DNA of 64,000 nt from Pseudodesulfovibrio nedwellii (GTDB taxonomy: Bacteria > Desulfobacterota > Desulfovibrionia > Desulfovibrionales > Desulfovibrionaceae). Below, in pieces: positions 1 to 64,000 of this stretch; position 1 is the first letter of the stretch; the number at the start of each line of letters is the position of its first letter. The stretch lies in assembly GCF_027923765.1 (NCBI RefSeq), contig NZ_AP026709.1, positions 925,501-989,500 on the forward strand, in the 5' to 3' direction. Under the pieces are notes generated by a model. The model saw only the letters and a list, made by a program, of their open reading frames with translations, made no database searches and was not told the origin of the DNA. A program made the translations under genes and the position numbers.

Positions 1-1573
1 GCTGAGTTAAACCATCTTTATCCAAAGCCCATATTTCTTCAGCCACTTCGTTAAGCAAATATCTGTCATGCGCCACGAAAAGTAAGGTACCCGCATAATT
101 TTTAAGCGCACGAATAAGTCCTTCACGAGTCTCAATATCAAGATGGTTGGTCGGTTCATCAAGAATCAGGAAATTCGATCGAGATAAAAATAAAGTAGCA
201 AGCAAGAGTCGACTTTTTTCACCACCAGACAATCCCTTGATCTTACGCTCAAAAAAAGACTCGCCTAACAAAAACAAACCAAGCACACTCATAACCTGTT
301 CTTCGGTCAAATTTGAATCAGACAACCGCCTGATTTCACCAATGACAGAATTATCAAGATTGAGAATTTCATGCTGATGCTGACTAAAATAACCAAGATC
401 AGTACCACTACCGACTTTGACATGGCCTGCTGTAGGCGTCAGCGAACCGGTTATCAGTTTAAGCAACGTTGACTTTCCCGCACCATTGGGGGCAACCACA
501 GCGACCTTCTTGCCGCGAAAAAGCTGAAAATCGAGTGTAGGCCACACAGATTCAACGCCATCATAATGAAATTCGAGATCTACAGCGGAGGCCGGAACCT
601 TGTCCCCGCGCTTGGGTTCAGGCAGACGAAAATTCAGACTTCTTCCTCGGTGGGAAGCGGCCTGAGCTTCCTTGATCTGGTTCAACTCCTGTTCCAGCTT
701 TTCCACCTTCTTCAATTTACTCTGCGCCTGTGCAGCCTTACGCGCTTTAACACGAAACTTATTGATATATTTATATTCGTTATCAATCCGTGCCGACAGC
801 TTATCCGCTTCTTTCTGACGTTGCGACCGGTTCTCTTCGTCCCAGACCAAAAATTCATCAAAAGAACCTTTACGAAAAACAGGTTTTCCTGTTCCAAGGA
901 ACAAAACATGTGTGCCTACACGATTAAGAAAAATACGATCATGAACAACGAATGCCAATGTGCCACGAAAGCCGAGGAGATACTCCTCAAGCCACTCTAC
1001 AGCTTCGAGATCAAGATGGTTGGTCGGTTCATCAAGGAGAAGAATATCGGCACCCTGCAAAAGCACTCTGCCGAGTTTTGCTCGTTCACGCCAACCACCG
1101 GATAATTCTCCGATATCTTTCAACAAATCGTCATCACTAAACCCTAAGCCGGTTAAAATAGCTCGAGCCTTATGATCAGGATTATAACCATACCGCTCCT
1201 CAAATTCGGCCTGACGATGGGACAGTTTTTCAATACGCGCATTATCATCGGCTGCAACAGCCTTTTCCCATTCTTCCCAAAACTCATTCCATGACGGCAA
1301 CGCCGACAGAACCCAAGACAACAATTGATGCTCTAACACCGTCCCGGTCATTTCCTGCGCAACATATCCAACCTGCGCCCCCTTGGACAACGTCAACTGT
1401 CCTGTATCCGGTTCAATCTCCCCGGCCAGAACCTTGAGCAACGTACTCTTCCCGCAACCATTTGGCCCGGTCAGGGCAAGACGCATGCCCGGTGTGACCT
1501 CAAAAGCCACATCAGAAAAAACAGGTTCTCCACCATAGGATTTACTAAGACTCTGAACAGTAATTCGCGACAT
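1..1573 (-). CDS. ABC-F family ATPase (3' end cut by window)
   Basis: Minus-strand reading frame running off the left edge of the window; about 524 codons are present and the C-terminus is missing. It has two ABC cassettes in one polypeptide and no membrane segments. Cassette 1 has Walker A GPNGCGKST, signature LSGGWRERAKLG and Walker B ending LLLDEPTNHLD. Cassette 2 has Walker A APNGAGKST, signature LSGGEKSR and LILDEPTNHLD. The DEPTNHLD form in both cassettes and a charged linker of roughly 80 residues are hallmarks of ABC-F proteins (Uup/EttA/YheS type), which act on the ribosome rather than in transport. The start ATG at 1573 begins MSRITVQSLSKSYGG. Which ABC-F subfamily it belongs to cannot be decided here. 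Confidence 0.93.
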   Translation of the reverse strand, partial: MSRITVQSLSKSYGGEPVFSDVAFEVTPGMRLALTGPNGCGKSTLLKVLAGEIEPDTGQLTLSKGAQVGYVAQEMTGTVLEHQLLSWVLSALPSWNEFWEEWEKAVAADDNARIEKLSHRQAEFEERYGYNPDHKARAILTGLGFSDDDLLKDIGELSGGWRERAKLGRVLLQGADILLLDEPTNHLDLEAVEWLEEYLLGFRGTLAFVVHDRIFLNRVGTHVLFLGTGKPVFRKGSFDEFLVWDEENRSQRQKEADKLSARIDNEYKYINKFRVKARKAAQAQSKLKKVEKLEQELNQIKEAQAASHRGRSLNFRLPEPKRGDKVPASAVDLEFHYDGVESVWPTLDFQLFRGKKVAVVAPNGAGKSTLLKLITGSLTPTAGHVKVGSGTDLGYFSQHQHEILNLDNSVIGEIRRLSDSNLTEEQVMSVLGLFLLGESFFERKIKGLSGGEKSRLLLATLFLSRSNFLILDEPTNHLDIETREGLIRALKNYAGTLLFVAHDRYLLNEVAEEIWALDKDGLTQ

Positions 1574-1674
1574 GAAATATAATACCTCTTTAATGTTGAA
1601 TAAGGGAATATATTGAGCGGTGCAGATTGGCAAGACCGTTTTGACCAGAGCCTCTGTTCAGGCTATAAAGTCGC

Positions 1675-1938
1675 ATGCAACACTGGTACGTTTATCTCAT
1701 GCGCTGCGCTGACGACAGCCTCTACTGTGGCATTACCACTGATATCGAGCGACGCTTAAAAGAGCATAATGCGGGAACTGCATCAAAATACACACGCCCA
1801 CGACGGCCTGTAAAAGTGGCTGTCTGTGGAGAAGTGCCCGACAAAAGCACAGCGTTAAAGCTAGAAATCGAAATCAAGAAACAACACCGCAACCACAAAA
1901 TACCCCATCTCAAAGCCTCGACGAATGCGTTACAATAG
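1675..1938 (+). CDS. GIY-YIG nuclease superfamily protein
   Basis: An 87-residue single-domain protein. The N-terminal block WYVYLMRCADDSLYCGIT carries the GIY-YIG-type beta hairpin (here YVY and YCG), followed by the conserved arginine helix DIERRLKEHN. This matches the small YhbQ/UPF0213-type GIY-YIG proteins, which are putative structure-specific nucleases; their true substrate is largely unknown. It is transcribed divergently from the ABC-F gene, about 100 nt away. Length and motifs are complete, so it is probably functional. Confidence 0.9.
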   Translation: MQHWYVYLMRCADDSLYCGITTDIERRLKEHNAGTASKYTRPRRPVKVAVCGEVPDKSTALKLEIEIKKQHRNHKIPHLKASTNALQ

Positions 1939-2037
1939 CGTGATACTTTCCCTTCAAACGCCTCAAGAGGGTTGCCAACAATCAAAATCACGGGTAGTCA
2001 AAAAAATTAACCCATAAAACAAATATACAAATCATCT

Positions 2038-2271
2038 ATGTTAGATTCCAACACGTTATATATGATTCTGGCTATGGCCGGATTCGTACTCATTGCAATT
2101 ATCGTAGTCCATCACCACAATTGCTCTGACCTTATCAGACACAAACGGGCTGAGGTCAAAGGCATTACAAAACGACTGAGTTACAAGATAGACACCCTTG
2201 AGCAGGAAGCCATTGATCTCAAGACACAGATTGAAGAAACCGATGAACAGATCGACACATTAAAGGTATAA
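2038..2271 (+). CDS. Small membrane-anchored coiled-coil protein
   Basis: A 77-residue protein of unrecognised family. Residues about 6-25 are a hydrophobic helix (YMILAMAGFVLIAIIVV), followed by a charged helix rich in K, E and heptad-like leucines or isoleucines (about residues 35-75) predicted to be a coiled coil. It is followed after 8 nt by a second gene of the same architecture, so the two probably form one transcript and may interact through their coiled coils. The design (one N-terminal helix, cytoplasmic or periplasmic coiled coil) resembles phage-shock or envelope-scaffold small proteins, but no homology is claimed. Confidence 0.65.
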   Translation: MLDSNTLYMILAMAGFVLIAIIVVHHHNCSDLIRHKRAEVKGITKRLSYKIDTLEQEAIDLKTQIEETDEQIDTLKV

Positions 2272-2279
2272 GGCTGACC

Positions 2280-2747
2280 ATGACCATTCCCCTCATTATC
2301 CTTTGCCTCACCGTATTGATCTTTATTTTCCTTTTACGGATGATAAGTCAGTACAAAATTTCCAATCTGAATTTCTTGTCTAATGAACAGCAAAAAATCC
2401 AGTCAAAATATGATTTTATGGTCAAACACAGAAAAGAATTAAAAGCTGAACTGGAAGAAAAGATACAACGACTTACCAGGCTCAGAAACAATCAAGAAGG
2501 TGTCAAAATCATTTCATCGGACGACTTAAATATCGAAGATGTCGATGACACTGAAAAAATCAGTCGTTACCTTCTGCAAAATAGTAAAATAACCCTTGAA
2601 CAAAATGAACGCGCCCTTAAAAAAATGGAAATCCTTAAAATGGACTTCCTGGCAGTCTGCCTCGCTCTCGGGTTTGTGGACATGGAAACCAGCAAACAGG
2701 CTCTCAAGGCAAACAATATCCAACTTAAATCATCGTATAAAAAATAA
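2280..2747 (+). CDS. Membrane-anchored coiled-coil protein
   Basis: A 155-residue protein of unrecognised family. An N-terminal hydrophobic helix (about residues 4-22, IILCLTVLIFIFLLRM) is followed by a long charged helix with many K, E, Q and regularly spaced L/I (about residues 38-75), consistent with a coiled coil, then a helical C-terminal part. It lies 8 nt downstream of the 77-residue gene with the same plan and ends at a strong bidirectional hairpin shared with leuB. The paired arrangement suggests a two-protein membrane complex; function unknown. Confidence 0.65.
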   Translation: MTIPLIILCLTVLIFIFLLRMISQYKISNLNFLSNEQQKIQSKYDFMVKHRKELKAELEEKIQRLTRLRNNQEGVKIISSDDLNIEDVDDTEKISRYLLQNSKITLEQNERALKKMEILKMDFLAVCLALGFVDMETSKQALKANNIQLKSSYKK

Positions 2748-2782
2748 AAAAAGGGCTGTGTCACATGACACAGCCCTTTTTC
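2746..2782. terminator. Bidirectional intrinsic terminator
   Basis: A perfect stem AGGGCTGTGTCA / TGACACAGCCCT with a minimal loop is flanked by an A-run on the left and a T-run on the right. It can end transcription from the coiled-coil pair on the plus strand and from leuB on the minus strand. Confidence 0.85.
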
Positions 2783-2798
2783 ATATTCATTCCACTCT

Positions 2799-3866
2799 CT
2801 ACATATTTGCAAGTACGGCTTCGGCCATTGCAATGCATCCAACGGATTTACAACCGTCTTGCCATATGTCTCCAGTACGATATCCCTGCTCCAAAGTCTT
2901 TTCCACCGCCTGCTCAATGCAATCAGCTTCTTCAGTCATATCAAATGAATGACGCAGCATCATGGACACAGACAGAATGGTAGCCAAGGGATTGGCCTTA
3001 TCCTGCCCAGCAATGTCGGGCGCAGAACCATGGATAGGTTCGTACAAACCAGGATTAGCCTCGCCGAGAGAAGCAGACGGCAGCATACCGATAGAGCCGG
3101 TAATCGCAGCGGCCTCATCAGACAGGATATCGCCGAACAGGTTACCGGTGACAATCACGTCAAACTGAGACGGGTCGCGCACCAACTGCATGGCAGCGTT
3201 GTCCACGTACATGTGAGACAACTCGATATCCGGGTAATTCTTATGCTCATCAATAACGATTTCGCGCCAGACTCGGGAAACATCAAGCACGTTAGCCTTG
3301 TCCACAGAACAGACACGACTGGAACGCTTCCGGGCGGCCTCAAAAGCCACACGGGCAATACGGCGAATTTCATGCTCATAATACGTCATGGTATTGTAGC
3401 CAAAACGCTCACCATCTTTTTCGCCATCAAAACGCGGTTCGCCAAAATAAATACCACCGGTCAACTCGCGCACAACCATGACATCTAAACCTTTGGCCAC
3501 AATGTCCGGACGCAGATAGCAGGCGTCCGCCAACTGCTTAAACAAATTAGCGGGACGCACGTTGGCAAACAAGCCCAATTCTTTACGGATACCAAGCAAC
3601 CCTTTCTCAGGACGGATGGCTGGATCGATAGTATCCCACTTGGGACCACCCACCGCTCCAAGTAATACGGCATCGGCTTCCTTGCACTTGGCAATGGTTT
3701 CGTCCGGCAAAGGTACACCAGCGGCATCAATTGCACATCCACCGATCAAGGCCTCGGAGGTCTCAAAAGTCCGACTATATTTCTCACCAATCTTATCGAG
3801 TACGCGCAAGGCTTGGGTAACTATCTCCTGACCTATGCCGTCACCCGGTAAAACACATATTTTCAT
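2799..3866 (-). CDS. leuB: 3-isopropylmalate dehydrogenase
   Basis: A 355-residue enzyme of full family length. It oxidises and decarboxylates 3-isopropylmalate with NAD to 2-oxoisocaproate, the third step of leucine synthesis. The start [15 protein letters not shown] is the usual N-terminus of the isocitrate/isopropylmalate dehydrogenase fold. [17 protein letters not shown] and [13 protein letters not shown] carry the substrate arginines. [15 protein letters not shown] carries the metal-binding aspartates, and [13 protein letters not shown] is the NAD-binding loop. GGAGAG lies just upstream of the ATG. It is the last gene of the leuA-leuC-leuD-leuB run, 21 nt after leuD. Confidence 0.97.
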
Positions 3867-3887
3867 ATCTCTCTCCGATACTTGTCG

Positions 3888-4379
3888 TTAAGCCAATTTT
3901 TTCTTGACGTATTCCACGAGTCCACCGACATCCAGAATTTCCTGCATAAACGCCGGTACAGCGGCAGCCTGTACGGTTTCTCCAGTGGTGATATTCCTAA
4001 TCACGCCAGTGGCGGTATCAACTTCAACTTCATCGGTATCGCTAAATTTTTCAATATCATCGCCGATCTCCAGCAACACCAGCCCCATATTAAAACCGTT
4101 ACGGTAGAAAATACGAGCAAAACTATGCGCAACAACAACAGGAATGCCCGCGCCCAATATAGAAATGGGGGCATGTTCACGGGAAGAACCGCAACCAAAG
4201 TTCACACCACCAACCATGACATCGTTTTCTTTGACACGTTTGCCCCAACCAGCCTCCAACCCTTCCATACAGTTCTCACCGAGCACTTTGGAATCGGTGG
4301 TCACCAAGAAACGAGCCGGGATAATGGCATCAGTATCTATATGATCGCCCACTTTGTGAGCAGTTCCGGTAACTTTCAT
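3888..4379 (-). CDS. leuD: 3-isopropylmalate dehydratase small subunit
   Basis: A 163-residue protein, normal for the compact archaeal/Desulfovibrio type of LeuD. With LeuC it isomerises 2- to 3-isopropylmalate. The swivelling-domain signature is visible as [12 protein letters not shown] near the N-terminus and [15 protein letters not shown] in the middle. The start chosen is the ATG at 4379 ([12 protein letters not shown]), 13 nt after the leuC stop and preceded by AAGGGG; the open frame continues further upstream, but that part only overlaps leuC in another frame. Confidence 0.96.
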
Positions 4380-4392
4380 TCTATTCCCCTTC

Positions 4393-5652
4393 CTACAGCT
4401 TTGCGGGGTTGGTAATCTCACCGACAATGGCACTGGCAGCGGCCACAGCGGGATTGGACAAGAAAACTTCCGCTTTGAGGGACCCCATTCGTCCCTTAAA
4501 GTTGCGATTAGTAGTCGCGATACACCGCTCGCCGCCAGCCAAGATACCCATATGGCCCCCCAGACAGGGACCACATGTAGGCGGCCCAACAATGCAACCT
4601 GAATCCATGAATATTTCCATCAAGCCTTCGCGCATACACGCTTTCCAGATGGCTGGAGTAGCAGGCAGAATAATACAGCGCACTTTGGGGTCGACCTTGC
4701 GGCCTTTCAAAATGGCTGCGGCCACACGCATGTCTTCGATACGACCATTGGTGCAGGAACCGATGACCGCCTGATGAATCTTCAAACCGCTGGTTTCATC
4801 CACTGATTTAACGTTGTCCGGCAAATGCGGACAAGCGACCTGCGGAGCCATGTTCGTGACATCGATATTCAGCACACGCTCATATTCGGCATCCGCATCC
4901 GGCAGCATAATCTCACCACCAGAAAATCCAGCAGTATTGGCATATTTCATTGTTTTCTCGTCCACAGGGAACAGGCCAACCTTACCACCTGCCTCAATGG
5001 CCATATTAGCAATGGTCATACGCCCTTCAATGGACATATTGTCCACGACCTCACCAGAATATTCAAGCGCCTTGTAAAGCGCACCGGCCACACCAAGCTG
5101 ACCGATCTGATTCAGTACAAAATCCTTGGCACTGACATGGTCACCCGGCGTACCGGTAATATTAACCTTGATGGTCGGTGGCACTTTAAACCAAGTTTCA
5201 CCAAGCGCCATTGCCGCACCGATATCTGTTGACCCCATGCCGGTGGCGAATGCGCCAAGTCCACCATACGTGCAGGTGTGAGAATCAGCTCCCACCACCA
5301 CGTTGCCAGGACCGACAATGCCCTTCTCTGGCAGCAACGCATGCTCCACACCGACTTCACCACATTCATAGTAATGAGTCACCCCCATTTCCTCGGCGAA
5401 CTCACGGACAACCTTAACCTGTTCGGCAGAATCAATATCCTTGTTTGGGGTGAAATGATCACAGACCAAAGAGATCTTGTCCTGATCGAATACTTTTTTT
5501 GCACCCATAGCCTTAAAAGACTTGATGGCCAAAGGCGCAGTAATGTCGTTGGCCAGCACCATATCTACCGCACACTGGACAATTTGTCCGGCACCGGTAA
5601 TCTTCTGGTCTGTGTGTTTCTGCAATATTTTTTCAGCTAAAGTCTGACCCAT
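4393..5652 (-). CDS. leuC: 3-isopropylmalate dehydratase large subunit
   Basis: A 419-residue aconitase-superfamily subunit that binds the [4Fe-4S] cluster and pairs with LeuD. Recognisable features are [20 protein letters not shown], the cluster cysteine in [12 protein letters not shown] and the pair of cysteines in [17 protein letters not shown]. The length fits the short LeuC class that goes with 160-residue LeuD proteins. The gene starts 3 nt after leuA, and its GAGGAG ribosome site lies inside the last codons of leuA, so translation is probably coupled. Confidence 0.97.
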
Positions 5653-5655
5653 GGC

Positions 5656-7188
5656 CTATCTCTCCTCTTTGGCTTTTTCCATGCGATTCAATGCGTTGAT
5701 CATAGCGAGAGCACTCGCCTTGACCACATCGGCGTCATTGGCGCGCCCAACGGATTTAGTACCGTCGTGCGCGATACGAACGGCCACGCTTGCCAATGCG
5801 TCGGACCCTTCGGTTACGGCGTTTACCGTATATACTTCAAGTTTCGGAGCCACACCTACCATTGAGTAGATGGACTGGAACACCGCGTCAATGGAACCTT
5901 CACCAAAACTGCTGTTTCGCTTGACTTCGGCCTCGCCCTTGGCGCCGAATTCCATAACGGCGGCAGCATGCGGCGGGACATCCCCTGTACCGGAAAACAC
6001 TGACATATCAATCAAACGGAACCGATCTTTGCGACGGTACACAGACTCCAAAATCAACGCTTCCACGTCTTCGTCGAAAACCTGCTCCTTCTTGTCAGCC
6101 AAATCCTTGACCGCCTTGAAGAGCACTTGAATCTGTTCATCATCCAAAGTGTATCCCAACTCTTTGGCCTTATTCTTAACAGCATGAGAACCAGAATGTT
6201 TACCAATGACAATATCATTACTCGTCCGGCCAATGGAATCCGGGGTCATTATTTCATACGTCAAACGATTCTTGATAACACCATCCTGATGAATACCGGA
6301 CTCGTGGGCAAAAGCGTTAGCACCCACAATAGCCTTGTTGGGCGGAATGGGCATGCCGATAATTTGCGACAAGCGACGACAAGAAGGATACAGCTGCTCG
6401 GTTTTAATATTGGTCTCGACGTCATACAACTCCTTGCGAGTGTTGATAGCCATGACCAAATCTTCCAAGGCTGCATTCCCTGCTCGTTCGCCAATCCCAA
6501 GCACCGTACACTCGACCTGACGAGCCCCTGCCTTGACCGCAGCCAAGGTATTCGCCACCGCAGAACCAAGGTCGTTATGGCAATGAACAGACAGAATTGC
6601 ATCGTTCATATTCTTTACGTTATCCTTCAAATACTTGATCAAATCATAATATTCAAAAGGCTGAGTGTATCCCACGGTGTCAGGGATATTGACAACTGTA
6701 GCACCAGCCTCAATGGCGACCTCTGTCACCTTGACCAGAAAATCCCAATCTGAACGGGATGCATCCTCAGCGGAAAACTCCACATTATCCGTATACTGCT
6801 TGGCGTGTCTGACGGCTTTGTCGATCATGACGATCACTTCGTCGGCTGTCTTACCCAGCTTGTGTTTCATATGAATTTCACTGGTAGCGAGAAATGTATG
6901 AATCCGCGGATTTTTTGCATCTTTCACAGCTTCCCAGCAACGGTCGATATCTCCAACAACGGCCCGGCACAGTCCTGCAACCTGCACAGTGTCCACAGCC
7001 CGAGCAATGGCTTGGACCGCCTCAAAATCGCCTTGACTGGCAATAGGGAATCCTGCTTCGATGACATCAACACCTAATGTTTCAAGCTGTTGAGCCATGC
7101 GGATTTTCTCATCCTGGTTCATGGTTGCGCCAGGGGACTGCTCACCGTCACGCAAGGTGGTATCAAAAACGTACACTCTGTCTGCCAT
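5656..7188 (-). CDS. leuA: 2-isopropylmalate synthase
   Basis: A 510-residue enzyme that condenses acetyl-CoA with 2-oxoisovalerate, the committed step to leucine. The TIM-barrel signature VFDTTLRDGEQSPGATM is at residues 6-22. The metal-binding HCHNDLGSAVANTLAA, the GERAGNAALEDLVMA segment and the HESGIHQDGV motif follow. The C-terminal quarter is the LeuA regulatory domain where leucine feedback is exerted in this family. The start is the ATG at 7188, with GGAGGA 6 nt upstream; the open frame extends to 7263 but without a ribosome site. A hairpin in the 135-nt leader may attenuate entry into the leu genes. Confidence 0.97.
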   Translation of the reverse strand: MADRVYVFDTTLRDGEQSPGATMNQDEKIRMAQQLETLGVDVIEAGFPIASQGDFEAVQAIARAVDTVQVAGLCRAVVGDIDRCWEAVKDAKNPRIHTFLATSEIHMKHKLGKTADEVIVMIDKAVRHAKQYTDNVEFSAEDASRSDWDFLVKVTEVAIEAGATVVNIPDTVGYTQPFEYYDLIKYLKDNVKNMNDAILSVHCHNDLGSAVANTLAAVKAGARQVECTVLGIGERAGNAALEDLVMAINTRKELYDVETNIKTEQLYPSCRRLSQIIGMPIPPNKAIVGANAFAHESGIHQDGVIKNRLTYEIMTPDSIGRTSNDIVIGKHSGSHAVKNKAKELGYTLDDEQIQVLFKAVKDLADKKEQVFDEDVEALILESVYRRKDRFRLIDMSVFSGTGDVPPHAAAVMEFGAKGEAEVKRNSSFGEGSIDAVFQSIYSMVGVAPKLEVYTVNAVTEGSDALASVAVRIAHDGTKSVGRANDADVVKASALAMINALNRMEKAKEER

Positions 7189-7246
7189 GGTGTCCTCCGA
7201 TTCTTCCCTTTTTATAGGGGGATTCAGTCTATGATTGCAAATATAG

Positions 7247-7277
7247 AAAATCGCCAGACGCACCGAATGCGTGGCGA
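7247..7277 (-). terminator. Hairpin with U-tract upstream of leuA (attenuator candidate)
   Basis: On the minus strand, arms TCGCCA and TGGCGA with an inner CGCA/TGCG pairing are followed by TTTTCTAT. The hairpin sits between the pssA stop and the leuA start and could partly terminate read-through from psd-pssA. No leucine-rich leader peptide was seen, so classical attenuation is not supported. Confidence 0.45.
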
Positions 7278-7323
7278 TAATGGTCAGTACGACGTACCAA
7301 TATGGGAGAGGAGGGGGGAGGAG

Positions 7324-8097
7324 CTAGTTGAGCTCTTCTTCCTTTGAACTGTCCCTATGTAGTCGTTTGTTTCTGCGGGATAGTAGGAAAATAGTATAGA
7401 GAGGGCCGGAAATAATATAGCCCAAGAAAATAACAAAACCGAGAACCTTGGGACGCGATGCGACCAAGGAGAAAATCAAAATAGCAGTTACCATCCAGCT
7501 GAAGGGATGGGCCTTGAAAGAACTGAGTTCCTTGAATGAATAGAAACGAACAGTGCTGACCATAAAGAAAGACAACACGTACACCAACACCAAGGCACCA
7601 GTGGGCATAACAGTATGAATATATTCTGCGGGCACATATTCGGAAAAGAGCACCAAAGTGGCAAGGGTGCAGGCTGCTGCAGGAATAGGCAGGCCTACAA
7701 AATGCTTCTTGGAAGTAGTGGCGGCCTGAACATTAAACCGGGCCAACCGAAGGGCTCCGCACGCCATGAACAAGAAAGCGGCCATAAGACCGAGCCTGCC
7801 ATAGTCGTTGAGTACCCAAAGATATGTCATGACGGCCGGGACCACACCAAAGGCCACCAAATCAGCCAAGGAATCCAACTGGACCCCGAACTCACTGGTG
7901 GTGTGGGTGATACGCGCAACTTTTCCGTCCAATCCGTCGAATATACAACTCGCCAGAATACATAAGGCGCAGGAGGCATAGTCTCCCTGAATAGCCCAAG
8001 TCAATCCCAGAAAGCCAATAAACAAGCTGGCCGTGGTCAGCAGATTCGGCAGGAGGTAAACGCTCTTGTGGCGCGGCAATTTTTTTTCTTTAACCAT
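7324..8097 (-). CDS. pssA: CDP-diacylglycerol--serine O-phosphatidyltransferase
   Basis: A 257-residue integral membrane enzyme that makes phosphatidylserine from CDP-diacylglycerol and L-serine. The CDP-alcohol phosphatidyltransferase signature D-G-x2-A-R-x8-G-x3-D-x3-D is visible as DGLDGKVAR followed by FGVQLDSLADL. Several hydrophobic helices follow, and the C-terminus is basic (LLSRRNKRLHR). It lies 32 nt downstream of psd, so the two successive steps to phosphatidylethanolamine are encoded together, ahead of the leucine genes as is common in Desulfovibrio-like genomes. Confidence 0.95.
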   Translation of the reverse strand: MVKEKKLPRHKSVYLLPNLLTTASLFIGFLGLTWAIQGDYASCALCILASCIFDGLDGKVARITHTTSEFGVQLDSLADLVAFGVVPAVMTYLWVLNDYGRLGLMAAFLFMACGALRLARFNVQAATTSKKHFVGLPIPAAACTLATLVLFSEYVPAEYIHTVMPTGALVLVYVLSFFMVSTVRFYSFKELSSFKAHPFSWMVTAILIFSLVASRPKVLGFVIFLGYIISGPLYTIFLLSRRNKRLHRDSSKEEELN

Positions 8098-8129
8098 GAC
8101 AATCTTTTATTCTGTTTCCTGATGCAAGC

Positions 8130-8771
8130 TTAGCGCTTTTCAGCCAAGGAAGTTTCACCTGCGACGACCTTCTGACCGACGCTGACAGTTGGTACATAGC
8201 CATCCGGCATGTAAAGGTCAACTCTTGATCCAAACTTGATCAAACCATACCGTTCACCGCGCTTAAGCTTATCACCGGGCTCAGCCCAGCAGACAATGCG
8301 TCGGGCAATGAGACCAGCAATTTGCACCATGGTGAACCGTTGATTACCCTTGCCGGTAATAACCACGACGTTACGTTCGTTGTCTTTGCTTGCTTTGTCA
8401 AAGGAAGCATTAAAAAACTTGCCGGGAATGTAACGAATGACTTCAACCTTGCCACTGACCGGCATACGGTTCACATGCACATTAAATACATTCATGAAGA
8501 TGGCAATAACCTGACGTTCTTCGCCAGAAACCGGATCGGTTTCACGCGTAACCTTGATAACCTTGCCATCTGCTGGTGAACACACAGCCTCGGCATTCTC
8601 TGGGCCAACCCGTTCTGGATCGCGAAAGAAATGGCCGATAAAACAAGTCAGGCCAAGCCCAATGATAGCCATGGGCCAACAATCTATTAAAGCAAATATC
8701 AAAGTGGTAAACGCAGAAATGATAATATAAGGCAGCCCTTCAAGAGCGACGCCGACAGAAGGTTTCAACAT
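8130..8771 (-). CDS. psd: Phosphatidylserine decarboxylase proenzyme
   Basis: A 213-residue short-form PSD that converts phosphatidylserine to phosphatidylethanolamine. The self-cleavage site that creates the pyruvoyl group is the GS pair in LIKFGSRVDLYMP near the C-terminus. SPADGKV and FMNVFNVHVNRMPVSG are further family motifs. Two N-terminal hydrophobic helices anchor it. It is the first gene of the minus-strand psd-pssA-leuACDB run; the promoter should lie in the 146-nt divergent gap before the permease gene at 8918. Confidence 0.95.
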   Translation of the reverse strand: MLKPSVGVALEGLPYIIISAFTTLIFALIDCWPMAIIGLGLTCFIGHFFRDPERVGPENAEAVCSPADGKVIKVTRETDPVSGEERQVIAIFMNVFNVHVNRMPVSGKVEVIRYIPGKFFNASFDKASKDNERNVVVITGKGNQRFTMVQIAGLIARRIVCWAEPGDKLKRGERYGLIKFGSRVDLYMPDGYVPTVSVGQKVVAGETSLAEKR

Positions 8772-8917
8772 GATATGTCATGCTCCTTTGCGTGTTTTTT
8801 CCAATTCTTATCTGCCACACAGGCAAACCGCAAGGTTTGTTTTTACAATATTACCACCAAAACGTATATACTGTATATGGTATATCACTTATATATAACG
8901 CCGCAAAGGGCCGCTCC

Positions 8918-9784
8918 ATGACATGGTTCCTACTCTCCATGGCTGCCGCCTTTCTGATGGCCTCGAATTCGGCTTATATGAAACGCTTCTTCTCAGACGT
9001 TTCACCATGGGAGATGAGTATCATCCCATTTTTCTACATTATACCTTTATGTGCCACAGGCATGCTGTTCATCGACATACCAGAGATCGGCCCTGGATTT
9101 CTTCCCGCCCTAGTCTGGGTCCTCCCAGTGCTCATGGTCGCCATCGTCCTGCATTTCAGGGCCATTCACATGTCGCCGCTTTCTCTCACCCTGCCCTTCC
9201 TGAGCTTCACGCCAGTCTTTGTCCTGTTCACCGGCGACATCATACTGGATGAGAAACTCAGTACGTTTGGCGTAACCGGCATGCTCCTCGTGGTCGCAGG
9301 TGGTTACGTCCTAAACCTCGACAGTGCAAGAAAGGACCTGTTTGGCCCCATCAAAGCAATTTATCAAGAACCGGGATCAGCCATAATGCTCGTAGTTGCA
9401 GCCTTATACGGATTAAGTTCCGTCGGCGGTAAAGTCTTGATTCTCAACTCCTCCCCCATGTTCACGGGTATGGTCCTGTTTGGACTATATGGCATTCTGC
9501 TTACCACAATTCTTGTTGCCATCGGCAAAGCATCATTCAGGGTAATTCTCCGCAAACCCCTTCTGGGCATGGGGACTGGATTAATCGTATTTGCGGAAAT
9601 CATATGCCACAATCTGGCCATGTCCATGATAGCCGCAGCCTATATGATCACCATCAAACGCATGGCCGGAATTTTTTCGGTCATTTATGGTTGGATATTA
9701 TTCAAGGAGCGCGGCATTCGTTACAGATTTGCAGGCACAACAATAATGACCATCGGGGCCGCCATTATCGCGCTGTATGGTTGA
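8918..9784 (+). CDS. EamA/DMT-family membrane transporter
   Basis: A 288-residue protein with about ten hydrophobic helices in two similar halves, the plan of the drug/metabolite (EamA) superfamily. The first half ends with a glycine-rich helix (LLVVAGGYVLNL), and the second half ends with the equivalent AGTTIMTIGAAIIALYG. The start used is the ATG at 8918 (MTWFLLSMAAAF); the frame is open back to 8780, but that part is a non-hydrophobic, unlikely extension. It is divergent from psd. Substrate unknown. Confidence 0.85.
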   Translation: MTWFLLSMAAAFLMASNSAYMKRFFSDVSPWEMSIIPFFYIIPLCATGMLFIDIPEIGPGFLPALVWVLPVLMVAIVLHFRAIHMSPLSLTLPFLSFTPVFVLFTGDIILDEKLSTFGVTGMLLVVAGGYVLNLDSARKDLFGPIKAIYQEPGSAIMLVVAALYGLSSVGGKVLILNSSPMFTGMVLFGLYGILLTTILVAIGKASFRVILRKPLLGMGTGLIVFAEIICHNLAMSMIAAAYMITIKRMAGIFSVIYGWILFKERGIRYRFAGTTIMTIGAAIIALYG

Positions 9785-9810
9785 AAATATCAAAACCGCC
9801 GCCGATTAAA

Positions 9811-9850
9811 CAAAAAAACAAGACCGCAAGAACAATCCAAGCGGCCTTGT
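9811..9850 (-). terminator. Intrinsic terminator of the chemoreceptor gene
   Basis: Read on the minus strand, the arms ACAAGGCCGC and GCGGTCTTGT pair with one G-U and are followed by TTTTTTTG. On the plus strand the same pair is an A-C mismatch, so the hairpin favours the minus-strand gene that stops at 9868. Confidence 0.75.
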
Positions 9851-9867
9851 TGTACTTAATTCGATGA

Positions 9868-11838
9868 TTAGAACTTTTCAAAACCCCCGTCGTCATTATC
9901 CATAGATATGACCACACCGGATGAAATCACAGGTGAATCAATCCGGGACGAAGAAAAGGCCTGAGGCAGTTGGCGTGGAGTAGAAGTTGTTGCGGAATTG
10001 TACTGCCCCACATTGCCCGTATTAAAGAAACTCATAACATTCTGCAGTTGCTCACTATGGCTGTTGAGCTGCTCACTGGTAGAAGAAAGTTCCTCTGCTG
10101 CAGCCGCTGTCTGTTGAATATTTGAATCCAGCATGGATACGGCTCCGTTAATCTGACTGGCGTTTTCATTTTGATCAATACTGGCAGAGGCTATTTCCTG
10201 GACCAATTCTGCTGTTTTCTGAATATCCGGGACAAGCCTTTTCAACATTTCTCCGGCTTTATCCGCAACGGAGACACTCGACGTAGAGAGCTCACTGATC
10301 TCAGCTGCGGCTTGCCCACTTCTCTCGGCAAGCTTGCGTACTTCTGCAGCCACAACAGCAAACCCCTTGCCATGCTCACCAGCTCGTGCGGCTTCAATCG
10401 CAGCATTCAATGCCAGCAAATTGGTCTGTCGCGCAATTTCTTCAACGATAGAAATCTTTTCTGCGATATTAGTCATCGCGACCATAGCCTCAGAAACAGC
10501 ATCACCACTTACCTGAGCATCAGAAGACGCCTTACGGGCAATGTTCTCAGTTCGTTGAGCATTGTTGGTATTTTGAGATATATTATTGGCCATTTCTTCC
10601 ATTGACGATGAGATCTCTTCAATTCCAGCGGCCTGATCATTGGCATTGTCAGACAAACTCCCCGCAGCTGAAGACAACTCCTGACTCCCTGTAGCCACTT
10701 GTACAGATCCTTCCTGTACACTGAAAAAAACCTCACGAAGTTTGTCACTCATAGATTCCATTGAATGGCAAAGTTGGCCAATCTCATCTTTTTGATCGAC
10801 ACTGATGGAAGTCGTCAAATCGCCGCATTCGATAGCCTTGCTCAACTGAAGGGCTTGTCCCAAAGGACCTGTGATACCACGAGCAATAAGCCATGTGGCA
10901 GCCATACCAATAAGAATGGCGATGCAAACAACAATAACGATCAGAGTCACAGCTCGTTCATTTGCTGCTTGAACCTTTGGTCCAAGTTCATCCTGATCCT
11001 TTTTGACAGAAAGTTTCACTTCTTCAATATTTTGGGCAATACTGGGACCGAGACGATCAAGAGTACCGGTTATAATTTGGTTATTACGGTCAAAAACAAT
11101 TTCAACAACCCGATCAAAAGTTGAAAAATAGAGCGCCTTGGCTTCCTGAACCAACTGAAGTGAATTACGAAGTTCAGGATTTTGCAATTCCTTAGTCAAG
11201 ATCTCAATGTATTCATCCATTTTGCCCCCTTCGCTTCGCACACGATCAAGGTAAGCCCTATCGTTAGAGGCAAAAAACTTGGCCTGATAAAGACGGGCCA
11301 ACATGAGATGCTTGATACAAACAGCCGTATTAAAGGCCGCCAACGTATCGTTATCACGATTGGTAACATTTAAAATACTTGTCAACGTCTTCTCCATAAA
11401 AGGTCCTTGAACGTCCAAAGTATTCGTTACAAGATTATTCCGCTCGGACTGCATCCTGACCAACTGAGTAAAACCCGCATTATACTCGGTGACCTCTCTA
11501 TCAATTTTCGCAACAAGTTCAGCGCGCTCTGGTTGCTGAATCTCATTCTTCACTTCATCCATGAGTTTCTGAATAATCTGCCAATATTCTTCATATTGCT
11601 GTTTGTCGCTATCGCTATTTGTAATGATGAAATCTTTAACGTTCATGCGTACCATCAACATATTGGCCTGCACTTGTCCGGACAAATTCGTATCACGAGC
11701 CAAACCGCGGTACGCTGTAAACCCATCTAAACCATTGGACATCGCAAAATAGCCAATGCCGCCGACCAACAGCATTAATATCAAGACTCCACCAAACCCA
11801 AAAGCAAGTTTAAAATTCACAGAAAGATTCTTTAACAC
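9868..11838 (-). CDS. Methyl-accepting chemotaxis protein
   Basis: A 656-residue chemoreceptor. Membrane helix 1 is at about residues 10-33. An all-helical periplasmic region of about 265 residues follows, a size that fits a helical-bimodular (HBM) sensor better than a single four-helix bundle. Membrane helix 2 is at about 297-319, followed by a HAMP domain at about 320-372 and a long signalling coiled coil. The kinase-control tip reads [20 protein letters not shown], and [20 protein letters not shown] is in the adaptation region. The protein ends GFEKF, which fits the x-[HFYW]-x2-[HFYW] CheR/CheB docking pentapeptide after a flexible linker. No other che genes are nearby, so it is an orphan receptor; ligand unknown. 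Confidence 0.95.
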
Positions 11839-12302
11839 CCCGTCTCCTTGGATAATTTTAATTTAACCACACCATTTCTGACACCAGCCCCATCTGCCAT
11901 ATTTCAGACTATAGCAGGAGATAATAGCAATAGTGACTATTATTAAAAAGTTGTGATTTATAAAAGAGAACTGAAGCTGTCAACATATATAACAAATTGA
12001 TATTTTGGATTTAAAAGGAGTCATCCAATAAACACGACCAAAAAATAAGCATAGGAAAAACGAAACTCCCCTCCCAAGCAAAAAATGCTTGAAAATGGGG
12101 AGAAAAAGACATCTCACGCCTGAACAACGTGATATAGTGTATGAAGGTAAAAGAAATATCCCAAATCAGGACCAAACAGCTATTTAAAAACTCTTATTAC
12201 ATGGTCTTTATCTCACGTAACCGATCGGGAAAAAGCTCATCATGGGTTGCTCAAACATTCATCAAAATAAACCGATTCATAGTTAATAAATCTGCACCAC
12301 TA
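11839..12302. other. 464-nt non-coding stretch
   Basis: AT-rich gap between the chemoreceptor start and the end of the methyltransferase-like gene. It should hold the chemoreceptor promoter. Apart from the hairpin at 12064-12103, I see no gene or RNA in it. Confidence 0.6.
12064..12103 (-). terminator. Possible terminator hairpin (two nested stems)
   Basis: On the minus strand an outer CTCCCC/GGGGAG stem encloses a CAAGCA/TGCTTG stem and is followed by a T-rich stretch (TTTCGTTTTT). It lies about 200 nt beyond the stop of the methyltransferase-like gene, so it may be its terminator; the distance keeps confidence low. Confidence 0.4.
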
Positions 12303-13313
12303 TCAGGTTAAAAATTGATAAAAATCCTGTCCCAATTTATGCATAGGCAGCAATTTTCCTTCAAAAATAAGACCTTGAGGAACAAATTTCTCATTCATGA
12401 ATTCCTGCGGCGGCTGAAATCTATTTTCCTTGGCGAGAATCACTGAAGCATGGGCCATGGCACTATATGCAATCAACCCTTCCGGGAAAAAGACCGCCGA
12501 GTCTAAATTGTTTCCCACAGCATTAAAAAAGGCCTGATACTTTCTGAAGCAATTTTCCGCGGACAAAGATTGCTGAATGCCGGCCAATACTTCATTGGCT
12601 ACATAGCTTATATTTCGCCCTTGAACGACACCATATGCTCCTTCCCGAGTCGGGTCCGCCAACATGACACTCCCTGCCCCCAAAGAATGAACAAGATCGT
12701 GTGTCCTTTCGCCAGACACAGGGTCGGTCTGGTAGCCCAAGGTTTGAATATCAGCAAAACCATTACGCCGAGCCTGAATCTGTAAGGCAAGTAACATGAT
12801 GCCAGTCCCGGCCCCCAGATCCACGCCAACAAATGGCCCTCCACCGCACTGAGGTGCATCAGTCTGTGTGAGGACCCCACGCATCACATGAGCTGCACGC
12901 GGAGCGTCCGCTAACACACGCAAGACCGACGACCACATACGCAATCGATTCATGGTCTCGATATCGTCCGAAGGTTCATTCATGGACTGATGTCGAGAGA
13001 ATTGCTCATACAGTCCTGCGACTTCACCATACGGAACAGGCTCGTCATAGGCATCGTGTACATAAGAAAAGAAATATTTCACCGCCACATTAAGAAGACG
13101 GGCATTCGTAACAGTCTCAGAAGGGTCGCAGAGGCGTTCTACATCCTGCGCCAAACTCTTTGTCGAATAAAAACCTGGATCAATGCCAGCTTCCGGCTCA
13201 TTGATAGCAGCCGTAAAATTTCTGGCCTGGATTCCTGCCGAAGCCAAGGGAGAACCGATCAGTCCCATGCAGTCGTCATGTCTGCGCTCGTATGTATTTT
13301 CTATCTTATTCAT
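12303..13313 (-). CDS. Class I SAM-dependent methyltransferase-like protein
   Basis: A 336-residue protein. The central segment PFVGVDLGAGTGIMLLALQ is a convincing SAM-binding motif I (E/DxGxGxG) of a Rossmann-fold methyltransferase. A conserved-looking acidic residue follows about 25-30 residues later (YQTDPVSGERTHD). An N-terminal helical region of about 150 residues and a C-terminal region without recognised motifs surround this core. The substrate cannot be guessed. The upstream ribosome site is weak; a second ATG at 13268 (MGLIGSP) is possible. It stands alone between the chemoreceptor and the tRNA cluster. Confidence 0.65.
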   Translation of the reverse strand: MNKIENTYERRHDDCMGLIGSPLASAGIQARNFTAAINEPEAGIDPGFYSTKSLAQDVERLCDPSETVTNARLLNVAVKYFFSYVHDAYDEPVPYGEVAGLYEQFSRHQSMNEPSDDIETMNRLRMWSSVLRVLADAPRAAHVMRGVLTQTDAPQCGGGPFVGVDLGAGTGIMLLALQIQARRNGFADIQTLGYQTDPVSGERTHDLVHSLGAGSVMLADPTREGAYGVVQGRNISYVANEVLAGIQQSLSAENCFRKYQAFFNAVGNNLDSAVFFPEGLIAYSAMAHASVILAKENRFQPPQEFMNEKFVPQGLIFEGKLLPMHKLGQDFYQFLT

Positions 13314-13479
13314 AATATCAGGACGGTGTTCTCGGTTGGGAAATTGTTGCCGCCGCGATCATAAATGCACGGACCATACCGAGAACCGCCAAAAGCGGAC
13401 AGAAAAATGATATTCTTAAAAAGACATAAAACAGCAGACTCAAATAGGCGGGTAACAACTCACAAAATGCCTAAAAACG

Positions 13480-13510
13480 AAAAAAGCCGACCTCAATGAG
13501 GTCGGCTGGA
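13480..13510 (-). terminator. Terminator of the stand-alone tRNA-Gly unit
   Basis: Perfect stem AGCCGACCTC / GAGGTCGGCT with an AAT(G) loop; on the minus strand it is followed by TTTTTTCG. It lies 6 nt past the tRNA-Gly 3' end. Confidence 0.85.
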
Positions 13511-13515
13511 TTCTC

Positions 13516-13590
<75 letters not shown>

Positions 13591-13606
13591 GTTTGAAGCG
13601 AGGGAC

Positions 13607-13635
13607 TGTTTACCTACAGCCCACTGGGATGTCAA
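13607..13635 (-). promoter_or_regulatory. Promoter of stand-alone tRNA-Gly
   Basis: Minus-strand TTGACA (13630-13635), 17-nt spacer, TAAACA (13607-13612), placed 17 nt before the tRNA. The same two boxes with the same spacing occur before the first tRNA-Gly of the cluster, so it is a duplicated promoter. Confidence 0.7.
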
Positions 13636-13671
13636 CAAAAACTTCTAAAAAAACAAAAAGTCTTCAAGAGA

Positions 13672-13699
13672 AAAGCCGATCTCAATGAGACCGGCTGAA
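13672..13699 (-). terminator. Terminator of the Gly-Cys-Gly tRNA operon
   Basis: Stem AGCCGATCTC / GAGACCGGCT, a near copy of the 13480-13510 hairpin with compensating or wobble changes, followed on the minus strand by TTTTCTC. Confidence 0.75.
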
Positions 13700-13704
13700 T
13701 TCTC

Positions 13705-13779
<75 letters not shown>

Positions 13780-13783
13780 GACT

Positions 13784-13858
<75 letters not shown>

Positions 13859-13864
13859 GAATTT

Positions 13865-13939
<75 letters not shown>

Positions 13940-13956
13940 TCTCAAAAGCGAGTCAC

Positions 13957-13985
13957 TGTTTACCCACGCACCTTCTGGGTGTCAA
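13957..13985 (-). promoter_or_regulatory. Promoter of the Gly-Cys-Gly tRNA operon
   Basis: Minus-strand TTGACA (13980-13985), 17-nt spacer, TAAACA (13957-13962), 17 nt before the first tRNA. A consensus -35 with standard spacing supports a sigma-70 promoter. Confidence 0.75.
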
Positions 13986-14164
13986 GCGGATTTTTTCATT
14001 TTTTGCAATTTTCTAGACTTTTAGAACCTCTTGTAATTTTTCAACTAATGGAAAGACTTTACTTTTAGTAACTTTTCGGTATACCAACGCGCTTTGATTC
14101 AGTAGAAGAAGGTTTACACCCTTAACTCCTCAACCACTGTATAAAACTCTGAGGGGAGGTAGCT

Positions 14165-14527
14165 ATGGAAGCGAAAGATCTGCAATACTTCAGGGAGACC
14201 CTGACCGGGATGCTCGATGATATTCTCAAGAAAAGTGAGGAAACCATCGAAGACATGACAGAATCCGGCGAAGTTTATGCTGACCCGGCAGACCGGGCAA
14301 CCGCGGAATCCGACCGCGCGTTCACTCTTCGACTGCGAGACCGCGAGCGCAAGCTGATCAAAAAGATCCAGCAAGCAGCGGACCGCATTGAAGACGGCGA
14401 GTTCGGAATCTGCCAGGAATGTGGCGATGACATCTCCATTCCCCGTCTCAAGGCCAGGCCTATGACCACGCTCTGCATCAACTGCAAGAGCAAACAAGAA
14501 GAAGACGAGGCCGTTCGCGGCGACTAG
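14165..14527 (+). CDS. dksA: RNA polymerase-binding transcription factor DksA
   Basis: A 120-residue DksA/TraR-family protein. A coiled coil carries the tip motif DPADRAT (the DxxDxA aspartates D40 and D43 that reach into the RNA polymerase secondary channel). A four-cysteine zinc finger, CQECG (C83, C86) and CINCK (C104, C107), follows. In the family it acts with ppGpp to reset rRNA and amino-acid promoter activity. It is shorter than the 151-residue E. coli protein, as is usual in this group. A GGGGAGG site precedes the ATG. Confidence 0.93.
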   Translation: MEAKDLQYFRETLTGMLDDILKKSEETIEDMTESGEVYADPADRATAESDRAFTLRLRDRERKLIKKIQQAADRIEDGEFGICQECGDDISIPRLKARPMTTLCINCKSKQEEDEAVRGD

Positions 14528-14560
14528 CCGTCAACACCCGTCAAATCGACGTCGCCAGAC

Positions 14561-16078
14561 ATGGAAGCCAATTTCTTCCGATTCCTCGGAGAAGAACTTG
14601 CGTCTTCGCTGGTTGGCCGCCGCATTGACAAAGTCTTTGGACCGGCTCCTGGAATCTGGACAATCAAAATCCAGAACACCGGCGATCCTCTTCATCTGAT
14701 CTACAGGCCCGCCAAATCGGCGGGCCATTTATTTCTATCGACCATCAAACCGGCCAATCCCCAAGATGCTCCGACTATGGCCATGTGGTTTCGAAAACGC
14801 CTGCGAGGACGGAAAATAGTATCCGTACACACAGCCTGGCCCCGCCTTCAACTGGCACTGCTTCTCACACCCCGCGACGAACCAGGATCAGGAAACTATC
14901 TTCTCATCGATTGCCGGACTGGGATGAAATTAGTCGACACTCTGGAGCATGAGTTTGATCTTCAACCTGAATGGCCTGCTCTGGAAGATGTCTTGACCGA
15001 AACTGACATCTGGCGTGAGTATCCCCATATTTCGCCACGTCTGCGCAAAGCCCTCAACTCCCTCCCCGAAGACCAAGCCCATGCGCTCTATTTTGGCGTA
15101 GCAACAGGCAGCACCGAATCATTCTATTTACCTAAGGCCAAAGACGGTTGGTCCCCACCACTTGCGTGGTCTTCCGTCACGGAAGAAGAAGTCTTCCCTT
15201 CTGCCTTAGATGCCGCAAACGCTTATGGCGAACGAACGCTTTTCCCCATGATGGAAATGGAAGAAGACAAGCCTCAACAAACTCTGGTCAAACGGGCCAA
15301 GAAAAAGCTCCGTCGCAATTTGGCTAGGCTGGGTGAAGAAAAAGCCCGACTTGAAACCTTGGCACAAGAACAAATCAAAGCCGAAGCATTGCAGGCTGAA
15401 CTTTACCGCTTCAAAAATGCTCAAGGGTTGGAAGAAATTGAAGTAACGCACCCTGTGTACGGAACCATGACTGTTCCGCTCAATCCGTTTCTTTCACCGA
15501 CAGAGAACATGGCAAAGTATTTCAAACTTGCTGCCAAGGCACAGCGAGGCTTTCCTCATCTCAAACGCCGACGCAAGGAACTCATGCGTCAATTGCAAGA
15601 GGCGGAAGACGGTACTCTTGAAATTCACCCAGCTATTCAGGCCAGCCAATCCATCAAACAAGATGGCCCTTCAGCCCTGCCGAAACGGTATCGTGATTTG
15701 GCAGTAGCTCTATTCCGATCCTCAGATGGCTTCACCATCCTTCGCGGCAAAAACAAGAAAGCCAATCATGATATGCTCAGTAAAGCAGCCAGCCCATTCG
15801 ACTATTGGTTCCACATTCAGGATGGCCCCAGCTCCCACGTTATCCTTAAACGAAACCATCCCGGACAAAATGTGCCGGAAACCACATTGAACGAAGCTGC
15901 CATCCTGTGCGGACTGAAAAGCTACCGCAAAGACGATGGCAAAGCTGACGTCATGTACGCACTGGTCAAAGATGTACGTAAAGTCAAAGGTTTTAACATC
16001 GGTCAAGTTGCCGTGGACAAAAAGATTGGTACTCTCCGCGTAGAACTTGACCACTCTCTCGAAAAATCTCTCGGTTAA
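14561..16078 (+). CDS. NFACT-family protein (RqcH/FbpA/Tae2-like)
   Basis: A 505-residue protein with the NFACT layout. An N-terminal NFACT-N domain (from MEANFFRFLGEELASSLVG) includes LNPFLSPTENMAKYFKL. A charged coiled-coil middle (about residues 240-350) follows. A C-terminal NFACT-R domain contains RGKNKKANHDML and DYWFHIQDGPSSHVILKR. In Bacillus the homologue RqcH binds stalled 50S subunits and adds alanine tails in ribosome quality control; whether this protein does so is inference. It starts 33 nt after dksA and may be co-transcribed. The older label fibronectin-binding protein is probably misleading here. Confidence 0.88.
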   Translation: MEANFFRFLGEELASSLVGRRIDKVFGPAPGIWTIKIQNTGDPLHLIYRPAKSAGHLFLSTIKPANPQDAPTMAMWFRKRLRGRKIVSVHTAWPRLQLALLLTPRDEPGSGNYLLIDCRTGMKLVDTLEHEFDLQPEWPALEDVLTETDIWREYPHISPRLRKALNSLPEDQAHALYFGVATGSTESFYLPKAKDGWSPPLAWSSVTEEEVFPSALDAANAYGERTLFPMMEMEEDKPQQTLVKRAKKKLRRNLARLGEEKARLETLAQEQIKAEALQAELYRFKNAQGLEEIEVTHPVYGTMTVPLNPFLSPTENMAKYFKLAAKAQRGFPHLKRRRKELMRQLQEAEDGTLEIHPAIQASQSIKQDGPSALPKRYRDLAVALFRSSDGFTILRGKNKKANHDMLSKAASPFDYWFHIQDGPSSHVILKRNHPGQNVPETTLNEAAILCGLKSYRKDDGKADVMYALVKDVRKVKGFNIGQVAVDKKIGTLRVELDHSLEKSLG

Positions 16079-16253
16079 TCTTCTTTCTCCCTCCCGGCAC
16101 ATAAATGCCGTTATTATTGAAAGCCTCCCACTAGACAGTGTTGAAAACGCCGTGCACAGTGCAAGAATACCAAATTCTCCTTTTTCATGAAGATGACAAA
16201 CTTTCATTCTTAAAACACGCTGATGCACCAACAAATAACACATGGAGGCAGAC

Positions 16254-17222
16254 ATGGAGATGGCCCAATTCGAAAAATGGGACACGTATCTCGTCCACGA
16301 ACACGAACTGATCGAACGAGCCATGGCTGTGCTCAAAAAAAACCTCGAAGGGCTTGAATCCGGACAATACGACGCCACACAGCTGACCCGTGCCTTAGAT
16401 TTTCTTCTTGAATTCGGCGACAAAGTTCATAACAAAAAAGAAGAAGATCATCTCTTCCCGCTCATGAACCAACTTGGCATTCCCATTGAAGGTGGACCGC
16501 TCGGCGTTATGCTCATGGAGCACGAAGCTGAACGAGAATTGCTTGCCCGCATGATGCTCGACATTCCCAAGCTGGAAGGTTTCCCTATAGAAAATCTCAG
16601 TAAATTCAAACAAGAAGGCATGGAATACCTCCGTATCCGGGCAGAACACATCTGGAAGGAAAACGATGTACTCTATGCCATGGGTAGACAGATCATCCCA
16701 GCGGATGCAACAGCAACGCTGGTAGACGACTTCAACGCCATTGATCAGAATGCATACGGTGCCTCTGCCAAGAAAAACTACCTGTCCATGGTTGAAGAGA
16801 TGGAAAGCGCAGACAACGTCCGTACCAGACTAGTAGAAAATCTGACCACAGAACAACTTCATGGCATTCTGGAAACACTGCCCTTTGAGGTTACTTTTGT
16901 GGATGCCGAAGACACTGTGGCTTACTTTAACAAACTCGATAAACCAAAAGTTTTTGCTCGAACCCGATCCGTGGTTGGCCGCAAAGTTCAAAAATGTCAT
17001 CCCCAAAAATCAGTGGATACCGTCCAGCAAATCGTTGAAGGCTTCAAAAACAAAACTCACGACAAAGCGGAATTCTGGATCGACATGGGCGACGAAACCA
17101 TCATGATTCGTTATTTCCCTGTCTTTGACGACAAAGACGAATACCTTGGCATCTGCGAAGTCACTCAGGAAGTTGGCTGGATTAGACGGCTCGAAGGCGA
17201 GCAGCGCTTACTCGACTGGTAA
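16254..17222 (+). CDS. Hemerythrin-PAS (DUF438-like) protein
   Basis: A 322-residue soluble protein. The first half is a hemerythrin-like four-helix domain with the expected His/Glu iron ligands: HEHELIER, HNKKEEDHLFP, MEHEAERELL and HIWKENDVLY. The second half, from about residue 200, is a PAS-type sensor (GILETLPFEVTFVDAEDTVAYFN ends the first strand pair, then the ICEVTQEVG strand). Such proteins are thought to sense oxygen, NO or redox state. Anaerobes such as Desulfovibrio carry many. The start ATG at 16254 is chosen because GGAGG lies 5 nt upstream; the ATG at 16242 has no ribosome site. Confidence 0.85.
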   Translation: MEMAQFEKWDTYLVHEHELIERAMAVLKKNLEGLESGQYDATQLTRALDFLLEFGDKVHNKKEEDHLFPLMNQLGIPIEGGPLGVMLMEHEAERELLARMMLDIPKLEGFPIENLSKFKQEGMEYLRIRAEHIWKENDVLYAMGRQIIPADATATLVDDFNAIDQNAYGASAKKNYLSMVEEMESADNVRTRLVENLTTEQLHGILETLPFEVTFVDAEDTVAYFNKLDKPKVFARTRSVVGRKVQKCHPQKSVDTVQQIVEGFKNKTHDKAEFWIDMGDETIMIRYFPVFDDKDEYLGICEVTQEVGWIRRLEGEQRLLDW

Positions 17223-17240
17223 TTAATCAATGAATGAAAT

Positions 17241-17274
17241 AAAAAAGGGGCATGTTTAACCATACCCCTTTTTT
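17241..17274. terminator. Bidirectional terminator
   Basis: Hairpin AAAAAGGGGCATG / CATACCCCTTTTT with one weak pair, flanked by A and T runs, between two convergent genes (hemerythrin-PAS and lysozyme-like). Confidence 0.8.
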
Positions 17275-17302
17275 GTGACCAAATCGCTGTCTCCCCAGAC
17301 AG

Positions 17303-18295
17303 TTATACGATCCGGTTGAATTTCGTTTGACCCAGCATATTTAAAGCCAATTGCTTTTCGGAGTTCAATCTGCTGACAACGGATTCCTGCACCCGTTTGG
17401 TTGAAGATCCGAACTGTCCTTTCCGGCTGTCATACACCCCCTCAATGAGGGAAGCATTGAAATTAACTTTCTGTCCGCCTTTCACAAAACGGTCGATGAC
17501 CTTATTAAAAATTTTAGCAGCCCCGGTCGGACCATGTTGAACCGATGTGGACCACAACACCTCGCGTAAAGCCGGTGGAGCGTTATCAAAATCAAGACCA
17601 GTCTGTCGCAAAATCATATTTCGTGCCGGCTGATACGTTTCTGCGGCAATAAAATCGTGTTGCATTTTCTCAAAGCGTACTGGCGATTCTGCGGCTATAG
17701 CTCGCCACTCTAGTGGCATACCGCCCTCCTTGGACCCGGTATTTGCTGGACCAGCCTCTCGTAACCGCTCACCAAGATCAGGAGCGGTCTTATCAAGGTA
17801 GGACAAAAATCGATCCATTGTGCCGGGCTTTGAAGCAATTTGATACTTTCCATATGAAGTCCCGCCGACACGATCATAGCCGATAGCAGACACACCATTT
17901 CGACCAGATTCAAACTGCGCCGACAATTCACCGGGAACATGAACTGGAGATTTCAAAACATCGCTTTTTGAAGGACGTCCAACGCTGGGACTTGAATCCG
18001 ACACAACTTTGCGCTGCGGAAGAGCAGCCTCATCACGCATGAGTCGCGTAATGGTTGCCAAGGCCTCCAGCATTGATGAATCATTGATCATGGAGACGTC
18101 AAACGAACCAGAGGAACTCCCCTCCCCATATGAATCAGACCCTTCTCCAAAAAGACTTTGCGCCATGGTCATCTGGGAATCTAAAGCTGTCTGAAACTGC
18201 TTATTACGCACCCCATCGGTCACCCCGGATTGCATCCCGTTGCGAACCTGCCCACTAACCAAAGCGGCATAATCGTTGATCTTGCCAAAAGACAT
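17303..18295 (-). CDS. Lysozyme-like peptidoglycan hydrolase
   Basis: A 330-residue protein with no signal peptide. Residues about 1-130 are low-complexity, rich in S, G and Q. From about 135 a lysozyme-superfamily-like domain starts with LSAQFESGRNGVSAIGYD, where the glutamate in QFESG is the candidate catalytic acid, then SYGKYQIASKPGTM and SVQHGPTGAAKIF. The layout resembles phage tail-associated or secreted muramidases and rod-type FlgJ-like proteins, where an intrinsically disordered N-terminus is common. The start ATG at 18295 has AGGAG 6 nt upstream; the frame also opens at a TTG 18 nt earlier. No phage genes surround it. Confidence 0.65.
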   Translation of the reverse strand: MSFGKINDYAALVSGQVRNGMQSGVTDGVRNKQFQTALDSQMTMAQSLFGEGSDSYGEGSSSGSFDVSMINDSSMLEALATITRLMRDEAALPQRKVVSDSSPSVGRPSKSDVLKSPVHVPGELSAQFESGRNGVSAIGYDRVGGTSYGKYQIASKPGTMDRFLSYLDKTAPDLGERLREAGPANTGSKEGGMPLEWRAIAAESPVRFEKMQHDFIAAETYQPARNMILRQTGLDFDNAPPALREVLWSTSVQHGPTGAAKIFNKVIDRFVKGGQKVNFNASLIEGVYDSRKGQFGSSTKRVQESVVSRLNSEKQLALNMLGQTKFNRIV

Positions 18296-18397
18296 GCAGA
18301 ACTCCTGCGTCAAAGTTTTGGCCTGTATACAGACCTCCGCAAGGAGAAAAGCAAAGGGTGTGCCGATTAAGACAACCCTCTATAATTAAAAAGATAT

Positions 18398-19495
18398 TTA
18401 CACATCTGAAAACAACGCGTCAAAAGATCTGTCGTTTTTCATGAATTCAACAAGACGACGTTGCCCAGCAGGAAAAGCATAGGATTCCAATTCAGCAGGA
18501 AGCATAAATCCGCCCTCAGCAGCTTCATTGAACACAGGCTCGGACGGCTCTTCGGCAAATCGACAGAGAAAACAATGCATGGTCACATGATAGCGAGTAT
18601 AATTATAAACAATGGTGATAATTTTTTCCACCGGATCAATCGCCAGCTCGACCTCTTCCATATACTCACGTATAATAGCTTGTTCGGGAGTTTCCCCGTC
18701 TTCAATCCCTCCACCCGGAAATTCCCACAGGCCAGGCCAAACATCATCGGCCTTACGCTTCTGGATAAGAAGCCTCCCTTCATGCACCAACACACCGGTC
18801 GCCATATTAATACGCATGATCTTTTTGGGTGCGGGCAAGACTGGACGTTGCAACACGGTTCCTGCGCCATAAGATTTACAATACACCAGAACCGGACATT
18901 GCTCACAATCAGGATTCTTGATGCAAACCAGCGCACCCAATTCCATTATGGCCTGATTAAAATCACCGGCTCTATCAGTCGGAATAAGTGTACGTACCTG
19001 CTTTTCAACGCGAGAACGCCCTTTGGCGCCACGAACCGATTCTTCCATGTTAAGCAACCGGGCAAAAACACGAAGCACATTGGCGTCAACAGCAGGCTCT
19101 GGTTGTCCAAAAGCTATGCTGGTAATGGCACCGGCTGTGTACTCTCCAATACCGGGTAAACCACGAATGTCCGCATAATCTGTCGGAAATTCTCCACCAT
19201 GGCCCTGAACAATAACGATTGCCGCCTTGAGCATGTTGCGCGCCCGTGAATAGTACCCCAGCCCTTCCCAATGTTTAAGGACATCCTCTTCGTGAGCACA
19301 GGCCAAAGAATTCACATCAGGGAATCGTTTCATCCACCGGTCATAATACCCAACTACACGGTCAATCTGTGTCTGCTGGGCCATAATTTCAGAGACCCAA
19401 ACAGCATATGGCTCTGGAGTTTTACGCCACGGCAATTCTCGGCGATTGGCATCATACCACTCAAGTAAATGTCGGGAAAATTCAGCTTCGATCAT
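18398..19495 (-). CDS. mutY: Adenine DNA glycosylase with Nudix domain
   Basis: A 365-residue enzyme that removes adenine opposite 8-oxoguanine. Catalytic Glu36 lies in SEIMAQQTQ. The helix-hairpin-helix LPGIGEYTAG is at about 113-122, and Asp137 is in VDANV. The 4Fe-4S loop has C191, C197, C200 and C206. The C-terminal 8-oxoG-recognition domain is MutT-like. Unlike the usual degenerate form, it keeps almost the whole Nudix box (G262, E268, R276-E277, E280-E281), with Glu283 replacing the last Gly. The gene stands alone between the lysozyme-like gene and the TPR gene. Confidence 0.96.
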   Translation of the reverse strand: MIEAEFSRHLLEWYDANRRELPWRKTPEPYAVWVSEIMAQQTQIDRVVGYYDRWMKRFPDVNSLACAHEEDVLKHWEGLGYYSRARNMLKAAIVIVQGHGGEFPTDYADIRGLPGIGEYTAGAITSIAFGQPEPAVDANVLRVFARLLNMEESVRGAKGRSRVEKQVRTLIPTDRAGDFNQAIMELGALVCIKNPDCEQCPVLVYCKSYGAGTVLQRPVLPAPKKIMRINMATGVLVHEGRLLIQKRKADDVWPGLWEFPGGGIEDGETPEQAIIREYMEEVELAIDPVEKIITIVYNYTRYHVTMHCFLCRFAEEPSEPVFNEAAEGGFMLPAELESYAFPAGQRRLVEFMKNDRSFDALFSDV

Positions 19496-19573
19496 GATGA
19501 GGCAGGGTGTACCCGCTCAGGGAAGGATTTGCAACACGGCCATAGAACACGCCTGTAAAAGACTACTGTCGAA

Positions 19574-22231
19574 TCAATAACGCTTGCGAGATCGCTGACG
19601 ATACTCTTCATCCATCTTATCAAAAAGTTCGCGTTTTTTCTTATCAAAAGTCACAGCACTTTTCACGGCAGCAAAAGCCACACACAGAATACTCAAAATA
19701 ATGATAATCCCTTTGGATATTTCCCACCGCTTACTTTCATCGTTAAACAAATCGACAAAATAGTTCCCCTGAATATCTCTGGTAAAATAGATAAGCGAAG
19801 GGATGCCGACAAGCAACAAACCAAGACCAATAAGCTCCAACCATATGAAATTTCGACCCAACATCAAAACAAAAAGCGTTGAATCACGAATGATACGCAA
19901 AGTAACAAGCCGCCTCTGAAGGCTATCAATATGATCTTCAATTTGCTCTACGAATTTTAACGACTTCCTAAAATTCTCCGCCTCATTCAAATGTTGCGTG
20001 CTAATCCAATTGATTTTATCCACGCAAGCATTGAATTCCTTGTTAAATTCCAAAAGCAATTTAGGGAATGGAAACCAGGCTGCTTCCTTCTGAATTTGTC
20101 GTACTCGTTCCGAAAGATATTCCAGATTGGAATTGACACGTTTAATTTCACGTTTGACTTCGATATCAAGGGCAGCCTCGAATTTATCTGTCCCCCGTAA
20201 AAGCAATTGGTACGCTACAAAATTATTTGTCTTTCCGAGCAATTTCAACCGTTCCAATTCTTCATTGGCTGTTTCTGAATACTCATGTTCCTGATTGAAA
20301 CGTTTGGTAATATCAGTTGAAAGATCATTCACCTTGATACGGACGGACTCCACAGACTCTTCAGCCTGCGTCCACTGCTCCCACAAGGCATTCATAAGCT
20401 GTACCCGTCCCCGATCAAGTTCAGGATCAACCAGAATACGGTTGAAAATATTAGGATCACGTCCAATAAGATCAAAAAACAAGTCCATTGCCTGACCTGT
20501 GAATCCCATCTTCACCATGCAAACGGCTTGTCTGTATGATGGTTCCAACCACGTCGGAGATTGCGAATTGGCATGCTTGTAAAGATTGATGGCATCCTTG
20601 AGATTCCCCTCAACTTCCAAGAGTCTTCCTTGAAGATAAGCCATACACCCTTGCTGCAAAGACGTGTAGCTCAAACGTTCGGCTTCCTGCCAATGGAACA
20701 ACGCTTGGTTAAAATCTCCCTTCTCCATATACCAGAACCCCCATAGGGAATGTGGCTGGTAATTTCGAGGTGACGCTGATTGCGCCTCCTTGATAAGGTA
20801 TTCTGCTTTTTCCAGTTCTCCATCTTCAACAGCTTGGATGGCGTCCCAAACAAATTCGCCTTCTTCCGGTGCCAATTGCTTAAACCCGTCCGCCCAATCC
20901 TTACCCCGACTTCGCCAGACAAATCTCAGCGTTCGAAGCTGACTTGAAGCATTAATTTCAAAAACAGCGCGGGCCATAATGCTTTTTAAATCATTCTTGG
21001 CGTTCATCAATTGTGAAATGCTTACGGAAAAATTCTCCACATCCACGCCAGCATCGATTTCATCAAAGCCACTGGAAAAATCCTGAATATCCGTCTTAGC
21101 AAGCTGCCGCCATATTTGAGGTTGAGGTTTAGCAATTCCCTTTGACGGACAATCTCGAGGACTATGGTTTTTCAAACCACAATAAAAGCACTCGGTACCT
21201 TCCACCGCGACTAAAATATTGGGTAATGCCACCTGCATAGACCCATACCCAATGTCCTCACCTCCTTCCTTCAATGAAATAGTGCACCACGACTCAAGGG
21301 AAATTTGCTCGGTTCCATATCGGGCTTCATTCATACGGAACCATTCGGAAAGGAGAAAACCATCCATGAATCGAACATAAGGGAAATCCGGGGTCATCCG
21401 GTTCCAATCCAGACCAACCTTTTTGGGCAAATCTGCCGTAAAATGGTAAGGACCTTGCAACACCGCCGCCATAACAATTGGCCAATACCGTTTGGTATCA
21501 TCTTCTTTAGTGGCCTTAATTAATCCAAGCAACTCAGTGCACAAAGTCCGAAGCAAACGGAAATTATCCAAGGGGAAAAAGAGTGCGCCTTCCTTGACGT
21601 CAGAAATATATTTAAGCCCCAATCTTTGGAGCAATTCAATGATCTCTCCAGAGAAATCACGCCAGCCAAGGATGCTTTCCTTGTCAGACATTTTGCCCAA
21701 CGGTTTGACGATGAAGTACCACTTCCTCGTGGACTCATAATCAAGCCCCTGATCCGCCGTTATCTTGAGCCATTCCACATTAGCGAGCCCATCAATTCCA
21801 CCGATGTTTTCGGTACTTAATCCCTGAACACCGTTAACTTTTTCCTTCAGCTTAGGATGAACCACCATCTCAAACTCGTCAGGGACATTAATCGTTTGCC
21901 GATCAAGTTCCACAGACAGGGAAACCGTATATTCAAGATCGTATCCGACCAGAAAGGTCAAAGGGACAAGCTGACAAAATACGGGAGTTGGATTGACACG
22001 CGTCCAAACTTGCAACCGCGCAACCGCACGAAACACCTCGTCGGAATTACAAAACCATAAAGCCTGATCGCCCTGCCGAGTGATACAAAGCGCCCCATAC
22101 TCCTGAAAAGTATTGGGAATAGCATTGTGCAGATCACCCTTCCAGGCCACCCAGACTCCATAGCCCGAGGCCACCAATCTAGATTGGCTGACTTCAGGAA
22201 GAGTCTCTATGAGTTTGGCTATATCCGCCAC
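19574..22231 (-). CDS. Large TPR protein with CCHC zinc knuckle and C-terminal membrane helices
   Basis: An 885-residue protein of unrecognised family. Residues 1-330 form a mixed alpha/beta region without known motifs. A C-x2-C-x4-H-x4-C zinc knuckle (C348, C351, H356, C361; CFYCGLKNHSPRDC) follows. About 450-590 contains TPR-like helices (ALFHWQEAERLS, AINLYKHANSQSPTWLEPSY). About 620-780 is coiled coil, and two hydrophobic segments (about 790-815 and 835-855) sit near the C-terminus before a basic tail RQRSRKRY. A zinc knuckle of the retroviral type is rare in bacteria. The protein is likely anchored with its bulk in the cytoplasm; no function is proposed. Confidence 0.7.
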   Translation of the reverse strand: MADIAKLIETLPEVSQSRLVASGYGVWVAWKGDLHNAIPNTFQEYGALCITRQGDQALWFCNSDEVFRAVARLQVWTRVNPTPVFCQLVPLTFLVGYDLEYTVSLSVELDRQTINVPDEFEMVVHPKLKEKVNGVQGLSTENIGGIDGLANVEWLKITADQGLDYESTRKWYFIVKPLGKMSDKESILGWRDFSGEIIELLQRLGLKYISDVKEGALFFPLDNFRLLRTLCTELLGLIKATKEDDTKRYWPIVMAAVLQGPYHFTADLPKKVGLDWNRMTPDFPYVRFMDGFLLSEWFRMNEARYGTEQISLESWCTISLKEGGEDIGYGSMQVALPNILVAVEGTECFYCGLKNHSPRDCPSKGIAKPQPQIWRQLAKTDIQDFSSGFDEIDAGVDVENFSVSISQLMNAKNDLKSIMARAVFEINASSQLRTLRFVWRSRGKDWADGFKQLAPEEGEFVWDAIQAVEDGELEKAEYLIKEAQSASPRNYQPHSLWGFWYMEKGDFNQALFHWQEAERLSYTSLQQGCMAYLQGRLLEVEGNLKDAINLYKHANSQSPTWLEPSYRQAVCMVKMGFTGQAMDLFFDLIGRDPNIFNRILVDPELDRGRVQLMNALWEQWTQAEESVESVRIKVNDLSTDITKRFNQEHEYSETANEELERLKLLGKTNNFVAYQLLLRGTDKFEAALDIEVKREIKRVNSNLEYLSERVRQIQKEAAWFPFPKLLLEFNKEFNACVDKINWISTQHLNEAENFRKSLKFVEQIEDHIDSLQRRLVTLRIIRDSTLFVLMLGRNFIWLELIGLGLLLVGIPSLIYFTRDIQGNYFVDLFNDESKRWEISKGIIIILSILCVAFAAVKSAVTFDKKKRELFDKMDEEYRQRSRKRY

Positions 22232-22292
22232 GCGCTTACCTCACACCGTGAACAGGCGTCCATGATTTGAACCATAATCGTTCATATCGTTG

Positions 22293-23153
22293 CTAACATA
22301 ATGTATTCAAGGGAAATTTCTTCCCATCACGCACTATGCAAAACAGATTCCAAACGCGATTGGCCTCATCACTTTTTCCTCTTTTTTCACACCCTTGCAT
22401 ATATATATCAACCTTTCGTTGCAAGGAAGACAGGGCCATGTCCCATTGTTCTGCGTCAAGTTTTCGACTTTGCAGGATTTTTATCAAAGCACGAATACGA
22501 TAGAGATCAGCACACGGAACACAAATTGACAACTGATCAGGACGCCCGCCATGCTTGATGGTCAAATCTTCTCGCACCAACCCAACGGGATAGTACAGGC
22601 AGGCTCGAAGCCACATATCATAATCTTCACACGACGGCATATTCGTATCAAATGGCCCAATGTCACTCCACGCCCGTCCAGTAAACATTGTACAAGATGG
22701 ACTTATTAAACACATTTCCAACGAGGCTTCAAAGAACCACCCTTCGGGCTTGGCGTACTTCTTGGGTTGATTAACGCGCTTTCCACCACGATACCATATT
22801 TCTTCTGTTTGACAGATGTCGTATCCGTGGTCCTCCATATAAGCAACTTGTGTAGCCAATTTGTTCGGCATCCATTCATCATCAGAGTCCAGTAAGGCCA
22901 TTATTTCACCTTTGCAGGCCTCGATACCGGTATTACGCGCTCCCGATACCCCCTGATTATCCTGATACAGATAAACAAAACGAGGGTCATTATACTTAGA
23001 AAGAACGTCAACGGTCTCATCCGTGGAGCCGTCGTCAATAATAATGCACTCCCAATGACCATAGGTCTGAGCCAAAACTGATTCCAGAGCAGCCCCGATA
23101 AATCCGGCACGATTGTACGTGGGGAGAATAATAGATACGAGCCTATTTTCCAT
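22293..23153 (-). CDS. Glycosyltransferase family 2
   Basis: A 286-residue GT-A fold enzyme. VSIILPTYNRAGFIGAALES is the typical start; IIIDDGST and the DSDDEW motif (DxD for metal and nucleotide-sugar) follow, and a later CEDYDMWLRA corresponds to the catalytic ED region. It is likely to add a sugar in envelope polysaccharide or glycoprotein synthesis. The start ATG at 23153 (MENRLVSII) is preferred over one at 23207, because family similarity begins there. It is divergent from the next glycosyltransferase, 71 nt away. Confidence 0.9.
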   Translation of the reverse strand: MENRLVSIILPTYNRAGFIGAALESVLAQTYGHWECIIIDDGSTDETVDVLSKYNDPRFVYLYQDNQGVSGARNTGIEACKGEIMALLDSDDEWMPNKLATQVAYMEDHGYDICQTEEIWYRGGKRVNQPKKYAKPEGWFFEASLEMCLISPSCTMFTGRAWSDIGPFDTNMPSCEDYDMWLRACLYYPVGLVREDLTIKHGGRPDQLSICVPCADLYRIRALIKILQSRKLDAEQWDMALSSLQRKVDIYMQGCEKRGKSDEANRVWNLFCIVRDGKKFPLNTLC

Positions 23154-23224
23154 ATATCGAATACCTTGCGTTCCCCGCCTTGAACTGTCATGTTGTGAAT
23201 CCAACATTCCAACAGGCGATTTTT

Positions 23225-24331
23225 ATGAAAATATTCCAAGTTATCAATGTCCGCTGGTTCAACGCTACCGCGTGGTATGCGATCACCCTGAGCCGTCTTC
23301 TAGCCGATGCAGGCCATGACGTTGTTGTCCTGACTCAAGCAGGAACCGCACCCGATAAAATAGCCCGCGACATGGGATTAAACACGATCCCGGTTGATCT
23401 GAATACAACAAATCCAATCCGCTTTGCTGCCGCCACAAAGCATATCATACAACTATTGCGCACGCACCGCCCTGAAATCGTAAATTGTCACAGAGGTGAA
23501 GGTTTTTTCCTCTGGGGTCTGCTCAAACTTATAGGTTTCAAATTCAAACTGGTCCGCACCCGAGGCGACCAACGTCCGCCCAGAAACGATGCTTTCAACC
23601 GCTGGCTTCACGCAACGGTTGCCGACAGTGTTGTTGTTACCAATCGCCATATGGCCGACTACTTTCTGGAAAAAATGAGCACTCCCGGCAAGGGTCTTTG
23701 GCTCATCCACGGCGGCGTAGACTCTGAAAAATTTCGTTTTGACCAGGAAGGCAGAAACCGTGTCCGCGAAGAGTTCGGATTCACTTCAAACCATACCGTG
23801 GTCGGCCTACTCGGTCGATTTGATCGGGTCAAGGGACACAAGGAAACAATCGCTGCAGTAGCCCGCTTGCGAGAACAAGGTCACGACTCAATCCGCCTAT
23901 TCCTCATAGGTTTTGACACCGCCATGACCAGCTCTCAGATTCAAGAACATATCGACGAATATTCCATAGGCGACATTACTCGCATCAGTGGCAAAAGAGC
24001 CGATGTCGAGGCTTGCATCAGCGCACTTGATATCGGGGTGGTAGCATCACTCTGGTCTGAGGCCATTGCCCGATCAGCTCTGGAAGTCATGGCAGCAGGA
24101 CGTCCTCTGGTATCCACAAATGTAGGTGTCATGCCCGACTTGGTCAGCCCCGCCATGCTAGTCAAACCAAACGACGTAGACGGCTTGGCACAGACCATTG
24201 GCTTGTTGATTGAACAATCCGAACTCCGTGAAGAGGTTCTGGAAGCCCAAAAAAGGACCATGTCACAACTGACTTTGGAAGAATTCCTGAAAAGGACACT
24301 CAACCTCTACCACAGTCTACTCGACGAGTAG
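23225..24331 (+). CDS. Glycosyltransferase family 4
   Basis: A 368-residue GT-B enzyme of the GT1/GT4 type. The N-terminal Rossmann domain starts MKIFQVINVRWFNATAWYAI with LADAGHDVVVLTQ. The C-terminal domain has VGLLGRFDRVKGHKE and the nucleotide-sugar E-x7-E-like stretch SEAIARSALEVMAAGRPLV. It probably transfers a hexose or heptose in lipopolysaccharide or capsule synthesis. The ATG at 23225 is chosen; the open frame starts at 23180 but without family similarity. Convergent with the transglycosylase gene, with 18 nt between. Confidence 0.9.
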   Translation: MKIFQVINVRWFNATAWYAITLSRLLADAGHDVVVLTQAGTAPDKIARDMGLNTIPVDLNTTNPIRFAAATKHIIQLLRTHRPEIVNCHRGEGFFLWGLLKLIGFKFKLVRTRGDQRPPRNDAFNRWLHATVADSVVVTNRHMADYFLEKMSTPGKGLWLIHGGVDSEKFRFDQEGRNRVREEFGFTSNHTVVGLLGRFDRVKGHKETIAAVARLREQGHDSIRLFLIGFDTAMTSSQIQEHIDEYSIGDITRISGKRADVEACISALDIGVVASLWSEAIARSALEVMAAGRPLVSTNVGVMPDLVSPAMLVKPNDVDGLAQTIGLLIEQSELREEVLEAQKRTMSQLTLEEFLKRTLNLYHSLLDE

Positions 24332-24349
24332 TTAACAACAACATACGGC

Positions 24350-25279
24350 CTAGCCACCAAATAAGTCTTTTGTTTTACTGATTTTGTCAGCAACGGAAAG
24401 AATGGTCATAGCATAACTATCTGAATGGTTATACCTATACAGGACTTTGTGCTTACCTTCAGGTGACAGACTATTTTTCCAACCATGTTCAGCTATAAAA
24501 TTTGCCATACTATGCAAAGCGTCACGCGTTTCAAACAAATCTACACGCCCATCGCCTGTACCGTCTCTGCCATAGTGCTCCGCACTAGTCGGCATAAACT
24601 GACACTGCCCAATAGCACCATACATTGAACTCGGAATGGAAAGCGGATTTTGATCATTTCCCTTGGCGTAAAGAAGTAGAGCTTTTAGTTCTGTATACGC
24701 CCAACTCGCCTTTTGCTCAGTTCGTTTAATCAACCATTTCATGATGTCATCTGAAACATCTGTCCGCGTTATACGTGATTTGATAAGTGAGAAATCCCGA
24801 GACAAAGCCATACTTGCCAAGATGGTAAAGGCATTACTGTCACCGACATTCATCCCGAGACGTGTTTCCACGAGCAAAAGCGCAGTCAACAACTCACCCG
24901 GCACACCATAGCGCTCCTCAATTACAGCAAATTCAGCTCTGTTTTCACGATAAAATGCATAGGCCCCGGCAATCAGGATAGGATTAAGATACCGAACCAT
25001 GACCTCTGGTTGTTTGGGAGGCCCTGCCTTCTTAGTAGAAAGCTTTATGTTAAGTAATGAATTCATTTTTCGAGCCATAATCTTTGGTGAGAACTCCAGA
25101 TCTGGACTGGAAAAAAGATAGGTCATATGGGCTTGATCAAAACCGTCATCAACCAACTGCTTAACCAACGGCTGCCAAAGTTCTTGCTCTTCTGCCACAG
25201 CGAGATTGAACATCGAACAAAAGAAAACGGCGGCCAACGCAACAACGAAGGCCGCACGTTTCATGCGAATAATATTCAT
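24350..25279 (-). CDS. Lytic murein transglycosylase, MltB-like (GH103)
   Basis: A 309-residue exported protein. The signal peptide MNIIRMKRAAFVVALAAVFF ends near a Val-Ala cleavage site (LAVAEE); no lipobox was seen. The catalytic glutamate is in LLVETRLGMNVG. MYGAIGQCQFMPTS and DGRVDLFETRDALHSMANFI are MltB/SLT-fold motifs. It cleaves peptidoglycan with formation of anhydro-muropeptides. The start ATG is 5 nt from the stop of the zinc-ribbon gene, so the TolC-like, zinc-ribbon and transglycosylase genes look like one operon. Confidence 0.88.
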   Translation of the reverse strand: MNIIRMKRAAFVVALAAVFFCSMFNLAVAEEQELWQPLVKQLVDDGFDQAHMTYLFSSPDLEFSPKIMARKMNSLLNIKLSTKKAGPPKQPEVMVRYLNPILIAGAYAFYRENRAEFAVIEERYGVPGELLTALLLVETRLGMNVGDSNAFTILASMALSRDFSLIKSRITRTDVSDDIMKWLIKRTEQKASWAYTELKALLLYAKGNDQNPLSIPSSMYGAIGQCQFMPTSAEHYGRDGTGDGRVDLFETRDALHSMANFIAEHGWKNSLSPEGKHKVLYRYNHSDSYAMTILSVADKISKTKDLFGG

Positions 25280-25283
25280 GGAA

Positions 25284-25451
25284 TCAGATTCGATCCATCG
25301 GGACAAAACCCATTTCCTCCTCGAAGTCCTCATCCATATCGGACACGAACTCCTTGAGATCATACGTTTCCCCACATTGAGGACATCGCAGGGTTACCTC
25401 TTGGCAGCCCCTGTAGGCAGTCAGGTCTAACCCGCACTGCTTGCATTCCAT
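25284..25451 (-). CDS. Small zinc-ribbon protein (two CxxC)
   Basis: A 55-residue protein with MECKQCGLDL and LRCPQCGETYDL, that is two CxxC knuckles separated by about 18 residues, followed by an acidic tail with FVSDMDEDFEEEMGF. Such dual-CxxC mini-proteins are widespread in Desulfovibrio-like genomes with no known role. The start ATG at 25451 gives the minimal form; the frame is open to 25490, abutting the TolC-like gene stop at 25492. It sits between the TolC-like channel gene and the MltB-like gene. Confidence 0.75.
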   Translation of the reverse strand: MECKQCGLDLTAYRGCQEVTLRCPQCGETYDLKEFVSDMDEDFEEEMGFVPMDRI

Positions 25452-25491
25452 GCCATCAGCTCGCCAAGTGCGTTTTCGATGAACAAACACT

Positions 25492-26856
25492 CTATTTGGC
25501 GTCTTTCAGTCCGAGGTTCTTCTCACCCATGGCAACATACAAAGCAGAAACGGCTGTGCCGTAATCTGCCAATGCCTGAGAAAGTTGAGCCTCACTGGCT
25601 GTCAGTCTTTCCTGAGCATTCAACACATCGGTATTGGTACCAACCTGAGCCTGATACCGAGCCACCGCCATACGATAAGCTTCTTCAGCAGCAGTCACGG
25701 ATTTCTTGGCCACAGTGATACGGTCGGCGGCTTCCTGAATGCTCAGCAAAGCCCGCTTGACTTCAAACCCTGCATTGAGGCGAGTATTTTCCAAGTCCGC
25801 TTCCAACTGCTTCACAGTCTGATCAAACTGCTTGGAGTTGTAGTAATCGGAACCCCATTCAAAAATCGACATGGACGCACTCACACCGGCAGTCCAGTAT
25901 TCAGAGCCTTCATGAGTATAATCTCCACCGCCGTTCAAACCAGCAGCATCACCCCGGTTAACGTAATCCCAGGAGGCGTCAACAGACGGATAAAAACTAC
26001 TTTCGGAGATAGTCACGTCCTTCTTGGCAATTTCAACACTTTTTTCACCGATCAACAGATCAGGACGGTGATCATATGCGCGAGTCAGGCATTCTTTGAG
26101 CGAGAGATTAAAAGGAACGTATTGAAGTTCGCCCACGTATTCCACATCCATTTCAATGGGAATATTCAACAAAGTATTCAGTTGGGCTTCTTGAGTAAAA
26201 ACATTATTACGCGCTGTCAAAAGCCCCTGTTTGGAAGTCGCCAAATCAACTTCGGCGTCCAAGACTTCAGCTTTAGGCCTAAGACCTACATCATAAAAAG
26301 CGCTGATAACCTTAAGCTGTGATTCCAGTCGAGCCACGGAATCCTCCGCACTCTTCACATCCATCCGAGCCTTGAGCAAAGACAAAAATGTCGTCTGAAC
26401 ATTCTCAACAAGGGTCAACTCAACACTGGTCAAAGATGCCATCGTGGATTCTTCGGTCAACTGAGCTTTCTGCCAAGTAGCAAGTAAATTGAACCCCTTG
26501 AAAACTGGCTGCGTGACGTTGACACTGGCAACCCAATCAGATTGTTGTCCACTTGAAGTATAGCCGCGATCATAATGCTTATAACCATAAGTCGCACCAA
26601 GAGCCGGACCAAAATCACCCATGGCTGAACGGGTTCCAAACTTGGTACCTTGCAACTGAGCACGAATTGAAGTCATACTCGGATTCAGGTCCAAAGCGCG
26701 TTGCACACCGCGTTCCAAATCAAAAGGACCGGTAATTTCCGCAGTCTTTGATTCAGAACCCATGGCGGGATCAGCATCTTGGGCAAAAGCCAGACCAAAA
26801 AAGGCCAGTACAGCCACGAAAGTCAAAATAAAAAGAGAAAACCGGTTACGGCTCAT
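25492..26856 (-). CDS. TolC-family outer membrane channel protein
   Basis: A 454-residue protein with a signal peptide (cleavage about LAFA-QDAD, residue 26) and the long helical repeats of outer membrane efflux proteins: FDLERGVQRALDLNPSM in the first repeat and LKECLTRAYDHRPDLLIGEK in the second. It forms the trimeric outer-membrane exit duct of tripartite efflux or type I secretion systems. No inner-membrane ABC or membrane-fusion protein is next to it; the giant adhesin at 51.9-60.6 kb is a conceivable client, but nothing in the sequence links them. Confidence 0.92.
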   Translation of the reverse strand: MSRNRFSLFILTFVAVLAFFGLAFAQDADPAMGSESKTAEITGPFDLERGVQRALDLNPSMTSIRAQLQGTKFGTRSAMGDFGPALGATYGYKHYDRGYTSSGQQSDWVASVNVTQPVFKGFNLLATWQKAQLTEESTMASLTSVELTLVENVQTTFLSLLKARMDVKSAEDSVARLESQLKVISAFYDVGLRPKAEVLDAEVDLATSKQGLLTARNNVFTQEAQLNTLLNIPIEMDVEYVGELQYVPFNLSLKECLTRAYDHRPDLLIGEKSVEIAKKDVTISESSFYPSVDASWDYVNRGDAAGLNGGGDYTHEGSEYWTAGVSASMSIFEWGSDYYNSKQFDQTVKQLEADLENTRLNAGFEVKRALLSIQEAADRITVAKKSVTAAEEAYRMAVARYQAQVGTNTDVLNAQERLTASEAQLSQALADYGTAVSALYVAMGEKNLGLKDAK

Positions 26857-26959
26857 AGTACGTTCCTGCTTGGTATCATATGAAGTTCAGTTGCATTAGC
26901 AACGATTAGCAATTCAACCTTGTACCAACTCTCTTCGGGAGTCGCAACCCCTAAAGGAC

Positions 26960-27751
26960 TCAGTCTTTCCGTAAAAGTGCGCAGTCAGACTGATCTCCCT
27001 GCAACTTTTCCAAAGTATGACGAAAGGTCGGCAAGAGAGGCTCCAGGCATTCGGCAACAGCCTTGGGACTCCCCGGCATATTAACAATGACCGCTTGTCC
27101 CAGAGTGCCGGCAACAGCACGCGAAATAGCACCGTGCGGAGTTTTGACAAGGCTAACCGCTGTCATGGCTCGTTCATACCCCGGCAACCGTTTCTCGATT
27201 ACGGCCAGAGTCGCTTCGGGGGTCACATCCCGAGGGCCAACTCCAGTCCCCCCGGTTGTCAAAATAAGATCAACTCCCTGATTCAGCGCCAAGTCAGCCA
27301 GAAGTCCTTTAAGTTGGAAGACATCATCTGGAATAACAAACCCTTGCACAAAATTAAGCACGAGTTTTTCAGCTACCAGTGTTCCAACAAGCGGGCCGGA
27401 CTCATCCACCCTTTTACCCTGCGAACCTTTGTCACTTAGAGTAATCCAGGCCAACGCATACCCTTCCCGAATAACGAGACATTTTAACAACCCGGCTTTC
27501 ACATCTCTCACAGCTTCAACAAGATACATAGCTGTTGACGGCTCACCAAGATCACCAGGAAGCCATGTTACAGCCTGTACCAGAAATTCCCCAGCATCAG
27601 AGGTCAAACGGGTACCGACTCGCAAATTCGGCAAGAAATCAGCCGTTGCAATCACCGAAGCAGGCGATGTCACACCGGCACAACACAGATACCCACGGTC
27701 ACCAGAAGCAACCGACATATTTACAGTCAGAGAAAGATTGGAGGCTGACAT
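26960..27751 (-). CDS. MogA/MoaB-type molybdopterin protein with N-terminal extension
   Basis: A 263-residue protein. The C-terminal about 165 residues are a MoCF-biosynthesis domain: AWITLSDKGSQGKRVDESGP, the TTGGTGVGPRDVTPEAT substrate loop and VNMPGSPKAVAECL. In the family it adenylates or binds molybdopterin during cofactor assembly, needed for formate dehydrogenases and related enzymes. The N-terminal about 95 residues form an extra domain that I do not recognise, containing two cysteines (YLCCAG). Start ATG at 27751 with GGGAG 5 nt upstream. It is followed 103 nt later by the TolC-like gene. Confidence 0.85.
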   Translation of the reverse strand: MSASNLSLTVNMSVASGDRGYLCCAGVTSPASVIATADFLPNLRVGTRLTSDAGEFLVQAVTWLPGDLGEPSTAMYLVEAVRDVKAGLLKCLVIREGYALAWITLSDKGSQGKRVDESGPLVGTLVAEKLVLNFVQGFVIPDDVFQLKGLLADLALNQGVDLILTTGGTGVGPRDVTPEATLAVIEKRLPGYERAMTAVSLVKTPHGAISRAVAGTLGQAVIVNMPGSPKAVAECLEPLLPTFRHTLEKLQGDQSDCALLRKD

Positions 27752-27772
27752 TGTCACTCCCTATTAATGTAG

Positions 27773-28504
27773 TTAGGCTAAAAGCACAGACAGAATTCCC
27801 GCAACAAACACACCGCCAAACGTTCCTGGTCCACCAATGGAAACCACGGGCGTACCAACGGAATTGCGAAAACGGGGAATAAGTAATGGAATGAGGTTGC
27901 CACCGATAATGGCTCCCATGGTTCCAGCTATATACGCGGCAACAGGCCTGAAAGGTTCAGGCACGAAAAAATACACGGATAAAAACGTCATGATTGCCGG
28001 AAGAACCAGAGGAATACGCAGCCCTGTCAGTACATCCGGCTTGGCTGTGATGTAACAACCAAGTGTAACCATGATCATGGCAAATCCGATCCAGAGATAG
28101 ACTCCATCCGTCTGCCCAATCATGTGTTGACGAATCAAAAAGGTGAAACTGAGCAAAAGCGGCAACAAAAACCCACCAACATTGACAGCGAAAACCTGCT
28201 TTTTCAATTCGTTGGTGCCATCTTCTTCAATCTGAACCGGCCTTCCGAATTCATCCAAACCAAAGCTGACCGAACGCGGTTTTGGAACCACGACAAGCCT
28301 CTCACTCGTAAAAAACGGTATATTCATAGCCCTGCCAACAAGAATGGCGATGAACATCAACACACCTTGAGCGGGTGTCAAACCGAGCTTCGAAAACGCC
28401 TCAGCTACCATAGAAACCGGCAAAAAAATAAAGAGAAAAAAGAGCGCTACCAATAAAAGCAGTGCCGGAATCATGCCGCCTGAAAACTGAAAATACGGAT
28501 ACAT
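27773..28504 (-). CDS. DUF1614 membrane protein
   Basis: A 243-residue polytopic protein with about seven hydrophobic helices. The pattern of long glycine-rich C-terminal helices (MGAIIGGNLIPLL and GGPGTFGGVFVAGILSVLLA) and the first loop NIPFFTSER suggest the DUF1614 family, which has no established role. It is 21 nt upstream of the MogA-like gene and probably co-transcribed. A charged cytoplasmic loop (FGLDEFGRPVQIEEDG) lies near residue 85. Confidence 0.75.
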   Translation of the reverse strand: MYPYFQFSGGMIPALLLLVALFFLFIFLPVSMVAEAFSKLGLTPAQGVLMFIAILVGRAMNIPFFTSERLVVVPKPRSVSFGLDEFGRPVQIEEDGTNELKKQVFAVNVGGFLLPLLLSFTFLIRQHMIGQTDGVYLWIGFAMIMVTLGCYITAKPDVLTGLRIPLVLPAIMTFLSVYFFVPEPFRPVAAYIAGTMGAIIGGNLIPLLIPRFRNSVGTPVVSIGGPGTFGGVFVAGILSVLLA

Positions 28505-28539
28505 TCATTCACCTTGCATTTCCATTCGTCAAATGCCGG

Positions 28540-28569
28540 TTGATTTTTCTGTTATCCCGCCCCTATACT
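28540..28569 (+). promoter_or_regulatory. Putative promoter of rmlA
   Basis: TTGATT (28540-28545), 18-nt spacer, TATACT (28564-28569), about 70 nt before the rmlA start. Reasonable sigma-70 boxes; a start site has not been shown. Confidence 0.45.
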
Positions 28570-28641
28570 AGAGCAGAAGTCATGCAATTGGGATGTAACC
28601 CAACTCGAACTTGATGTAAATTACAGGACCAAGAGGCACCC

Positions 28642-29535
28642 ATGAAAGGCATTATCCTCGCAGGCGGCTCCGGCACGCGACTCCATCCCCTAACTCGCGT
28701 CGTCAGCAAACAACTCCTTCCCGTTTATGATAAACCTATGATATATTATCCTTTGTCTACACTTATGCTAGCAGGCATAAGAGACATACTCATCATATCC
28801 ACCCCTCAAGATTTGCCCAATTTCAAAAATTTGCTGAGCGACGGCTCGCAACTCGGGCTGAATATTTCATATAAAATACAACCGAAACCAGAAGGATTGG
28901 CCCAGGCCTTTGTCATTGGCGAAGATTTTATCGGCAACGATTCCGTATGTCTGGTTTTGGGCGACAACATCTACTATGGACACGGTCTTGGATCCATTCT
29001 CAAAAAGGCTGGAGACTTGGAAAAAGGCGGTATTGTTTTCGCCTATCTGGTTAAAGATCCTGAACGATACGGTGTGGTTGAGTTCGACACCAACTTCAAA
29101 GCATTGTCCATCGAAGAGAAGCCCGAAAAACCAAAATCAAAATATGCAGTCACAGGGCTGTATTTTTACGACAATGACGTCATCGAGATAGCAAAATCAC
29201 TCAAGCCATCAGCTCGCGGCGAATTGGAAATCACCGACATCAACAAAATATATTTGGAAAAGGAAGATCTTGAAGTGCAAACGTTAGGCCGTGGATACGC
29301 ATGGCTCGACATGGGCACCCACGAGTCCTTGCACGGAGCATCAAGCTTTGTTCAAGCAGTCCAAGCTCGTCAGGGGTACGTCATATCAAGCCCCGAAGAA
29401 ATTGCGTACCGCAGGGGCTTCATATCCCGCGATCAACTCAAGGAGCTGGCGTGCAAAATGAGCAATAACAGCTATGGTCAATATCTTCTGGACGTGGTCC
29501 TTGAAGACTCCACGGATTCCTGTCCAAGCACATAA
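28642..29535 (+). CDS. rmlA: Glucose-1-phosphate thymidylyltransferase
   Basis: A 297-residue nucleotidyltransferase that makes dTDP-glucose from dTTP and glucose-1-phosphate, the entry to dTDP-rhamnose. The signature [13 protein letters not shown] and the conserved [18 protein letters not shown] are at the N-terminus; [13 protein letters not shown] and [11 protein letters not shown] are further active-site stretches. Length is normal. The other rml genes are not adjacent, which is unusual but known. GAGG lies 8 nt before the ATG. Confidence 0.96.
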
Positions 29536-29536
29536 A

Positions 29537-29567
29537 AAACCGCCTTCCCCCCAAGGAAAGCGGTCTT
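29537..29567 (+). terminator. Terminator-like hairpin after rmlA
   Basis: Imperfect stem ACCGCCTTCC / GGAAAGCGGT with a CCCCAA loop, followed by a weak T stretch, right after the rmlA stop. Confidence 0.5.
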
Positions 29568-29578
29568 ACATCAAAATC

Positions 29579-29608
29579 AAAACGCGGCGAATTCGTCGCG
29601 TTTTTTTT
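29579..29608. terminator. Bidirectional terminator between rmlA and the small membrane gene
   Basis: AAAACGCG / CGCGTTTT stem with inner CGA/TCG pairing and T-runs on both sides; 3 nt from the stop of the minus-strand 47-residue gene. Confidence 0.75.
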
Positions 29609-29610
29609 GT

Positions 29611-29754
29611 TTAATGATGGTCTTCATTCATGGCTTCACGGACCCGGATAATACCGATGGTCAGAATCCATGCGAGATAAATGAAAATCAGGGATACGCC
29701 GACAAAGCCGGGACCCGAGCTGTGAGCCATTCCGGAAAGCAGTTCGCCAATCAT
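29611..29754 (-). CDS. 47-residue single-span membrane protein
   Basis: A gene of 48 codons encoding 47 residues. It starts MIGELLSGMAHSSGPGFVG, has one hydrophobic helix (VSLIFIYLAWILTIGII) and ends RVREAMNEDHH. An excellent ribosome site AGGAGGA sits 6 nt before the ATG, and a terminator lies right after the stop, so it is very likely expressed as its own unit. No family is recognised. Size and topology recall small subunits of membrane enzymes or transporters. Confidence 0.75.
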   Translation of the reverse strand: MIGELLSGMAHSSGPGFVGVSLIFIYLAWILTIGIIRVREAMNEDHH

Positions 29755-29949
29755 CTTATTCCTCCTCGATCATCCGCTTTTTGCTTGAAAAGATGTATCT
29801 TATTGCTCACCAAAAGGACGAATTGTCAACCCTATTCCGCAAAAATGAACCAAAGAATTTCATAGCTCACACGATCACTTGTCATAGACTCTTCTTTTCA
29901 ATACACTTCCATGCAAGTTTTCATCAATCAGCAGCAAAAGTGGTGAACA

Positions 29950-30576
29950 ATGGGTCTTCTCAACTTCTTGAAAAACATATTCTCCTCGTCCGAATCTGCC
30001 ACCCGTAAAAAGAAAAACCAAGGGCTGACACCCACCCCAAAAACCAAGAAAAAAAATGCGACTCGCAAGAAAAAAGCTGTAAAAAAAACATCCGACATGT
30101 CGCTCGAGGTCAAGACGAAGGCTAAAGGCCGGAAAAAATCCAAACAAGTCTCTTCCGACCCTATTGATGAAACGGCCCTCGGTTTCAGTATTTCTCTCAA
30201 ATCAGATGATGCCTATGCTAAAAAGCGCAATGCCATCCGCATTTCGGTGGAAGGCTTGACTGTCAACATCCCCCGGCTCAAAAAAGCCTTTGAAGTCTCC
30301 GATATCAGCGCGACAGGTCTTGGCTTCAAATTCGCAAAACCCCGCATCAAGGCCGGAGTCAAAATCAAAATGGACCTCATTCTCAAGGGTACAAATTTGG
30401 CGACAAACATATTGTGCCAAGTCAGACGCCACGAAAAAGGGAATGTCGGCTGTATTTTTGTTGAGCTTGACCGAACGCAAGACGACGCTGTTCACAAGAT
30501 CGTACTTATAGGTCAAAAAGAGCAGGCCGCTCGAAAAGCAACCAGAAAAGATCAGAACTTCAAGCTACCGACCTAA
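29950..30576 (+). CDS. PilZ-like domain protein with Lys-rich N-terminus
   Basis: A 208-residue protein. Residues 1-70 are dominated by lysine, serine and threonine (RKKK, KTKKK and KRK-type clusters) and are probably disordered. From about residue 90 a PilZ-like barrel follows. It has a basic start KKRNAIRI (the RxxxR element is imperfect) and VSDISATGLGFKF, which carries the D/N-x-S-x-x-G motif. PilZ domains bind cyclic di-GMP to control motility or polysaccharide export. Because the first arginine element is unusual, binding is uncertain. Its last 4 nt overlap the convergent gene at 30573. Confidence 0.7.
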   Translation: MGLLNFLKNIFSSSESATRKKKNQGLTPTPKTKKKNATRKKKAVKKTSDMSLEVKTKAKGRKKSKQVSSDPIDETALGFSISLKSDDAYAKKRNAIRISVEGLTVNIPRLKKAFEVSDISATGLGFKFAKPRIKAGVKIKMDLILKGTNLATNILCQVRRHEKGNVGCIFVELDRTQDDAVHKIVLIGQKEQAARKATRKDQNFKLPT

Positions 30577-30944
30577 ACGAGTTGGCGTAACTCCGCAATA
30601 TAGGTCTCGAGATCATTGGGTTCACCGGGTTTGTGATCTTCAGGGTAAAGCAGGGCTGTCATAAAAAACACGCTCCCGATGCGCAAGGCTGCCCCCGCAC
30701 TCATGGAGAACTGCTCAAGACGCGTTGAGATTTCTGCTCCCAATGCTCCTTCGATCTTTTCAGTATATTTCCACGCATTTTCGCCAAGGGCGGAAAGAAT
30801 TTTCGCTTTTTCCTCCAGCTTGATTTGAAAATCACGTTGCCCATCGGCTTGAAGAGCCTCTTCTCCTTCTCCTTCCAAACGAAGGACATCCGCATTGGTT
30901 TTCTCAAGGAATTCTATTAAATCCAACAAAACATGATCGGCCAT
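30573..30944 (-). CDS. Conserved hypothetical protein (helical)
   Basis: A 123-residue, mostly helical soluble protein, MADHVLLDLIEFLEKTNADV at the start, with acidic charge and a central hydrophobic stretch (AGAALRIGSVFFMTALLY). No family recognised. It overlaps the end of the PilZ-like gene tail to tail by 4 nt and is divergent from the RdgC-like genes. Confidence 0.65.
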   Translation of the reverse strand: MADHVLLDLIEFLEKTNADVLRLEGEGEEALQADGQRDFQIKLEEKAKILSALGENAWKYTEKIEGALGAEISTRLEQFSMSAGAALRIGSVFFMTALLYPEDHKPGEPNDLETYIAELRQLV

Positions 30945-31107
30945 GATTTTCTCCTATTTGTGGACATGTACCCTCTGCTCTTCAGGAAAACAAGCAGACA
31001 GGCACAAATATGAGGCCATCCACATCCCAAAATTTCTGGACAAAAGCGCACTTTGATCTTACCTCAAAGACTCCCCACGAAACACACATCTACTTGAGGA
31101 GACTCAG

Positions 31108-31722
31108 TTGAGCATACTTTCCGCCAGCCTCGGGCTGACACGATACCGTATCATTGAAGAAGTTCCCAAGGACCTACTTCAAGAGGTCCCGGAAAAACTC
31201 CAGAAATTCTGCTTTGTCGACATAGACGCCACAGCCGACGAGCGATCATTCGGCTGGACCAACATTGACGACATGCTGGACATGAACTGGACACAGTCTC
31301 CGCCTGAAAAAGCGGAATACTTCGCCTTTGGTTTACGTTTGGATACTCGCCGCATTCCGCCAGCAGTACTCAAAAAGCACACAACTATTGCGCTCAACAA
31401 GGAGCTTGAGCACAACAAAGAACAGGGCAAGAATTTCGTATCCCGCGACCGCAAACGGGAACTCAAGGAGCAGGTAACACTCCGACTACGAGCTCGGACA
31501 TTACCGATTCCAGCCATGTTTGATATCATTTGGAATCCATCAACCAACCGTCTCTATGTGACCACCACCAACTCCAAGGTCTGCGCTCTTTTTGAAGACT
31601 ACTTCGCCCTGACCTTCGATCTACATTTGGAGCCGTTGACTCCATTTTTCATGGCCATGGATGTCCTCGGCGAAGAAGCCGCGCCCAAGTTGGAAAATCT
31701 CGATCCCACCATTTTTGTATAA
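31108..31722 (+). CDS. RdgC-like protein, N-terminal half
   Basis: A 204-residue protein. EYFAFGLRLDTRRIPPAVLKK and SRDRKRELKEQVTLRLRART, with several Arg/Lys-spaced positions, match the conserved central part of RdgC, a DNA-binding protein that restrains RecA in E. coli. RdgC there is about 303 residues, so this is only the first two thirds. The missing C-terminal part appears to be the next gene. Start codon is TTG at 31108 with GAGGAG 6 nt upstream; no ATG fits. It heads a four-gene run to the YcaO gene. Confidence 0.7.
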   Translation: MSILSASLGLTRYRIIEEVPKDLLQEVPEKLQKFCFVDIDATADERSFGWTNIDDMLDMNWTQSPPEKAEYFAFGLRLDTRRIPPAVLKKHTTIALNKELEHNKEQGKNFVSRDRKRELKEQVTLRLRARTLPIPAMFDIIWNPSTNRLYVTTTNSKVCALFEDYFALTFDLHLEPLTPFFMAMDVLGEEAAPKLENLDPTIFV

Positions 31723-31734
31723 GGATTTCAGTTC

Positions 31735-32256
31735 ATGGATCTTTCACTCGTCGAACGCGAAAACACTCTGCTTGGTCAGGATTTCCTGACATGGCTCTGG
31801 TACAAGACTGACAATGAAAACGTGCTGTTCGCCCTAGAGGACAAACGTACCTTCACCCTACACATGGAGCAAAAGCTCTCAGTTCAAGGCGGCGAAGGTG
31901 AAACCAAGGCCACAGCCACTGTGTCCAGCCCTGCCGGAGAGTTGTCCGAAGCCAAAACCGGCTTGGGTACCGGCAAAAAAGTCAGCAAGGCCCAACTCCT
32001 CTTTTCAATGGATCAGGACGACTGGCTGGTATCAGTAAACGCCGCCGATTTTGGCCTTTCCGGCCTCAAAACACCAAAGATTGCCACCAAGGACGACGAA
32101 GGGGACGACCCGGACGCAAAATTCCTTGAAAAAATGTTTCTCTTGGAACGATGTCTGGAAATGCTCGACATCGTCTTCACCCAATTCCTCAAATTGCGCA
32201 TGAGCAAGGCGTGGAAAGAAGAATCTGCCAGCGTCAAACTTTGGATCAACGGATAA
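31735..32256 (+). CDS. RdgC-like protein, C-terminal half
   Basis: A 173-residue protein 12 nt downstream of the RdgC-like N-terminal half. It contains LGQDFLTWLWYKTD and an alternating acidic/hydrophobic region (ALEDKRTFTLHMEQKLSVQG) followed by KAQLLFSMDQDDWLVSVNA, which resembles the C-terminal part of long RdgC-type proteins. It has its own AAGGA site and ATG, so the split is genuine rather than a frameshift. The two products probably assemble into one protein. The evidence is pattern recognition only. Confidence 0.55.
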   Translation: MDLSLVERENTLLGQDFLTWLWYKTDNENVLFALEDKRTFTLHMEQKLSVQGGEGETKATATVSSPAGELSEAKTGLGTGKKVSKAQLLFSMDQDDWLVSVNAADFGLSGLKTPKIATKDDEGDDPDAKFLEKMFLLERCLEMLDIVFTQFLKLRMSKAWKEESASVKLWING

Positions 32257-32258
32257 CA

Positions 32259-32834
32259 ATGAAACAAAGGCCCCTGCGTATAGCCTGCTTCGGTGACAGC
32301 CTGACCGAAGGATATGGCCTTACCTCAGACGAAGCCCTACCCAAAGTTCTGGAACGTCTGCTGATTGACGAAGGCATCCATGTAGACTGCCTTAATTTTG
32401 GTATTTCCGGTGATACTTTCGAGGACGGTCTCAACAGAATCGATACAGTTCTGCAAGTCCAACCGGATGCTGTCATCCTTGAATTCGGAGCCAATGACAG
32501 CTTCATGGCCTACCCGGCTGAAAGCATCATGGCTACGGCCTCTTCCGTCATCAAAACCATCATCAAACAGAATTTACCTGTTTTGCTGGTAGGTATTACT
32601 GCCCTGCCAGACATGGGGGCTGAATACAAACGGAGCTTCGATCCGATTTTTCCGACATTGGCAACAAGTTTCAGGCTTCCGTTGTTCCCGGATATCCTAA
32701 GTAGCTACTTCGGAGACTCTTCTTTGACATTACTCGACGGGATGCACCCCAATGTCGAGGGAGTGGAAGCTATTGCTCACTCTCTGCTTCCGCAAACCCG
32801 TGAATTGATCAACACAGTACAGACGAGGGATTGA
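32259..32834 (+). CDS. GDSL/SGNH esterase (TesA/arylesterase-like)
   Basis: A 191-residue SGNH hydrolase. Block I ACFGDSLTEGYGL has the catalytic Ser, LEFGANDSF is block III with the oxyanion Asn, and LLDGMHPNVEG is block V with the Asp-x-x-His dyad. There is no signal peptide, unlike E. coli TesA, so it acts in the cytoplasm unless exported another way. It starts 2 nt after the upstream gene and shares one base with the YcaO start (TGATG), so translation is coupled. Confidence 0.9.
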   Translation: MKQRPLRIACFGDSLTEGYGLTSDEALPKVLERLLIDEGIHVDCLNFGISGDTFEDGLNRIDTVLQVQPDAVILEFGANDSFMAYPAESIMATASSVIKTIIKQNLPVLLVGITALPDMGAEYKRSFDPIFPTLATSFRLPLFPDILSSYFGDSSLTLLDGMHPNVEGVEAIAHSLLPQTRELINTVQTRD

Positions 32835-34516
32835 TGCGCTATAAGCTGCAAATGATGGATACGGACTTCGGAGTCGGCATGTTCGCCGCCATGCCGGACG
32901 CCAATCTGAGTTTCAACGAAATGACAGACTATCTGCGAAAGCACCCGCATGACGACTACATGCATGAATTCGTGCTTCAGGGATTCAAGGATTTTCGTAC
33001 CCGCAAGCTTCAGAAGCTCATCAAAGAAGCGATGAAGGACAAAGGGCAGTCCGATCCAATTCTCACCGCTGTCATGTATGAAGCGTGCATCTGCCATTCT
33101 CGACAAGCTCCCCTGCTTCCCTTATTTGACGGTCTGGACCCGGCAGCTTTGCTCGACTTCACCCCGGCTATCCACATCCGATCCCGACTCGTAAAAGATC
33201 AACCGCTGCATCGCGAATGGATCAATCTTTTTGGGGAAAACATCTTCACCCTGGCTCCGCTGCCCGCACCTGAAGACGCACCAGAACCGCTGTATTCGCA
33301 AACCGACTTGGACTTACCCACTTCAATCTCCGCAAGCGTGATACGCAAAGAACTGAACAGTCAACTCCCGCCAGCTAAACCTCGTTGCCCGCTGGAAGAA
33401 ACAATTGAACGAGCCTTCGGAGCACTAGACAAAGCGGATGCCTTCCTTGGGCCGGTCATGGCACACAAGGCCTCCTTGTCGCCCATAGCCAGCCTGCGTC
33501 ACTGGATGGTCAAAACGCGCTCGGTGAACGGAACGCTTTCTAATTCACTTGAGGGTATCCAAACGAGTTACGGTCGAGGCTTGTCCCGAAAACAGGCAGA
33601 CGCTTCCTGCTGTATGGAAATGGCCGAAAGATTCTCTTCATACGCCAGCGCCAACAAAGACGGTCTTGTCGGTTACAAACAAAAGTACCCGCTGACATAT
33701 GGAACATATGACGAATTAAGCCAGGACGCGATCAATCCAAACGACGTTCGACTGGAAGTCCCTTACGCAAGTCAAAAACTCCATTGGTTGGAAGGCCAAC
33801 GACCAGATGGAAACGGCGGGACAACATCCATCCTGATCCCGGCCCAATTTATATTCCTTTTCTGTAATCTGGACGAACAAAGTCTGTTCAGCGCCCTAGG
33901 TTCTACTGGATTAGCCTCAGGCAACACCATTACCGAGGCTAAAGTCGCCGCCCTGACAGAAGTCATCGAACGAGACTCTGATGCCACCATGCTCTACGAC
34001 CCAAAACGTTGTTTCCACATTGAAACAGATGACCCGGAAATTTCCAAATTGCTGGACGGCTACAAGACTGACGGCATCGACGTCTGGTTCATGGACATGA
34101 CCACGGAACTCGGCGTGCCCTGCTACAAATCTGTCGTCCTCGGCAAGCATGGCGATGTAAACAAAGGGGGCGGTTGCAGCCTGAATGGCCAATCCGCCCT
34201 GGTCTCTGCCTTAACTGAAACAGCATATCCGTACCCAGGCCCCACAAGCGGACCGGCACCGGAAGGCCTTGAAACCAGACGCCTTGAAGACCTGCCTAAT
34301 TATTCCACTGGAAGCGCAAAAGGCGATCTCATGGTCCTCGAAAAGACCCTCATGGCCAATGGTTACACTCCAGCCTACGTAGATATGACCCGCAAAGACC
34401 TAGATATCCCTGTCACCCGTGCCGTCATTCCCGGCCTTGAGCTTATTTCCGACTTCGACCAATACTCCAGAGTCAGCCCCCGACTATTCCAAAATTATCT
34501 AGCAATATTCAAATAA
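32834..34516 (+). CDS. Standalone YcaO-domain protein
   Basis: A 560-residue protein. The YcaO ATP-binding signature is present as ADASCCMEMAERFSSY (SxxMExxER type) and KVAALTEVIERDSDATML (ExxER), with further AMP/Mg-contact stretches in the last third (PCYKSVVLGKH, GGGCSLNG). YcaO enzymes use ATP to activate amide backbones for azoline or thioamide formation; E. coli YcaO assists RimO in ribosomal S12 modification. There is no partner cyclodehydratase, TfuA or precursor peptide visible, and the C-terminal Pro-rich tail of azoline-forming YcaO is absent. N-terminal 180 residues are an unrecognised region. Follows the GDSL gene in the same operon. Confidence 0.85.
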   Translation: MRYKLQMMDTDFGVGMFAAMPDANLSFNEMTDYLRKHPHDDYMHEFVLQGFKDFRTRKLQKLIKEAMKDKGQSDPILTAVMYEACICHSRQAPLLPLFDGLDPAALLDFTPAIHIRSRLVKDQPLHREWINLFGENIFTLAPLPAPEDAPEPLYSQTDLDLPTSISASVIRKELNSQLPPAKPRCPLEETIERAFGALDKADAFLGPVMAHKASLSPIASLRHWMVKTRSVNGTLSNSLEGIQTSYGRGLSRKQADASCCMEMAERFSSYASANKDGLVGYKQKYPLTYGTYDELSQDAINPNDVRLEVPYASQKLHWLEGQRPDGNGGTTSILIPAQFIFLFCNLDEQSLFSALGSTGLASGNTITEAKVAALTEVIERDSDATMLYDPKRCFHIETDDPEISKLLDGYKTDGIDVWFMDMTTELGVPCYKSVVLGKHGDVNKGGGCSLNGQSALVSALTETAYPYPGPTSGPAPEGLETRRLEDLPNYSTGSAKGDLMVLEKTLMANGYTPAYVDMTRKDLDIPVTRAVIPGLELISDFDQYSRVSPRLFQNYLAIFK

Positions 34517-34525
34517 CTAAAACCA

Positions 34526-34553
34526 TTGACGTCCTGCCTTTTTGCGGGATAAT
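34526..34553 (+). promoter_or_regulatory. Promoter of tRNA-Leu
   Basis: TTGACG (34526-34531), 16-nt spacer, GATAAT (34548-34553), 15 nt before the tRNA 5' end; good spacing for a stable-RNA promoter. Confidence 0.65.
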
Positions 34554-34568
34554 GAAACAAATCTTCAC

Positions 34569-34655
34569 GCCTGGGTGGTGGAACTGGTAGACACCAGGGA
34601 CTTAAAATCCCTTGATCGCAAGGTCGTGCGGGTTCAAATCCCGCCCCAGGTACCA
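34569..34655 (+). tRNA. tRNA-Leu (TAA)
   Basis: 87 nt including CCA. Acceptor GCCTGGG pairs with CCCAGGT (one G-T). The anticodon loop CTTAAAA gives anticodon TAA, and a long variable arm TGATCGCAAGGTCG is typical of class II tRNA-Leu. It forms the left boundary of the proposed island; its 3' half is repeated at 43879-43930. Confidence 0.97.
34603..34655 (+). repeat. Left attachment-type repeat (3' half of tRNA-Leu)
   Basis: Segment from the anticodon loop to CCA. It matches 43879-43930 at about 45 of 53 positions by eye, including GGTTCAAATCCC, CTTGATC and TACCA. Direct repeats of a tRNA 3' end at the two borders of a block are the mark of tyrosine-integrase insertion. Confidence 0.7.
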
Positions 34656-34662
34656 GAAATTG

Positions 34663-34697
34663 AAAGGGCTTTTGAGATTCTCTCAAAAGCCCTTTTT
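34663..34697 (+). terminator. Terminator of tRNA-Leu
   Basis: Perfect stem AAAGGGCTTTTGAGA / TCTCAAAAGCCCTTT with a TTC loop and T-run, 8 nt after the tRNA. Confidence 0.9.
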
Positions 34698-34955
34698 CTA
34701 TGAAAATTATTTTGTACACTCACTGTACAACCATATCATTTGATAAGAGCCATCAAGCCTCGCTCGTCTTCCATCTTATTCATAAATTGAATACTATACC
34801 CAAAAGCGTGCCATCCCGTCATCTCCTTCAATTACGTATCATCGCAGTTGTAGTGATAAAACAGGTACTTAGAAGGGATTCCCGAAACAAACAAAGAGGT
34901 GGCCTCGGTTCTTCGGGCCACTGAGCAGCGAATTTAAGGTGGACGAGTTTACGGG

Positions 34956-35587
34956 TTACGCTGCCTTTTGATTCCAAGCCAGAGGGGGTACCCCCTCTGG
35001 CTTGGAATTTTGATATACATCCATCGGCTTTATTTCGTCAAAAGTGAAATGAGGCCGACGATTATTATAGAAATCAAACCACCACGCCAATGCCTCACGC
35101 AGCTCACTTCCTGTACGACAATCGCCAAGAGAGAACTGCGCGACTGTGCCAGTCCATGACAGCTACGAGATACAGGAATCCACGTTTCATGGGGATATAC
35201 GTAATGTCCGTGCACCAAACTGGGTTCGGCTTTGTGATCGGCAGATTTCGAAGCAAGTATGGATAAACCTTATGCCCAGGATGAGGCTGGCTCGTTCGAG
35301 GCTTTTGATAGACAGCCATCAAACCCATTTTTCGCATCAGCCTCCTCACCCGCTTTTGACCAACAGAATCCCCCGTATCTCGCAGGATATTCCGCATTTG
35401 TCTGGAGCTGAAAAACGGCAATTCCATAAACAACTCATCAATCTTCCGCATCAATACAAGATTGAGCAGAGACTCGCCGATGGCTGATAATAGTATGTTG
35501 ATCTTTGTAATTGCAGAACTTTGCATTGTCGTCGAACGCTGAGATTTGGATGCCCGTTGTCGACGACCTTGTGCCTTCGCCCGCAGC
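34956..35587 (-). pseudogene. IS3 transposase orfB, frameshifted and internally deleted
   Basis: In the -1 frame relative to orfA it reads NLSVRRQCKVLQLQRSTYYY, the usual orfB start. A single missing base near 35475 shifts it to the frame with NLVLMRKIDELFMELPFF and VWCTDITYIPM, where the first catalytic Asp is present. Near 35120 the reading jumps from AVMDWHSRAVLSWRLS to ELREALAWWFDFYNNRRPH, so about 100 residues containing the second Asp and the Glu of the DDE triad are gone. It ends LAWNQKAA at 34956. It cannot encode an active transposase. Confidence 0.8.
34971..35008. repeat. 38-bp perfect palindrome
   Basis: Two 19-nt arms with no spacer, centred on GGTACC between 34989 and 34990, inside the 3' end of the IS orfB remnant. 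In RNA it would fold into a very stable hairpin. Confidence 0.9.
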
Positions 35588-35872
35588 TCAAATTTTGGCG
35601 AAGGCTTGTTGCAAAAAATCCTTCTCCACAGTCAACTGGCCGATCTTTGCATAAAGATCCTTGATCTGCGCTTCGTTGTTTTGTGGGATATTCTTGGTCT
35701 TGCCGGAAAAGGATTCGACGATCTCTTCCTTAGCTTGTTTCTTCCACGTGGAAATCTGGTTGGGATGAACGCCATGTTTGCTGGCCAGTTCTGAAATCGT
35801 GTGTTTACCGGACAATGCATCAAGTGCGACACGGGCTTTGAACTCTGCTGAAAAATGTCTTCTTTTGGACAT
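35588..35872 (-). CDS. IS3-family transposase orfA
   Basis: A 94-residue protein with an intact helix-turn-helix: MSKRRHFSAEFKARVALDAL, then HTISELASKHGVHPNQISTW, and a leucine-zipper-like C-terminus (IKDLYAKIGQLTVEKDFLQQ). It binds IS ends and, fused to orfB by -1 frameshifting, forms the transposase. GGAGG lies upstream of the ATG at 35872. With orfB destroyed, it can at most act as a regulator or competitor for other copies. Confidence 0.88.
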   Translation of the reverse strand: MSKRRHFSAEFKARVALDALSGKHTISELASKHGVHPNQISTWKKQAKEEIVESFSGKTKNIPQNNEAQIKDLYAKIGQLTVEKDFLQQAFAKI

Positions 35873-36171
35873 GATCGAGCCTCCTTCGACGACTATATGT
35901 CCACCTAAACAAGTGGTCCAGTTTTCTGAGGCCACCTCTAAGAGCCCCCCCATGTGAAGGTGTGCTCTTCGTTTAACTACAGATTGCCACCCAATAAATT
36001 TTAATGGTCCACATATGACCACAGCCGCTTGCAGACACGTTTCCTGTATGAATGCGTCAGGCTATTAGCCCCAAAACATCTTGCCATGGCCCAAATATTC
36101 GCCACTACTCAGGCTCAAAAAAACGTACACGCCTTGACGCCCCCGTCATCAGATGTTGAATATACTCTCCC

Positions 36172-36993
36172 ATGAAGTATATAATAGTATTAAGCCATTT
36201 GATGGGACTTTCGCTGCTGCTCCTAACGAACGTCGTTGGGTGTGCGCGAAGCGATGTGGTTGCATCAATGGCGTTAGACTCAACTTGGAACCGCCTCGAT
36301 TCAGGTGGACCTCTACCTGCTGTTGGCTGGATGCGAGGGCAAGGCGATGTTGTTCATATCTATATTGAAGGCGACGGCGTGGCCTACTCCACGCCTACAA
36401 CTCCTTCTCTCGATCCAACACCCATCACCCCTACAGCGTTACTTCTGGCCCGCGTAGACGATGCAGCTGCCGTGGCATATGTCGGTCGCCCTTGCCAATA
36501 TATATCAGGAGATTCCTGCACCAATAAAAGCTGGACCTCTGGGAGATTTTCCGAGGCGACTTTACAAACCGAGAACAGTCTTGTGAATGCAGCCAAAAAA
36601 TCGGCTAATGCAAAACGTGTAGTCTTAGTCGGGTTTTCAGGGGGCGGAGCAGTTGCAGCCCTGTTGGCCGAGCGGCGAACGGATGTCGCAGCACTGATTA
36701 CTGTCTGCGGCAACCTCGACCATGCTGTGTGGACAGCCATGCACAATCTTACGCCACTTTACGGATCACTTAATCCAACAGAACACGTCAAACGACTTTC
36801 TTCCCTACCGCAAGTGCATTTCTTGGGCGCGGCAGATACCAACATCAACACAAAAGTTACAAACTCTTTTGTAGCAAAACTCGGCCCAGATGCCCCTGCG
36901 ACGGTCCATATAGTGCCAGAGTTGGCGCATGGGGGCGAAGACTGGGCAAAAGCGTGGCCTGAATTACTTCACGAGTTGCGCTTGAATAACTGA
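36172..36993 (+). CDS. Lipoprotein alpha/beta hydrolase
   Basis: A 273-residue protein. The N-terminal MKYIIVLSHLMGLSLLLL leads to the lipobox-like VVGC (Cys24), so it is probably a lipoprotein. The nucleophile elbow GFSGGGAVAALLAE is at about residues 146-159, and ELAHGGEDWAKAWP near the end carries the candidate catalytic His. A HIYIEGDGVAY strand matches the first core strand of the fold. Likely an esterase or acyl hydrolase of unknown substrate. It stands alone in the island, upstream of the LAL regulator and in the same direction. Confidence 0.75.
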   Translation: MKYIIVLSHLMGLSLLLLTNVVGCARSDVVASMALDSTWNRLDSGGPLPAVGWMRGQGDVVHIYIEGDGVAYSTPTTPSLDPTPITPTALLLARVDDAAAVAYVGRPCQYISGDSCTNKSWTSGRFSEATLQTENSLVNAAKKSANAKRVVLVGFSGGGAVAALLAERRTDVAALITVCGNLDHAVWTAMHNLTPLYGSLNPTEHVKRLSSLPQVHFLGAADTNINTKVTNSFVAKLGPDAPATVHIVPELAHGGEDWAKAWPELLHELRLNN

Positions 36994-37082
36994 TCTCGAC
37001 GTTTTCACACACAACCTGTATTATATTAAGAAAATGCGTAACGCTCTTTACATTCGAACTTTATTCAGGCGATATTCACTTC

Positions 37083-39590
37083 ATGCGAACACTCTCCTCT
37101 TCAATTGACACCTCGACTCTATACCACAGCCAGCGACTGATGCGTGCCCTTTCCGTGATTCACATCAAGCCAATCTCGTTCATTCATGCCCCCATGGGGT
37201 ACGGGAAGACTGTCGCCGTTAGAGAATACCTTCAGAAAGAAAAAATTCAGACCATCTGGGTTTCCGTATTAACCAAAGATAAGGACGCCTTTTGGCGAGA
37301 CTTCTGCTGTGTGCTTCGTAAAAATTTGCCCAGAGAAGTCGATGTTCTGGAAGCTGTGGAAAAACTTGGCTACCCCACCGATCCCGTAAAAATGGACACA
37401 GTCCGAGGTATGTTCGCCCGTCTGAATTATCCCTCCAAAGCAGTACTGGTTTTTGACGATGTGCACCTTTTGCAGGAATCAGAGGCTGGACAGCTTATTC
37501 AACTTTGCCTGCTTCTCGCTCGCCAAGGCGTTTTCCCTCCGATTGTATTCATTTCTCGCCATGCGCCGAGTCAAATGCTCGCAGAACCTTTACTTAAGGG
37601 GATTATAACGGAAATCGGCCCCACCTTTTTTGCACTTAACAAGAAAGAAATGCAGGCCTACTTCAAACAATGCGGCATCTTGCTAGATGAAACGGATACT
37701 GCAAAATTGCTCAAGGCGACAGGCGGCTGGATAAGCGCATTGTATCTGTATCTGCTGCATTATTCTCAGCATGGAAAAATGGCAGCTCCCACGGGACTAT
37801 CAGCACTGTTGACAAATCAGGTCTTCGACAAACTGCAAGATGAGACAAGGCACCTGCTTATAGCTCTTTCTCCTTTGGAAAAATTCACCGTACATCAGGC
37901 AAGACTCTGTTATGATAATGCGGAGGCAGTCCTTACAGATATCCTACGTCGTAATGCATTTATCAGCTACGATTCGACGACAGAAAGTTACATACTTCAC
38001 GCTCTGTTCCGAGATTTTTTGCTACAACATTTTAAAACATTGCCGGTGGGACAGCAGCAAAAAATCTATCTGAATAATGCCAAATGGTTAATTGAACATG
38101 ACGAAATACGAAAAGCAGTCAAACTCCTAAAGGAAATTCACGACGACACTGAGACACTCGATCTATTGGACACAGTAGTTGAACACCTGCCTGTCACGGA
38201 AGGAAACGGCCTGTTGATGGACCTTTTCCGTACATGCAGTCCGGATTCCATGAATCAATATCCCGGCGTCATGTTTCGATATGCCATGGCAGCCCTCAGC
38301 TCCAAGGATCTGCCAACTTTTTCTGACTTACTTGCTCGCCTGGGACACTATTGCTCCTCCTTACCCGAGAATGATCCGACAGCTAACGGTTGGAAAGGTG
38401 AGATGGAGCTTTTACGCGCTTTCACCAAGTATAACGATATCGTGGCCATGTCGGCCCACCACAAACGGGCTGCACAATTTTTCCAGCAATCGGAAAACAA
38501 TGGCAGCCGTCTTTCAGGACAAGACCCATGGACTATGGGATCTCCTTCGGTTCTATATATGTTTCATAGAAAAAGCGGGATGTTGGAAAAAGAACTGAAA
38601 CAAATGCACGACTGCCTGCCACAATATTCGCAACTCACAGGTATGCACGGAGCCGGAGCGGAAGATATCATGTTGGCAGAGGCGTTATATAATGCCGGGA
38701 AATTCGAATCTGCCGCTATCGCCAGTCATCAGGCTCTGTCAACGGCTCAGACGTACAAGCAAATTGACATTGAAGTATGCGCTCTTTTTCTACTTGCCCG
38801 ATTAGAAATGCAACATGGTGAATACGACAAATCCATAAATCAATTACAAATCATGCGAAAACGTGTGGAAGAAGAAAAGGCCTTTTCTCTGCTGCAAACA
38901 ACGGATTTATGCACTGGTTTTTTGCATATGAGTATTCACCGACCGGAAAAAATCCCCAATTGGTTGCTGCAAGACGGTGAAAAGAAACTCTATGCTTTCG
39001 CCGGGGGCTGGGCCTACATTGTGTTTGGTGGTACCTTGTTACTCAACAGGGAATACGCAAAATTGGTTGCCCACTTTTCTCGCCTTATACAAAAGGGCAC
39101 GTACCGCCAAAACATCATGTTCTCCATCTATGCAAATCTATTTATTGCTGCGGGTAACACGGGGTTGGGTTTATATGCAAAGGCGGACACAGCGCTCTTT
39201 GCCGCTCTTGAATTAGCACTGCCGGATAAAATATATATGCCCTTTGCAACAAACTCCACATTTTTGCCACAGCTGAAAGGCCTGAAAGACGACGATTCAT
39301 ATGGCTACGATATTCACCGCATCTTGCAACTGTCCACCAAGTTGGAAAAAGTCCGCAACGGTATCATTTTCCGTTTTTTTTCAAAGGTCACTCCTTCTCT
39401 CACTCCTCGGGAAAGCGAACTTGGACGATTGGCCATGACCGGTATGACATATAAAGAAATCGCCGGTGCCGCCGGTTTGGCTCCGAATTCTGTTAAACGC
39501 TATTTTGCCGCCTTGTATAAAAAACTCGGTATAAACAATCGAGAACAGTTAAAAAATTACTTTTTGAAGCAAGAAAACAATATTTTTTAA
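37083..39590 (+). CDS. MalT/LAL-type LuxR-family transcriptional regulator
   Basis: An 835-residue regulator. An N-terminal STAND ATPase has Walker A APMGYGKT (about 36-43) and Walker B AVLVFDDVHLL (about 120-130). A helical TPR-like middle region (about 340-760) follows. A C-terminal LuxR helix-turn-helix contains LTPRESELGRLAMTGMTYKE then APNSVKRYFAALYKKLG. In this family an inducer and ATP trigger oligomerisation and activation of a nearby regulon. Its position upstream of the autotransporter, FecR and Sel1 genes suggests those are the targets. The ATG at 37083 has a weak site. Confidence 0.9.
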   Translation: MRTLSSSIDTSTLYHSQRLMRALSVIHIKPISFIHAPMGYGKTVAVREYLQKEKIQTIWVSVLTKDKDAFWRDFCCVLRKNLPREVDVLEAVEKLGYPTDPVKMDTVRGMFARLNYPSKAVLVFDDVHLLQESEAGQLIQLCLLLARQGVFPPIVFISRHAPSQMLAEPLLKGIITEIGPTFFALNKKEMQAYFKQCGILLDETDTAKLLKATGGWISALYLYLLHYSQHGKMAAPTGLSALLTNQVFDKLQDETRHLLIALSPLEKFTVHQARLCYDNAEAVLTDILRRNAFISYDSTTESYILHALFRDFLLQHFKTLPVGQQQKIYLNNAKWLIEHDEIRKAVKLLKEIHDDTETLDLLDTVVEHLPVTEGNGLLMDLFRTCSPDSMNQYPGVMFRYAMAALSSKDLPTFSDLLARLGHYCSSLPENDPTANGWKGEMELLRAFTKYNDIVAMSAHHKRAAQFFQQSENNGSRLSGQDPWTMGSPSVLYMFHRKSGMLEKELKQMHDCLPQYSQLTGMHGAGAEDIMLAEALYNAGKFESAAIASHQALSTAQTYKQIDIEVCALFLLARLEMQHGEYDKSINQLQIMRKRVEEEKAFSLLQTTDLCTGFLHMSIHRPEKIPNWLLQDGEKKLYAFAGGWAYIVFGGTLLLNREYAKLVAHFSRLIQKGTYRQNIMFSIYANLFIAAGNTGLGLYAKADTALFAALELALPDKIYMPFATNSTFLPQLKGLKDDDSYGYDIHRILQLSTKLEKVRNGIIFRFFSKVTPSLTPRESELGRLAMTGMTYKEIAGAAGLAPNSVKRYFAALYKKLGINNREQLKNYFLKQENNIF

Positions 39591-39752
39591 CCATCCGCCT
39601 GTTTCGTCGTTTTACTCAAACAATTCAACCTAAAATATTTTTTCTTAAGACCCAAAAGACAACATCTATCTGCCCTACTTTTCGATCACACAAAAATGTG
39701 CATAAGAAGTGAGGCAAATATTTTCAAGAAGTCAGTATTCTTTCACTCATCT

Positions 39753-39791
39753 AAAAGAACGGCATTGGAGCATATCCAATGCCGTTCTTTT
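39753..39791 (+). terminator. Terminator of the LAL regulator gene
   Basis: Perfect 17-bp stem AAAAGAACGGCATTGGA / TCCAATGCCGTTCTTTT with a 5-nt loop, followed by a T-rich stretch. Confidence 0.9.
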
Positions 39792-39969
39792 CTTGTTCGT
39801 TTCACTGAAGGAAATAATCGAAATTTTTCATACACAAACAAGAAGATGCAACACGAAATAACATTCGCCACTCTCATTATTTTTTAAAGGCCCGCCCACG
39901 TTGTTAACCGCCGACATTAGTATAAATAAATTTTCTTTAATAAGCACTCAAAATAAATGAATTTTATTC

Positions 39970-39994
39970 GCGATATCACCCAAGGTGATATTGC
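39970..39994. promoter_or_regulatory. Inverted repeat, candidate operator
   Basis: ATATCACC-CAA-GGTGATAT, extended by GC on both sides with one G-T. It lies 178 nt upstream of the autotransporter start and could be the site of the LAL regulator. It is not followed by a T-run, so it is not a terminator. Confidence 0.4.
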
Positions 39995-40171
39995 GACCCA
40001 AAAATCAAATGGGTACTAGGCAATTTATGTCTTCATATTTCGATCTACAATCTAAAAAAAGACTATAAAAACAATACGCTGAATCGACATTTTATTTGCC
40101 TATAGAAACTGAAATTCTGTCCAAACTGCGAAAACAATAGCGACACAGACGTCTACCTAAGGAGATTCCCC

Positions 40172-42250
40172 ATGCGGCCTATCTACCATATTATTTTCTC
40201 TCCAAGCCGTCTCGCCCTTTTAATTTTATTGCCCATGCTCCTAGCCCTGCTCCAGTGCTTACCAGCCCAGGCGGTCAGCCTTACCCTAACTGAGGGCTCT
40301 AATAGTGCTATTAGCGGCGACGGTTCCACCGTTATTATCAATCGAAACAATAACATTTACGCAAGCCCCAGTTCCCTCGGCAGCAGCACCCTCATAGATT
40401 CTTCAGCCGAGATTGTTGGTATATCACAAGACGGGTCTCATATTCTTGGAAAGAAAAATTCGAGTTTTTTTTATATATACTCCGGGACGAATCACCAAAC
40501 AACAACTTTTTTGACTCCGCTAATAGCAACCCCGGACTTAGCAGGGATCAGTTCAGATGGTCATGCCGTTTTCGGTTCACGGCTTAGTGTCGGCGCACCA
40601 AATGAAGCATTGATAGCGGTATCCTCCGACAACTGGACCACTGCAGGTGGTATTACTGATTATTCGATCTCGTACGGTCCCACAGGGTCAATGCCCGCAC
40701 TCAATGCCATCAGCAACAACATCGCTGGCGTAAGAACAGCAGTAGGAACTATGGCAAACAAACCAATGATATGGAAAACACCCACCGTCGGAACTACTTT
40801 GGTTGACACGCCTTTATCCCTTGGGAGTTATACTAGTGGGTCCGCACGGGACATCACCGACGATGGATCGACGGCAGTCGGATATGTCATAGAAACATAC
40901 CGTCATGCAGCTAAGTGGGATATAACGACCAATTCACTGACTGTTCTCCCGTCCGGTGGCTATCATAACAACCTCGCTCGTTTTGTTAACAAAAACGGTT
41001 CAGTCATTGTTGGTGATGTTTGTAGTGCAATCTCAGAAGTAGCCATTTGGACAGAAAATGGTAACTCCTACACGGTTCAAACGCTTTATGACGCTCTCAT
41101 AAGCAAAGGCGTACAAACGGACCCCAATAATTATTTCATGACCGCCACAGGCTTAAGTGACGATGGCGACCTCATTACGGGACAGAGAGCTGATAGTACA
41201 ATATTCATTGCCAACCTTGGCGCGGGTGGAGTGATCACCACTGACCAGCTTAACCAATCTCTGGCAACCATGGGGCAAGTCGGATCAGCGGTTTCCGGAA
41301 TGGGCCAGCTTTCCATGAGCCGTCTGGGCAACGTGGCGGGCGGACAAGGCGCACATTTTCACGTAACCACCCCCGGCACCGAGACTGCCGGAGGTGGAGC
41401 CGAACGGGGCCTGTCGAGCGGTGATGAAATGCCGGGAAGTATGGACCTGTGGGTCATCGGCTCCGTGGGATCAAACATTGAGCTGAACGGCGATGACCTC
41501 GGTCTGCGCGGCGGTGTCGGCCTCACTTGGGACAACGGCAACGAATGGCGTTTCGGTGGCGGCCTATTTGGTGACATGCGGGATTTGAAGACAAATCACG
41601 GTGGCGACCAAAGTATCCGAGCCATCGGACCCGGTGTTTTTGCCGTCTACTCTCCGGAACAAACCGGATTTGAATTCCGCCTGTCTGCTTTATGGCAATC
41701 CGTGGCGCTAGACCTGACACGAGGCTATGCCAATGGCGCAGGAAGTGCCACTTCATCCGGCTCCACAGACGCAAATGTCTTCGGTCTTTCCGGTCGAGTA
41801 CAGTGGACAAAAAACATGACCGATTCTTTCGACCTGACGCCTTTCGCCGAATACACTTGGCAAACCACGCATATCGACAGTTACTCAGAATCCGGGGGCC
41901 CTTTCCCGGCCAGCTTTGAAAGCCGAACTGAAACATCCAACTCTATCCGGGCAGGCCTTAGAGCCGACGCGGCCCTCTTCGACAAAGTCGGCACTTGGGC
42001 CTGGTTGGCCTGGGATCATCGCTTTGAGGACTCCTCCGCAGGTATGGGCGGCAGCACAATCGGCTTGGGAGCGTTCACCTATCCCGGCGCAAAATTGGAC
42101 CAAGACTGGGCCGATGCGGGTGTAGGTGCAAGCTGGGACATCACTGAACGTTTGGAAGCTACTTCCAGCCTCGGATTCGCCATGGGGTGTGACGACGAAA
42201 CCGTCCCCGACCTCACCGCCACCATGGGGCTCAGCTATCAACTCTGGTAG
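40172..42250 (+). CDS. Autotransporter with DGS beta-repeats
   Basis: A 692-residue type Va-like secreted protein. The signal peptide is residues 1-35 (LLALLQCLPAQAVS). A passenger of about 370 residues carries repeated I-S-x-D-G-S-x-x-x-G units (ISGDGSTVII, ISQDGSHILG, ISSDGHAVFG, DITDDGSTAVGY, NKNGSVIVG, LSDDGDLITG), which predict a beta-propeller or beta-sandwich. A linker follows, and a C-terminal barrel of about 260 residues ends in the outer-membrane signature YQLW. The start has AAGGAG 7 nt upstream. It is the first of three genes (with FecR and Sel1 proteins) inside the island. The passenger's role is unknown. Confidence 0.88.
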   Translation: MRPIYHIIFSPSRLALLILLPMLLALLQCLPAQAVSLTLTEGSNSAISGDGSTVIINRNNNIYASPSSLGSSTLIDSSAEIVGISQDGSHILGKKNSSFFYIYSGTNHQTTTFLTPLIATPDLAGISSDGHAVFGSRLSVGAPNEALIAVSSDNWTTAGGITDYSISYGPTGSMPALNAISNNIAGVRTAVGTMANKPMIWKTPTVGTTLVDTPLSLGSYTSGSARDITDDGSTAVGYVIETYRHAAKWDITTNSLTVLPSGGYHNNLARFVNKNGSVIVGDVCSAISEVAIWTENGNSYTVQTLYDALISKGVQTDPNNYFMTATGLSDDGDLITGQRADSTIFIANLGAGGVITTDQLNQSLATMGQVGSAVSGMGQLSMSRLGNVAGGQGAHFHVTTPGTETAGGGAERGLSSGDEMPGSMDLWVIGSVGSNIELNGDDLGLRGGVGLTWDNGNEWRFGGGLFGDMRDLKTNHGGDQSIRAIGPGVFAVYSPEQTGFEFRLSALWQSVALDLTRGYANGAGSATSSGSTDANVFGLSGRVQWTKNMTDSFDLTPFAEYTWQTTHIDSYSESGGPFPASFESRTETSNSIRAGLRADAALFDKVGTWAWLAWDHRFEDSSAGMGGSTIGLGAFTYPGAKLDQDWADAGVGASWDITERLEATSSLGFAMGCDDETVPDLTATMGLSYQLW

Positions 42251-42347
42251 TAGGAATTTTAAATCAAGCAACCAATCAAACCTTAAAAATCATACGATTT
42301 GAGAACCGCAACCATCTATTAAATAAATATAAAGGCATGGTCTTCTG

Positions 42348-43259
42348 ATGAAACTGGTAGCGAAGGTACAATATCTCTTCTTCTTGGTCCTGTTGCTTGT
42401 CTGTTCGGTTCCGGTTTTATCTTTCGCAGCAGACTTGCCCGATGCCATCGGTGAAGTGGTTTCCATAATGGGAACTGCGACAGCAACCCAACCTGATGGA
42501 GCCATGCGCACATTGGACTTGAATGCTCCGGTAAGAACCAAAGATGTCATAAAAACCGGGTGCAAAAGCAATATTGAAATCGTTTTCAAGGACGATTCCG
42601 TATTTTCGCAAGGCCCGGATTCCAGCACCTCCCTGGATGAATTCGTGTATTCCGCAACGCCCTCTGCATCCAAAATACTATTAAAAGCCGGAGTCGGAAC
42701 GCTTCGCTACGTAACTGGTCAAGTGGTCAAGCAGAACCCTGATGCTTTTGCTCTCGTAACTCCAATGACGACAATAGGCATTCGAGGCACTGAAGTATTT
42801 GCCGAACTTACGAAAGAACAGGAAGAAATCGGCGTACTTTCCATAGCTCCCGGACATGTGGTCGAAGTCTCTACCTCCAAAATGCAGAAAACCATTTCAA
42901 GAGCCGGTTTTTCCGTAAAGGCAGCTCCTGACGGAGGTTTGAACAATCCATCCCCCACAGCTCCGGAGACACGAACCAGAGTTATCAAAGCCGCCCCTCA
43001 GACCACACAGGGAGAAACAAGCGATGCCCAAAGCAAAACCGACAAAGACCGCAAAATCAATGCGTTTGCAGCGGCCATTAGCCGAAGCAAAGGAAATCTC
43101 GGTGGACTCAATCAGCATCCAAATTACGGAAATCTTAATAATATAACTTTGCAAAAAAGTGCCCACAAAGCAGCTGAATCCGATCAATCCTCAAATAATG
43201 GAGCAGGCCTCGGTAGCGACGGTCCTGCCGATGTCGACGATATGTACGGTGATTATTAG
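42348..43259 (+). CDS. FecR-domain periplasmic protein
   Basis: A 303-residue protein with a signal peptide (LSFA-ADLP, about residue 28). A FecR-like domain spans about 30-170: the PVRTKDVIKTGCKSNIEIVF strand and AFALVTPMTTIGIRGTEVF, which is the most conserved block. The C-terminal 110 residues are Ser/Asn/Gly-rich and likely disordered. Unlike true FecR there is no membrane helix and no iron-siderophore gene nearby, so the name reflects fold only. It sits 97 nt after the autotransporter, and may bind its passenger or a surface ligand. Confidence 0.8.
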   Translation: MKLVAKVQYLFFLVLLLVCSVPVLSFAADLPDAIGEVVSIMGTATATQPDGAMRTLDLNAPVRTKDVIKTGCKSNIEIVFKDDSVFSQGPDSSTSLDEFVYSATPSASKILLKAGVGTLRYVTGQVVKQNPDAFALVTPMTTIGIRGTEVFAELTKEQEEIGVLSIAPGHVVEVSTSKMQKTISRAGFSVKAAPDGGLNNPSPTAPETRTRVIKAAPQTTQGETSDAQSKTDKDRKINAFAAAISRSKGNLGGLNQHPNYGNLNNITLQKSAHKAAESDQSSNNGAGLGSDGPADVDDMYGDY

Positions 43260-43311
43260 GCCAGAATGAAATGAAACTGCATAATGATGCATTCGAAGGA
43301 GGTTGTAAAAA

Positions 43312-43857
43312 GTGAAGGGACGTTATCTCAAACACATCCTGATTCTTACATTCCTGATGATATTTCTGACCGGCTGCATGAGCGTCATGGTCGAACGTCA
43401 GGGAACCAAGGCATATATGAAAAAAGATTATACTACTGCCCGCCTGAAGTACGAAGAAGCCGTGGATCAAGGCAATTCTAACGCGATGTATCATCTCGCT
43501 GTAATGTATGCGGAAGGCCAAGGCGTCCCACAGGATTACCCCAAGGCCGCCGGCCTGCTTGAACAAGCTGTTGATCAAGGAAACAACAACGCCCGACTCA
43601 TGTTGGGATTGTTTAATATCTACGGTGACGGCATCCCCCAAAATCCCGACAAAGGCGCGACCTTAATTACTGCCGCGGCCGATGACGGCAACGACACAGC
43701 AATGTATTATCTGGCCAACTTGTATGCTGCGGGCCTTGGCGTAGGCAGAGACCTCAACAAAGCCGAATACTGGATGCATGAGGCAAAAAGTGCAGGATTC
43801 CCGGTCAAAGATAAGCTTCTGACACAGGAAGGTCTTGCGACTTTATACGAATTATAA
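43312..43857 (+). CDS. Sel1-repeat lipoprotein
   Basis: A 181-residue lipoprotein: the signal ends LMIFLTGC with Cys22 as the lipid site. Three Sel1-type repeats follow, with recurrent AMYHLAVMYAEGQGVPQDY, ARLMLGLFNIYGDGIPQNP and AMYYLANLYAAGLGVGRDL. Sel1 repeats are protein-interaction helices. Start codon is GTG at 43312 with AAGGAGG about 9 nt upstream. Last gene of the island before the tRNA-Leu remnant; with the FecR protein it is a probable accessory to the autotransporter. Confidence 0.88.
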   Translation: MKGRYLKHILILTFLMIFLTGCMSVMVERQGTKAYMKKDYTTARLKYEEAVDQGNSNAMYHLAVMYAEGQGVPQDYPKAAGLLEQAVDQGNNNARLMLGLFNIYGDGIPQNPDKGATLITAAADDGNDTAMYYLANLYAAGLGVGRDLNKAEYWMHEAKSAGFPVKDKLLTQEGLATLYEL

Positions 43858-43878
43858 TGAACGTTTATATAAACGCCT

Positions 43879-43930
43879 CAAAATCACTTGATCACAAGAT
43901 TGTGCAGGTTCAAATCCCACCCCAGTACCA
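43879..43930 (+). repeat. Right attachment-type repeat (decayed tRNA-Leu 3' half)
   Basis: Degenerate copy of the tRNA-Leu 3' half (see 34603-34655), lacking one acceptor G and with G-to-A style changes in the T and variable arms, so it no longer encodes a functional tRNA. The 5' half is absent. Confidence 0.7.
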
Positions 43931-43932
43931 AA

Positions 43933-43974
43933 AGTAAAGGGCTTATGTCTTATAACATAAGCCCTTTACTTTTT
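43933..43974 (+). terminator. Terminator after the tRNA-Leu remnant
   Basis: Perfect 16-bp stem AGTAAAGGGCTTATGT / ACATAAGCCCTTTACT with a 6-nt loop and T-run. By position it would be the original terminator of the displaced tRNA-Leu gene; it can also end the Sel1 transcript. Confidence 0.85.
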
Positions 43975-44594
43975 GATGAAAATTATGAAATCGTACCAAA
44001 CGAAATATCAAAAAATCGTAAGTATGACAAATGCTTTGAATTATTAAAACTAATTTAAACTCTAGATAGGATTAAAGACATGAACTGGTGGACAACACTT
44101 CCTGTTTTTTAGAAAGGCTTTATTGGTGGAGGAATTTCTGTCCCCGCCGCCATTATTTTTATTAAAATCATACTCAAATTCGTTATTCGCAGGGAAAAAC
44201 CACACAATAGCACCAACTAATTTTAAGAAGTATCCCCCCCCTCACTCCTTATCCAAAACTGGCAATATTAGAATTGACCTTTTATTTGAGACCACAGGTC
44301 ACCTTTTGCTGACGCCCCCCTACACACTGACACCCTGTTTAGGCCAACACTCTGTATTAGACAAAACCCCGCGCTAACCGTGGGGATAGGTTGTCGTCTT
44401 CACTCTTGATCAAAAGAAAAATCACCTCCCGGCTACGCCATGAAGAAAAACTACAAAAACATCAAAAATGGTATAGATGGCAAGACAAAACCTCCTTCAG
44501 AAGAGGGACATGTAGTATTGCTATCTTTTAGTAAAGAAAAATAAATCATTAATTACAGTTATATATAAGTATTAACCAAAAAGAGAAAGTCATA
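43975..44594. other. 620-nt AT-rich region without a supported gene
   Basis: Contains a possible broken 46-codon frame (44080-44220) and a weak 34-codon frame (44440-44544) without a ribosome site. Nothing else recognised; likely relic sequence next to the island. Confidence 0.55.
44080..44220 (+). pseudogene. Small membrane-protein-like frame interrupted by TAG
   Basis: Reads MNWWTTLPVF, then an in-frame TAG (44110-44112), then KGFIGGGISVPAAIIFIKII and a basic end before TAA at 44218. The second part is hydrophobic and protein-like, which is why it is listed. A weak AGG precedes the ATG. It is more likely a decayed small gene than an amber-recoded one. Confidence 0.3.
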
Positions 44595-44630
44595 TTGACA
44601 CAATGTCGTAATAATGTTGTAATTTTACAA
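44595..44630 (+). promoter_or_regulatory. Promoter with HexR-like palindromic operator
   Basis: TTGACA (44595-44600), 17-nt spacer, TGTAAT as -10 (44618-44623). The -10 is embedded in TTGTAATTTTACAA (44617-44630), with TTGTAA/TTACAA arms. This resembles the published HexR consensus TGTARTTWTAMTACA. It lies 47 nt before the RpiR-type gene, so autorepression is likely. Confidence 0.6.
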
Positions 44631-44677
44631 GAACGACTGACTAACGTGTCAAACAGAGGCTTCATTAAGGGGATCAC

Positions 44678-45517
44678 ATGGATATTTTTGAAACAATTCG
44701 TTCAGAAATGCCTACAATGCGAAAATCTGAACAGAAGGTAGCAGACCTTGTTTTAAGGTCTCCTGACGTTGTCATGAATGGTTCCATCTCCGAAGCCGCC
44801 ACACTGGCCGAGACCAGTGATCCTACGGTTGTCCGTTTTTGCAAACAACTGGGCCTAAAAGGATTCATGGAGCTCAAGCTTCGTCTCGCCAGTGCACACC
44901 CTATCGATAAAACAGTCCTCGAAGACATCACCGAAACCGACTCGGTCAACTCCATCTTTACCAATGTCATGCGCTCTGTGGTCGAGGCTGTAAGCAGCAC
45001 AGAACGAGGCATGGACCGGCGTATGCTGGAAGATGCAGTGGACACTATGGTTGCCGCCACCCGCTGGGAATTTTACGGCATGGGCGGTTCCGGTGTCATC
45101 GCGCTCGATGCACATCATAAATTTTTCCGTCTCGGCGTCTCTTGTGTTGCCTACAACGACTCTCACATGCAAGTAATGAGCGCAGCCCAGCTCGACGAAA
45201 ACGCCGTCGCGGTTGTCATATCCCACTCAGGTGCCACCAAAGACATCATCGAATCCGCCGAAATAGCGAAAAAAACCGGCGCCAAGGTTATCGGCATTCT
45301 GGGCAAAAAGAATTCTGAAGTCGCAAAACACTGTGACATCCCGTTGTGCGTTTCCTCTCGTGAAATAGCCCTTCGACTCGCCCCCAAAGCTGGCAGGCTC
45401 ATGCAGCTTGCCCTTCTCGACACGCTCTTCGTGGCCGTAGCAATGCGCCTTGTCAATGAAGAAGGCTTCGACCGCCTCGACAAGGTGAAACGTGCCCTTC
45501 TCGGAAAAATAATTTAA
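44678..45517 (+). CDS. RpiR/HexR-family transcriptional regulator
   Basis: A 279-residue repressor-type protein. The N-terminal RpiR helix-turn-helix domain (about 1-75) contains MRKSEQKVADLVL, then TLAETSDPTVVRFCKQLG. The C-terminal SIS domain (about 120-260) has the sugar-phosphate motif FYGMGGSGVIALDA and VVISHSGATKDIIE. HexR of gammaproteobacteria responds to KDPG and controls the Entner-Doudoroff genes. Here KDPG aldolase and KDG kinase lie in the same run 3 kb downstream, which makes KDPG or KDG the likely effector. The promoter has a matching palindrome. Confidence 0.9.
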   Translation: MDIFETIRSEMPTMRKSEQKVADLVLRSPDVVMNGSISEAATLAETSDPTVVRFCKQLGLKGFMELKLRLASAHPIDKTVLEDITETDSVNSIFTNVMRSVVEAVSSTERGMDRRMLEDAVDTMVAATRWEFYGMGGSGVIALDAHHKFFRLGVSCVAYNDSHMQVMSAAQLDENAVAVVISHSGATKDIIESAEIAKKTGAKVIGILGKKNSEVAKHCDIPLCVSSREIALRLAPKAGRLMQLALLDTLFVAVAMRLVNEEGFDRLDKVKRALLGKII

Positions 45518-45603
45518 TCATGCCGGTCCATTCGGACTCGTATGAAAAAATAGGTGTGGTATTAATAAATTGCGGTTCAATCATCAAAAATCAGGAGGAT
45601 TCT

Positions 45604-46410
45604 ATGCGTAAAATCTGGTTACTGTCTGCCCTGGCACTCATCATGACTTTCGGCCTCGGTTCTGTCGCTTCCGCCCAGACAGATCTTCTGGACAAAATCA
45701 AAAGCGACGGCAAAATCGTCATCGGCACCACTCTGGCTGCCCCGCCTTTTGCCTATCGTAACGACAAAGGCGAGCCCGAAGGTTTTGAAATTGATCTGAT
45801 GAACAAGCTCGGCGAGTACATGGGCGTTGAAGTTGAAGTTGCAGACATGGCATGGGGCGGCCTGATTCCTGCCCTGCTTTCCCAGCGTATCGACCTGATC
45901 GGTGCTCGCATGTCCGCCACTATGGAACGCGCTACCAAAGTCGTTTTCGCTCACCCCTGGCTCATGACCGGTACTTTCGCTGTTGCCCGCGACGGCAAAG
46001 GCTACAAGTCCTGGGAAGACCTGAACAAACCCGGCGTAAAAATCTGTGCGATCGCTGGCGCCATCGGTGCTACCGTTGCCAAGAAAAAACTCCCCAATGC
46101 TGAACTCGTCACCTATGAACTGGACGGCGACCAGCTGAAGGCTCTCAAAGACGGTCGTGTTGACGCTGCCCTGAACGATGAACTCATCGTCATGAGCTTC
46201 CCCCAAAAGGTCAAAGGCCTGACCATGCTCGAAGGCAACATCCAGCCTGACGCATATGCATACGCAGTTCGCCCGGACTTCGAATCCTACCGCATGAAGA
46301 ACTGGCTCGACCTGTTCTTCGCCACCATCATGCGCACCGGCGAATATGGTGAAATCTACGAGAAATGGCTCGGCAAGCCTTGGCAGGCCGACTGGAACAT
46401 GCATCCGTAG
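45604..46410 (+). CDS. Periplasmic substrate-binding protein, family 3 (polar amino-acid type)
   Basis: A 268-residue mature-type protein with a signal peptide (SVASA-QTD, about residue 24). KSDGKIVIGTTLAAPPFAYR and EPEGFEIDLMNKLGEYMGVE are the classic family-3 N-terminal elements; DLIGARMSATMERATKVVF and the C-terminal YGEIYEKWLGKPW also fit. It delivers a ligand to the two permeases downstream. Start ATG at 45604 with AGGAGG; the upstream extension to 45520 is not translated protein. Family 3 members bind amino acids and related zwitterions, and the neighbours suggest an amino-bearing sugar acid. Confidence 0.92.
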   Translation: MRKIWLLSALALIMTFGLGSVASAQTDLLDKIKSDGKIVIGTTLAAPPFAYRNDKGEPEGFEIDLMNKLGEYMGVEVEVADMAWGGLIPALLSQRIDLIGARMSATMERATKVVFAHPWLMTGTFAVARDGKGYKSWEDLNKPGVKICAIAGAIGATVAKKKLPNAELVTYELDGDQLKALKDGRVDAALNDELIVMSFPQKVKGLTMLEGNIQPDAYAYAVRPDFESYRMKNWLDLFFATIMRTGEYGEIYEKWLGKPWQADWNMHP

Positions 46411-46430
46411 ACGATACTGACACATGTCAT

Positions 46431-46463
46431 CGGGGCAGGGGAAATCCCTGCCCCGTTTTTTCA
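46431..46463 (+). terminator. Attenuating terminator after the binding-protein gene
   Basis: Stem CGGGGCAGGG / CCCTGCCCCG with GAAAT loop and TTTTTT. It sits between the binding-protein and permease genes, a common way to make more binding protein than membrane components. Confidence 0.85.
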
Positions 46464-46484
46464 CCTGTTAAAACGGTCTAAATA

Positions 46485-47144
46485 ATGAATTACGATTTCA
46501 ACTACCAGATGATGGTCAATTACATGCCTGATATTATGACAGGCTTGCAAAATACCATCCTCATTTCTCTTATCAGCATCGTACTCGCCGTGGTGTGGGG
46601 TGTCATGGTCGCATTGGCCCGCCTCTCACACAAGCCATGGCTGAAACGATCAGCAACCGCTTACGTGGAGTTCATCCGCTCAACACCACTTCTGGTGCAA
46701 GTGTATTTTCTCTTTTTTGGTTTGCCGGAATTCGGTATCATCCTGCCCGCCTTTCTGGTGGGTGTAATGGCTTTGATGCTCAACTCTGGTGCCTATGCCG
46801 CCGAAATTATTCGAGCGGGCATTGAGTCCATCCATACAACTCAATATGAAGCTGCAGACTGCCTGGCAATGTCGTATTCGCAAAAAATGCGGTACGTAAT
46901 TTTACCCCAGGCATTTCGAAACATCTTTCCTCCGTTAATCGGACAAGCGTCCTATCTGGTCAAAGACTCAGCTCTTGTTTCTGTTATGGGCGTCGTCGAT
47001 CTGACCAAGGCTGCCGCCGTTACTCAGGCTGTAACCTTCCGTCCCATGGAAGCATTCCTGCCTGCAATGGTATTTTACCTCGTCATCATCCTGACTCTTA
47101 TCTACGGGACCTCGTTCCTCGAAAAACGCATGAGGAGATGGTAA
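46485..47144 (+). CDS. Amino-acid-type ABC permease (first)
   Basis: A 219-residue HisM/GlnP-like inner membrane protein with about five helices. TALGLQNTILISLISI-type start (GLQNTILISLISIVLAVV), the ATPase-contact EAA loop YEAADCLAMSYSQKMRYVIL then PQAFRNIFPP, and FIRSTPLLVQVYFLFFGLP are family hallmarks. It pairs with the next permease, which begins 4 nt downstream, to form a heterodimeric channel. Confidence 0.93.
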   Translation: MNYDFNYQMMVNYMPDIMTGLQNTILISLISIVLAVVWGVMVALARLSHKPWLKRSATAYVEFIRSTPLLVQVYFLFFGLPEFGIILPAFLVGVMALMLNSGAYAAEIIRAGIESIHTTQYEAADCLAMSYSQKMRYVILPQAFRNIFPPLIGQASYLVKDSALVSVMGVVDLTKAAAVTQAVTFRPMEAFLPAMVFYLVIILTLIYGTSFLEKRMRRW

Positions 47145-47148
47145 GATA

Positions 47149-47808
47149 ATGGATATACTTTCATTGACCGGCAACCTCTTTGTCCTCCTTGCGGAACGAG
47201 GACTGCCCGCGACCCTTCTTCTGGCCGTAGCAGGCTTCGTCATAGCCATACTCTTCGGTGTTTTTACTGGCCTCGTCCGGTTCCTCAAAATACCAGTACT
47301 CTCACAAATTCTTCGCATTTATGTCGATTTCATGCGAGGGCTGCCTTTCTTGATGATTCTGTTCTTTCTGTTCTACGTGCTGCCGTTTTTCGGCCTACGG
47401 CTTTCCGCCCTGACAACAGGTATTTTAGCTCTGTCTATGCATTCGGGGGCGTATGTCTCTGAAATCATCCGCAGTGCTTTACAGTCCATTCCCACAGTTC
47501 AGCACGAAGCGGCAAAAGTACTAGCTCTGACCACATACCAACGTTTGCGGTATGTCATCATCCCGCAGGCCTTCAAGCTAACACTACCGCCCCTTTCCGG
47601 GCAGATCGTTCTGCACATCAAGGACACGTCCGTTGTTTCTGTCATTGCTTTGACCGAATTGACCCGTGTGGCTCGGGTTCAGATGCAGTCCAACATGGAA
47701 CCACTGATTACATTCGCGGTCCTGTCCGTGTTTTATTTTGCGCTCTGCTACCCGATTCTCCACCTTTCCGCGAATCTGGAAAAGCGGCTCAAACAAAAGA
47801 CTACTTAG
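47149..47808 (+). CDS. Amino-acid-type ABC permease (second)
   Basis: A 219-residue paralogue of the preceding permease with the same plan: RGLPFLMILFFLFYVLPFFG, the EAA loop HEAAKVLALTTYQRLRYVII followed by PQAFKLTLPPLSG. It starts 4 nt after the first permease and ends 16 nt before the ATPase gene. Together they form the membrane pore of the importer. Confidence 0.93.
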   Translation: MDILSLTGNLFVLLAERGLPATLLLAVAGFVIAILFGVFTGLVRFLKIPVLSQILRIYVDFMRGLPFLMILFFLFYVLPFFGLRLSALTTGILALSMHSGAYVSEIIRSALQSIPTVQHEAAKVLALTTYQRLRYVIIPQAFKLTLPPLSGQIVLHIKDTSVVSVIALTELTRVARVQMQSNMEPLITFAVLSVFYFALCYPILHLSANLEKRLKQKTT

Positions 47809-47824
47809 TTTCAAGGAATATATT

Positions 47825-48559
47825 ATGCCTATAGTATCTGTTAATAATCTCCACAAAAGCTTCGGAGCCCTTGAAGTGCTTCGAGGTGTCAACTTTGATG
47901 TTGAACCCGGAGAAACCGTCATCTTTGCCGGTCCCAGCGGCTCAGGCAAATCAACCCTGCTCCGTTGCCTTAATGGTCTCGAAAAAATTCAGGCTGGCGA
48001 AATCATTGTCGACGGGACATCCGTTCACGCGCCGAATACAGACCTGCTCGACCTGCGTCGCAGAGTTGGCATGGTCTTCCAGAGCTTCAACCTGTTCCCG
48101 CATCTGACCATCATGGAAAACATCACCATGCCTTTGACCAAGGTCCTGAATAAGGAATTGGATGAGGCCCGCGAAATCGGACAATCCCTGCTGAAAAAAG
48201 TCGGCATCGTGGATAAGGTCGATGTTTACCCGGACAATCTTTCCGGCGGCCAGCAACAGCGTGCGGCAATAGCACGTGGTCTGGCCATGAATCCCCATGT
48301 CATGCTGTTTGATGAACCAACTTCTGCGCTGGACCCGGAACTGACCGGCGGTATTTTGGACGTCATGGACGAACTCAGCAACTCAGGAATGACCATGCTT
48401 GTCGTCACTCACGAAATGGGTTTTGCCCGCAAGGCTGCTGACAGAATGATCTTCATGGACGGTGGAGTTATCGTTGAAGAAGGCGCACCAAGTCAGCTTA
48501 TTGACAATCCGCAGAATGAACGCACTCGTCAATTCATGCACCAGATTTCCCACGACTAA
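47825..48559 (+). CDS. Amino-acid-type ABC transporter ATPase
   Basis: A 244-residue GlnQ/HisP-like ATPase: Walker A AGPSGSGKSTLLRCL, Q-loop MVFQSFNLFPHLTIMENI, signature LSGGQQQRAAIARGLAMNP, Walker B VMLFDEPTSALDPE, and the H-switch VVTHEMGFARKAADRMIFMD. It powers the two permeases. Start ATG at 47825 (MPIVSVNNLHKSFG); the frame is open upstream, but that part overlaps the permease. Confidence 0.95.
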   Translation: MPIVSVNNLHKSFGALEVLRGVNFDVEPGETVIFAGPSGSGKSTLLRCLNGLEKIQAGEIIVDGTSVHAPNTDLLDLRRRVGMVFQSFNLFPHLTIMENITMPLTKVLNKELDEAREIGQSLLKKVGIVDKVDVYPDNLSGGQQQRAAIARGLAMNPHVMLFDEPTSALDPELTGGILDVMDELSNSGMTMLVVTHEMGFARKAADRMIFMDGGVIVEEGAPSQLIDNPQNERTRQFMHQISHD

Positions 48560-48582
48560 TCAAGCACATACAAGGAAAGACT

Positions 48583-49503
48583 ATGCAAAAAATATTGAAA
48601 GCAATTCAAATCGCCGGAATCTTCCCGGTCGTCGAGATCGAACGACTTGAAGACGCTGTACCGGTCGCCAAGGCTCTCAGAAATGGTGGTATTGCCGCCA
48701 TGGAAATCACGCTCCGTACAGATGTCGCTTGCGATGCGATCAAAGCCGTACTGGAAGCCTATCCTGACATGCTCGTTGGCGCCGGGACAGTTTTGACCCC
48801 GGAACAAGTTGAAAAAGTCAAGGAAGCCGGTGCCTGTTACATCGTCACCCCGGGCTTTAACTCCCGCGTTGTATACCACTGTGTTGACAACGACTTCCTG
48901 ATCATTCCCGGAATTGACAGCCCCACGGGTATTGAGCTGGCACTCGAAGCAGGTCTGCCCGCCGTTAAATTCTTCCCCGCTGAATCCAGAGGTGGCATGA
49001 AAGGCTTGGCATCAATGGCAGCACCATTCAAGGAACGCGTTAAATTCCTGCCTTTGGGTGGTATCAACCCCGACAACATCACCAGCTATGCGAAAAGCAA
49101 TTCCGTTCTGGCAGTAGGTGGTACATGGATCGCCAAACAAAAGTATATCAGGGCTGGTGAATTCGAACAGATCACCCGTAACGCCAAAGAAGCCATGGCC
49201 TTACTCCACGGCTTTGAATTGCTGAGTGCTGAAATTGGCACGGGTGCAGACGAAACCGGTTCGGCAATGCTCAATACGCTTGCCATGGCCTTTGCGCCTA
49301 CAAGTATTCCCGACTTTACACCGCTGTCAGCCACAGGAGATGCCCCCGGCACCCTCCGTATTGCATGCAATAACATTCAACGTGCAGTCGTATGGCTTGA
49401 AAGCAACGGACAAAAGGTCGAAGCTATCGACACCAAAACAAATTCCGCGTGGATGACAGATACCGCTGGCGGCATTTCCATCCAACTCATTGAAAAGCAG
49501 TAG
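48583..49503 (+). CDS. eda: KDPG/KHG aldolase with C-terminal glyoxalase-like extension
   Basis: A 306-residue protein. Residues 1-210 are a class I KDPG/KHG aldolase: Glu41 and Arg45 in MEITLRT, Thr69 in GAGTVLT, Schiff-base Lys129 in PAVKFFPAES, and FLPLGGI. It splits 2-keto-3-deoxy-6-phosphogluconate into pyruvate and glyceraldehyde-3-phosphate, or 4-hydroxy-2-oxoglutarate into pyruvate and glyoxylate. Residues about 215-306 form an extra tail whose end (TLRIACNNIQRAVVWLESNG and DTAGGISIQLIEKQ) resembles one half of a VOC/glyoxalase fold. E. coli Eda lacks it. The tail's role is unknown. 23 nt after the ATPase gene. Confidence 0.92.
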   Translation: MQKILKAIQIAGIFPVVEIERLEDAVPVAKALRNGGIAAMEITLRTDVACDAIKAVLEAYPDMLVGAGTVLTPEQVEKVKEAGACYIVTPGFNSRVVYHCVDNDFLIIPGIDSPTGIELALEAGLPAVKFFPAESRGGMKGLASMAAPFKERVKFLPLGGINPDNITSYAKSNSVLAVGGTWIAKQKYIRAGEFEQITRNAKEAMALLHGFELLSAEIGTGADETGSAMLNTLAMAFAPTSIPDFTPLSATGDAPGTLRIACNNIQRAVVWLESNGQKVEAIDTKTNSAWMTDTAGGISIQLIEKQ

Positions 49504-49512
49504 GAGCTAACC

Positions 49513-50538
49513 ATGACACGGTATGCCATGTTTGGTGAAATCATGATGCGGCTCAAGGCCCCCGGCTATGAAAGACTCTTTCAGACACCGTCACTTGAAG
49601 TAACCATGGCCGGAGCCGAAGCCAACGTTGCAGTCGGCCTCGGAAGACTGGATGAAGATGTTTCCTTCATCACCGCACTTCCGACAAATGACCTCGGAAA
49701 CGCCGTGCGTGACGAATTGCGGAAACACGGCGTGGATGTTTCAAAAATTGCCCACCACGAAGGTCGTCTCGGATTGTACTTTGTTGAAACCGGTGCCAAC
49801 CAGCGCCCTATCAAGGTAGTCTATGATCGAGCTGACTCCTGCATTGCCAAAGTCGAGCCAACAACTTTCGACTGGCGCAAGTTGTTGGCTGATCGGGACT
49901 GGTTCCACATCACCGGCATCACACCCGCTATTTCAGAGACAGCCATGCGTTGCACCCTTGAGGCTATGAAAACAGCCAAAGAAATGGGGCTGACGGTTTC
50001 ATGTGACCTGAATCTTCGTGCAGCACTCTGGCAATACGGCTTCAATCATGTAGACGTATACCGGCGCATGATGGAATATGTGGACGTGCTGGTCGGCAAC
50101 GAAGGCCACTTCGATTCCTGCCTCGGCCTGTCTGCTCGGGTTGCCGAAAACGATATCTACGACAACCCGTCTGCATATCGCCCGATGGCCGATGAAGTGT
50201 TCGAACAATGGCCTAACATCAAAAAAATCGCCATCACGGTTCGCCGGACACAATCCGCTGATCACCAGTCCACTGTCGCCATACTCGCGACACCGGACAA
50301 AATGTGGACTTCCCCAGTCTTTGAAATGAAAAATATTATCGACCGTATCGGTGGCGGAGACGCCTTCACCACAGGCTTCCTGTATGCACTCGACAAGACT
50401 GGCGACTCTCAGGAAACCATTGATTTCGCGGTTGCGGCCGGAGCCATGAAGCACTCCATTCCCGGCGACTTCCTCCGCGCGACAAAAGAAGAAATACAGG
50501 CCCTTGCCGATGGCGCAGCGGGTCGTGACCAACGATAA
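49513..50538 (+). CDS. kdgK: 2-dehydro-3-deoxygluconokinase (PfkB family)
   Basis: A 341-residue ribokinase-fold sugar kinase. The N-terminal MTRYAMFGEIMMRLKAPGYE and AGAEANVAVGLGRL (substrate pocket) are typical of KDG kinases, and the C-terminal PfkB signature DRIGGGDAFTTGFLYAL contains the catalytic Asp and anion hole. It phosphorylates KDG to KDPG, the substrate of the adjacent aldolase. It starts 9 nt after eda. Substrate specificity for KDG itself is inferred from similarity and context. Confidence 0.9.
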   Translation: MTRYAMFGEIMMRLKAPGYERLFQTPSLEVTMAGAEANVAVGLGRLDEDVSFITALPTNDLGNAVRDELRKHGVDVSKIAHHEGRLGLYFVETGANQRPIKVVYDRADSCIAKVEPTTFDWRKLLADRDWFHITGITPAISETAMRCTLEAMKTAKEMGLTVSCDLNLRAALWQYGFNHVDVYRRMMEYVDVLVGNEGHFDSCLGLSARVAENDIYDNPSAYRPMADEVFEQWPNIKKIAITVRRTQSADHQSTVAILATPDKMWTSPVFEMKNIIDRIGGGDAFTTGFLYALDKTGDSQETIDFAVAAGAMKHSIPGDFLRATKEEIQALADGAAGRDQR

Positions 50539-50562
50539 CCACAAGTATCACAGGAAAAAATT

Positions 50563-51711
50563 ATGAAGACTCTCTGCGAATCCCTGAACAAGATGCCCCG
50601 TTCCGGAATCCGTGTCATCATGGATCTGGCCATGGGAATGGAAGACGTCATCCACATGGAACTCGGCGAGCCCGGCTTTCAGACCCCGGACCACATCAAA
50701 GAAGCCGCCTGCAAGGCGATCCATGACGGTTTCACCAAGTACACTGCCAACAACGGGCTGCTCTCACTGCGAGAGGCTGCTCTCAATAAAATCACCAGAG
50801 ACGGTGCTGAAATCGGTATTGACCAGATCGGCATTGCCCCCGGTTCAGTGTTCGCTCTGGCTCAGGCCATGATGGCCGTCACGAACCCCGGCGATGAAGT
50901 TTTGCTGTCCGATCCAGGCTGGCCGAACTATTACATGCAGACCATCGCCATGGAGCGCACCCCAGTATTCTACCCCCTGCGTGAAGAAAACGGATTCGAG
51001 CCGCTCATCGAAGATCTGGAACCGCTGATCACACCCCGCACTCGGGTCATGCTCATTAATACTCCGTCAAATCCCACCGGCGGCGTGTACTCCAAGGAAA
51101 CCGTTGAAAAATTAGTTGAATTCGCCAAAAAGCATGACATTTACATCATTTCTGACGAAGTCTACGATAAAATCATATTCGACGGCGAGCATCACTCCCC
51201 GCTAAATATCGACCCCAACGGCAATGTGATCTCCATCTACGGCGTGTCCAAAGCATATGCCATGACAGGCTGGCGCGTTGGTTACTACAGCGCTCCATCA
51301 GAAGTTGCTCCGCAGATGAACAAAATCCTTGAGCCTTACGTTTCTTGTGCTTCCGCAGTCTCACAAAAAGCTGCAGAAGCCGCATTGAATGGACCGCAGG
51401 ATTGTATCGGCACAATGGTCGAAGCTTACCGCGAACGTCGGGACCTCGTCCTCGACAAGTTGTCCGCAGAAGGCTTTGAGTTCTCCCGTCCCAAGGGAGC
51501 ATTCTACCTCATGGCCAACGTATCCAAGGCAGGAATGGATTCCTACACATTCGCAAAGGAACTGCTCAAGGAAACAGGCGTTGCCACCGCACCCGGCCTG
51601 ACCTTCGGCCAAGATTCCGACAAATTCATCCGCTTCTCCTTCTGCGCTGACACCGAGCAAATCAGAGAAGGCATCAATCGCTTCTGCTCTTTCTACAAAA
51701 GCAGAGTTTAA
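50563..51711 (+). CDS. PLP-dependent aminotransferase (class I/II)
   Basis: A 382-residue fold-type I aminotransferase of the aspartate-aminotransferase subgroup. Active-site Lys230 is in YGVSKAYAMTGWRVGY, Asn170 in NTPSNPTGG, Asp198 and Tyr201 in ISDEVYD, and the C-terminal substrate-carboxylate Arg lies in FIRFSF. Last gene of the regulator-transporter-eda-kdgK run, 24 nt after kdgK, followed by a strong terminator. The context suggests it forms a 2-keto acid that enters the kinase/aldolase steps. The natural substrate is unknown. Confidence 0.93.
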   Translation: MKTLCESLNKMPRSGIRVIMDLAMGMEDVIHMELGEPGFQTPDHIKEAACKAIHDGFTKYTANNGLLSLREAALNKITRDGAEIGIDQIGIAPGSVFALAQAMMAVTNPGDEVLLSDPGWPNYYMQTIAMERTPVFYPLREENGFEPLIEDLEPLITPRTRVMLINTPSNPTGGVYSKETVEKLVEFAKKHDIYIISDEVYDKIIFDGEHHSPLNIDPNGNVISIYGVSKAYAMTGWRVGYYSAPSEVAPQMNKILEPYVSCASAVSQKAAEAALNGPQDCIGTMVEAYRERRDLVLDKLSAEGFEFSRPKGAFYLMANVSKAGMDSYTFAKELLKETGVATAPGLTFGQDSDKFIRFSFCADTEQIREGINRFCSFYKSRV

Positions 51712-51766
51712 CAAAGAATCGACCGTTTCCTTCCTAGGACACGGATATCCCGATCAATCAATGCTT

Positions 51767-51800
51767 AAAGGCCCGGAAGGTTTTCCTTCCGGGCCTTTTT
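51767..51800 (+). terminator. Terminator of the transporter/eda/kdgK operon
   Basis: Stem AAAGGCCCGGAAGG / CCTTCCGGGCCTTT with TTTT loop and T-run, 55 nt after the aminotransferase stop. Confidence 0.9.
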
Positions 51801-51841
51801 GTCTGTCATTTATAGCAAAACAATACACCAGATATGAGAAA

Positions 51842-51882
51842 CAAAAAAACCCCGGACTCGGCAAATGCCGAATCCGGGGTTG
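51842..51882 (-). terminator. Terminator of the giant adhesin gene
   Basis: On the minus strand AACCCCGGATTCGGCA / TGCCGAGTCCGGGGTT followed by a T-run, 15 nt past the adhesin stop. Confidence 0.9.
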
Positions 51883-51896
51883 TACATTTTGATTAA

Positions 51897-54800
51897 TTAA
51901 TTCTTGTCAGGTGAATCAATGATGGTCTGAATCAAGGAATTCAAGGACTCGTGGTCGCTGGAGATGTCCATGTGACCAGTCGGCAAATCCATTTGATCGA
52001 CGCCGTGGAGTGAGTAGTCCGTCAAAGTGATGGTATAATCATCACCAGGATTCACATCGCCAGCCCCTTCATTGATAGTCAAAACCGTGTCATTCCCAGA
52101 GTGGTCGATGGAGATGAACATGTCGCCCATATCATTCAGGACCAATTCGTCGCCGTCACCGAAACCGGATACCGTGATGTCGCCACCGGCAGTACCGATG
52201 TAATCAGGATCAACAATAATGGTATCATCGCCGCCATCTGTCAGGTTCACCATAGTGGCGTCATCCGCGATGTAAATGAGGTCTTCACCAGTCGTTCCGT
52301 TCATGACGAATTCACCCGTCGCGGTGTCGGCCGTCGCATCGGTGACAACATTGGCGTTGACGTGAATCGGAATCTCAAGATTCGCCACATCAACCGCACC
52401 ATGACTGTCAGACACCGTGTACTCGAAGGTCTCGGTAACCGTGTGGTCAAGGTCCTGCCAACCATCATGGAGCGTATAATCATACGAACCATCAGCTTCA
52501 ATTGTCAGATCACCGTAAGTACCATGAATAGTAGTCTGACCGGATGCACTGACATCGTCACCGTTAACGTCAATAACACTCAGGGTATCACCGGTATCGA
52601 CATCGAAGTCGTTGGCGAGGACATCGCCGGTTATAACTCCTCCGTCAGCAAGACCAAGATCAATAGCAGCTGGGATATCCGCAGTGCCAGGATCAGTCAT
52701 AATAGCATTTGGAATTGATACAGACTGAATAGTGAAGTTGTCATAGTTGTCAGAAGCCTTTACGTAAACGCCACTAATAGCCCATCCGTTCGGTGCATGC
52801 ACTGTCAGAGTATCATGAGAGAGATTTCCGAGGTCTACCTTATTCCATGAACCAACGGTTTCAGTCGAACCATCAGTATAAACAATTCTAATTCTAGCAT
52901 CGTCGTTACTGTCAATGTTCCCAAAACGAATATTCAACGAATCTGAACCTGCAGAATCTTGAACATCAATGTAAACACGTTCATTAACGTCTGCACCATC
53001 CATCTGATTATCATTGTCTTCTATAATCCGAGTTCTGGTTTCATAATGCCCACTAAACCAGCCATCCGAGACCCACTCCTGATAAGTCTCTGTGTAACTT
53101 GAATCAATTCCAAGGCCTCCATTGACTGCTACTAATTCCATGTTGGAACCGGCAACTCTAATTTGAATTCCATCATTACCAACAGAGACAGCCCCGTCCG
53201 GCATTTCGCTGAAATCGTTCAAAAAAGCGTCCCTGTAGGTGGGAGCATCTCCATCAATACCAGGGGTAACATTGATACCGTGATAACTATCATCAATTGC
53301 CACTGGCGCATCGTTGGCACCATTAACTTCAAAACTAACCGTTGCCGAATCTTCTCCCCCGTTGCCATCAGAAATGGTGTAGGTGAAGGACTCGGTTTCG
53401 GATTCGTCTTGGCCCAAAGCATTTGCGGCAGCCTGATCCGGTGTGTACTCGTAAGAGCCATCACCGTTAATGGTCAATGTACCGTAAGTACCAACAATGG
53501 TTGCAGACGGATTGTCTACACCGTCATTAGTGTTGTCTACGAGGTCTACTGTCTCTGTATCATTAGTGATGGAAATGACACTCAAAGCATCGCCATCGGG
53601 ATCGGAGTCATTGGTCAACACGTTGCCTTCAGCGGTCGTGGCCGGAATGGTCGTCTGGGACAAAACGTCCTGAAGCAGACCATTTAAACCGTTACCATCC
53701 AGCATGGAAGCGTCATTTCCTTCATCGATAAGGTCCATATTCCCTTCGTACTGAGCAGGCATGTTGACACCAACGGCAATGAGATTGACATCTGAATTCT
53801 CCTGAATGGGAGTAATCAGATTCTTCCAACCATCTCCGCCTTCCGTAGGTTCGCCATCAGACAAGAAAATAACTTGAGTAGGATCAGGATCCGGACCAAG
53901 TAATGCCGTAGCGGCCTGGAATGCTGCCGTATAGTCAGTGCCGCCACCAGGGGCAAACGTTCCAATAAAGGCAACCGCGGCATCATAAGCCGTTGAGTCT
54001 CCACCAGTAAGGGTGAAGGTATCGACATCCGTCTCATGCCAGAAATTGATGATGCTCACCTTGGATGTAACACCATCAGCCAAGCTCCCCTGCAAAGTCT
54101 GAAGCATATTAGTAAGAGCTGTCTGCGTCTGAGCCATTGCTGTATGGCTCAAGGACCCAGATGTATCCACGATAAGCATGTAGTCAGACGGGTTGGTTGA
54201 AGTACTGATTCCGCCTTCAGTTACTGAAGTGTCTACTCCACCAGCCAAATCGTTTACAGCGTTGGGGACTCTATTGTCGTCTTCACCGTTAACGGTGACC
54301 TTGATATCCGTAAAATCGTTACCGTCCTCGGTGTAGACACGGAAGTACTCGTCAAAACTCTCACCACTATCCTGATTCTGAACTTCAGGCAGGGAGTTAT
54401 CAATCTTGTATTCCCACACTCCGGCATCATTAATGGTCAATGTTCCAACGTTTGCAGTCGACAATACGTTACCGTTTGCATCCACTGCATCAATATGTGT
54501 GGTGCTCATGGCACCGTCGCCGTCAGCGTCGGAGAAAGTGACACTGCCGGACTCAACCAAGAAACCATTTCCATCCAAGTCAGCAGGAGCATCTTCATGA
54601 ACGGCTCCATCGGTGTGATCGGTAATGCTGGTCGGATCATCTACGCCAATCACCGTAATGGTGGATTGAGCCGGATTACTCCAATCTTCGCCGTCATTCA
54701 CACGAATGGTTATTTCACGCGTACCGTCCTGTAATGCCTCTGAGTCATTTTCAAAGGTCAGGCTTTGCAGCAATTCTTCGTAATCAGCCTTGGAAGCATC

Positions 54801-57800
54801 GCCGGAGATAGTCCAAGTCACGCTGCCATCAGGATTAGTAACAGTCCCTTCATCGACAAAGGAACCGAGATCAACATCCAAAGCATCATGCTCTTCTGGT
54901 GTATAAGTAATTTCAACCTTGGTGATTGTATCGGAATCGACATCCGAGATATCCACGGCACCGGCAACAGAGAGAGGTGCATCACCTTCAGTAAAGGTCG
55001 CGCCATGATCCGCACCAGCCGCGCCAGGATTTTCATTGGCAAGGACGTCATCAAAATCGTCATCATCAACAGAACTCTGTTGATCATCAACTTCGATATC
55101 ATTGTTATTATTAAGACTATCGCCAAAGGTAGCTTCGGAATCATTCGGATTCAACGTTGCATCGTCAAAATGAACGTTCTGAGTCGTGGCGCCACCATCA
55201 AAGGAGATATCCCACTCATTGTTGGTTGCATCCCACACGAATTCAGGGGTTCCGGTAGGAGTGGAACCATATTCGACATCAACCAGGAAGTAATGCAGAT
55301 CCTGACCGTCACCAAATGTGGTGAGGACATCGCCAACATTTGCATCCTGTACGTCTTCCATAATGATTTCAGGATTCACGGGCTTACCGTCAACCATCTC
55401 GTAAACACCAATCATGTTATGGTAGCCGGCGGTATGACCTTCGAAAGTCACTGTACCAGCTGAGAGGTCGAGGGTAGGAGCGTCATTAGAGCCGGTAATG
55501 GTAATGTACAGAGAAGCCTTAGAATGAGTCTCTCCGTCAAATACCGTGTAATCGACCTTAATGGGGCCGTCACCATAGACTTCGCCTGCTGCCAAAGACT
55601 GGTAGGAGGACGGGTCAAAAGTGTAGGAACCATCGTCGTTGAAGGTCAGACCTTCGGGTGCATCGGCCGGGTTGTCGAGAGAGAACTCAAGTTCACCAAG
55701 TGTATTATCAAGATCGATATCATTGTCGCCGACGTTCAGACCGGTCGCCGTTGTATCGTCTTCATTAATGGTCAAGAAATCATCTGCCGCTTCGACTTCC
55801 TGATTCACAGGGCCGTCAGGCTGAATGTTGATGGTAACAGTGGAGGCTCCATCAGGATCAACCAATGCGCCGTCGTTACCAGGCTGACCGGAATCAACAG
55901 GAATGTAATCAAAGGAATCAGTATCAGTGAACTCTGCATCGATGTAGCGAAGTTCCCAGTTAGAACCATCCGCATCGGAAACGGTGCTGAAAACTATTGT
56001 ATCGAATTCAAAACCAGAAACCGTGATGGAATTGAACAAGTCTCCGTCGCTGCTAACAGAGCCGGAATTAACCTCTTCACCGTTTAGGTATGCGGTCCAC
56101 TCAGCGGTCGCATTCTGATAATTATTGCCATCAGGATCAAAATGCCCACCCAAGCCATCGAAGCCGATTTCTGCGTATGAAACGGTTGCGCCATTAAAAC
56201 TCACGGTCAGTTCGTCACTACCGGGTCTATCTGGCCCAGCATTGAGGCCCTTGTCGTTACCACCGTTACCAGTGGCATCAGCAATACCAAATCCTATGTG
56301 ATTTTCCTGTCCATGGAACTGTTGGAGTTCTGCGGCTACTCCATCGCTGGTCACGCTGGTGGTTACGGAAACACCATCGCCAAGGTCCATAACGCGGTTC
56401 AGGCCATCGGATTCACCCCAGTTATCAAGAGTCGCATCACCTGCAAGACGAGAACCAAGGAGCACACCGTCAATGCCGTCGGAGTCAGGAACATAGGTCA
56501 AACCATTCAGATCAAACTGAGTGCCGTTGCCGTCGATAACACCGTCGCCATCAGCATCGCTTGCCAAATCGTCTTCAGTCACTTCCTGACCGTTGTACAT
56601 CAACTTGCCGCCCGTGGGCAGCTCGGTGATCATAACGTCAAGAGCATCAGCATCGTCTTCTGGATCAGAAACATGATCGGCGTTGTCACCAATGCCACCT
56701 TCTGATCCATCAGCGCCGAGGAAGTCTACCGAGCCACCGTCAAGACCGACGGTCATGGTAAAGTCTTCGCCGCTCGGGGCTTCATTCACATTGCCAATCT
56801 GGACATTGATATCAACAGACTGACCAACACCGCCCTGCGAGTCCACTGGGGACACGGAGACTGTGTACTGGTTGTTTGCTTCGTAATCGAAGGTCGCACC
56901 GTCTGCGGTCACAACCTGATTTCCATCGATAGCGAACAAGAGGTCGGCGCTATCAACCGGGTTGCCATCTTGATCATAATATTGGCCGTCAGCACCAAGC
57001 TCGACATATTCGGTATCCGAAATCTCGATCTTGTTGATGACGTAATGCACATCCTGCCCTTCCATGTCGCTGGAGGCCAGTTCTGCAACAGCAACGGAAC
57101 CTGTCGCGTTTTCAACAACCGTGAAAATCGGATTGCCATCAGCATCAACCGAGCTGACAGCCAAGTTGTCAATACCAAAGGATTCATCGTTGAGATGGCT
57201 ATCCAAGTCGGCGGAGAATTCAAGATCAACCTGACCATCCGGGTTCGGGATAGTGATGGTCACATGGTGAATCTGATCAGTACCCCACTGCCAAGTATCG
57301 CCAGGCTCCAGATTTTCAGCATCGCCGGTCATCGGTGTAACCGTAAAGGTCACACCATTGGGACCGGTGAATGTACCATCTGTAATCTCACCGTCGATTC
57401 CGCGCCAAGACAAAATGGTCCCGTTCAAAGCATCATTATGTCCCAAATTAATTTCAGCGGTATCGCCGTTGACGGACATACTAAAGTTTTCGTTATCCCA
57501 AGAGTCAATTTCGTAGAGATCAAACTCTATGGTCATGGTGTCGGCGCCATCGGCAACCGCAAAAGTCTTAGTCAGTGTATCATTACCACCGAGGCGACCA
57601 AGGTAATCGGTCAGCGGACCATCAGTTTCAGTGACAGGGACATCGCCTCCGTTGACCAGCCAGCCATCAGCGCCGTCCTCAAAATCTTCCACCGGAGCGG
57701 AGACATTCGTGATAACCGGAGCATCGTTGGTGCCGTTAATCGTTACGGTAATGACCTGCGTTGCCGTGCCGTCGTAAGAAGTAACCGTTACGGAATCCGT

Positions 57801-59711
57801 CAAGCTTTCGCCATCACCAAGCTGTTGGATCGCTGCCTGTTCATTGCTGGCAGTATATGTCCAATCGCCATCGGCATTGATGGTAAAAGAACCGTACCCG
57901 TTGCTGCCCGGTGCGTCGGTCAAGGGTTGGAAAGTATCTTCAATATCAGGATTGGTGTTGCCCGGAACTGAAGGATCAGGATTGACTTCATGAACATCAG
58001 GATCACTCACTTCAAGAGAGCCCTGGGTGGTCAGATTTCCGACATCAGGTTCGACGACATCACTACCAGACTGGTACTGAGCACCATCAGGCAAATCTTC
58101 GAGAGTATTCGCGTTGTCATCTACCTCATTGACAGAAGCGGTAGCCACACCTTCATCATTCACCTCGCCCTCAACAACAGAGATGATCGCGGAATCATTT
58201 ACGCCTGAGACTGATATAGTCAATGTGGCGGTACTCGTGGCGTCACCATCGGTCACGCTGTACGTAAAGACATCGTCAACCGGGTCACTGCCAGCGGCCA
58301 ACTCATTGGCTGCATCTTGATCCGCTTCATAGGTGTAATTACCGTCAGCATCAATCTTCAGAGTACCGTAGGTTCCGACAATGACGAGATTACCTTCTGC
58401 ATCAAAGGAGTTAACAAACTCGGTACCGTATTGGATTCCAGCGATATGCAAGACGTCGCCAGTGTCAACATCAGAATCACCAGTCACAGCGTCTGTAAGG
58501 ACATTGCCGGTAGCTGGGACCAAAACGGCATCATCAACGGCCTCAGAGGCAGTATTCACATCGTTCACTGCGATCGGAGCATCGTTGGTACCATTAATAG
58601 TAATAGTCAAATCAGCTGGATCGCTGCTAACGCCATCCTGCCAATCATTCGTGGTAACGTAAGAAAAAGTCTCGGTGAGAATGCCGTCGTCATCAAGAGC
58701 ATTTACCGCGTCATTTTCATTATCAAGAGTATATTCGTACTCGCCGTTTTCCCAGACCCTCAATGTACCGTAATCGCCGTCAATATCGACATATTCGCTG
58801 GTACCGTCATAGTCATAAACAGCCTGAGTGTTGTCACCGTGGCTGATAGTCTCAACAAAAATCTGTGCATCATCTGCATCAGAATCCACTTTGCCATCAG
58901 CATTCACATCAGTAATGACATTTCCAGCCACAGTACCAATGTATTCGGCATCTTCGAAGATATGCCCGAATTCACGAATTGAATTCGCATCAGAAAACGC
59001 CTCGGGAGCATCGTTGGCACCGTTCACTGTAAAGGTGAGGTTGGCATAACTCAGGGCACCGGAGTCATCCATAATCGCGTATGTAAAGGAATCCGTACCG
59101 GAATTATCATAATTCAATGCCTCAAGATCAGCATTCTCACCATCATTATCCAATGTATACGTATATGAACCATCATTATTGATGGTCAAAGAACCGTAGT
59201 GACCTTGAACGGTGAATGAAGCCTGTGAAGGTTCAACCGCTCCCTCTAAACCACCGTTCACGAGCGAGGCATCATAATCAAGCTGATCGTCGATGTTATC
59301 CGAAGGATGTTCTGAATAAACACCCATGACGAAAAGACCGGATTCTTCACCGGGCTCATTGACCATGTCGTTGTCATCAACGTCCGAATCGTTTTCCAAA
59401 ACGTTGCCGGAAGCATTATACGGTCCTTCGGAATAGGGATGATACTCTTCTTCTCCGTCGGAAAGTCCTGTTTGTTCAGTATCAATGTATGGGAAAGGTC
59501 CGTCAGAATCTCCATGCTCAACAGCCTGCACGTTTGTATCAGCCACGGCCGTCGGCGCATCGTTAGAACCATGAACCGTAATGGTCAAACTGGCCTGATT
59601 GCTCACCGAACCGGAAGGATCTTCGATAGTATAATTGAAAACCTCGTCGTAATCTTCGCCTTCTTCAAGGCTATCAGCCAAGTCTTCATTTAATGTATAT
59701 ATAAGAACCAT
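51897..59711 (-). CDS. Giant VCBS/vWA surface protein, main (C-terminal) reading frame
   Basis: About 2,600 residues. It contains at least seven VCBS/cadherin-like modules ending in NDAP motifs ([74 protein letters not shown]). It also has a von Willebrand A domain with MIDAS start [11 protein letters not shown] and [10 protein letters not shown] (about 53.7-54.2 kb), and an acidic C-terminal region with GGDDTI-like turns and no membrane anchor. This is the plan of type I-secreted adhesins. The protein is extremely Asp/Glu rich, with few lysines. The true N-terminus lies in another frame (59686-60564); joined by one extra TA the gene would run 51897-60564, about 2,889 residues. ATG 59711 is only the nearest in-frame start. 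Confidence 0.85.
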
Positions 59712-60564
59712 CAGATTGAATAACCAAAGTCCCGTACAGCCCTTCAACAGTCTGCCCGGTTGACGGAATCTCGACCGGGCCAGGGTTCTGACCTGTGGAA
59801 TCAACGCCATCGTAATCGATGGAGTGCATAAGCAATGTATCATTAGAGTCTGAGGCGTCAGGATCGAAATCATTATCAATGACATTGCCTTCAATCGGTT
59901 CTTGAATTTGTGGACCATCAGTTTGATAATTGACGACAAAACCTTTGCCTTCCTCACCAAGACTAAAGAAATCACCTTCAAGGTCGCTATCGTAAAGTTC
60001 TTCTTCCTCAGACACGAAAGTGACGTGCTCACTCCCGTTAAAATCGGCATCACCTATTTCAGTGATCTCATTAAAATCGTCATTGGCTATGGGGTTTGTA
60101 TTATCTCCCGCCGTCCCGGAAACAGCTGTCAAAGCGCGACTGGCATATGCATCACTCTGTCCGCCCAAAGCATCAACCCCATCACCGATCTGACCGGGAT
60201 CATCCGAGTACTCACCTGCACCAGACCCTCCACCGTTGGCATCACCTGCGGTCTCCAACCCGGCATCAGCGCCATCAACGCCGTCGGCAAAAGCGAACAG
60301 ATACACATCACCGGCAACCTGTTCTCCATCCAGCATTTCAAAAATAGGCATGGACCCCGCATCTGCGAGAGCCTGATAATTTTCGAGAACAACCGTCCCA
60401 CCATTTTCAATGGCAATCGTAAGATTACCGTTGTTGCCGGTAAAAACGGCTTCGGAAATATCGAAAGTAAATTTGACGGGAACATCAGCGGTCATCTGAT
60501 AGGTGGTTGTCTGTCCTGCGCCGGGGAGAGAGACTTGAAGCATTTGGGTCTTGGGGTCGGCCAT
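59686..60564 (-). CDS. Giant surface protein, N-terminal fragment
   Basis: Start [20 protein letters not shown] at 60564 with GGAGG 6 nt upstream; 292 residues before the stop at 59686. The first 110 residues ([31 protein letters not shown]) resemble the N-terminal retention region of large type I-secreted adhesins. A Gly/Asp-rich linker follows and then the first VCBS unit, which breaks off at DGSYIYIK. The continuation, [20 protein letters not shown] and so on, is in the neighbouring frame, so this and the 51897-59711 frame are one broken gene. Confidence 0.8.
59696..59703. repeat. (TA)4 dinucleotide tract at the adhesin frame break
   Basis: Four TA units exactly where the N-terminal frame must pass into the main frame. 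Adding one TA gives codons for S-Y-I-Y-T-L and an uninterrupted gene whose length (8,670 nt) is a multiple of three. A loss of one unit by strand slippage is the simplest explanation; a sequencing error at the tract is possible. Confidence 0.75.
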
Positions 60565-61238
60565 GGGGTCCTCCAGTTGGGAATATTGAGCATGGAATAT
60601 GAGTTGCACAAGCGATTCGAATAATTTGAGCAGTTCAAAGAACTCTAGAGATTCGACACACTTTATACATATCGCGCTTTTTTTAGTCAATCTCAAAAAA
60701 AGCCAATAAACCAACCATTTGCCATGTGGAGAGTTCAACTCACTTCCCTAAACCCCTTCAACTCGCTGACAAAATCACCTACCTCTATTTATCACGTTTA
60801 TATCTGATTAATTTTATTTTTCCACAGCATGTTGTTAATAACTAACTTATACATTCCCAGTTTTCCACTGCCAAAAACCATAAAATAAATAACTTAACAC
60901 CCCGACATGATTGTATAAAAAATAAAAAAAATTCTATACCTAACATCACTAAAAAAGGGACAATAAAAATATTAAACGAGAAAACAACTCAAAAAAACAA
61001 TGGGAAAAAACAAATATCCCGGGCAAAGACATCCCATTCTTATTAAAATACACACAAATCAATTCATTCCACGTCAAGACAGAAAGAGCTTTTTGGCGGC
61101 AGTTCTAAGTATAAACATTACCGCCCACAGCTCCGAATTGACATACAACTAATTCCCACATAAAAACTTTTTTTGCACAGCATGTAATACCTAACCAAAG
61201 AATACAAACCATTAAAATAAAACAGTATCTTTATTAAT
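60565..61238. other. 674-nt AT-rich intergenic region
   Basis: Upstream of the adhesin (minus) and the HD-domain gene (plus). It probably holds the regulatory region of the adhesin. I see no open frame with a ribosome site and no tRNA or clear RNA structure. Confidence 0.55.
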
Positions 61239-61871
61239 ATGAACAAAACACACACTCAAATATGGGATATAGCTATTCCCTTTCAAGATAAAAGGGATGA
61301 TGCGGGGCATGCCTTCATCACTCTGGAATTTGCCAAGCAATTGGTTGATCTGGAGAATGGCAATCAAGACGTTGTATTGCCCGCCATCATTTTACACGAC
61401 ACAGGTTGGAGTCAATTGTCACGCGCCGAGTGGCAAGTGGTTTTCAGCCCTGATAAAACCCCAGAAGATGAAATGACCGTCCGCCTCCGACATCAGGAAG
61501 AAGGCGTCAAGATTGCCCAGCGAATTTTGCAACAAGTCAACTACCCGGAAGACCTGATAACCGAGATCGTGGAGATCATAGCCGAACACGACACACGGCA
61601 AGGCTTCATCTCCAAAAATGAAGGACTCGTCAGAGACGCTGACAAATTATGGCGTTTTTCAAAGACTGGCTTTGATGCAGATGTTGAACGTTTTAAGTTT
61701 GCCCCTCAAAACCTTCACGACACAATCCACCCTCAAATAGCATCTGACGGTTTCTTCTACTGCAACACTTCACGCGAGCTGGCTTACCTAGAACTCGAAA
61801 GAAGGCAACGGGAGTTCACGCGGGCCGCACTCGCACATCAAAGCGGCACTGACTACGCTCATGTCAGTTAA
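61239..61871 (+). CDS. HD-domain phosphohydrolase-like protein
   Basis: A 210-residue protein with the HD superfamily metal ligands: GHAFITLEFAKQLV (His), LPAIILHDTGW (His-Asp), RHQEEGVKIAQRIL and IIAEHDTRQG (His), then VRDADKLWRFSKTGF (Asp). The family hydrolyses phosphate esters or nucleotides, and a link to ppGpp or nucleotide metabolism is possible but not shown. It is an independent gene with its own terminator. Confidence 0.88.
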   Translation: MNKTHTQIWDIAIPFQDKRDDAGHAFITLEFAKQLVDLENGNQDVVLPAIILHDTGWSQLSRAEWQVVFSPDKTPEDEMTVRLRHQEEGVKIAQRILQQVNYPEDLITEIVEIIAEHDTRQGFISKNEGLVRDADKLWRFSKTGFDADVERFKFAPQNLHDTIHPQIASDGFFYCNTSRELAYLELERRQREFTRAALAHQSGTDYAHVS

Positions 61872-61899
61872 TTTTCATACTGTTTCATACCAGCACGAC

Positions 61900-61936
61900 A
61901 GCGAAGGCTGACCATACGGTCAGCCTTCACTTTCTT
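61900..61936 (+). terminator. Terminator of the HD-domain gene
   Basis: Stem GAAGGCTGACC / GGTCAGCCTTC with ATAC loop, followed by a T-rich stretch. Confidence 0.8.
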
Positions 61937-62024
61937 ATTATCCTTTACTATGAAGCCCCAACACCTTATTTGATGAATGCACGGCGGTTACCAGTCGCCA
62001 TACAGCGATATCCAAGGAGATATT

Positions 62025-63803
62025 TTGGCTCAAAACGTTAAACTCCATAAAATGAGCAACCGATACCTGCTCAAACGCAGCATCGGCTATTTTGGTCCTT
62101 ACAAAGGACGTGTCGTCCTTGCAATTGTTGCCATGCTTTTGTACGCGCCAATCGCTCCTGCTCTGGCCTGGTTGACAAAATTCATTACAGATGAAGTACT
62201 TATAGCAAAAGATATAAACACATTAGAACTCTGCATATACGGCTTTGCTGGCCTCATAATTTTCAAAGGATTGCTTCAATTGGGTCAGGTTTACGTGATG
62301 AACGCAACAGGAATACTGGTGTTGCGAGACTTGCGTCATGACCTTTTTCGAAAAATAATTCGCCTCCCTATGCCTTACTTCGCTGAAAGTGAAATAGGCA
62401 TGCTCATGAGCCGGATCGTGGCAGATGTTGTTGCAGTCCGCGTCTGTCTGCCCAGCGGAATCATGTTCGTCAGACAAATTTTCACCCTGATCGGCCTGAT
62501 CGGTACGACCATCTATCTTGATGCATACCTGGCCTTCTGGAGCTTGATAGTCATGCCTGTGGCTATCTATCCTTTCGTTTTCTTTGGCCAGAAAATCCGC
62601 AAATACGGACGCAAAATGCAAGCCGAGCTTTCAGGCATTAACGTTGTTCTTGAAGAAAGTTTCTCCGGCATCAAAGTTATCAAAGCCTTTGCCAATGAGT
62701 TCCGTGAAGAATCAAAATTCAACACGGAAAACAACAATCTGACGCGGATGATTATTCGCCGAATCCTTTATAGTGAAAGTTCTTCCAGAATCATGGATCT
62801 GATCGCTGCAGTGGCTGGTGGAACCGTTCTCTGGGTCGGCGGCAGCCGCGTCATCAACGGCTTGATGTCTCCGGGTGACCTTACGGCGTTCCTCGTCTGT
62901 CTTGTTCAATTGTATGACCCAATTAAAAAACTTAACGCCTCAAATCACCAGATCCAAGGCGGCCTTGCAGGCGCAGAACGTGTTTTCGACATTCTTGATT
63001 CACCAGATATTCTGGCAGAAAACGATGGCGCCATCGCCTTTAATGGCAAACTCAAAGAGCTTACCTTCAACAACGTCAGCTTTACCTATCCGAACACATC
63101 GGAACCTGCGATCCAGGACCTTTCTCTATCTATCAAGGCAGGACAGCGTGTGGCCATTGTCGGCCCCAGCGGATCTGGCAAGACCACATTGGTCAACCTG
63201 ATTCCGCGATTTTATCTGGCCCAACAAGGCGACATAAAAATCAATGGCACGTCACTTCAGGATTACACTTTGGACAGCCTGCGCCTCAACCTTGGCTTGG
63301 TCTCTCAGGATACTTTTCTATTCAACGCATCCGTGACAGAAAACATCGCCTATGCGCAGGACGAATACGACACCAAAGCAGTCACTCAGGCAGCACAAGG
63401 TGCATTCGCTCACGAATTCATCATGAAAATGCCCGAAGGCTACGACACTGTAGTAGGCGAAGGCGGCGTCAAGATATCTGGTGGACAAAAACAACGCCTG
63501 ACCATTGCCCGCGCCATCATGAAGAATCCGAGTCTTCTCATTTTAGATGAAGCCACAAGCGCACTGGATACCGAATCCGAAAGAATTGTTCAAAAAGCAC
63601 TGGATAATCTGATAGAAGATAGAACCTCCATCGTCATCGCGCATAGGTTATCGACGATTATGTCCGCAGATGTTATTGTGGTCATGGAAAAGGGCCGGAT
63701 TGTAGCTCGAGGCAAGCATGACGATTTGCTTGAGTCCTGCCCGCTATACAATCGCCTCTACCAAATGCAGTTCGAAAACCTCTGCTCTTCAGGGGATAAA
63801 TAA
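62025..63803 (+). CDS. ABC exporter, MsbA-like (fused membrane and ATPase domains)
   Basis: A 592-residue half-transporter. Six hydrophobic helices lie in residues about 25-300, and an ATPase domain is C-terminal: Walker A GPSGSGKTTLVNL, Q-loop LGLVSQDTFLFNASVTENIA, signature KISGGQKQRLTIARA, Walker B LLILDEATSALD, and the H-loop VIAHRLSTIM. It resembles lipid A flippase MsbA and other lipid or drug exporters. The start is taken as TTG at 62025 because AAGGAG lies 5 nt upstream; the ATG at 61977 has no ribosome site. Followed 9 nt later by a DUF922-like gene. Confidence 0.9.
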   Translation: MAQNVKLHKMSNRYLLKRSIGYFGPYKGRVVLAIVAMLLYAPIAPALAWLTKFITDEVLIAKDINTLELCIYGFAGLIIFKGLLQLGQVYVMNATGILVLRDLRHDLFRKIIRLPMPYFAESEIGMLMSRIVADVVAVRVCLPSGIMFVRQIFTLIGLIGTTIYLDAYLAFWSLIVMPVAIYPFVFFGQKIRKYGRKMQAELSGINVVLEESFSGIKVIKAFANEFREESKFNTENNNLTRMIIRRILYSESSSRIMDLIAAVAGGTVLWVGGSRVINGLMSPGDLTAFLVCLVQLYDPIKKLNASNHQIQGGLAGAERVFDILDSPDILAENDGAIAFNGKLKELTFNNVSFTYPNTSEPAIQDLSLSIKAGQRVAIVGPSGSGKTTLVNLIPRFYLAQQGDIKINGTSLQDYTLDSLRLNLGLVSQDTFLFNASVTENIAYAQDEYDTKAVTQAAQGAFAHEFIMKMPEGYDTVVGEGGVKISGGQKQRLTIARAIMKNPSLLILDEATSALDTESERIVQKALDNLIEDRTSIVIAHRLSTIMSADVIVVMEKGRIVARGKHDDLLESCPLYNRLYQMQFENLCSSGDK

Positions 63804-63812
63804 GGATACGAC

Positions 63813-64000
63813 CATGCGCCGCCTGATTCTGGCATTCTCCATTCTGCTGATCTTGGCCTCCCCCGCTCTGGCGGACATAGTCAGAACCGTCAGCACGGAA
63901 TATTATCTGGTGGAAGGACGTGATCCGAAAACTATTTTCACAAATCTGAAAAATCATTCTCCTTTGAACAAAGGAATCAAGACGTATCAGGCACACACAC
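63813..64000 (+). CDS. DUF922-like exported protein (3' end cut by window)
   Basis: 62 residues visible. The signal peptide MRRLILAFSILLILASPALA is followed by a stretch that reads YYLVEGRDPKTIFTNLKNHS then P, and an Ala-rich start to the next motif (QAHT), as in DUF922 (putative zinc-dependent secreted peptidase). It follows the MsbA-like exporter by 9 nt with AAGGA upstream, so it is co-transcribed. The metal-binding motif would be outside the window, so activity cannot be judged. Confidence 0.65.

Follow-up and report, generated by a model that had tools for sequence, protein, structure and literature searches.

Probable remnant of an integrative element at tRNA-Leu(TAA) in Pseudodesulfovibrio nedwellii, a site with other occupants across the genus

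In Pseudodesulfovibrio nedwellii the 3' part of the tRNA-Leu(TAA) gene recurs in imperfect form at a spacing of 9.2 kb, with cargo genes in between, which raises the question of how the two copies came to be parted. We analysed the locus within a window of 64,000 nucleotides (contig NZ_AP026709.1, positions 925,501 to 989,500, forward strand). The original prediction was of an old insertion that had lost its mobility genes and whose distal tRNA copy is decaying; an empty site in one congener and an integrase-bearing occupant in another support it, and we consider it very probable (about 0.93) that the block is the remnant of an integrative element inserted site-specifically into the 3' part of tRNA-Leu(TAA). 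The features of the locus, in window positions, are as follows.

34569-34655, + strand: intact tRNA-Leu, anticodon TAA (ARAGORN)
34599-34655, + strand: attL-side direct repeat, a core of 57 bases that runs from the anticodon stem/loop to the end of the gene
34656-34702, + strand: terminator hairpin 3' of the intact tRNA-Leu (-23.1 kcal/mol, z -5.5)
34656-34895, no strand: left end of the island, the part common to strain OB3 of the same species
34896-35942, - strand: IS3-family element, both ends read by eye
36172-36993, + strand: alpha/beta hydrolase (Pfam DLH, 23.3 bits, cut-off 21)
37083-39590, + strand: large LuxR-family (MalT-like) regulator, 835 aa (GerE domain above cut-off)
40172-42250, + strand: autotransporter, 692 aa (Pfam Autotransporter)
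42348-43259, + strand: FecR-domain protein (Pfam)
43312-43857, + strand: Sel1-repeat protein, ending 17 bases short of the distal repeat
43875-43930, + strand: attR, 56 bases, the decayed original tRNA-Leu 3' end
43931-43976, + strand: terminator hairpin 3' of the distal copy (-25.4 kcal/mol, z -8.2)

The working tRNA gene has a 5' part that is chromosomal and a 3' part inside the duplicated core, and ycaO precedes it in those congeners where a single match covers both. The repeat that had been predicted for its 3' half is indeed imperfect, differing from the 57-base tail by eight substitutions and one deletion, and ARAGORN makes no tRNA call there. When positions 34560-34700 were searched against the whole genome (3.76 Mb), three matches reached E <= 0.001: the query, the distal copy (E 7.9e-14) and the complement of the terminator itself; the local score of the distal copy is 38, compared with a maximum of 14-15 over 300 shuffles. 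Given both results, the distal copy is not a chance resemblance. It is a copy of this same tRNA-Leu, not a member of an unrelated tRNA array, and the tRNA-Leu query found no older attR near 61.9 kb in its search over the window.

Folding bore out the expectation that each tRNA copy is followed by a hairpin of its own. By alignment, the proximal terminator is unlike the empty-site terminator of the closest congener, G034, and the distal one shares its sequence type with the terminator after tRNA-Leu in that genome. The site is empty in G034: one continuous tRNA-Leu is followed by the window's distal terminator and right flank. Window tiles of 500 bases align with G034 as far as the tRNA terminator (over 365 bases in the case of tile 34331-34830) and do so again from the distal tRNA copy, and tiles between the two copies have no match at the G034 site. 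The distal copy is therefore the original gene end, and the terminator of the working gene arrived with the island. A strain without the block and with a single continuous tRNA-Leu was what the original prediction called for, and G034 provides it; not every relative has these genes at tRNA-Leu(TAA). The colinear empty site is known from this one species, and most other congeners differ on the right flank and therefore neither support nor contradict it. Over its first ~150 bases the island's left end is similar to sequence adjoining tRNA-Leu in G019 (local alignment score 46, without a shuffle control), and a TTGTACA/TGTACAA pair at 34712-34730 may represent integrase arm sites.

Other elements occupy the same site elsewhere in the genus. 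G025 has a different element of 7.9 kb there; its distal copy, at +7.9 kb, is identical at 57 of 57 bases, and the right flank is that of the window. This element encodes Phage_integrase and Relaxase domains (Pfam), its integrase adjoins the tRNA, and the window cargo proteins have no match within it. Integrase-bearing elements are found at this site in G025, G033, G012 and G017 (Pfam-confirmed in G025 and G033), and distal copies are stacked in G012. The attL-side core of the window is identical in its limits to the perfect repeats of G025 and G033, and the limits agree within four bases in G015, G024 and G017. Distal tRNA-Leu copies occur in 10 of the 31 genus genomes examined (nine when each genome was searched with its own tRNA; the tenth, G022, only when the window's tRNA served as query), and the tRNA-Leu(TAA) locus is on this account an insertion hot spot. 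No distal copy was detected within the stretch searched in 21 of the 31, which we count against an insertion. The tRNA regions were examined for 29 of 34 congeners over 0.5 to 30 kb behind the tRNA, and the occupancy count is therefore a lower bound. In G022, G012 and G023, the working gene's 3' half and the distal remnant are not alike, as replacement of the gene end by an element would predict.

The block itself was predicted to lack an integrase, and this holds as regards the Phage_integrase family (PF00589): of 18 places in the genome at E <= 0.01, none lies between the tRNA copies. A model built from three hot-spot integrases had no match among ORFs of at least 60 aa in the window or in OB3, and Pfam detected no relaxase among the block's seven main ORFs. 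Nor was an integrase remnant of the original insertion found in the block, a point against the proposed reading; because no integrase domain is present, we speak of a remnant and not of a mobile island.

A contig scan found four loci, of which that in OB3 was the useful one. The OB3 island is 17.7 kb long, about twice that of the window strain, and 9.5 kb encoding a molybdenum oxidoreductase and regulators stand at the position of the window strain's IS3 element. OB3 has every one of the nine changes seen in the window's distal copy, plus one more, so the decay is common to the two strains. Outside the cargo, dS between the strains is 0.075 for ycaO and 0.005-0.015 for three right-flank genes, these four genes reaching to the end of the OB3 stretch (the perm2 row was dropped as a wrong match). 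The IS remnant expected between the tRNA copies proved to be of the IS3 family, with orfA at 35588-36022 and a truncated orfB fragment at 35104-35526, and is internally altered relative to a fuller copy elsewhere in the window genome. Among the cargo proteins, the LuxR/MalT-like regulator scores 131 bits against the MalT model (cut-off 537), and the autotransporter, compared by tiles with its G034 allele, has a divergent N-terminal half and a conserved beta-domain. The hydrolase has a lipoprotein-like start, as judged by eye.

Atypical base composition is common in tRNA-integrated islands of the tyrosine-integrase type, though not a requirement. The proposed comparison of composition inside and outside the block gave a divided answer. 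Overall GC is alike (47.3% inside the island, 47.7% over the whole window) and carries no foreign sign, whereas GC3 of the five cargo genes (44.7-53.8%) lies below that of three flanking genes (55.4-56.6%); GC drops to 41.9% in one tile of 2 kb, at 38.5 kb. With overall GC the same while cargo GC3 is lower, base composition was set aside as proof of foreign origin. The block cargo has host-level GC overall and is colinear with genes clustered at another place in G034, so some of the block may be a later arrival than the insertion itself, a point that we count against the proposed reading.

That cargo cluster, composed of the hydrolase, LuxR/MalT-like regulator, autotransporter, FecR and Sel1 genes, lies directly downstream of tRNA-Leu(GAG) #1 in G034 and of tRNA-Leu(GAG) #2 in G025. 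The window genome has no cargo at either GAG locus, and each of the three species (the window species, G034 and G025) lacks the cargo at the two tRNA-Leu loci where the others have it. Between the window and G034, dS is 0.07 for luxR and fecR, against a background median of 0.54 over 24 ORFs of at least 150 aa with at least 80% identity over 70% of their length, a filter that favours low dS (ORF 59902-60624, with dS 0, is retained in the median, and ORFs failing the filter were dropped uncounted). Over the rest of the cargo dS is uneven (hydrolase 0.24, sel1 0.19, autotransporter 0.65). The low values against this background indicate that luxR and fecR were recently exchanged with the G034 lineage, and vertical relocation of the cargo is unlikely to be the whole story.

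This LuxR gene or a full-length relative stands beside tRNA-Leu in three of the five species that have one (G000, the window strain's genome, with OB3; G034; G025). G026 and G027 encode a full-length LuxR relative with no tRNA within the 20 kb taken from each; the hydrolase and autotransporter occur away from tRNA-Leu in G033, G003 and G016, and between tRNA-SeC and tRNA-Glu in G012. An integrase ~8 kb from the cluster in G025 (C1:1048254-1048763) was taken for a putative core recombinase, since strong single matches of similar score occur in other genomes among the matches listed. It is possible, if doubtful, that the hydrolase-LuxR-(autotransporter)-FecR-Sel1 set is a non-autonomous passenger that repeatedly settles at tRNA-Leu 3' flanks and is swapped between species, perhaps moved by tRNA-Leu integrases in passing elements or through recombination between the flanks of tRNA-Leu genes.

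The presence of the cluster at two GAG loci that are unfilled in the window genome would also suit an origin that was not site-specific, in which rearrangement or homologous recombination between tRNA-Leu genes moved a G034-type cluster from GAG to TAA and duplicated a piece of tRNA. However, the duplicated piece is tRNA-Leu(TAA), with limits as in the integrase-bearing G025 and G033 elements; a search of the far cluster ends in G034 and G025 for a tRNA-Leu remnant gave no score above shuffles; OB3 has further genes within the same limits; and the orientation of the cluster relative to the working tRNA is reversed between loci. We regard such a transfer as highly improbable. Copying of the tRNA-Leu 3' end and its flank during replication, the copies later being parted by accumulating genes, would account for a distal copy that is partial and decayed, but is largely contradicted by G034, where the entire block is missing and just one tRNA is present. 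The two terminators also differ, the distal one being that of G034, and the core limits recur in G025 and G033, with G015, G024 and G017 agreeing to within four bases, which leaves local duplication scarcely credible.

With both repeats, the empty site, a second and integrase-bearing occupant and the decay in two strains observed directly, we propose the following history for a site-specific insertion. An element would have recombined into the 3' part of tRNA-Leu(TAA), most likely by means of a tyrosine integrase, duplicating the 57-base gene tail, so that the incoming copy completed the tRNA gene and supplied a new terminator. The original tail would have been pushed downstream, by 9.2 kb in the window strain and 17.7 kb in OB3, where, with no selection to maintain it, it decays. 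Loss of the integrase probably preceded the split of these strains; later, in the window strain, an IS3 element probably took the place of the oxidoreductase part of 9.5 kb, possibly through an IS-driven deletion. The remaining surface-protein cluster, exchanged with the sister species, is probably ordinary host cargo.

The island is of an ordinary type with an unusually well-documented history, in which one locus presents several life stages: empty in G034, with an integrase and perfect ends in G025 and G033, with stacked copies in G012, as an island lacking an integrase in OB3, and as an IS-associated shorter form in the window strain. The working tRNA-Leu(UAA) gene has an element-derived terminator and, in three congeners, apparently an element-derived 3' half; an element has thus contributed part of a gene that serves translation. 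What deserves a study of its own is that species with the cargo at different tRNA-Leu loci have recently exchanged it.

We found no prior report on this tRNA-Leu locus in the open-licence PMC literature, surveyed at listing level. PAPI-1 is an island that uses two tRNA-Lys genes, and the window cluster is similar in being one gene set at different tRNA genes of one amino acid. Unlike PAPI-1, it stands at different isoacceptors (TAA, GAG) in differing orientation, and a search for repeat ends at the GAG loci gave none. A partial tRNA repeat, an empty site and integrase-bearing elements at the same site mark the block as a tRNA island, although an integrase within the element, also typical of such islands, is missing. 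We class it as a decayed tRNA-integrated, CIME-like island. A CIME is described as a cis-mobilizable element that retains attL and attR and has lost its integration and transfer genes (PMC5704250); here, too, two att-like ends flank the cargo and no integrase was found, but with eight substitutions and one deletion in attR, cis mobilisation of the island appears doubtful. A CIME can be mobilised when a second element integrates in tandem with it, and G012 shows stacked distal copies at this site. No intact parent element with the window's cargo was found. Integrative mobilizable elements are described at tRNA 3' ends (PMC5704250), and the G025 element, with its integrase beside the tRNA and its relaxase, looks like one. 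The window island has the same 57-base attachment core but cargo unmatched in the G025 element; that class is expected to have an integrase plus a relaxase or oriT, and the block has no integrase domain and no relaxase among its seven main ORFs. In Klebsiella pneumoniae, asn-tDNA islands are described as several per tRNA gene with a recombination module in common (PMC4891358). Several different islands likewise use one tRNA gene here, although the window member has no integrase and a decayed attR, and here one tRNA-Leu(TAA) locus is used across the species of a genus.

The tRNA-Leu(TAA) gene in the single-contig, 3,762,062-base genome of P. nedwellii (G000; the window covers C1:925501-989500) is followed by a decayed copy of its own last 57 bases, as listed here in window positions:

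34569-34655: intact tRNA-Leu(TAA)
43875-43930: distal copy of its last 57 bases, with 8 substitutions and 1 deletion

A whole-genome search matches the distal copy to the tRNA region at E 7.9e-14, and at E <= 0.001 finds no further place in the genome like the tRNA tail, aside from the terminator's own complement. The copy has a local score of 38, whereas the highest of 300 shuffles reached 15, and a hairpin far stronger than those of shuffled sequence lies 3' of each tRNA copy.

An empty site is present in the closest congener, G034, which is the top match among 34 congeners and has a ycaO-tRNA segment 90% identical to that of the window. Its tRNA-Leu is single and continuous, and is followed by the terminator that in the window belongs to the distal copy, then by a short ORF and a RpiR-type gene. 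The two genomes match on both flanks in 500-base tiles, and the tiles that run from the tRNA terminator up to the distal copy have no match at the G034 site. This arrangement indicates that the distal copy is the original end of the tRNA gene, and that the terminator now serving the working tRNA came with the insert. In the window strain the short ORF beyond the distal terminator (44080-44205; MNWWTTLPVF..., about 40 aa, judged by eye to be membrane-like) is interrupted by a stop at codon 11; the translated stretch is open in strain OB3, in G034 and in another congener, G025.

Integrase domains occur at 18 places in the P. nedwellii genome, none of them in the island. The same insertion is found in Pseudodesulfovibrio sp. 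OB3 (JADGEX010000001.1; taken to be G060, which is classed as the window's species), whose YcaO protein is 98% identical to that of the window and whose distal copy has all nine window changes plus one extra. The distance from tRNA to distal copy there is 17.7 kb. Window positions 34895 and 35940 correspond to OB3 positions 629568 and 639079, and between them the window has an IS3-family element and OB3 has 9.5 kb, encoding:

rhodanese-like protein (by eye)
molybdopterin oxidoreductase (best curated model tetrathionate reductase TtrA, 457 bits, far under the cut-off of 1750)
NrfD-type membrane protein
iron-sulfur protein
phosphonate-type binding protein
sigma-54 activator

Because the IS3-family element lies at the junction and is internally altered relative to a more complete copy at another genomic location, we read the difference as a probable IS-associated loss in the window strain; the alternative is that the 9.5 kb were gained in OB3.

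The 3' 1.36 kb of the sigma-54 regulator gene in the OB3 island shares 92-93% identity with a second locus, present in OB3, P. nedwellii (G000) and G034:

OB3 (G060), C51:637611-638967 and 1340282-1341638: 3' part of the island regulator and second-locus match, respectively
G000:C1:1527896-1529251: second-locus match
G034:C1:1037132-1038487: second-locus match

An IS3 copy lies 1.4 kb (OB3) or 12 kb (P. nedwellii) from this second locus, and in P. nedwellii an integrase with an internal stop lies 1.2 kb from it.

Some other occupants of the site retain mobility genes. Behind this tRNA, G025 has a different insert of 7.9 kb, then a perfect 57/57 copy and the window-type right flank; the insert encodes a MobA/VirD2-type relaxase and, directly next to the tRNA, a Phage_integrase protein. 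A closely similar integrase (by eye; Pfam-confirmed) occurs in G033, with a perfect distal copy at 8.9 kb. Across 31 genomes (29 congeners, the window genome and OB3), in each of which a stretch of 0.5 to 30 kb behind the tRNA was searched, a distal copy was found in 10, nine with each genome's own tRNA as query and that of G022 with the window's. The matches begin at tRNA base 27-36. In G022, G012 and G023 the distal remnant is clearly unlike the 3' half that the working gene now has, as would be expected if an element's own tail replaced the gene end. ORFs resembling three seed integrases (from G025, G033 and G012) occur in 5 of the 31 stretches, namely those of the seeds, G017 and G015, the last near its distal copy. 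G012 has three distal copies about 0.9, 14.9 and 45 kb behind the tRNA (region L053 and G012:C1:77182-77246), probably islands stacked at one site. A tRNA-Leu(TAA) 5' half, broken at about base 39-46, begins 0.1-0.25 kb upstream of the intact gene in G018 (region L043), G020 (L102) and G012 (L053). It may be what remained of the original gene's start after an element delivered a complete tRNA gene.

The block 43977-61900 beyond the distal copy (RpiR, amino-acid ABC transporter, aldolase, kinase and a giant ORF) is common to the window and G034 at this locus, and partly to G025. The ortholog of 61977-63803 lies 1.3-4.6 kb behind the tRNA in G022, G006, G013 and G027, and 14 kb and 18 kb behind it in G032 and G002. 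The block may represent an earlier layer of insertion or loss at this hot spot; a search of its far end showed no remnant of a tRNA. About 1 kb at 59331-60330 is 99.4-99.6% identical to G034, with nearby tiles at 88-96%, which points either to a recent exchange or to a strongly conserved start of the giant ORF (51897-60053).

The cargo of the island is found elsewhere in relatives. The stretch 36133-43849 is colinear with G034 1329102-1321373, in another chromosome region, the exception being the initial part of the autotransporter. There, the Sel1 end is found 0.6 kb downstream from a tRNA-Leu(GAG). G025 has the cluster, minus the autotransporter, 0.3 kb downstream from the second gene of the same tRNA-Leu(GAG) pair; both tRNA-Leu(GAG) places in the window genome are without it. 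A single element integrating three times by one rule was considered and rejected, since a search for repeat ends at the GAG loci of G034 and G025 found none, and the cluster's orientation relative to the working tRNA is reversed there. Nor is a tRNA-Leu neighbourhood universal, as G026 and G027 carry the regulator with no tRNA in the 20 kb covered in each.

For luxR and fecR, dS between the window and G034 is 0.071 and 0.074, values as low as those that separate the window strain from OB3 (0.086 and 0.062), against a background median of 0.544 (24 genes at two loci, all but one at least 0.235). The two are not slow genes, because their dS against G025 (1.05-1.18) falls inside the 0.59-1.41 spanned by nine other genes. 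It follows that luxR and fecR were exchanged between the window species and the G034 species after their split. The hydrolase (dS 0.24) and sel1 (0.19) stand out less from the background. The autotransporter is about 50% alike to that of G034 in its N-terminal part and 91-97% alike in its beta-domain, and looks like a diversifying surface protein. Between the two strains it (40172-42250) has the highest dN of the cluster, 0.032. Judged by domains, the cargo may encode a regulated surface protein with envelope partners.

In the standard mechanism of tRNA islands, integration takes place in the anticodon-to-3'-end segment, the incoming tail completes the gene and the old tail remains outside as attR. 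Here, an insert very probably entered this segment of tRNA-Leu(TAA), completing the gene with its own tail and leaving the old one outside; loss of the integrase probably froze the insert, and the outer tail, no longer needed, drifts. Among the papers listed by literature searches, none showed anything on this tRNA-Leu(TAA) locus. The interpretation as a tRNA-integrated island of an already known kind is well supported. The same integration mechanism is described for IMEs in PMC5704250, and the CIME concept, as set out in that paper, fits the island except that its attR is damaged.
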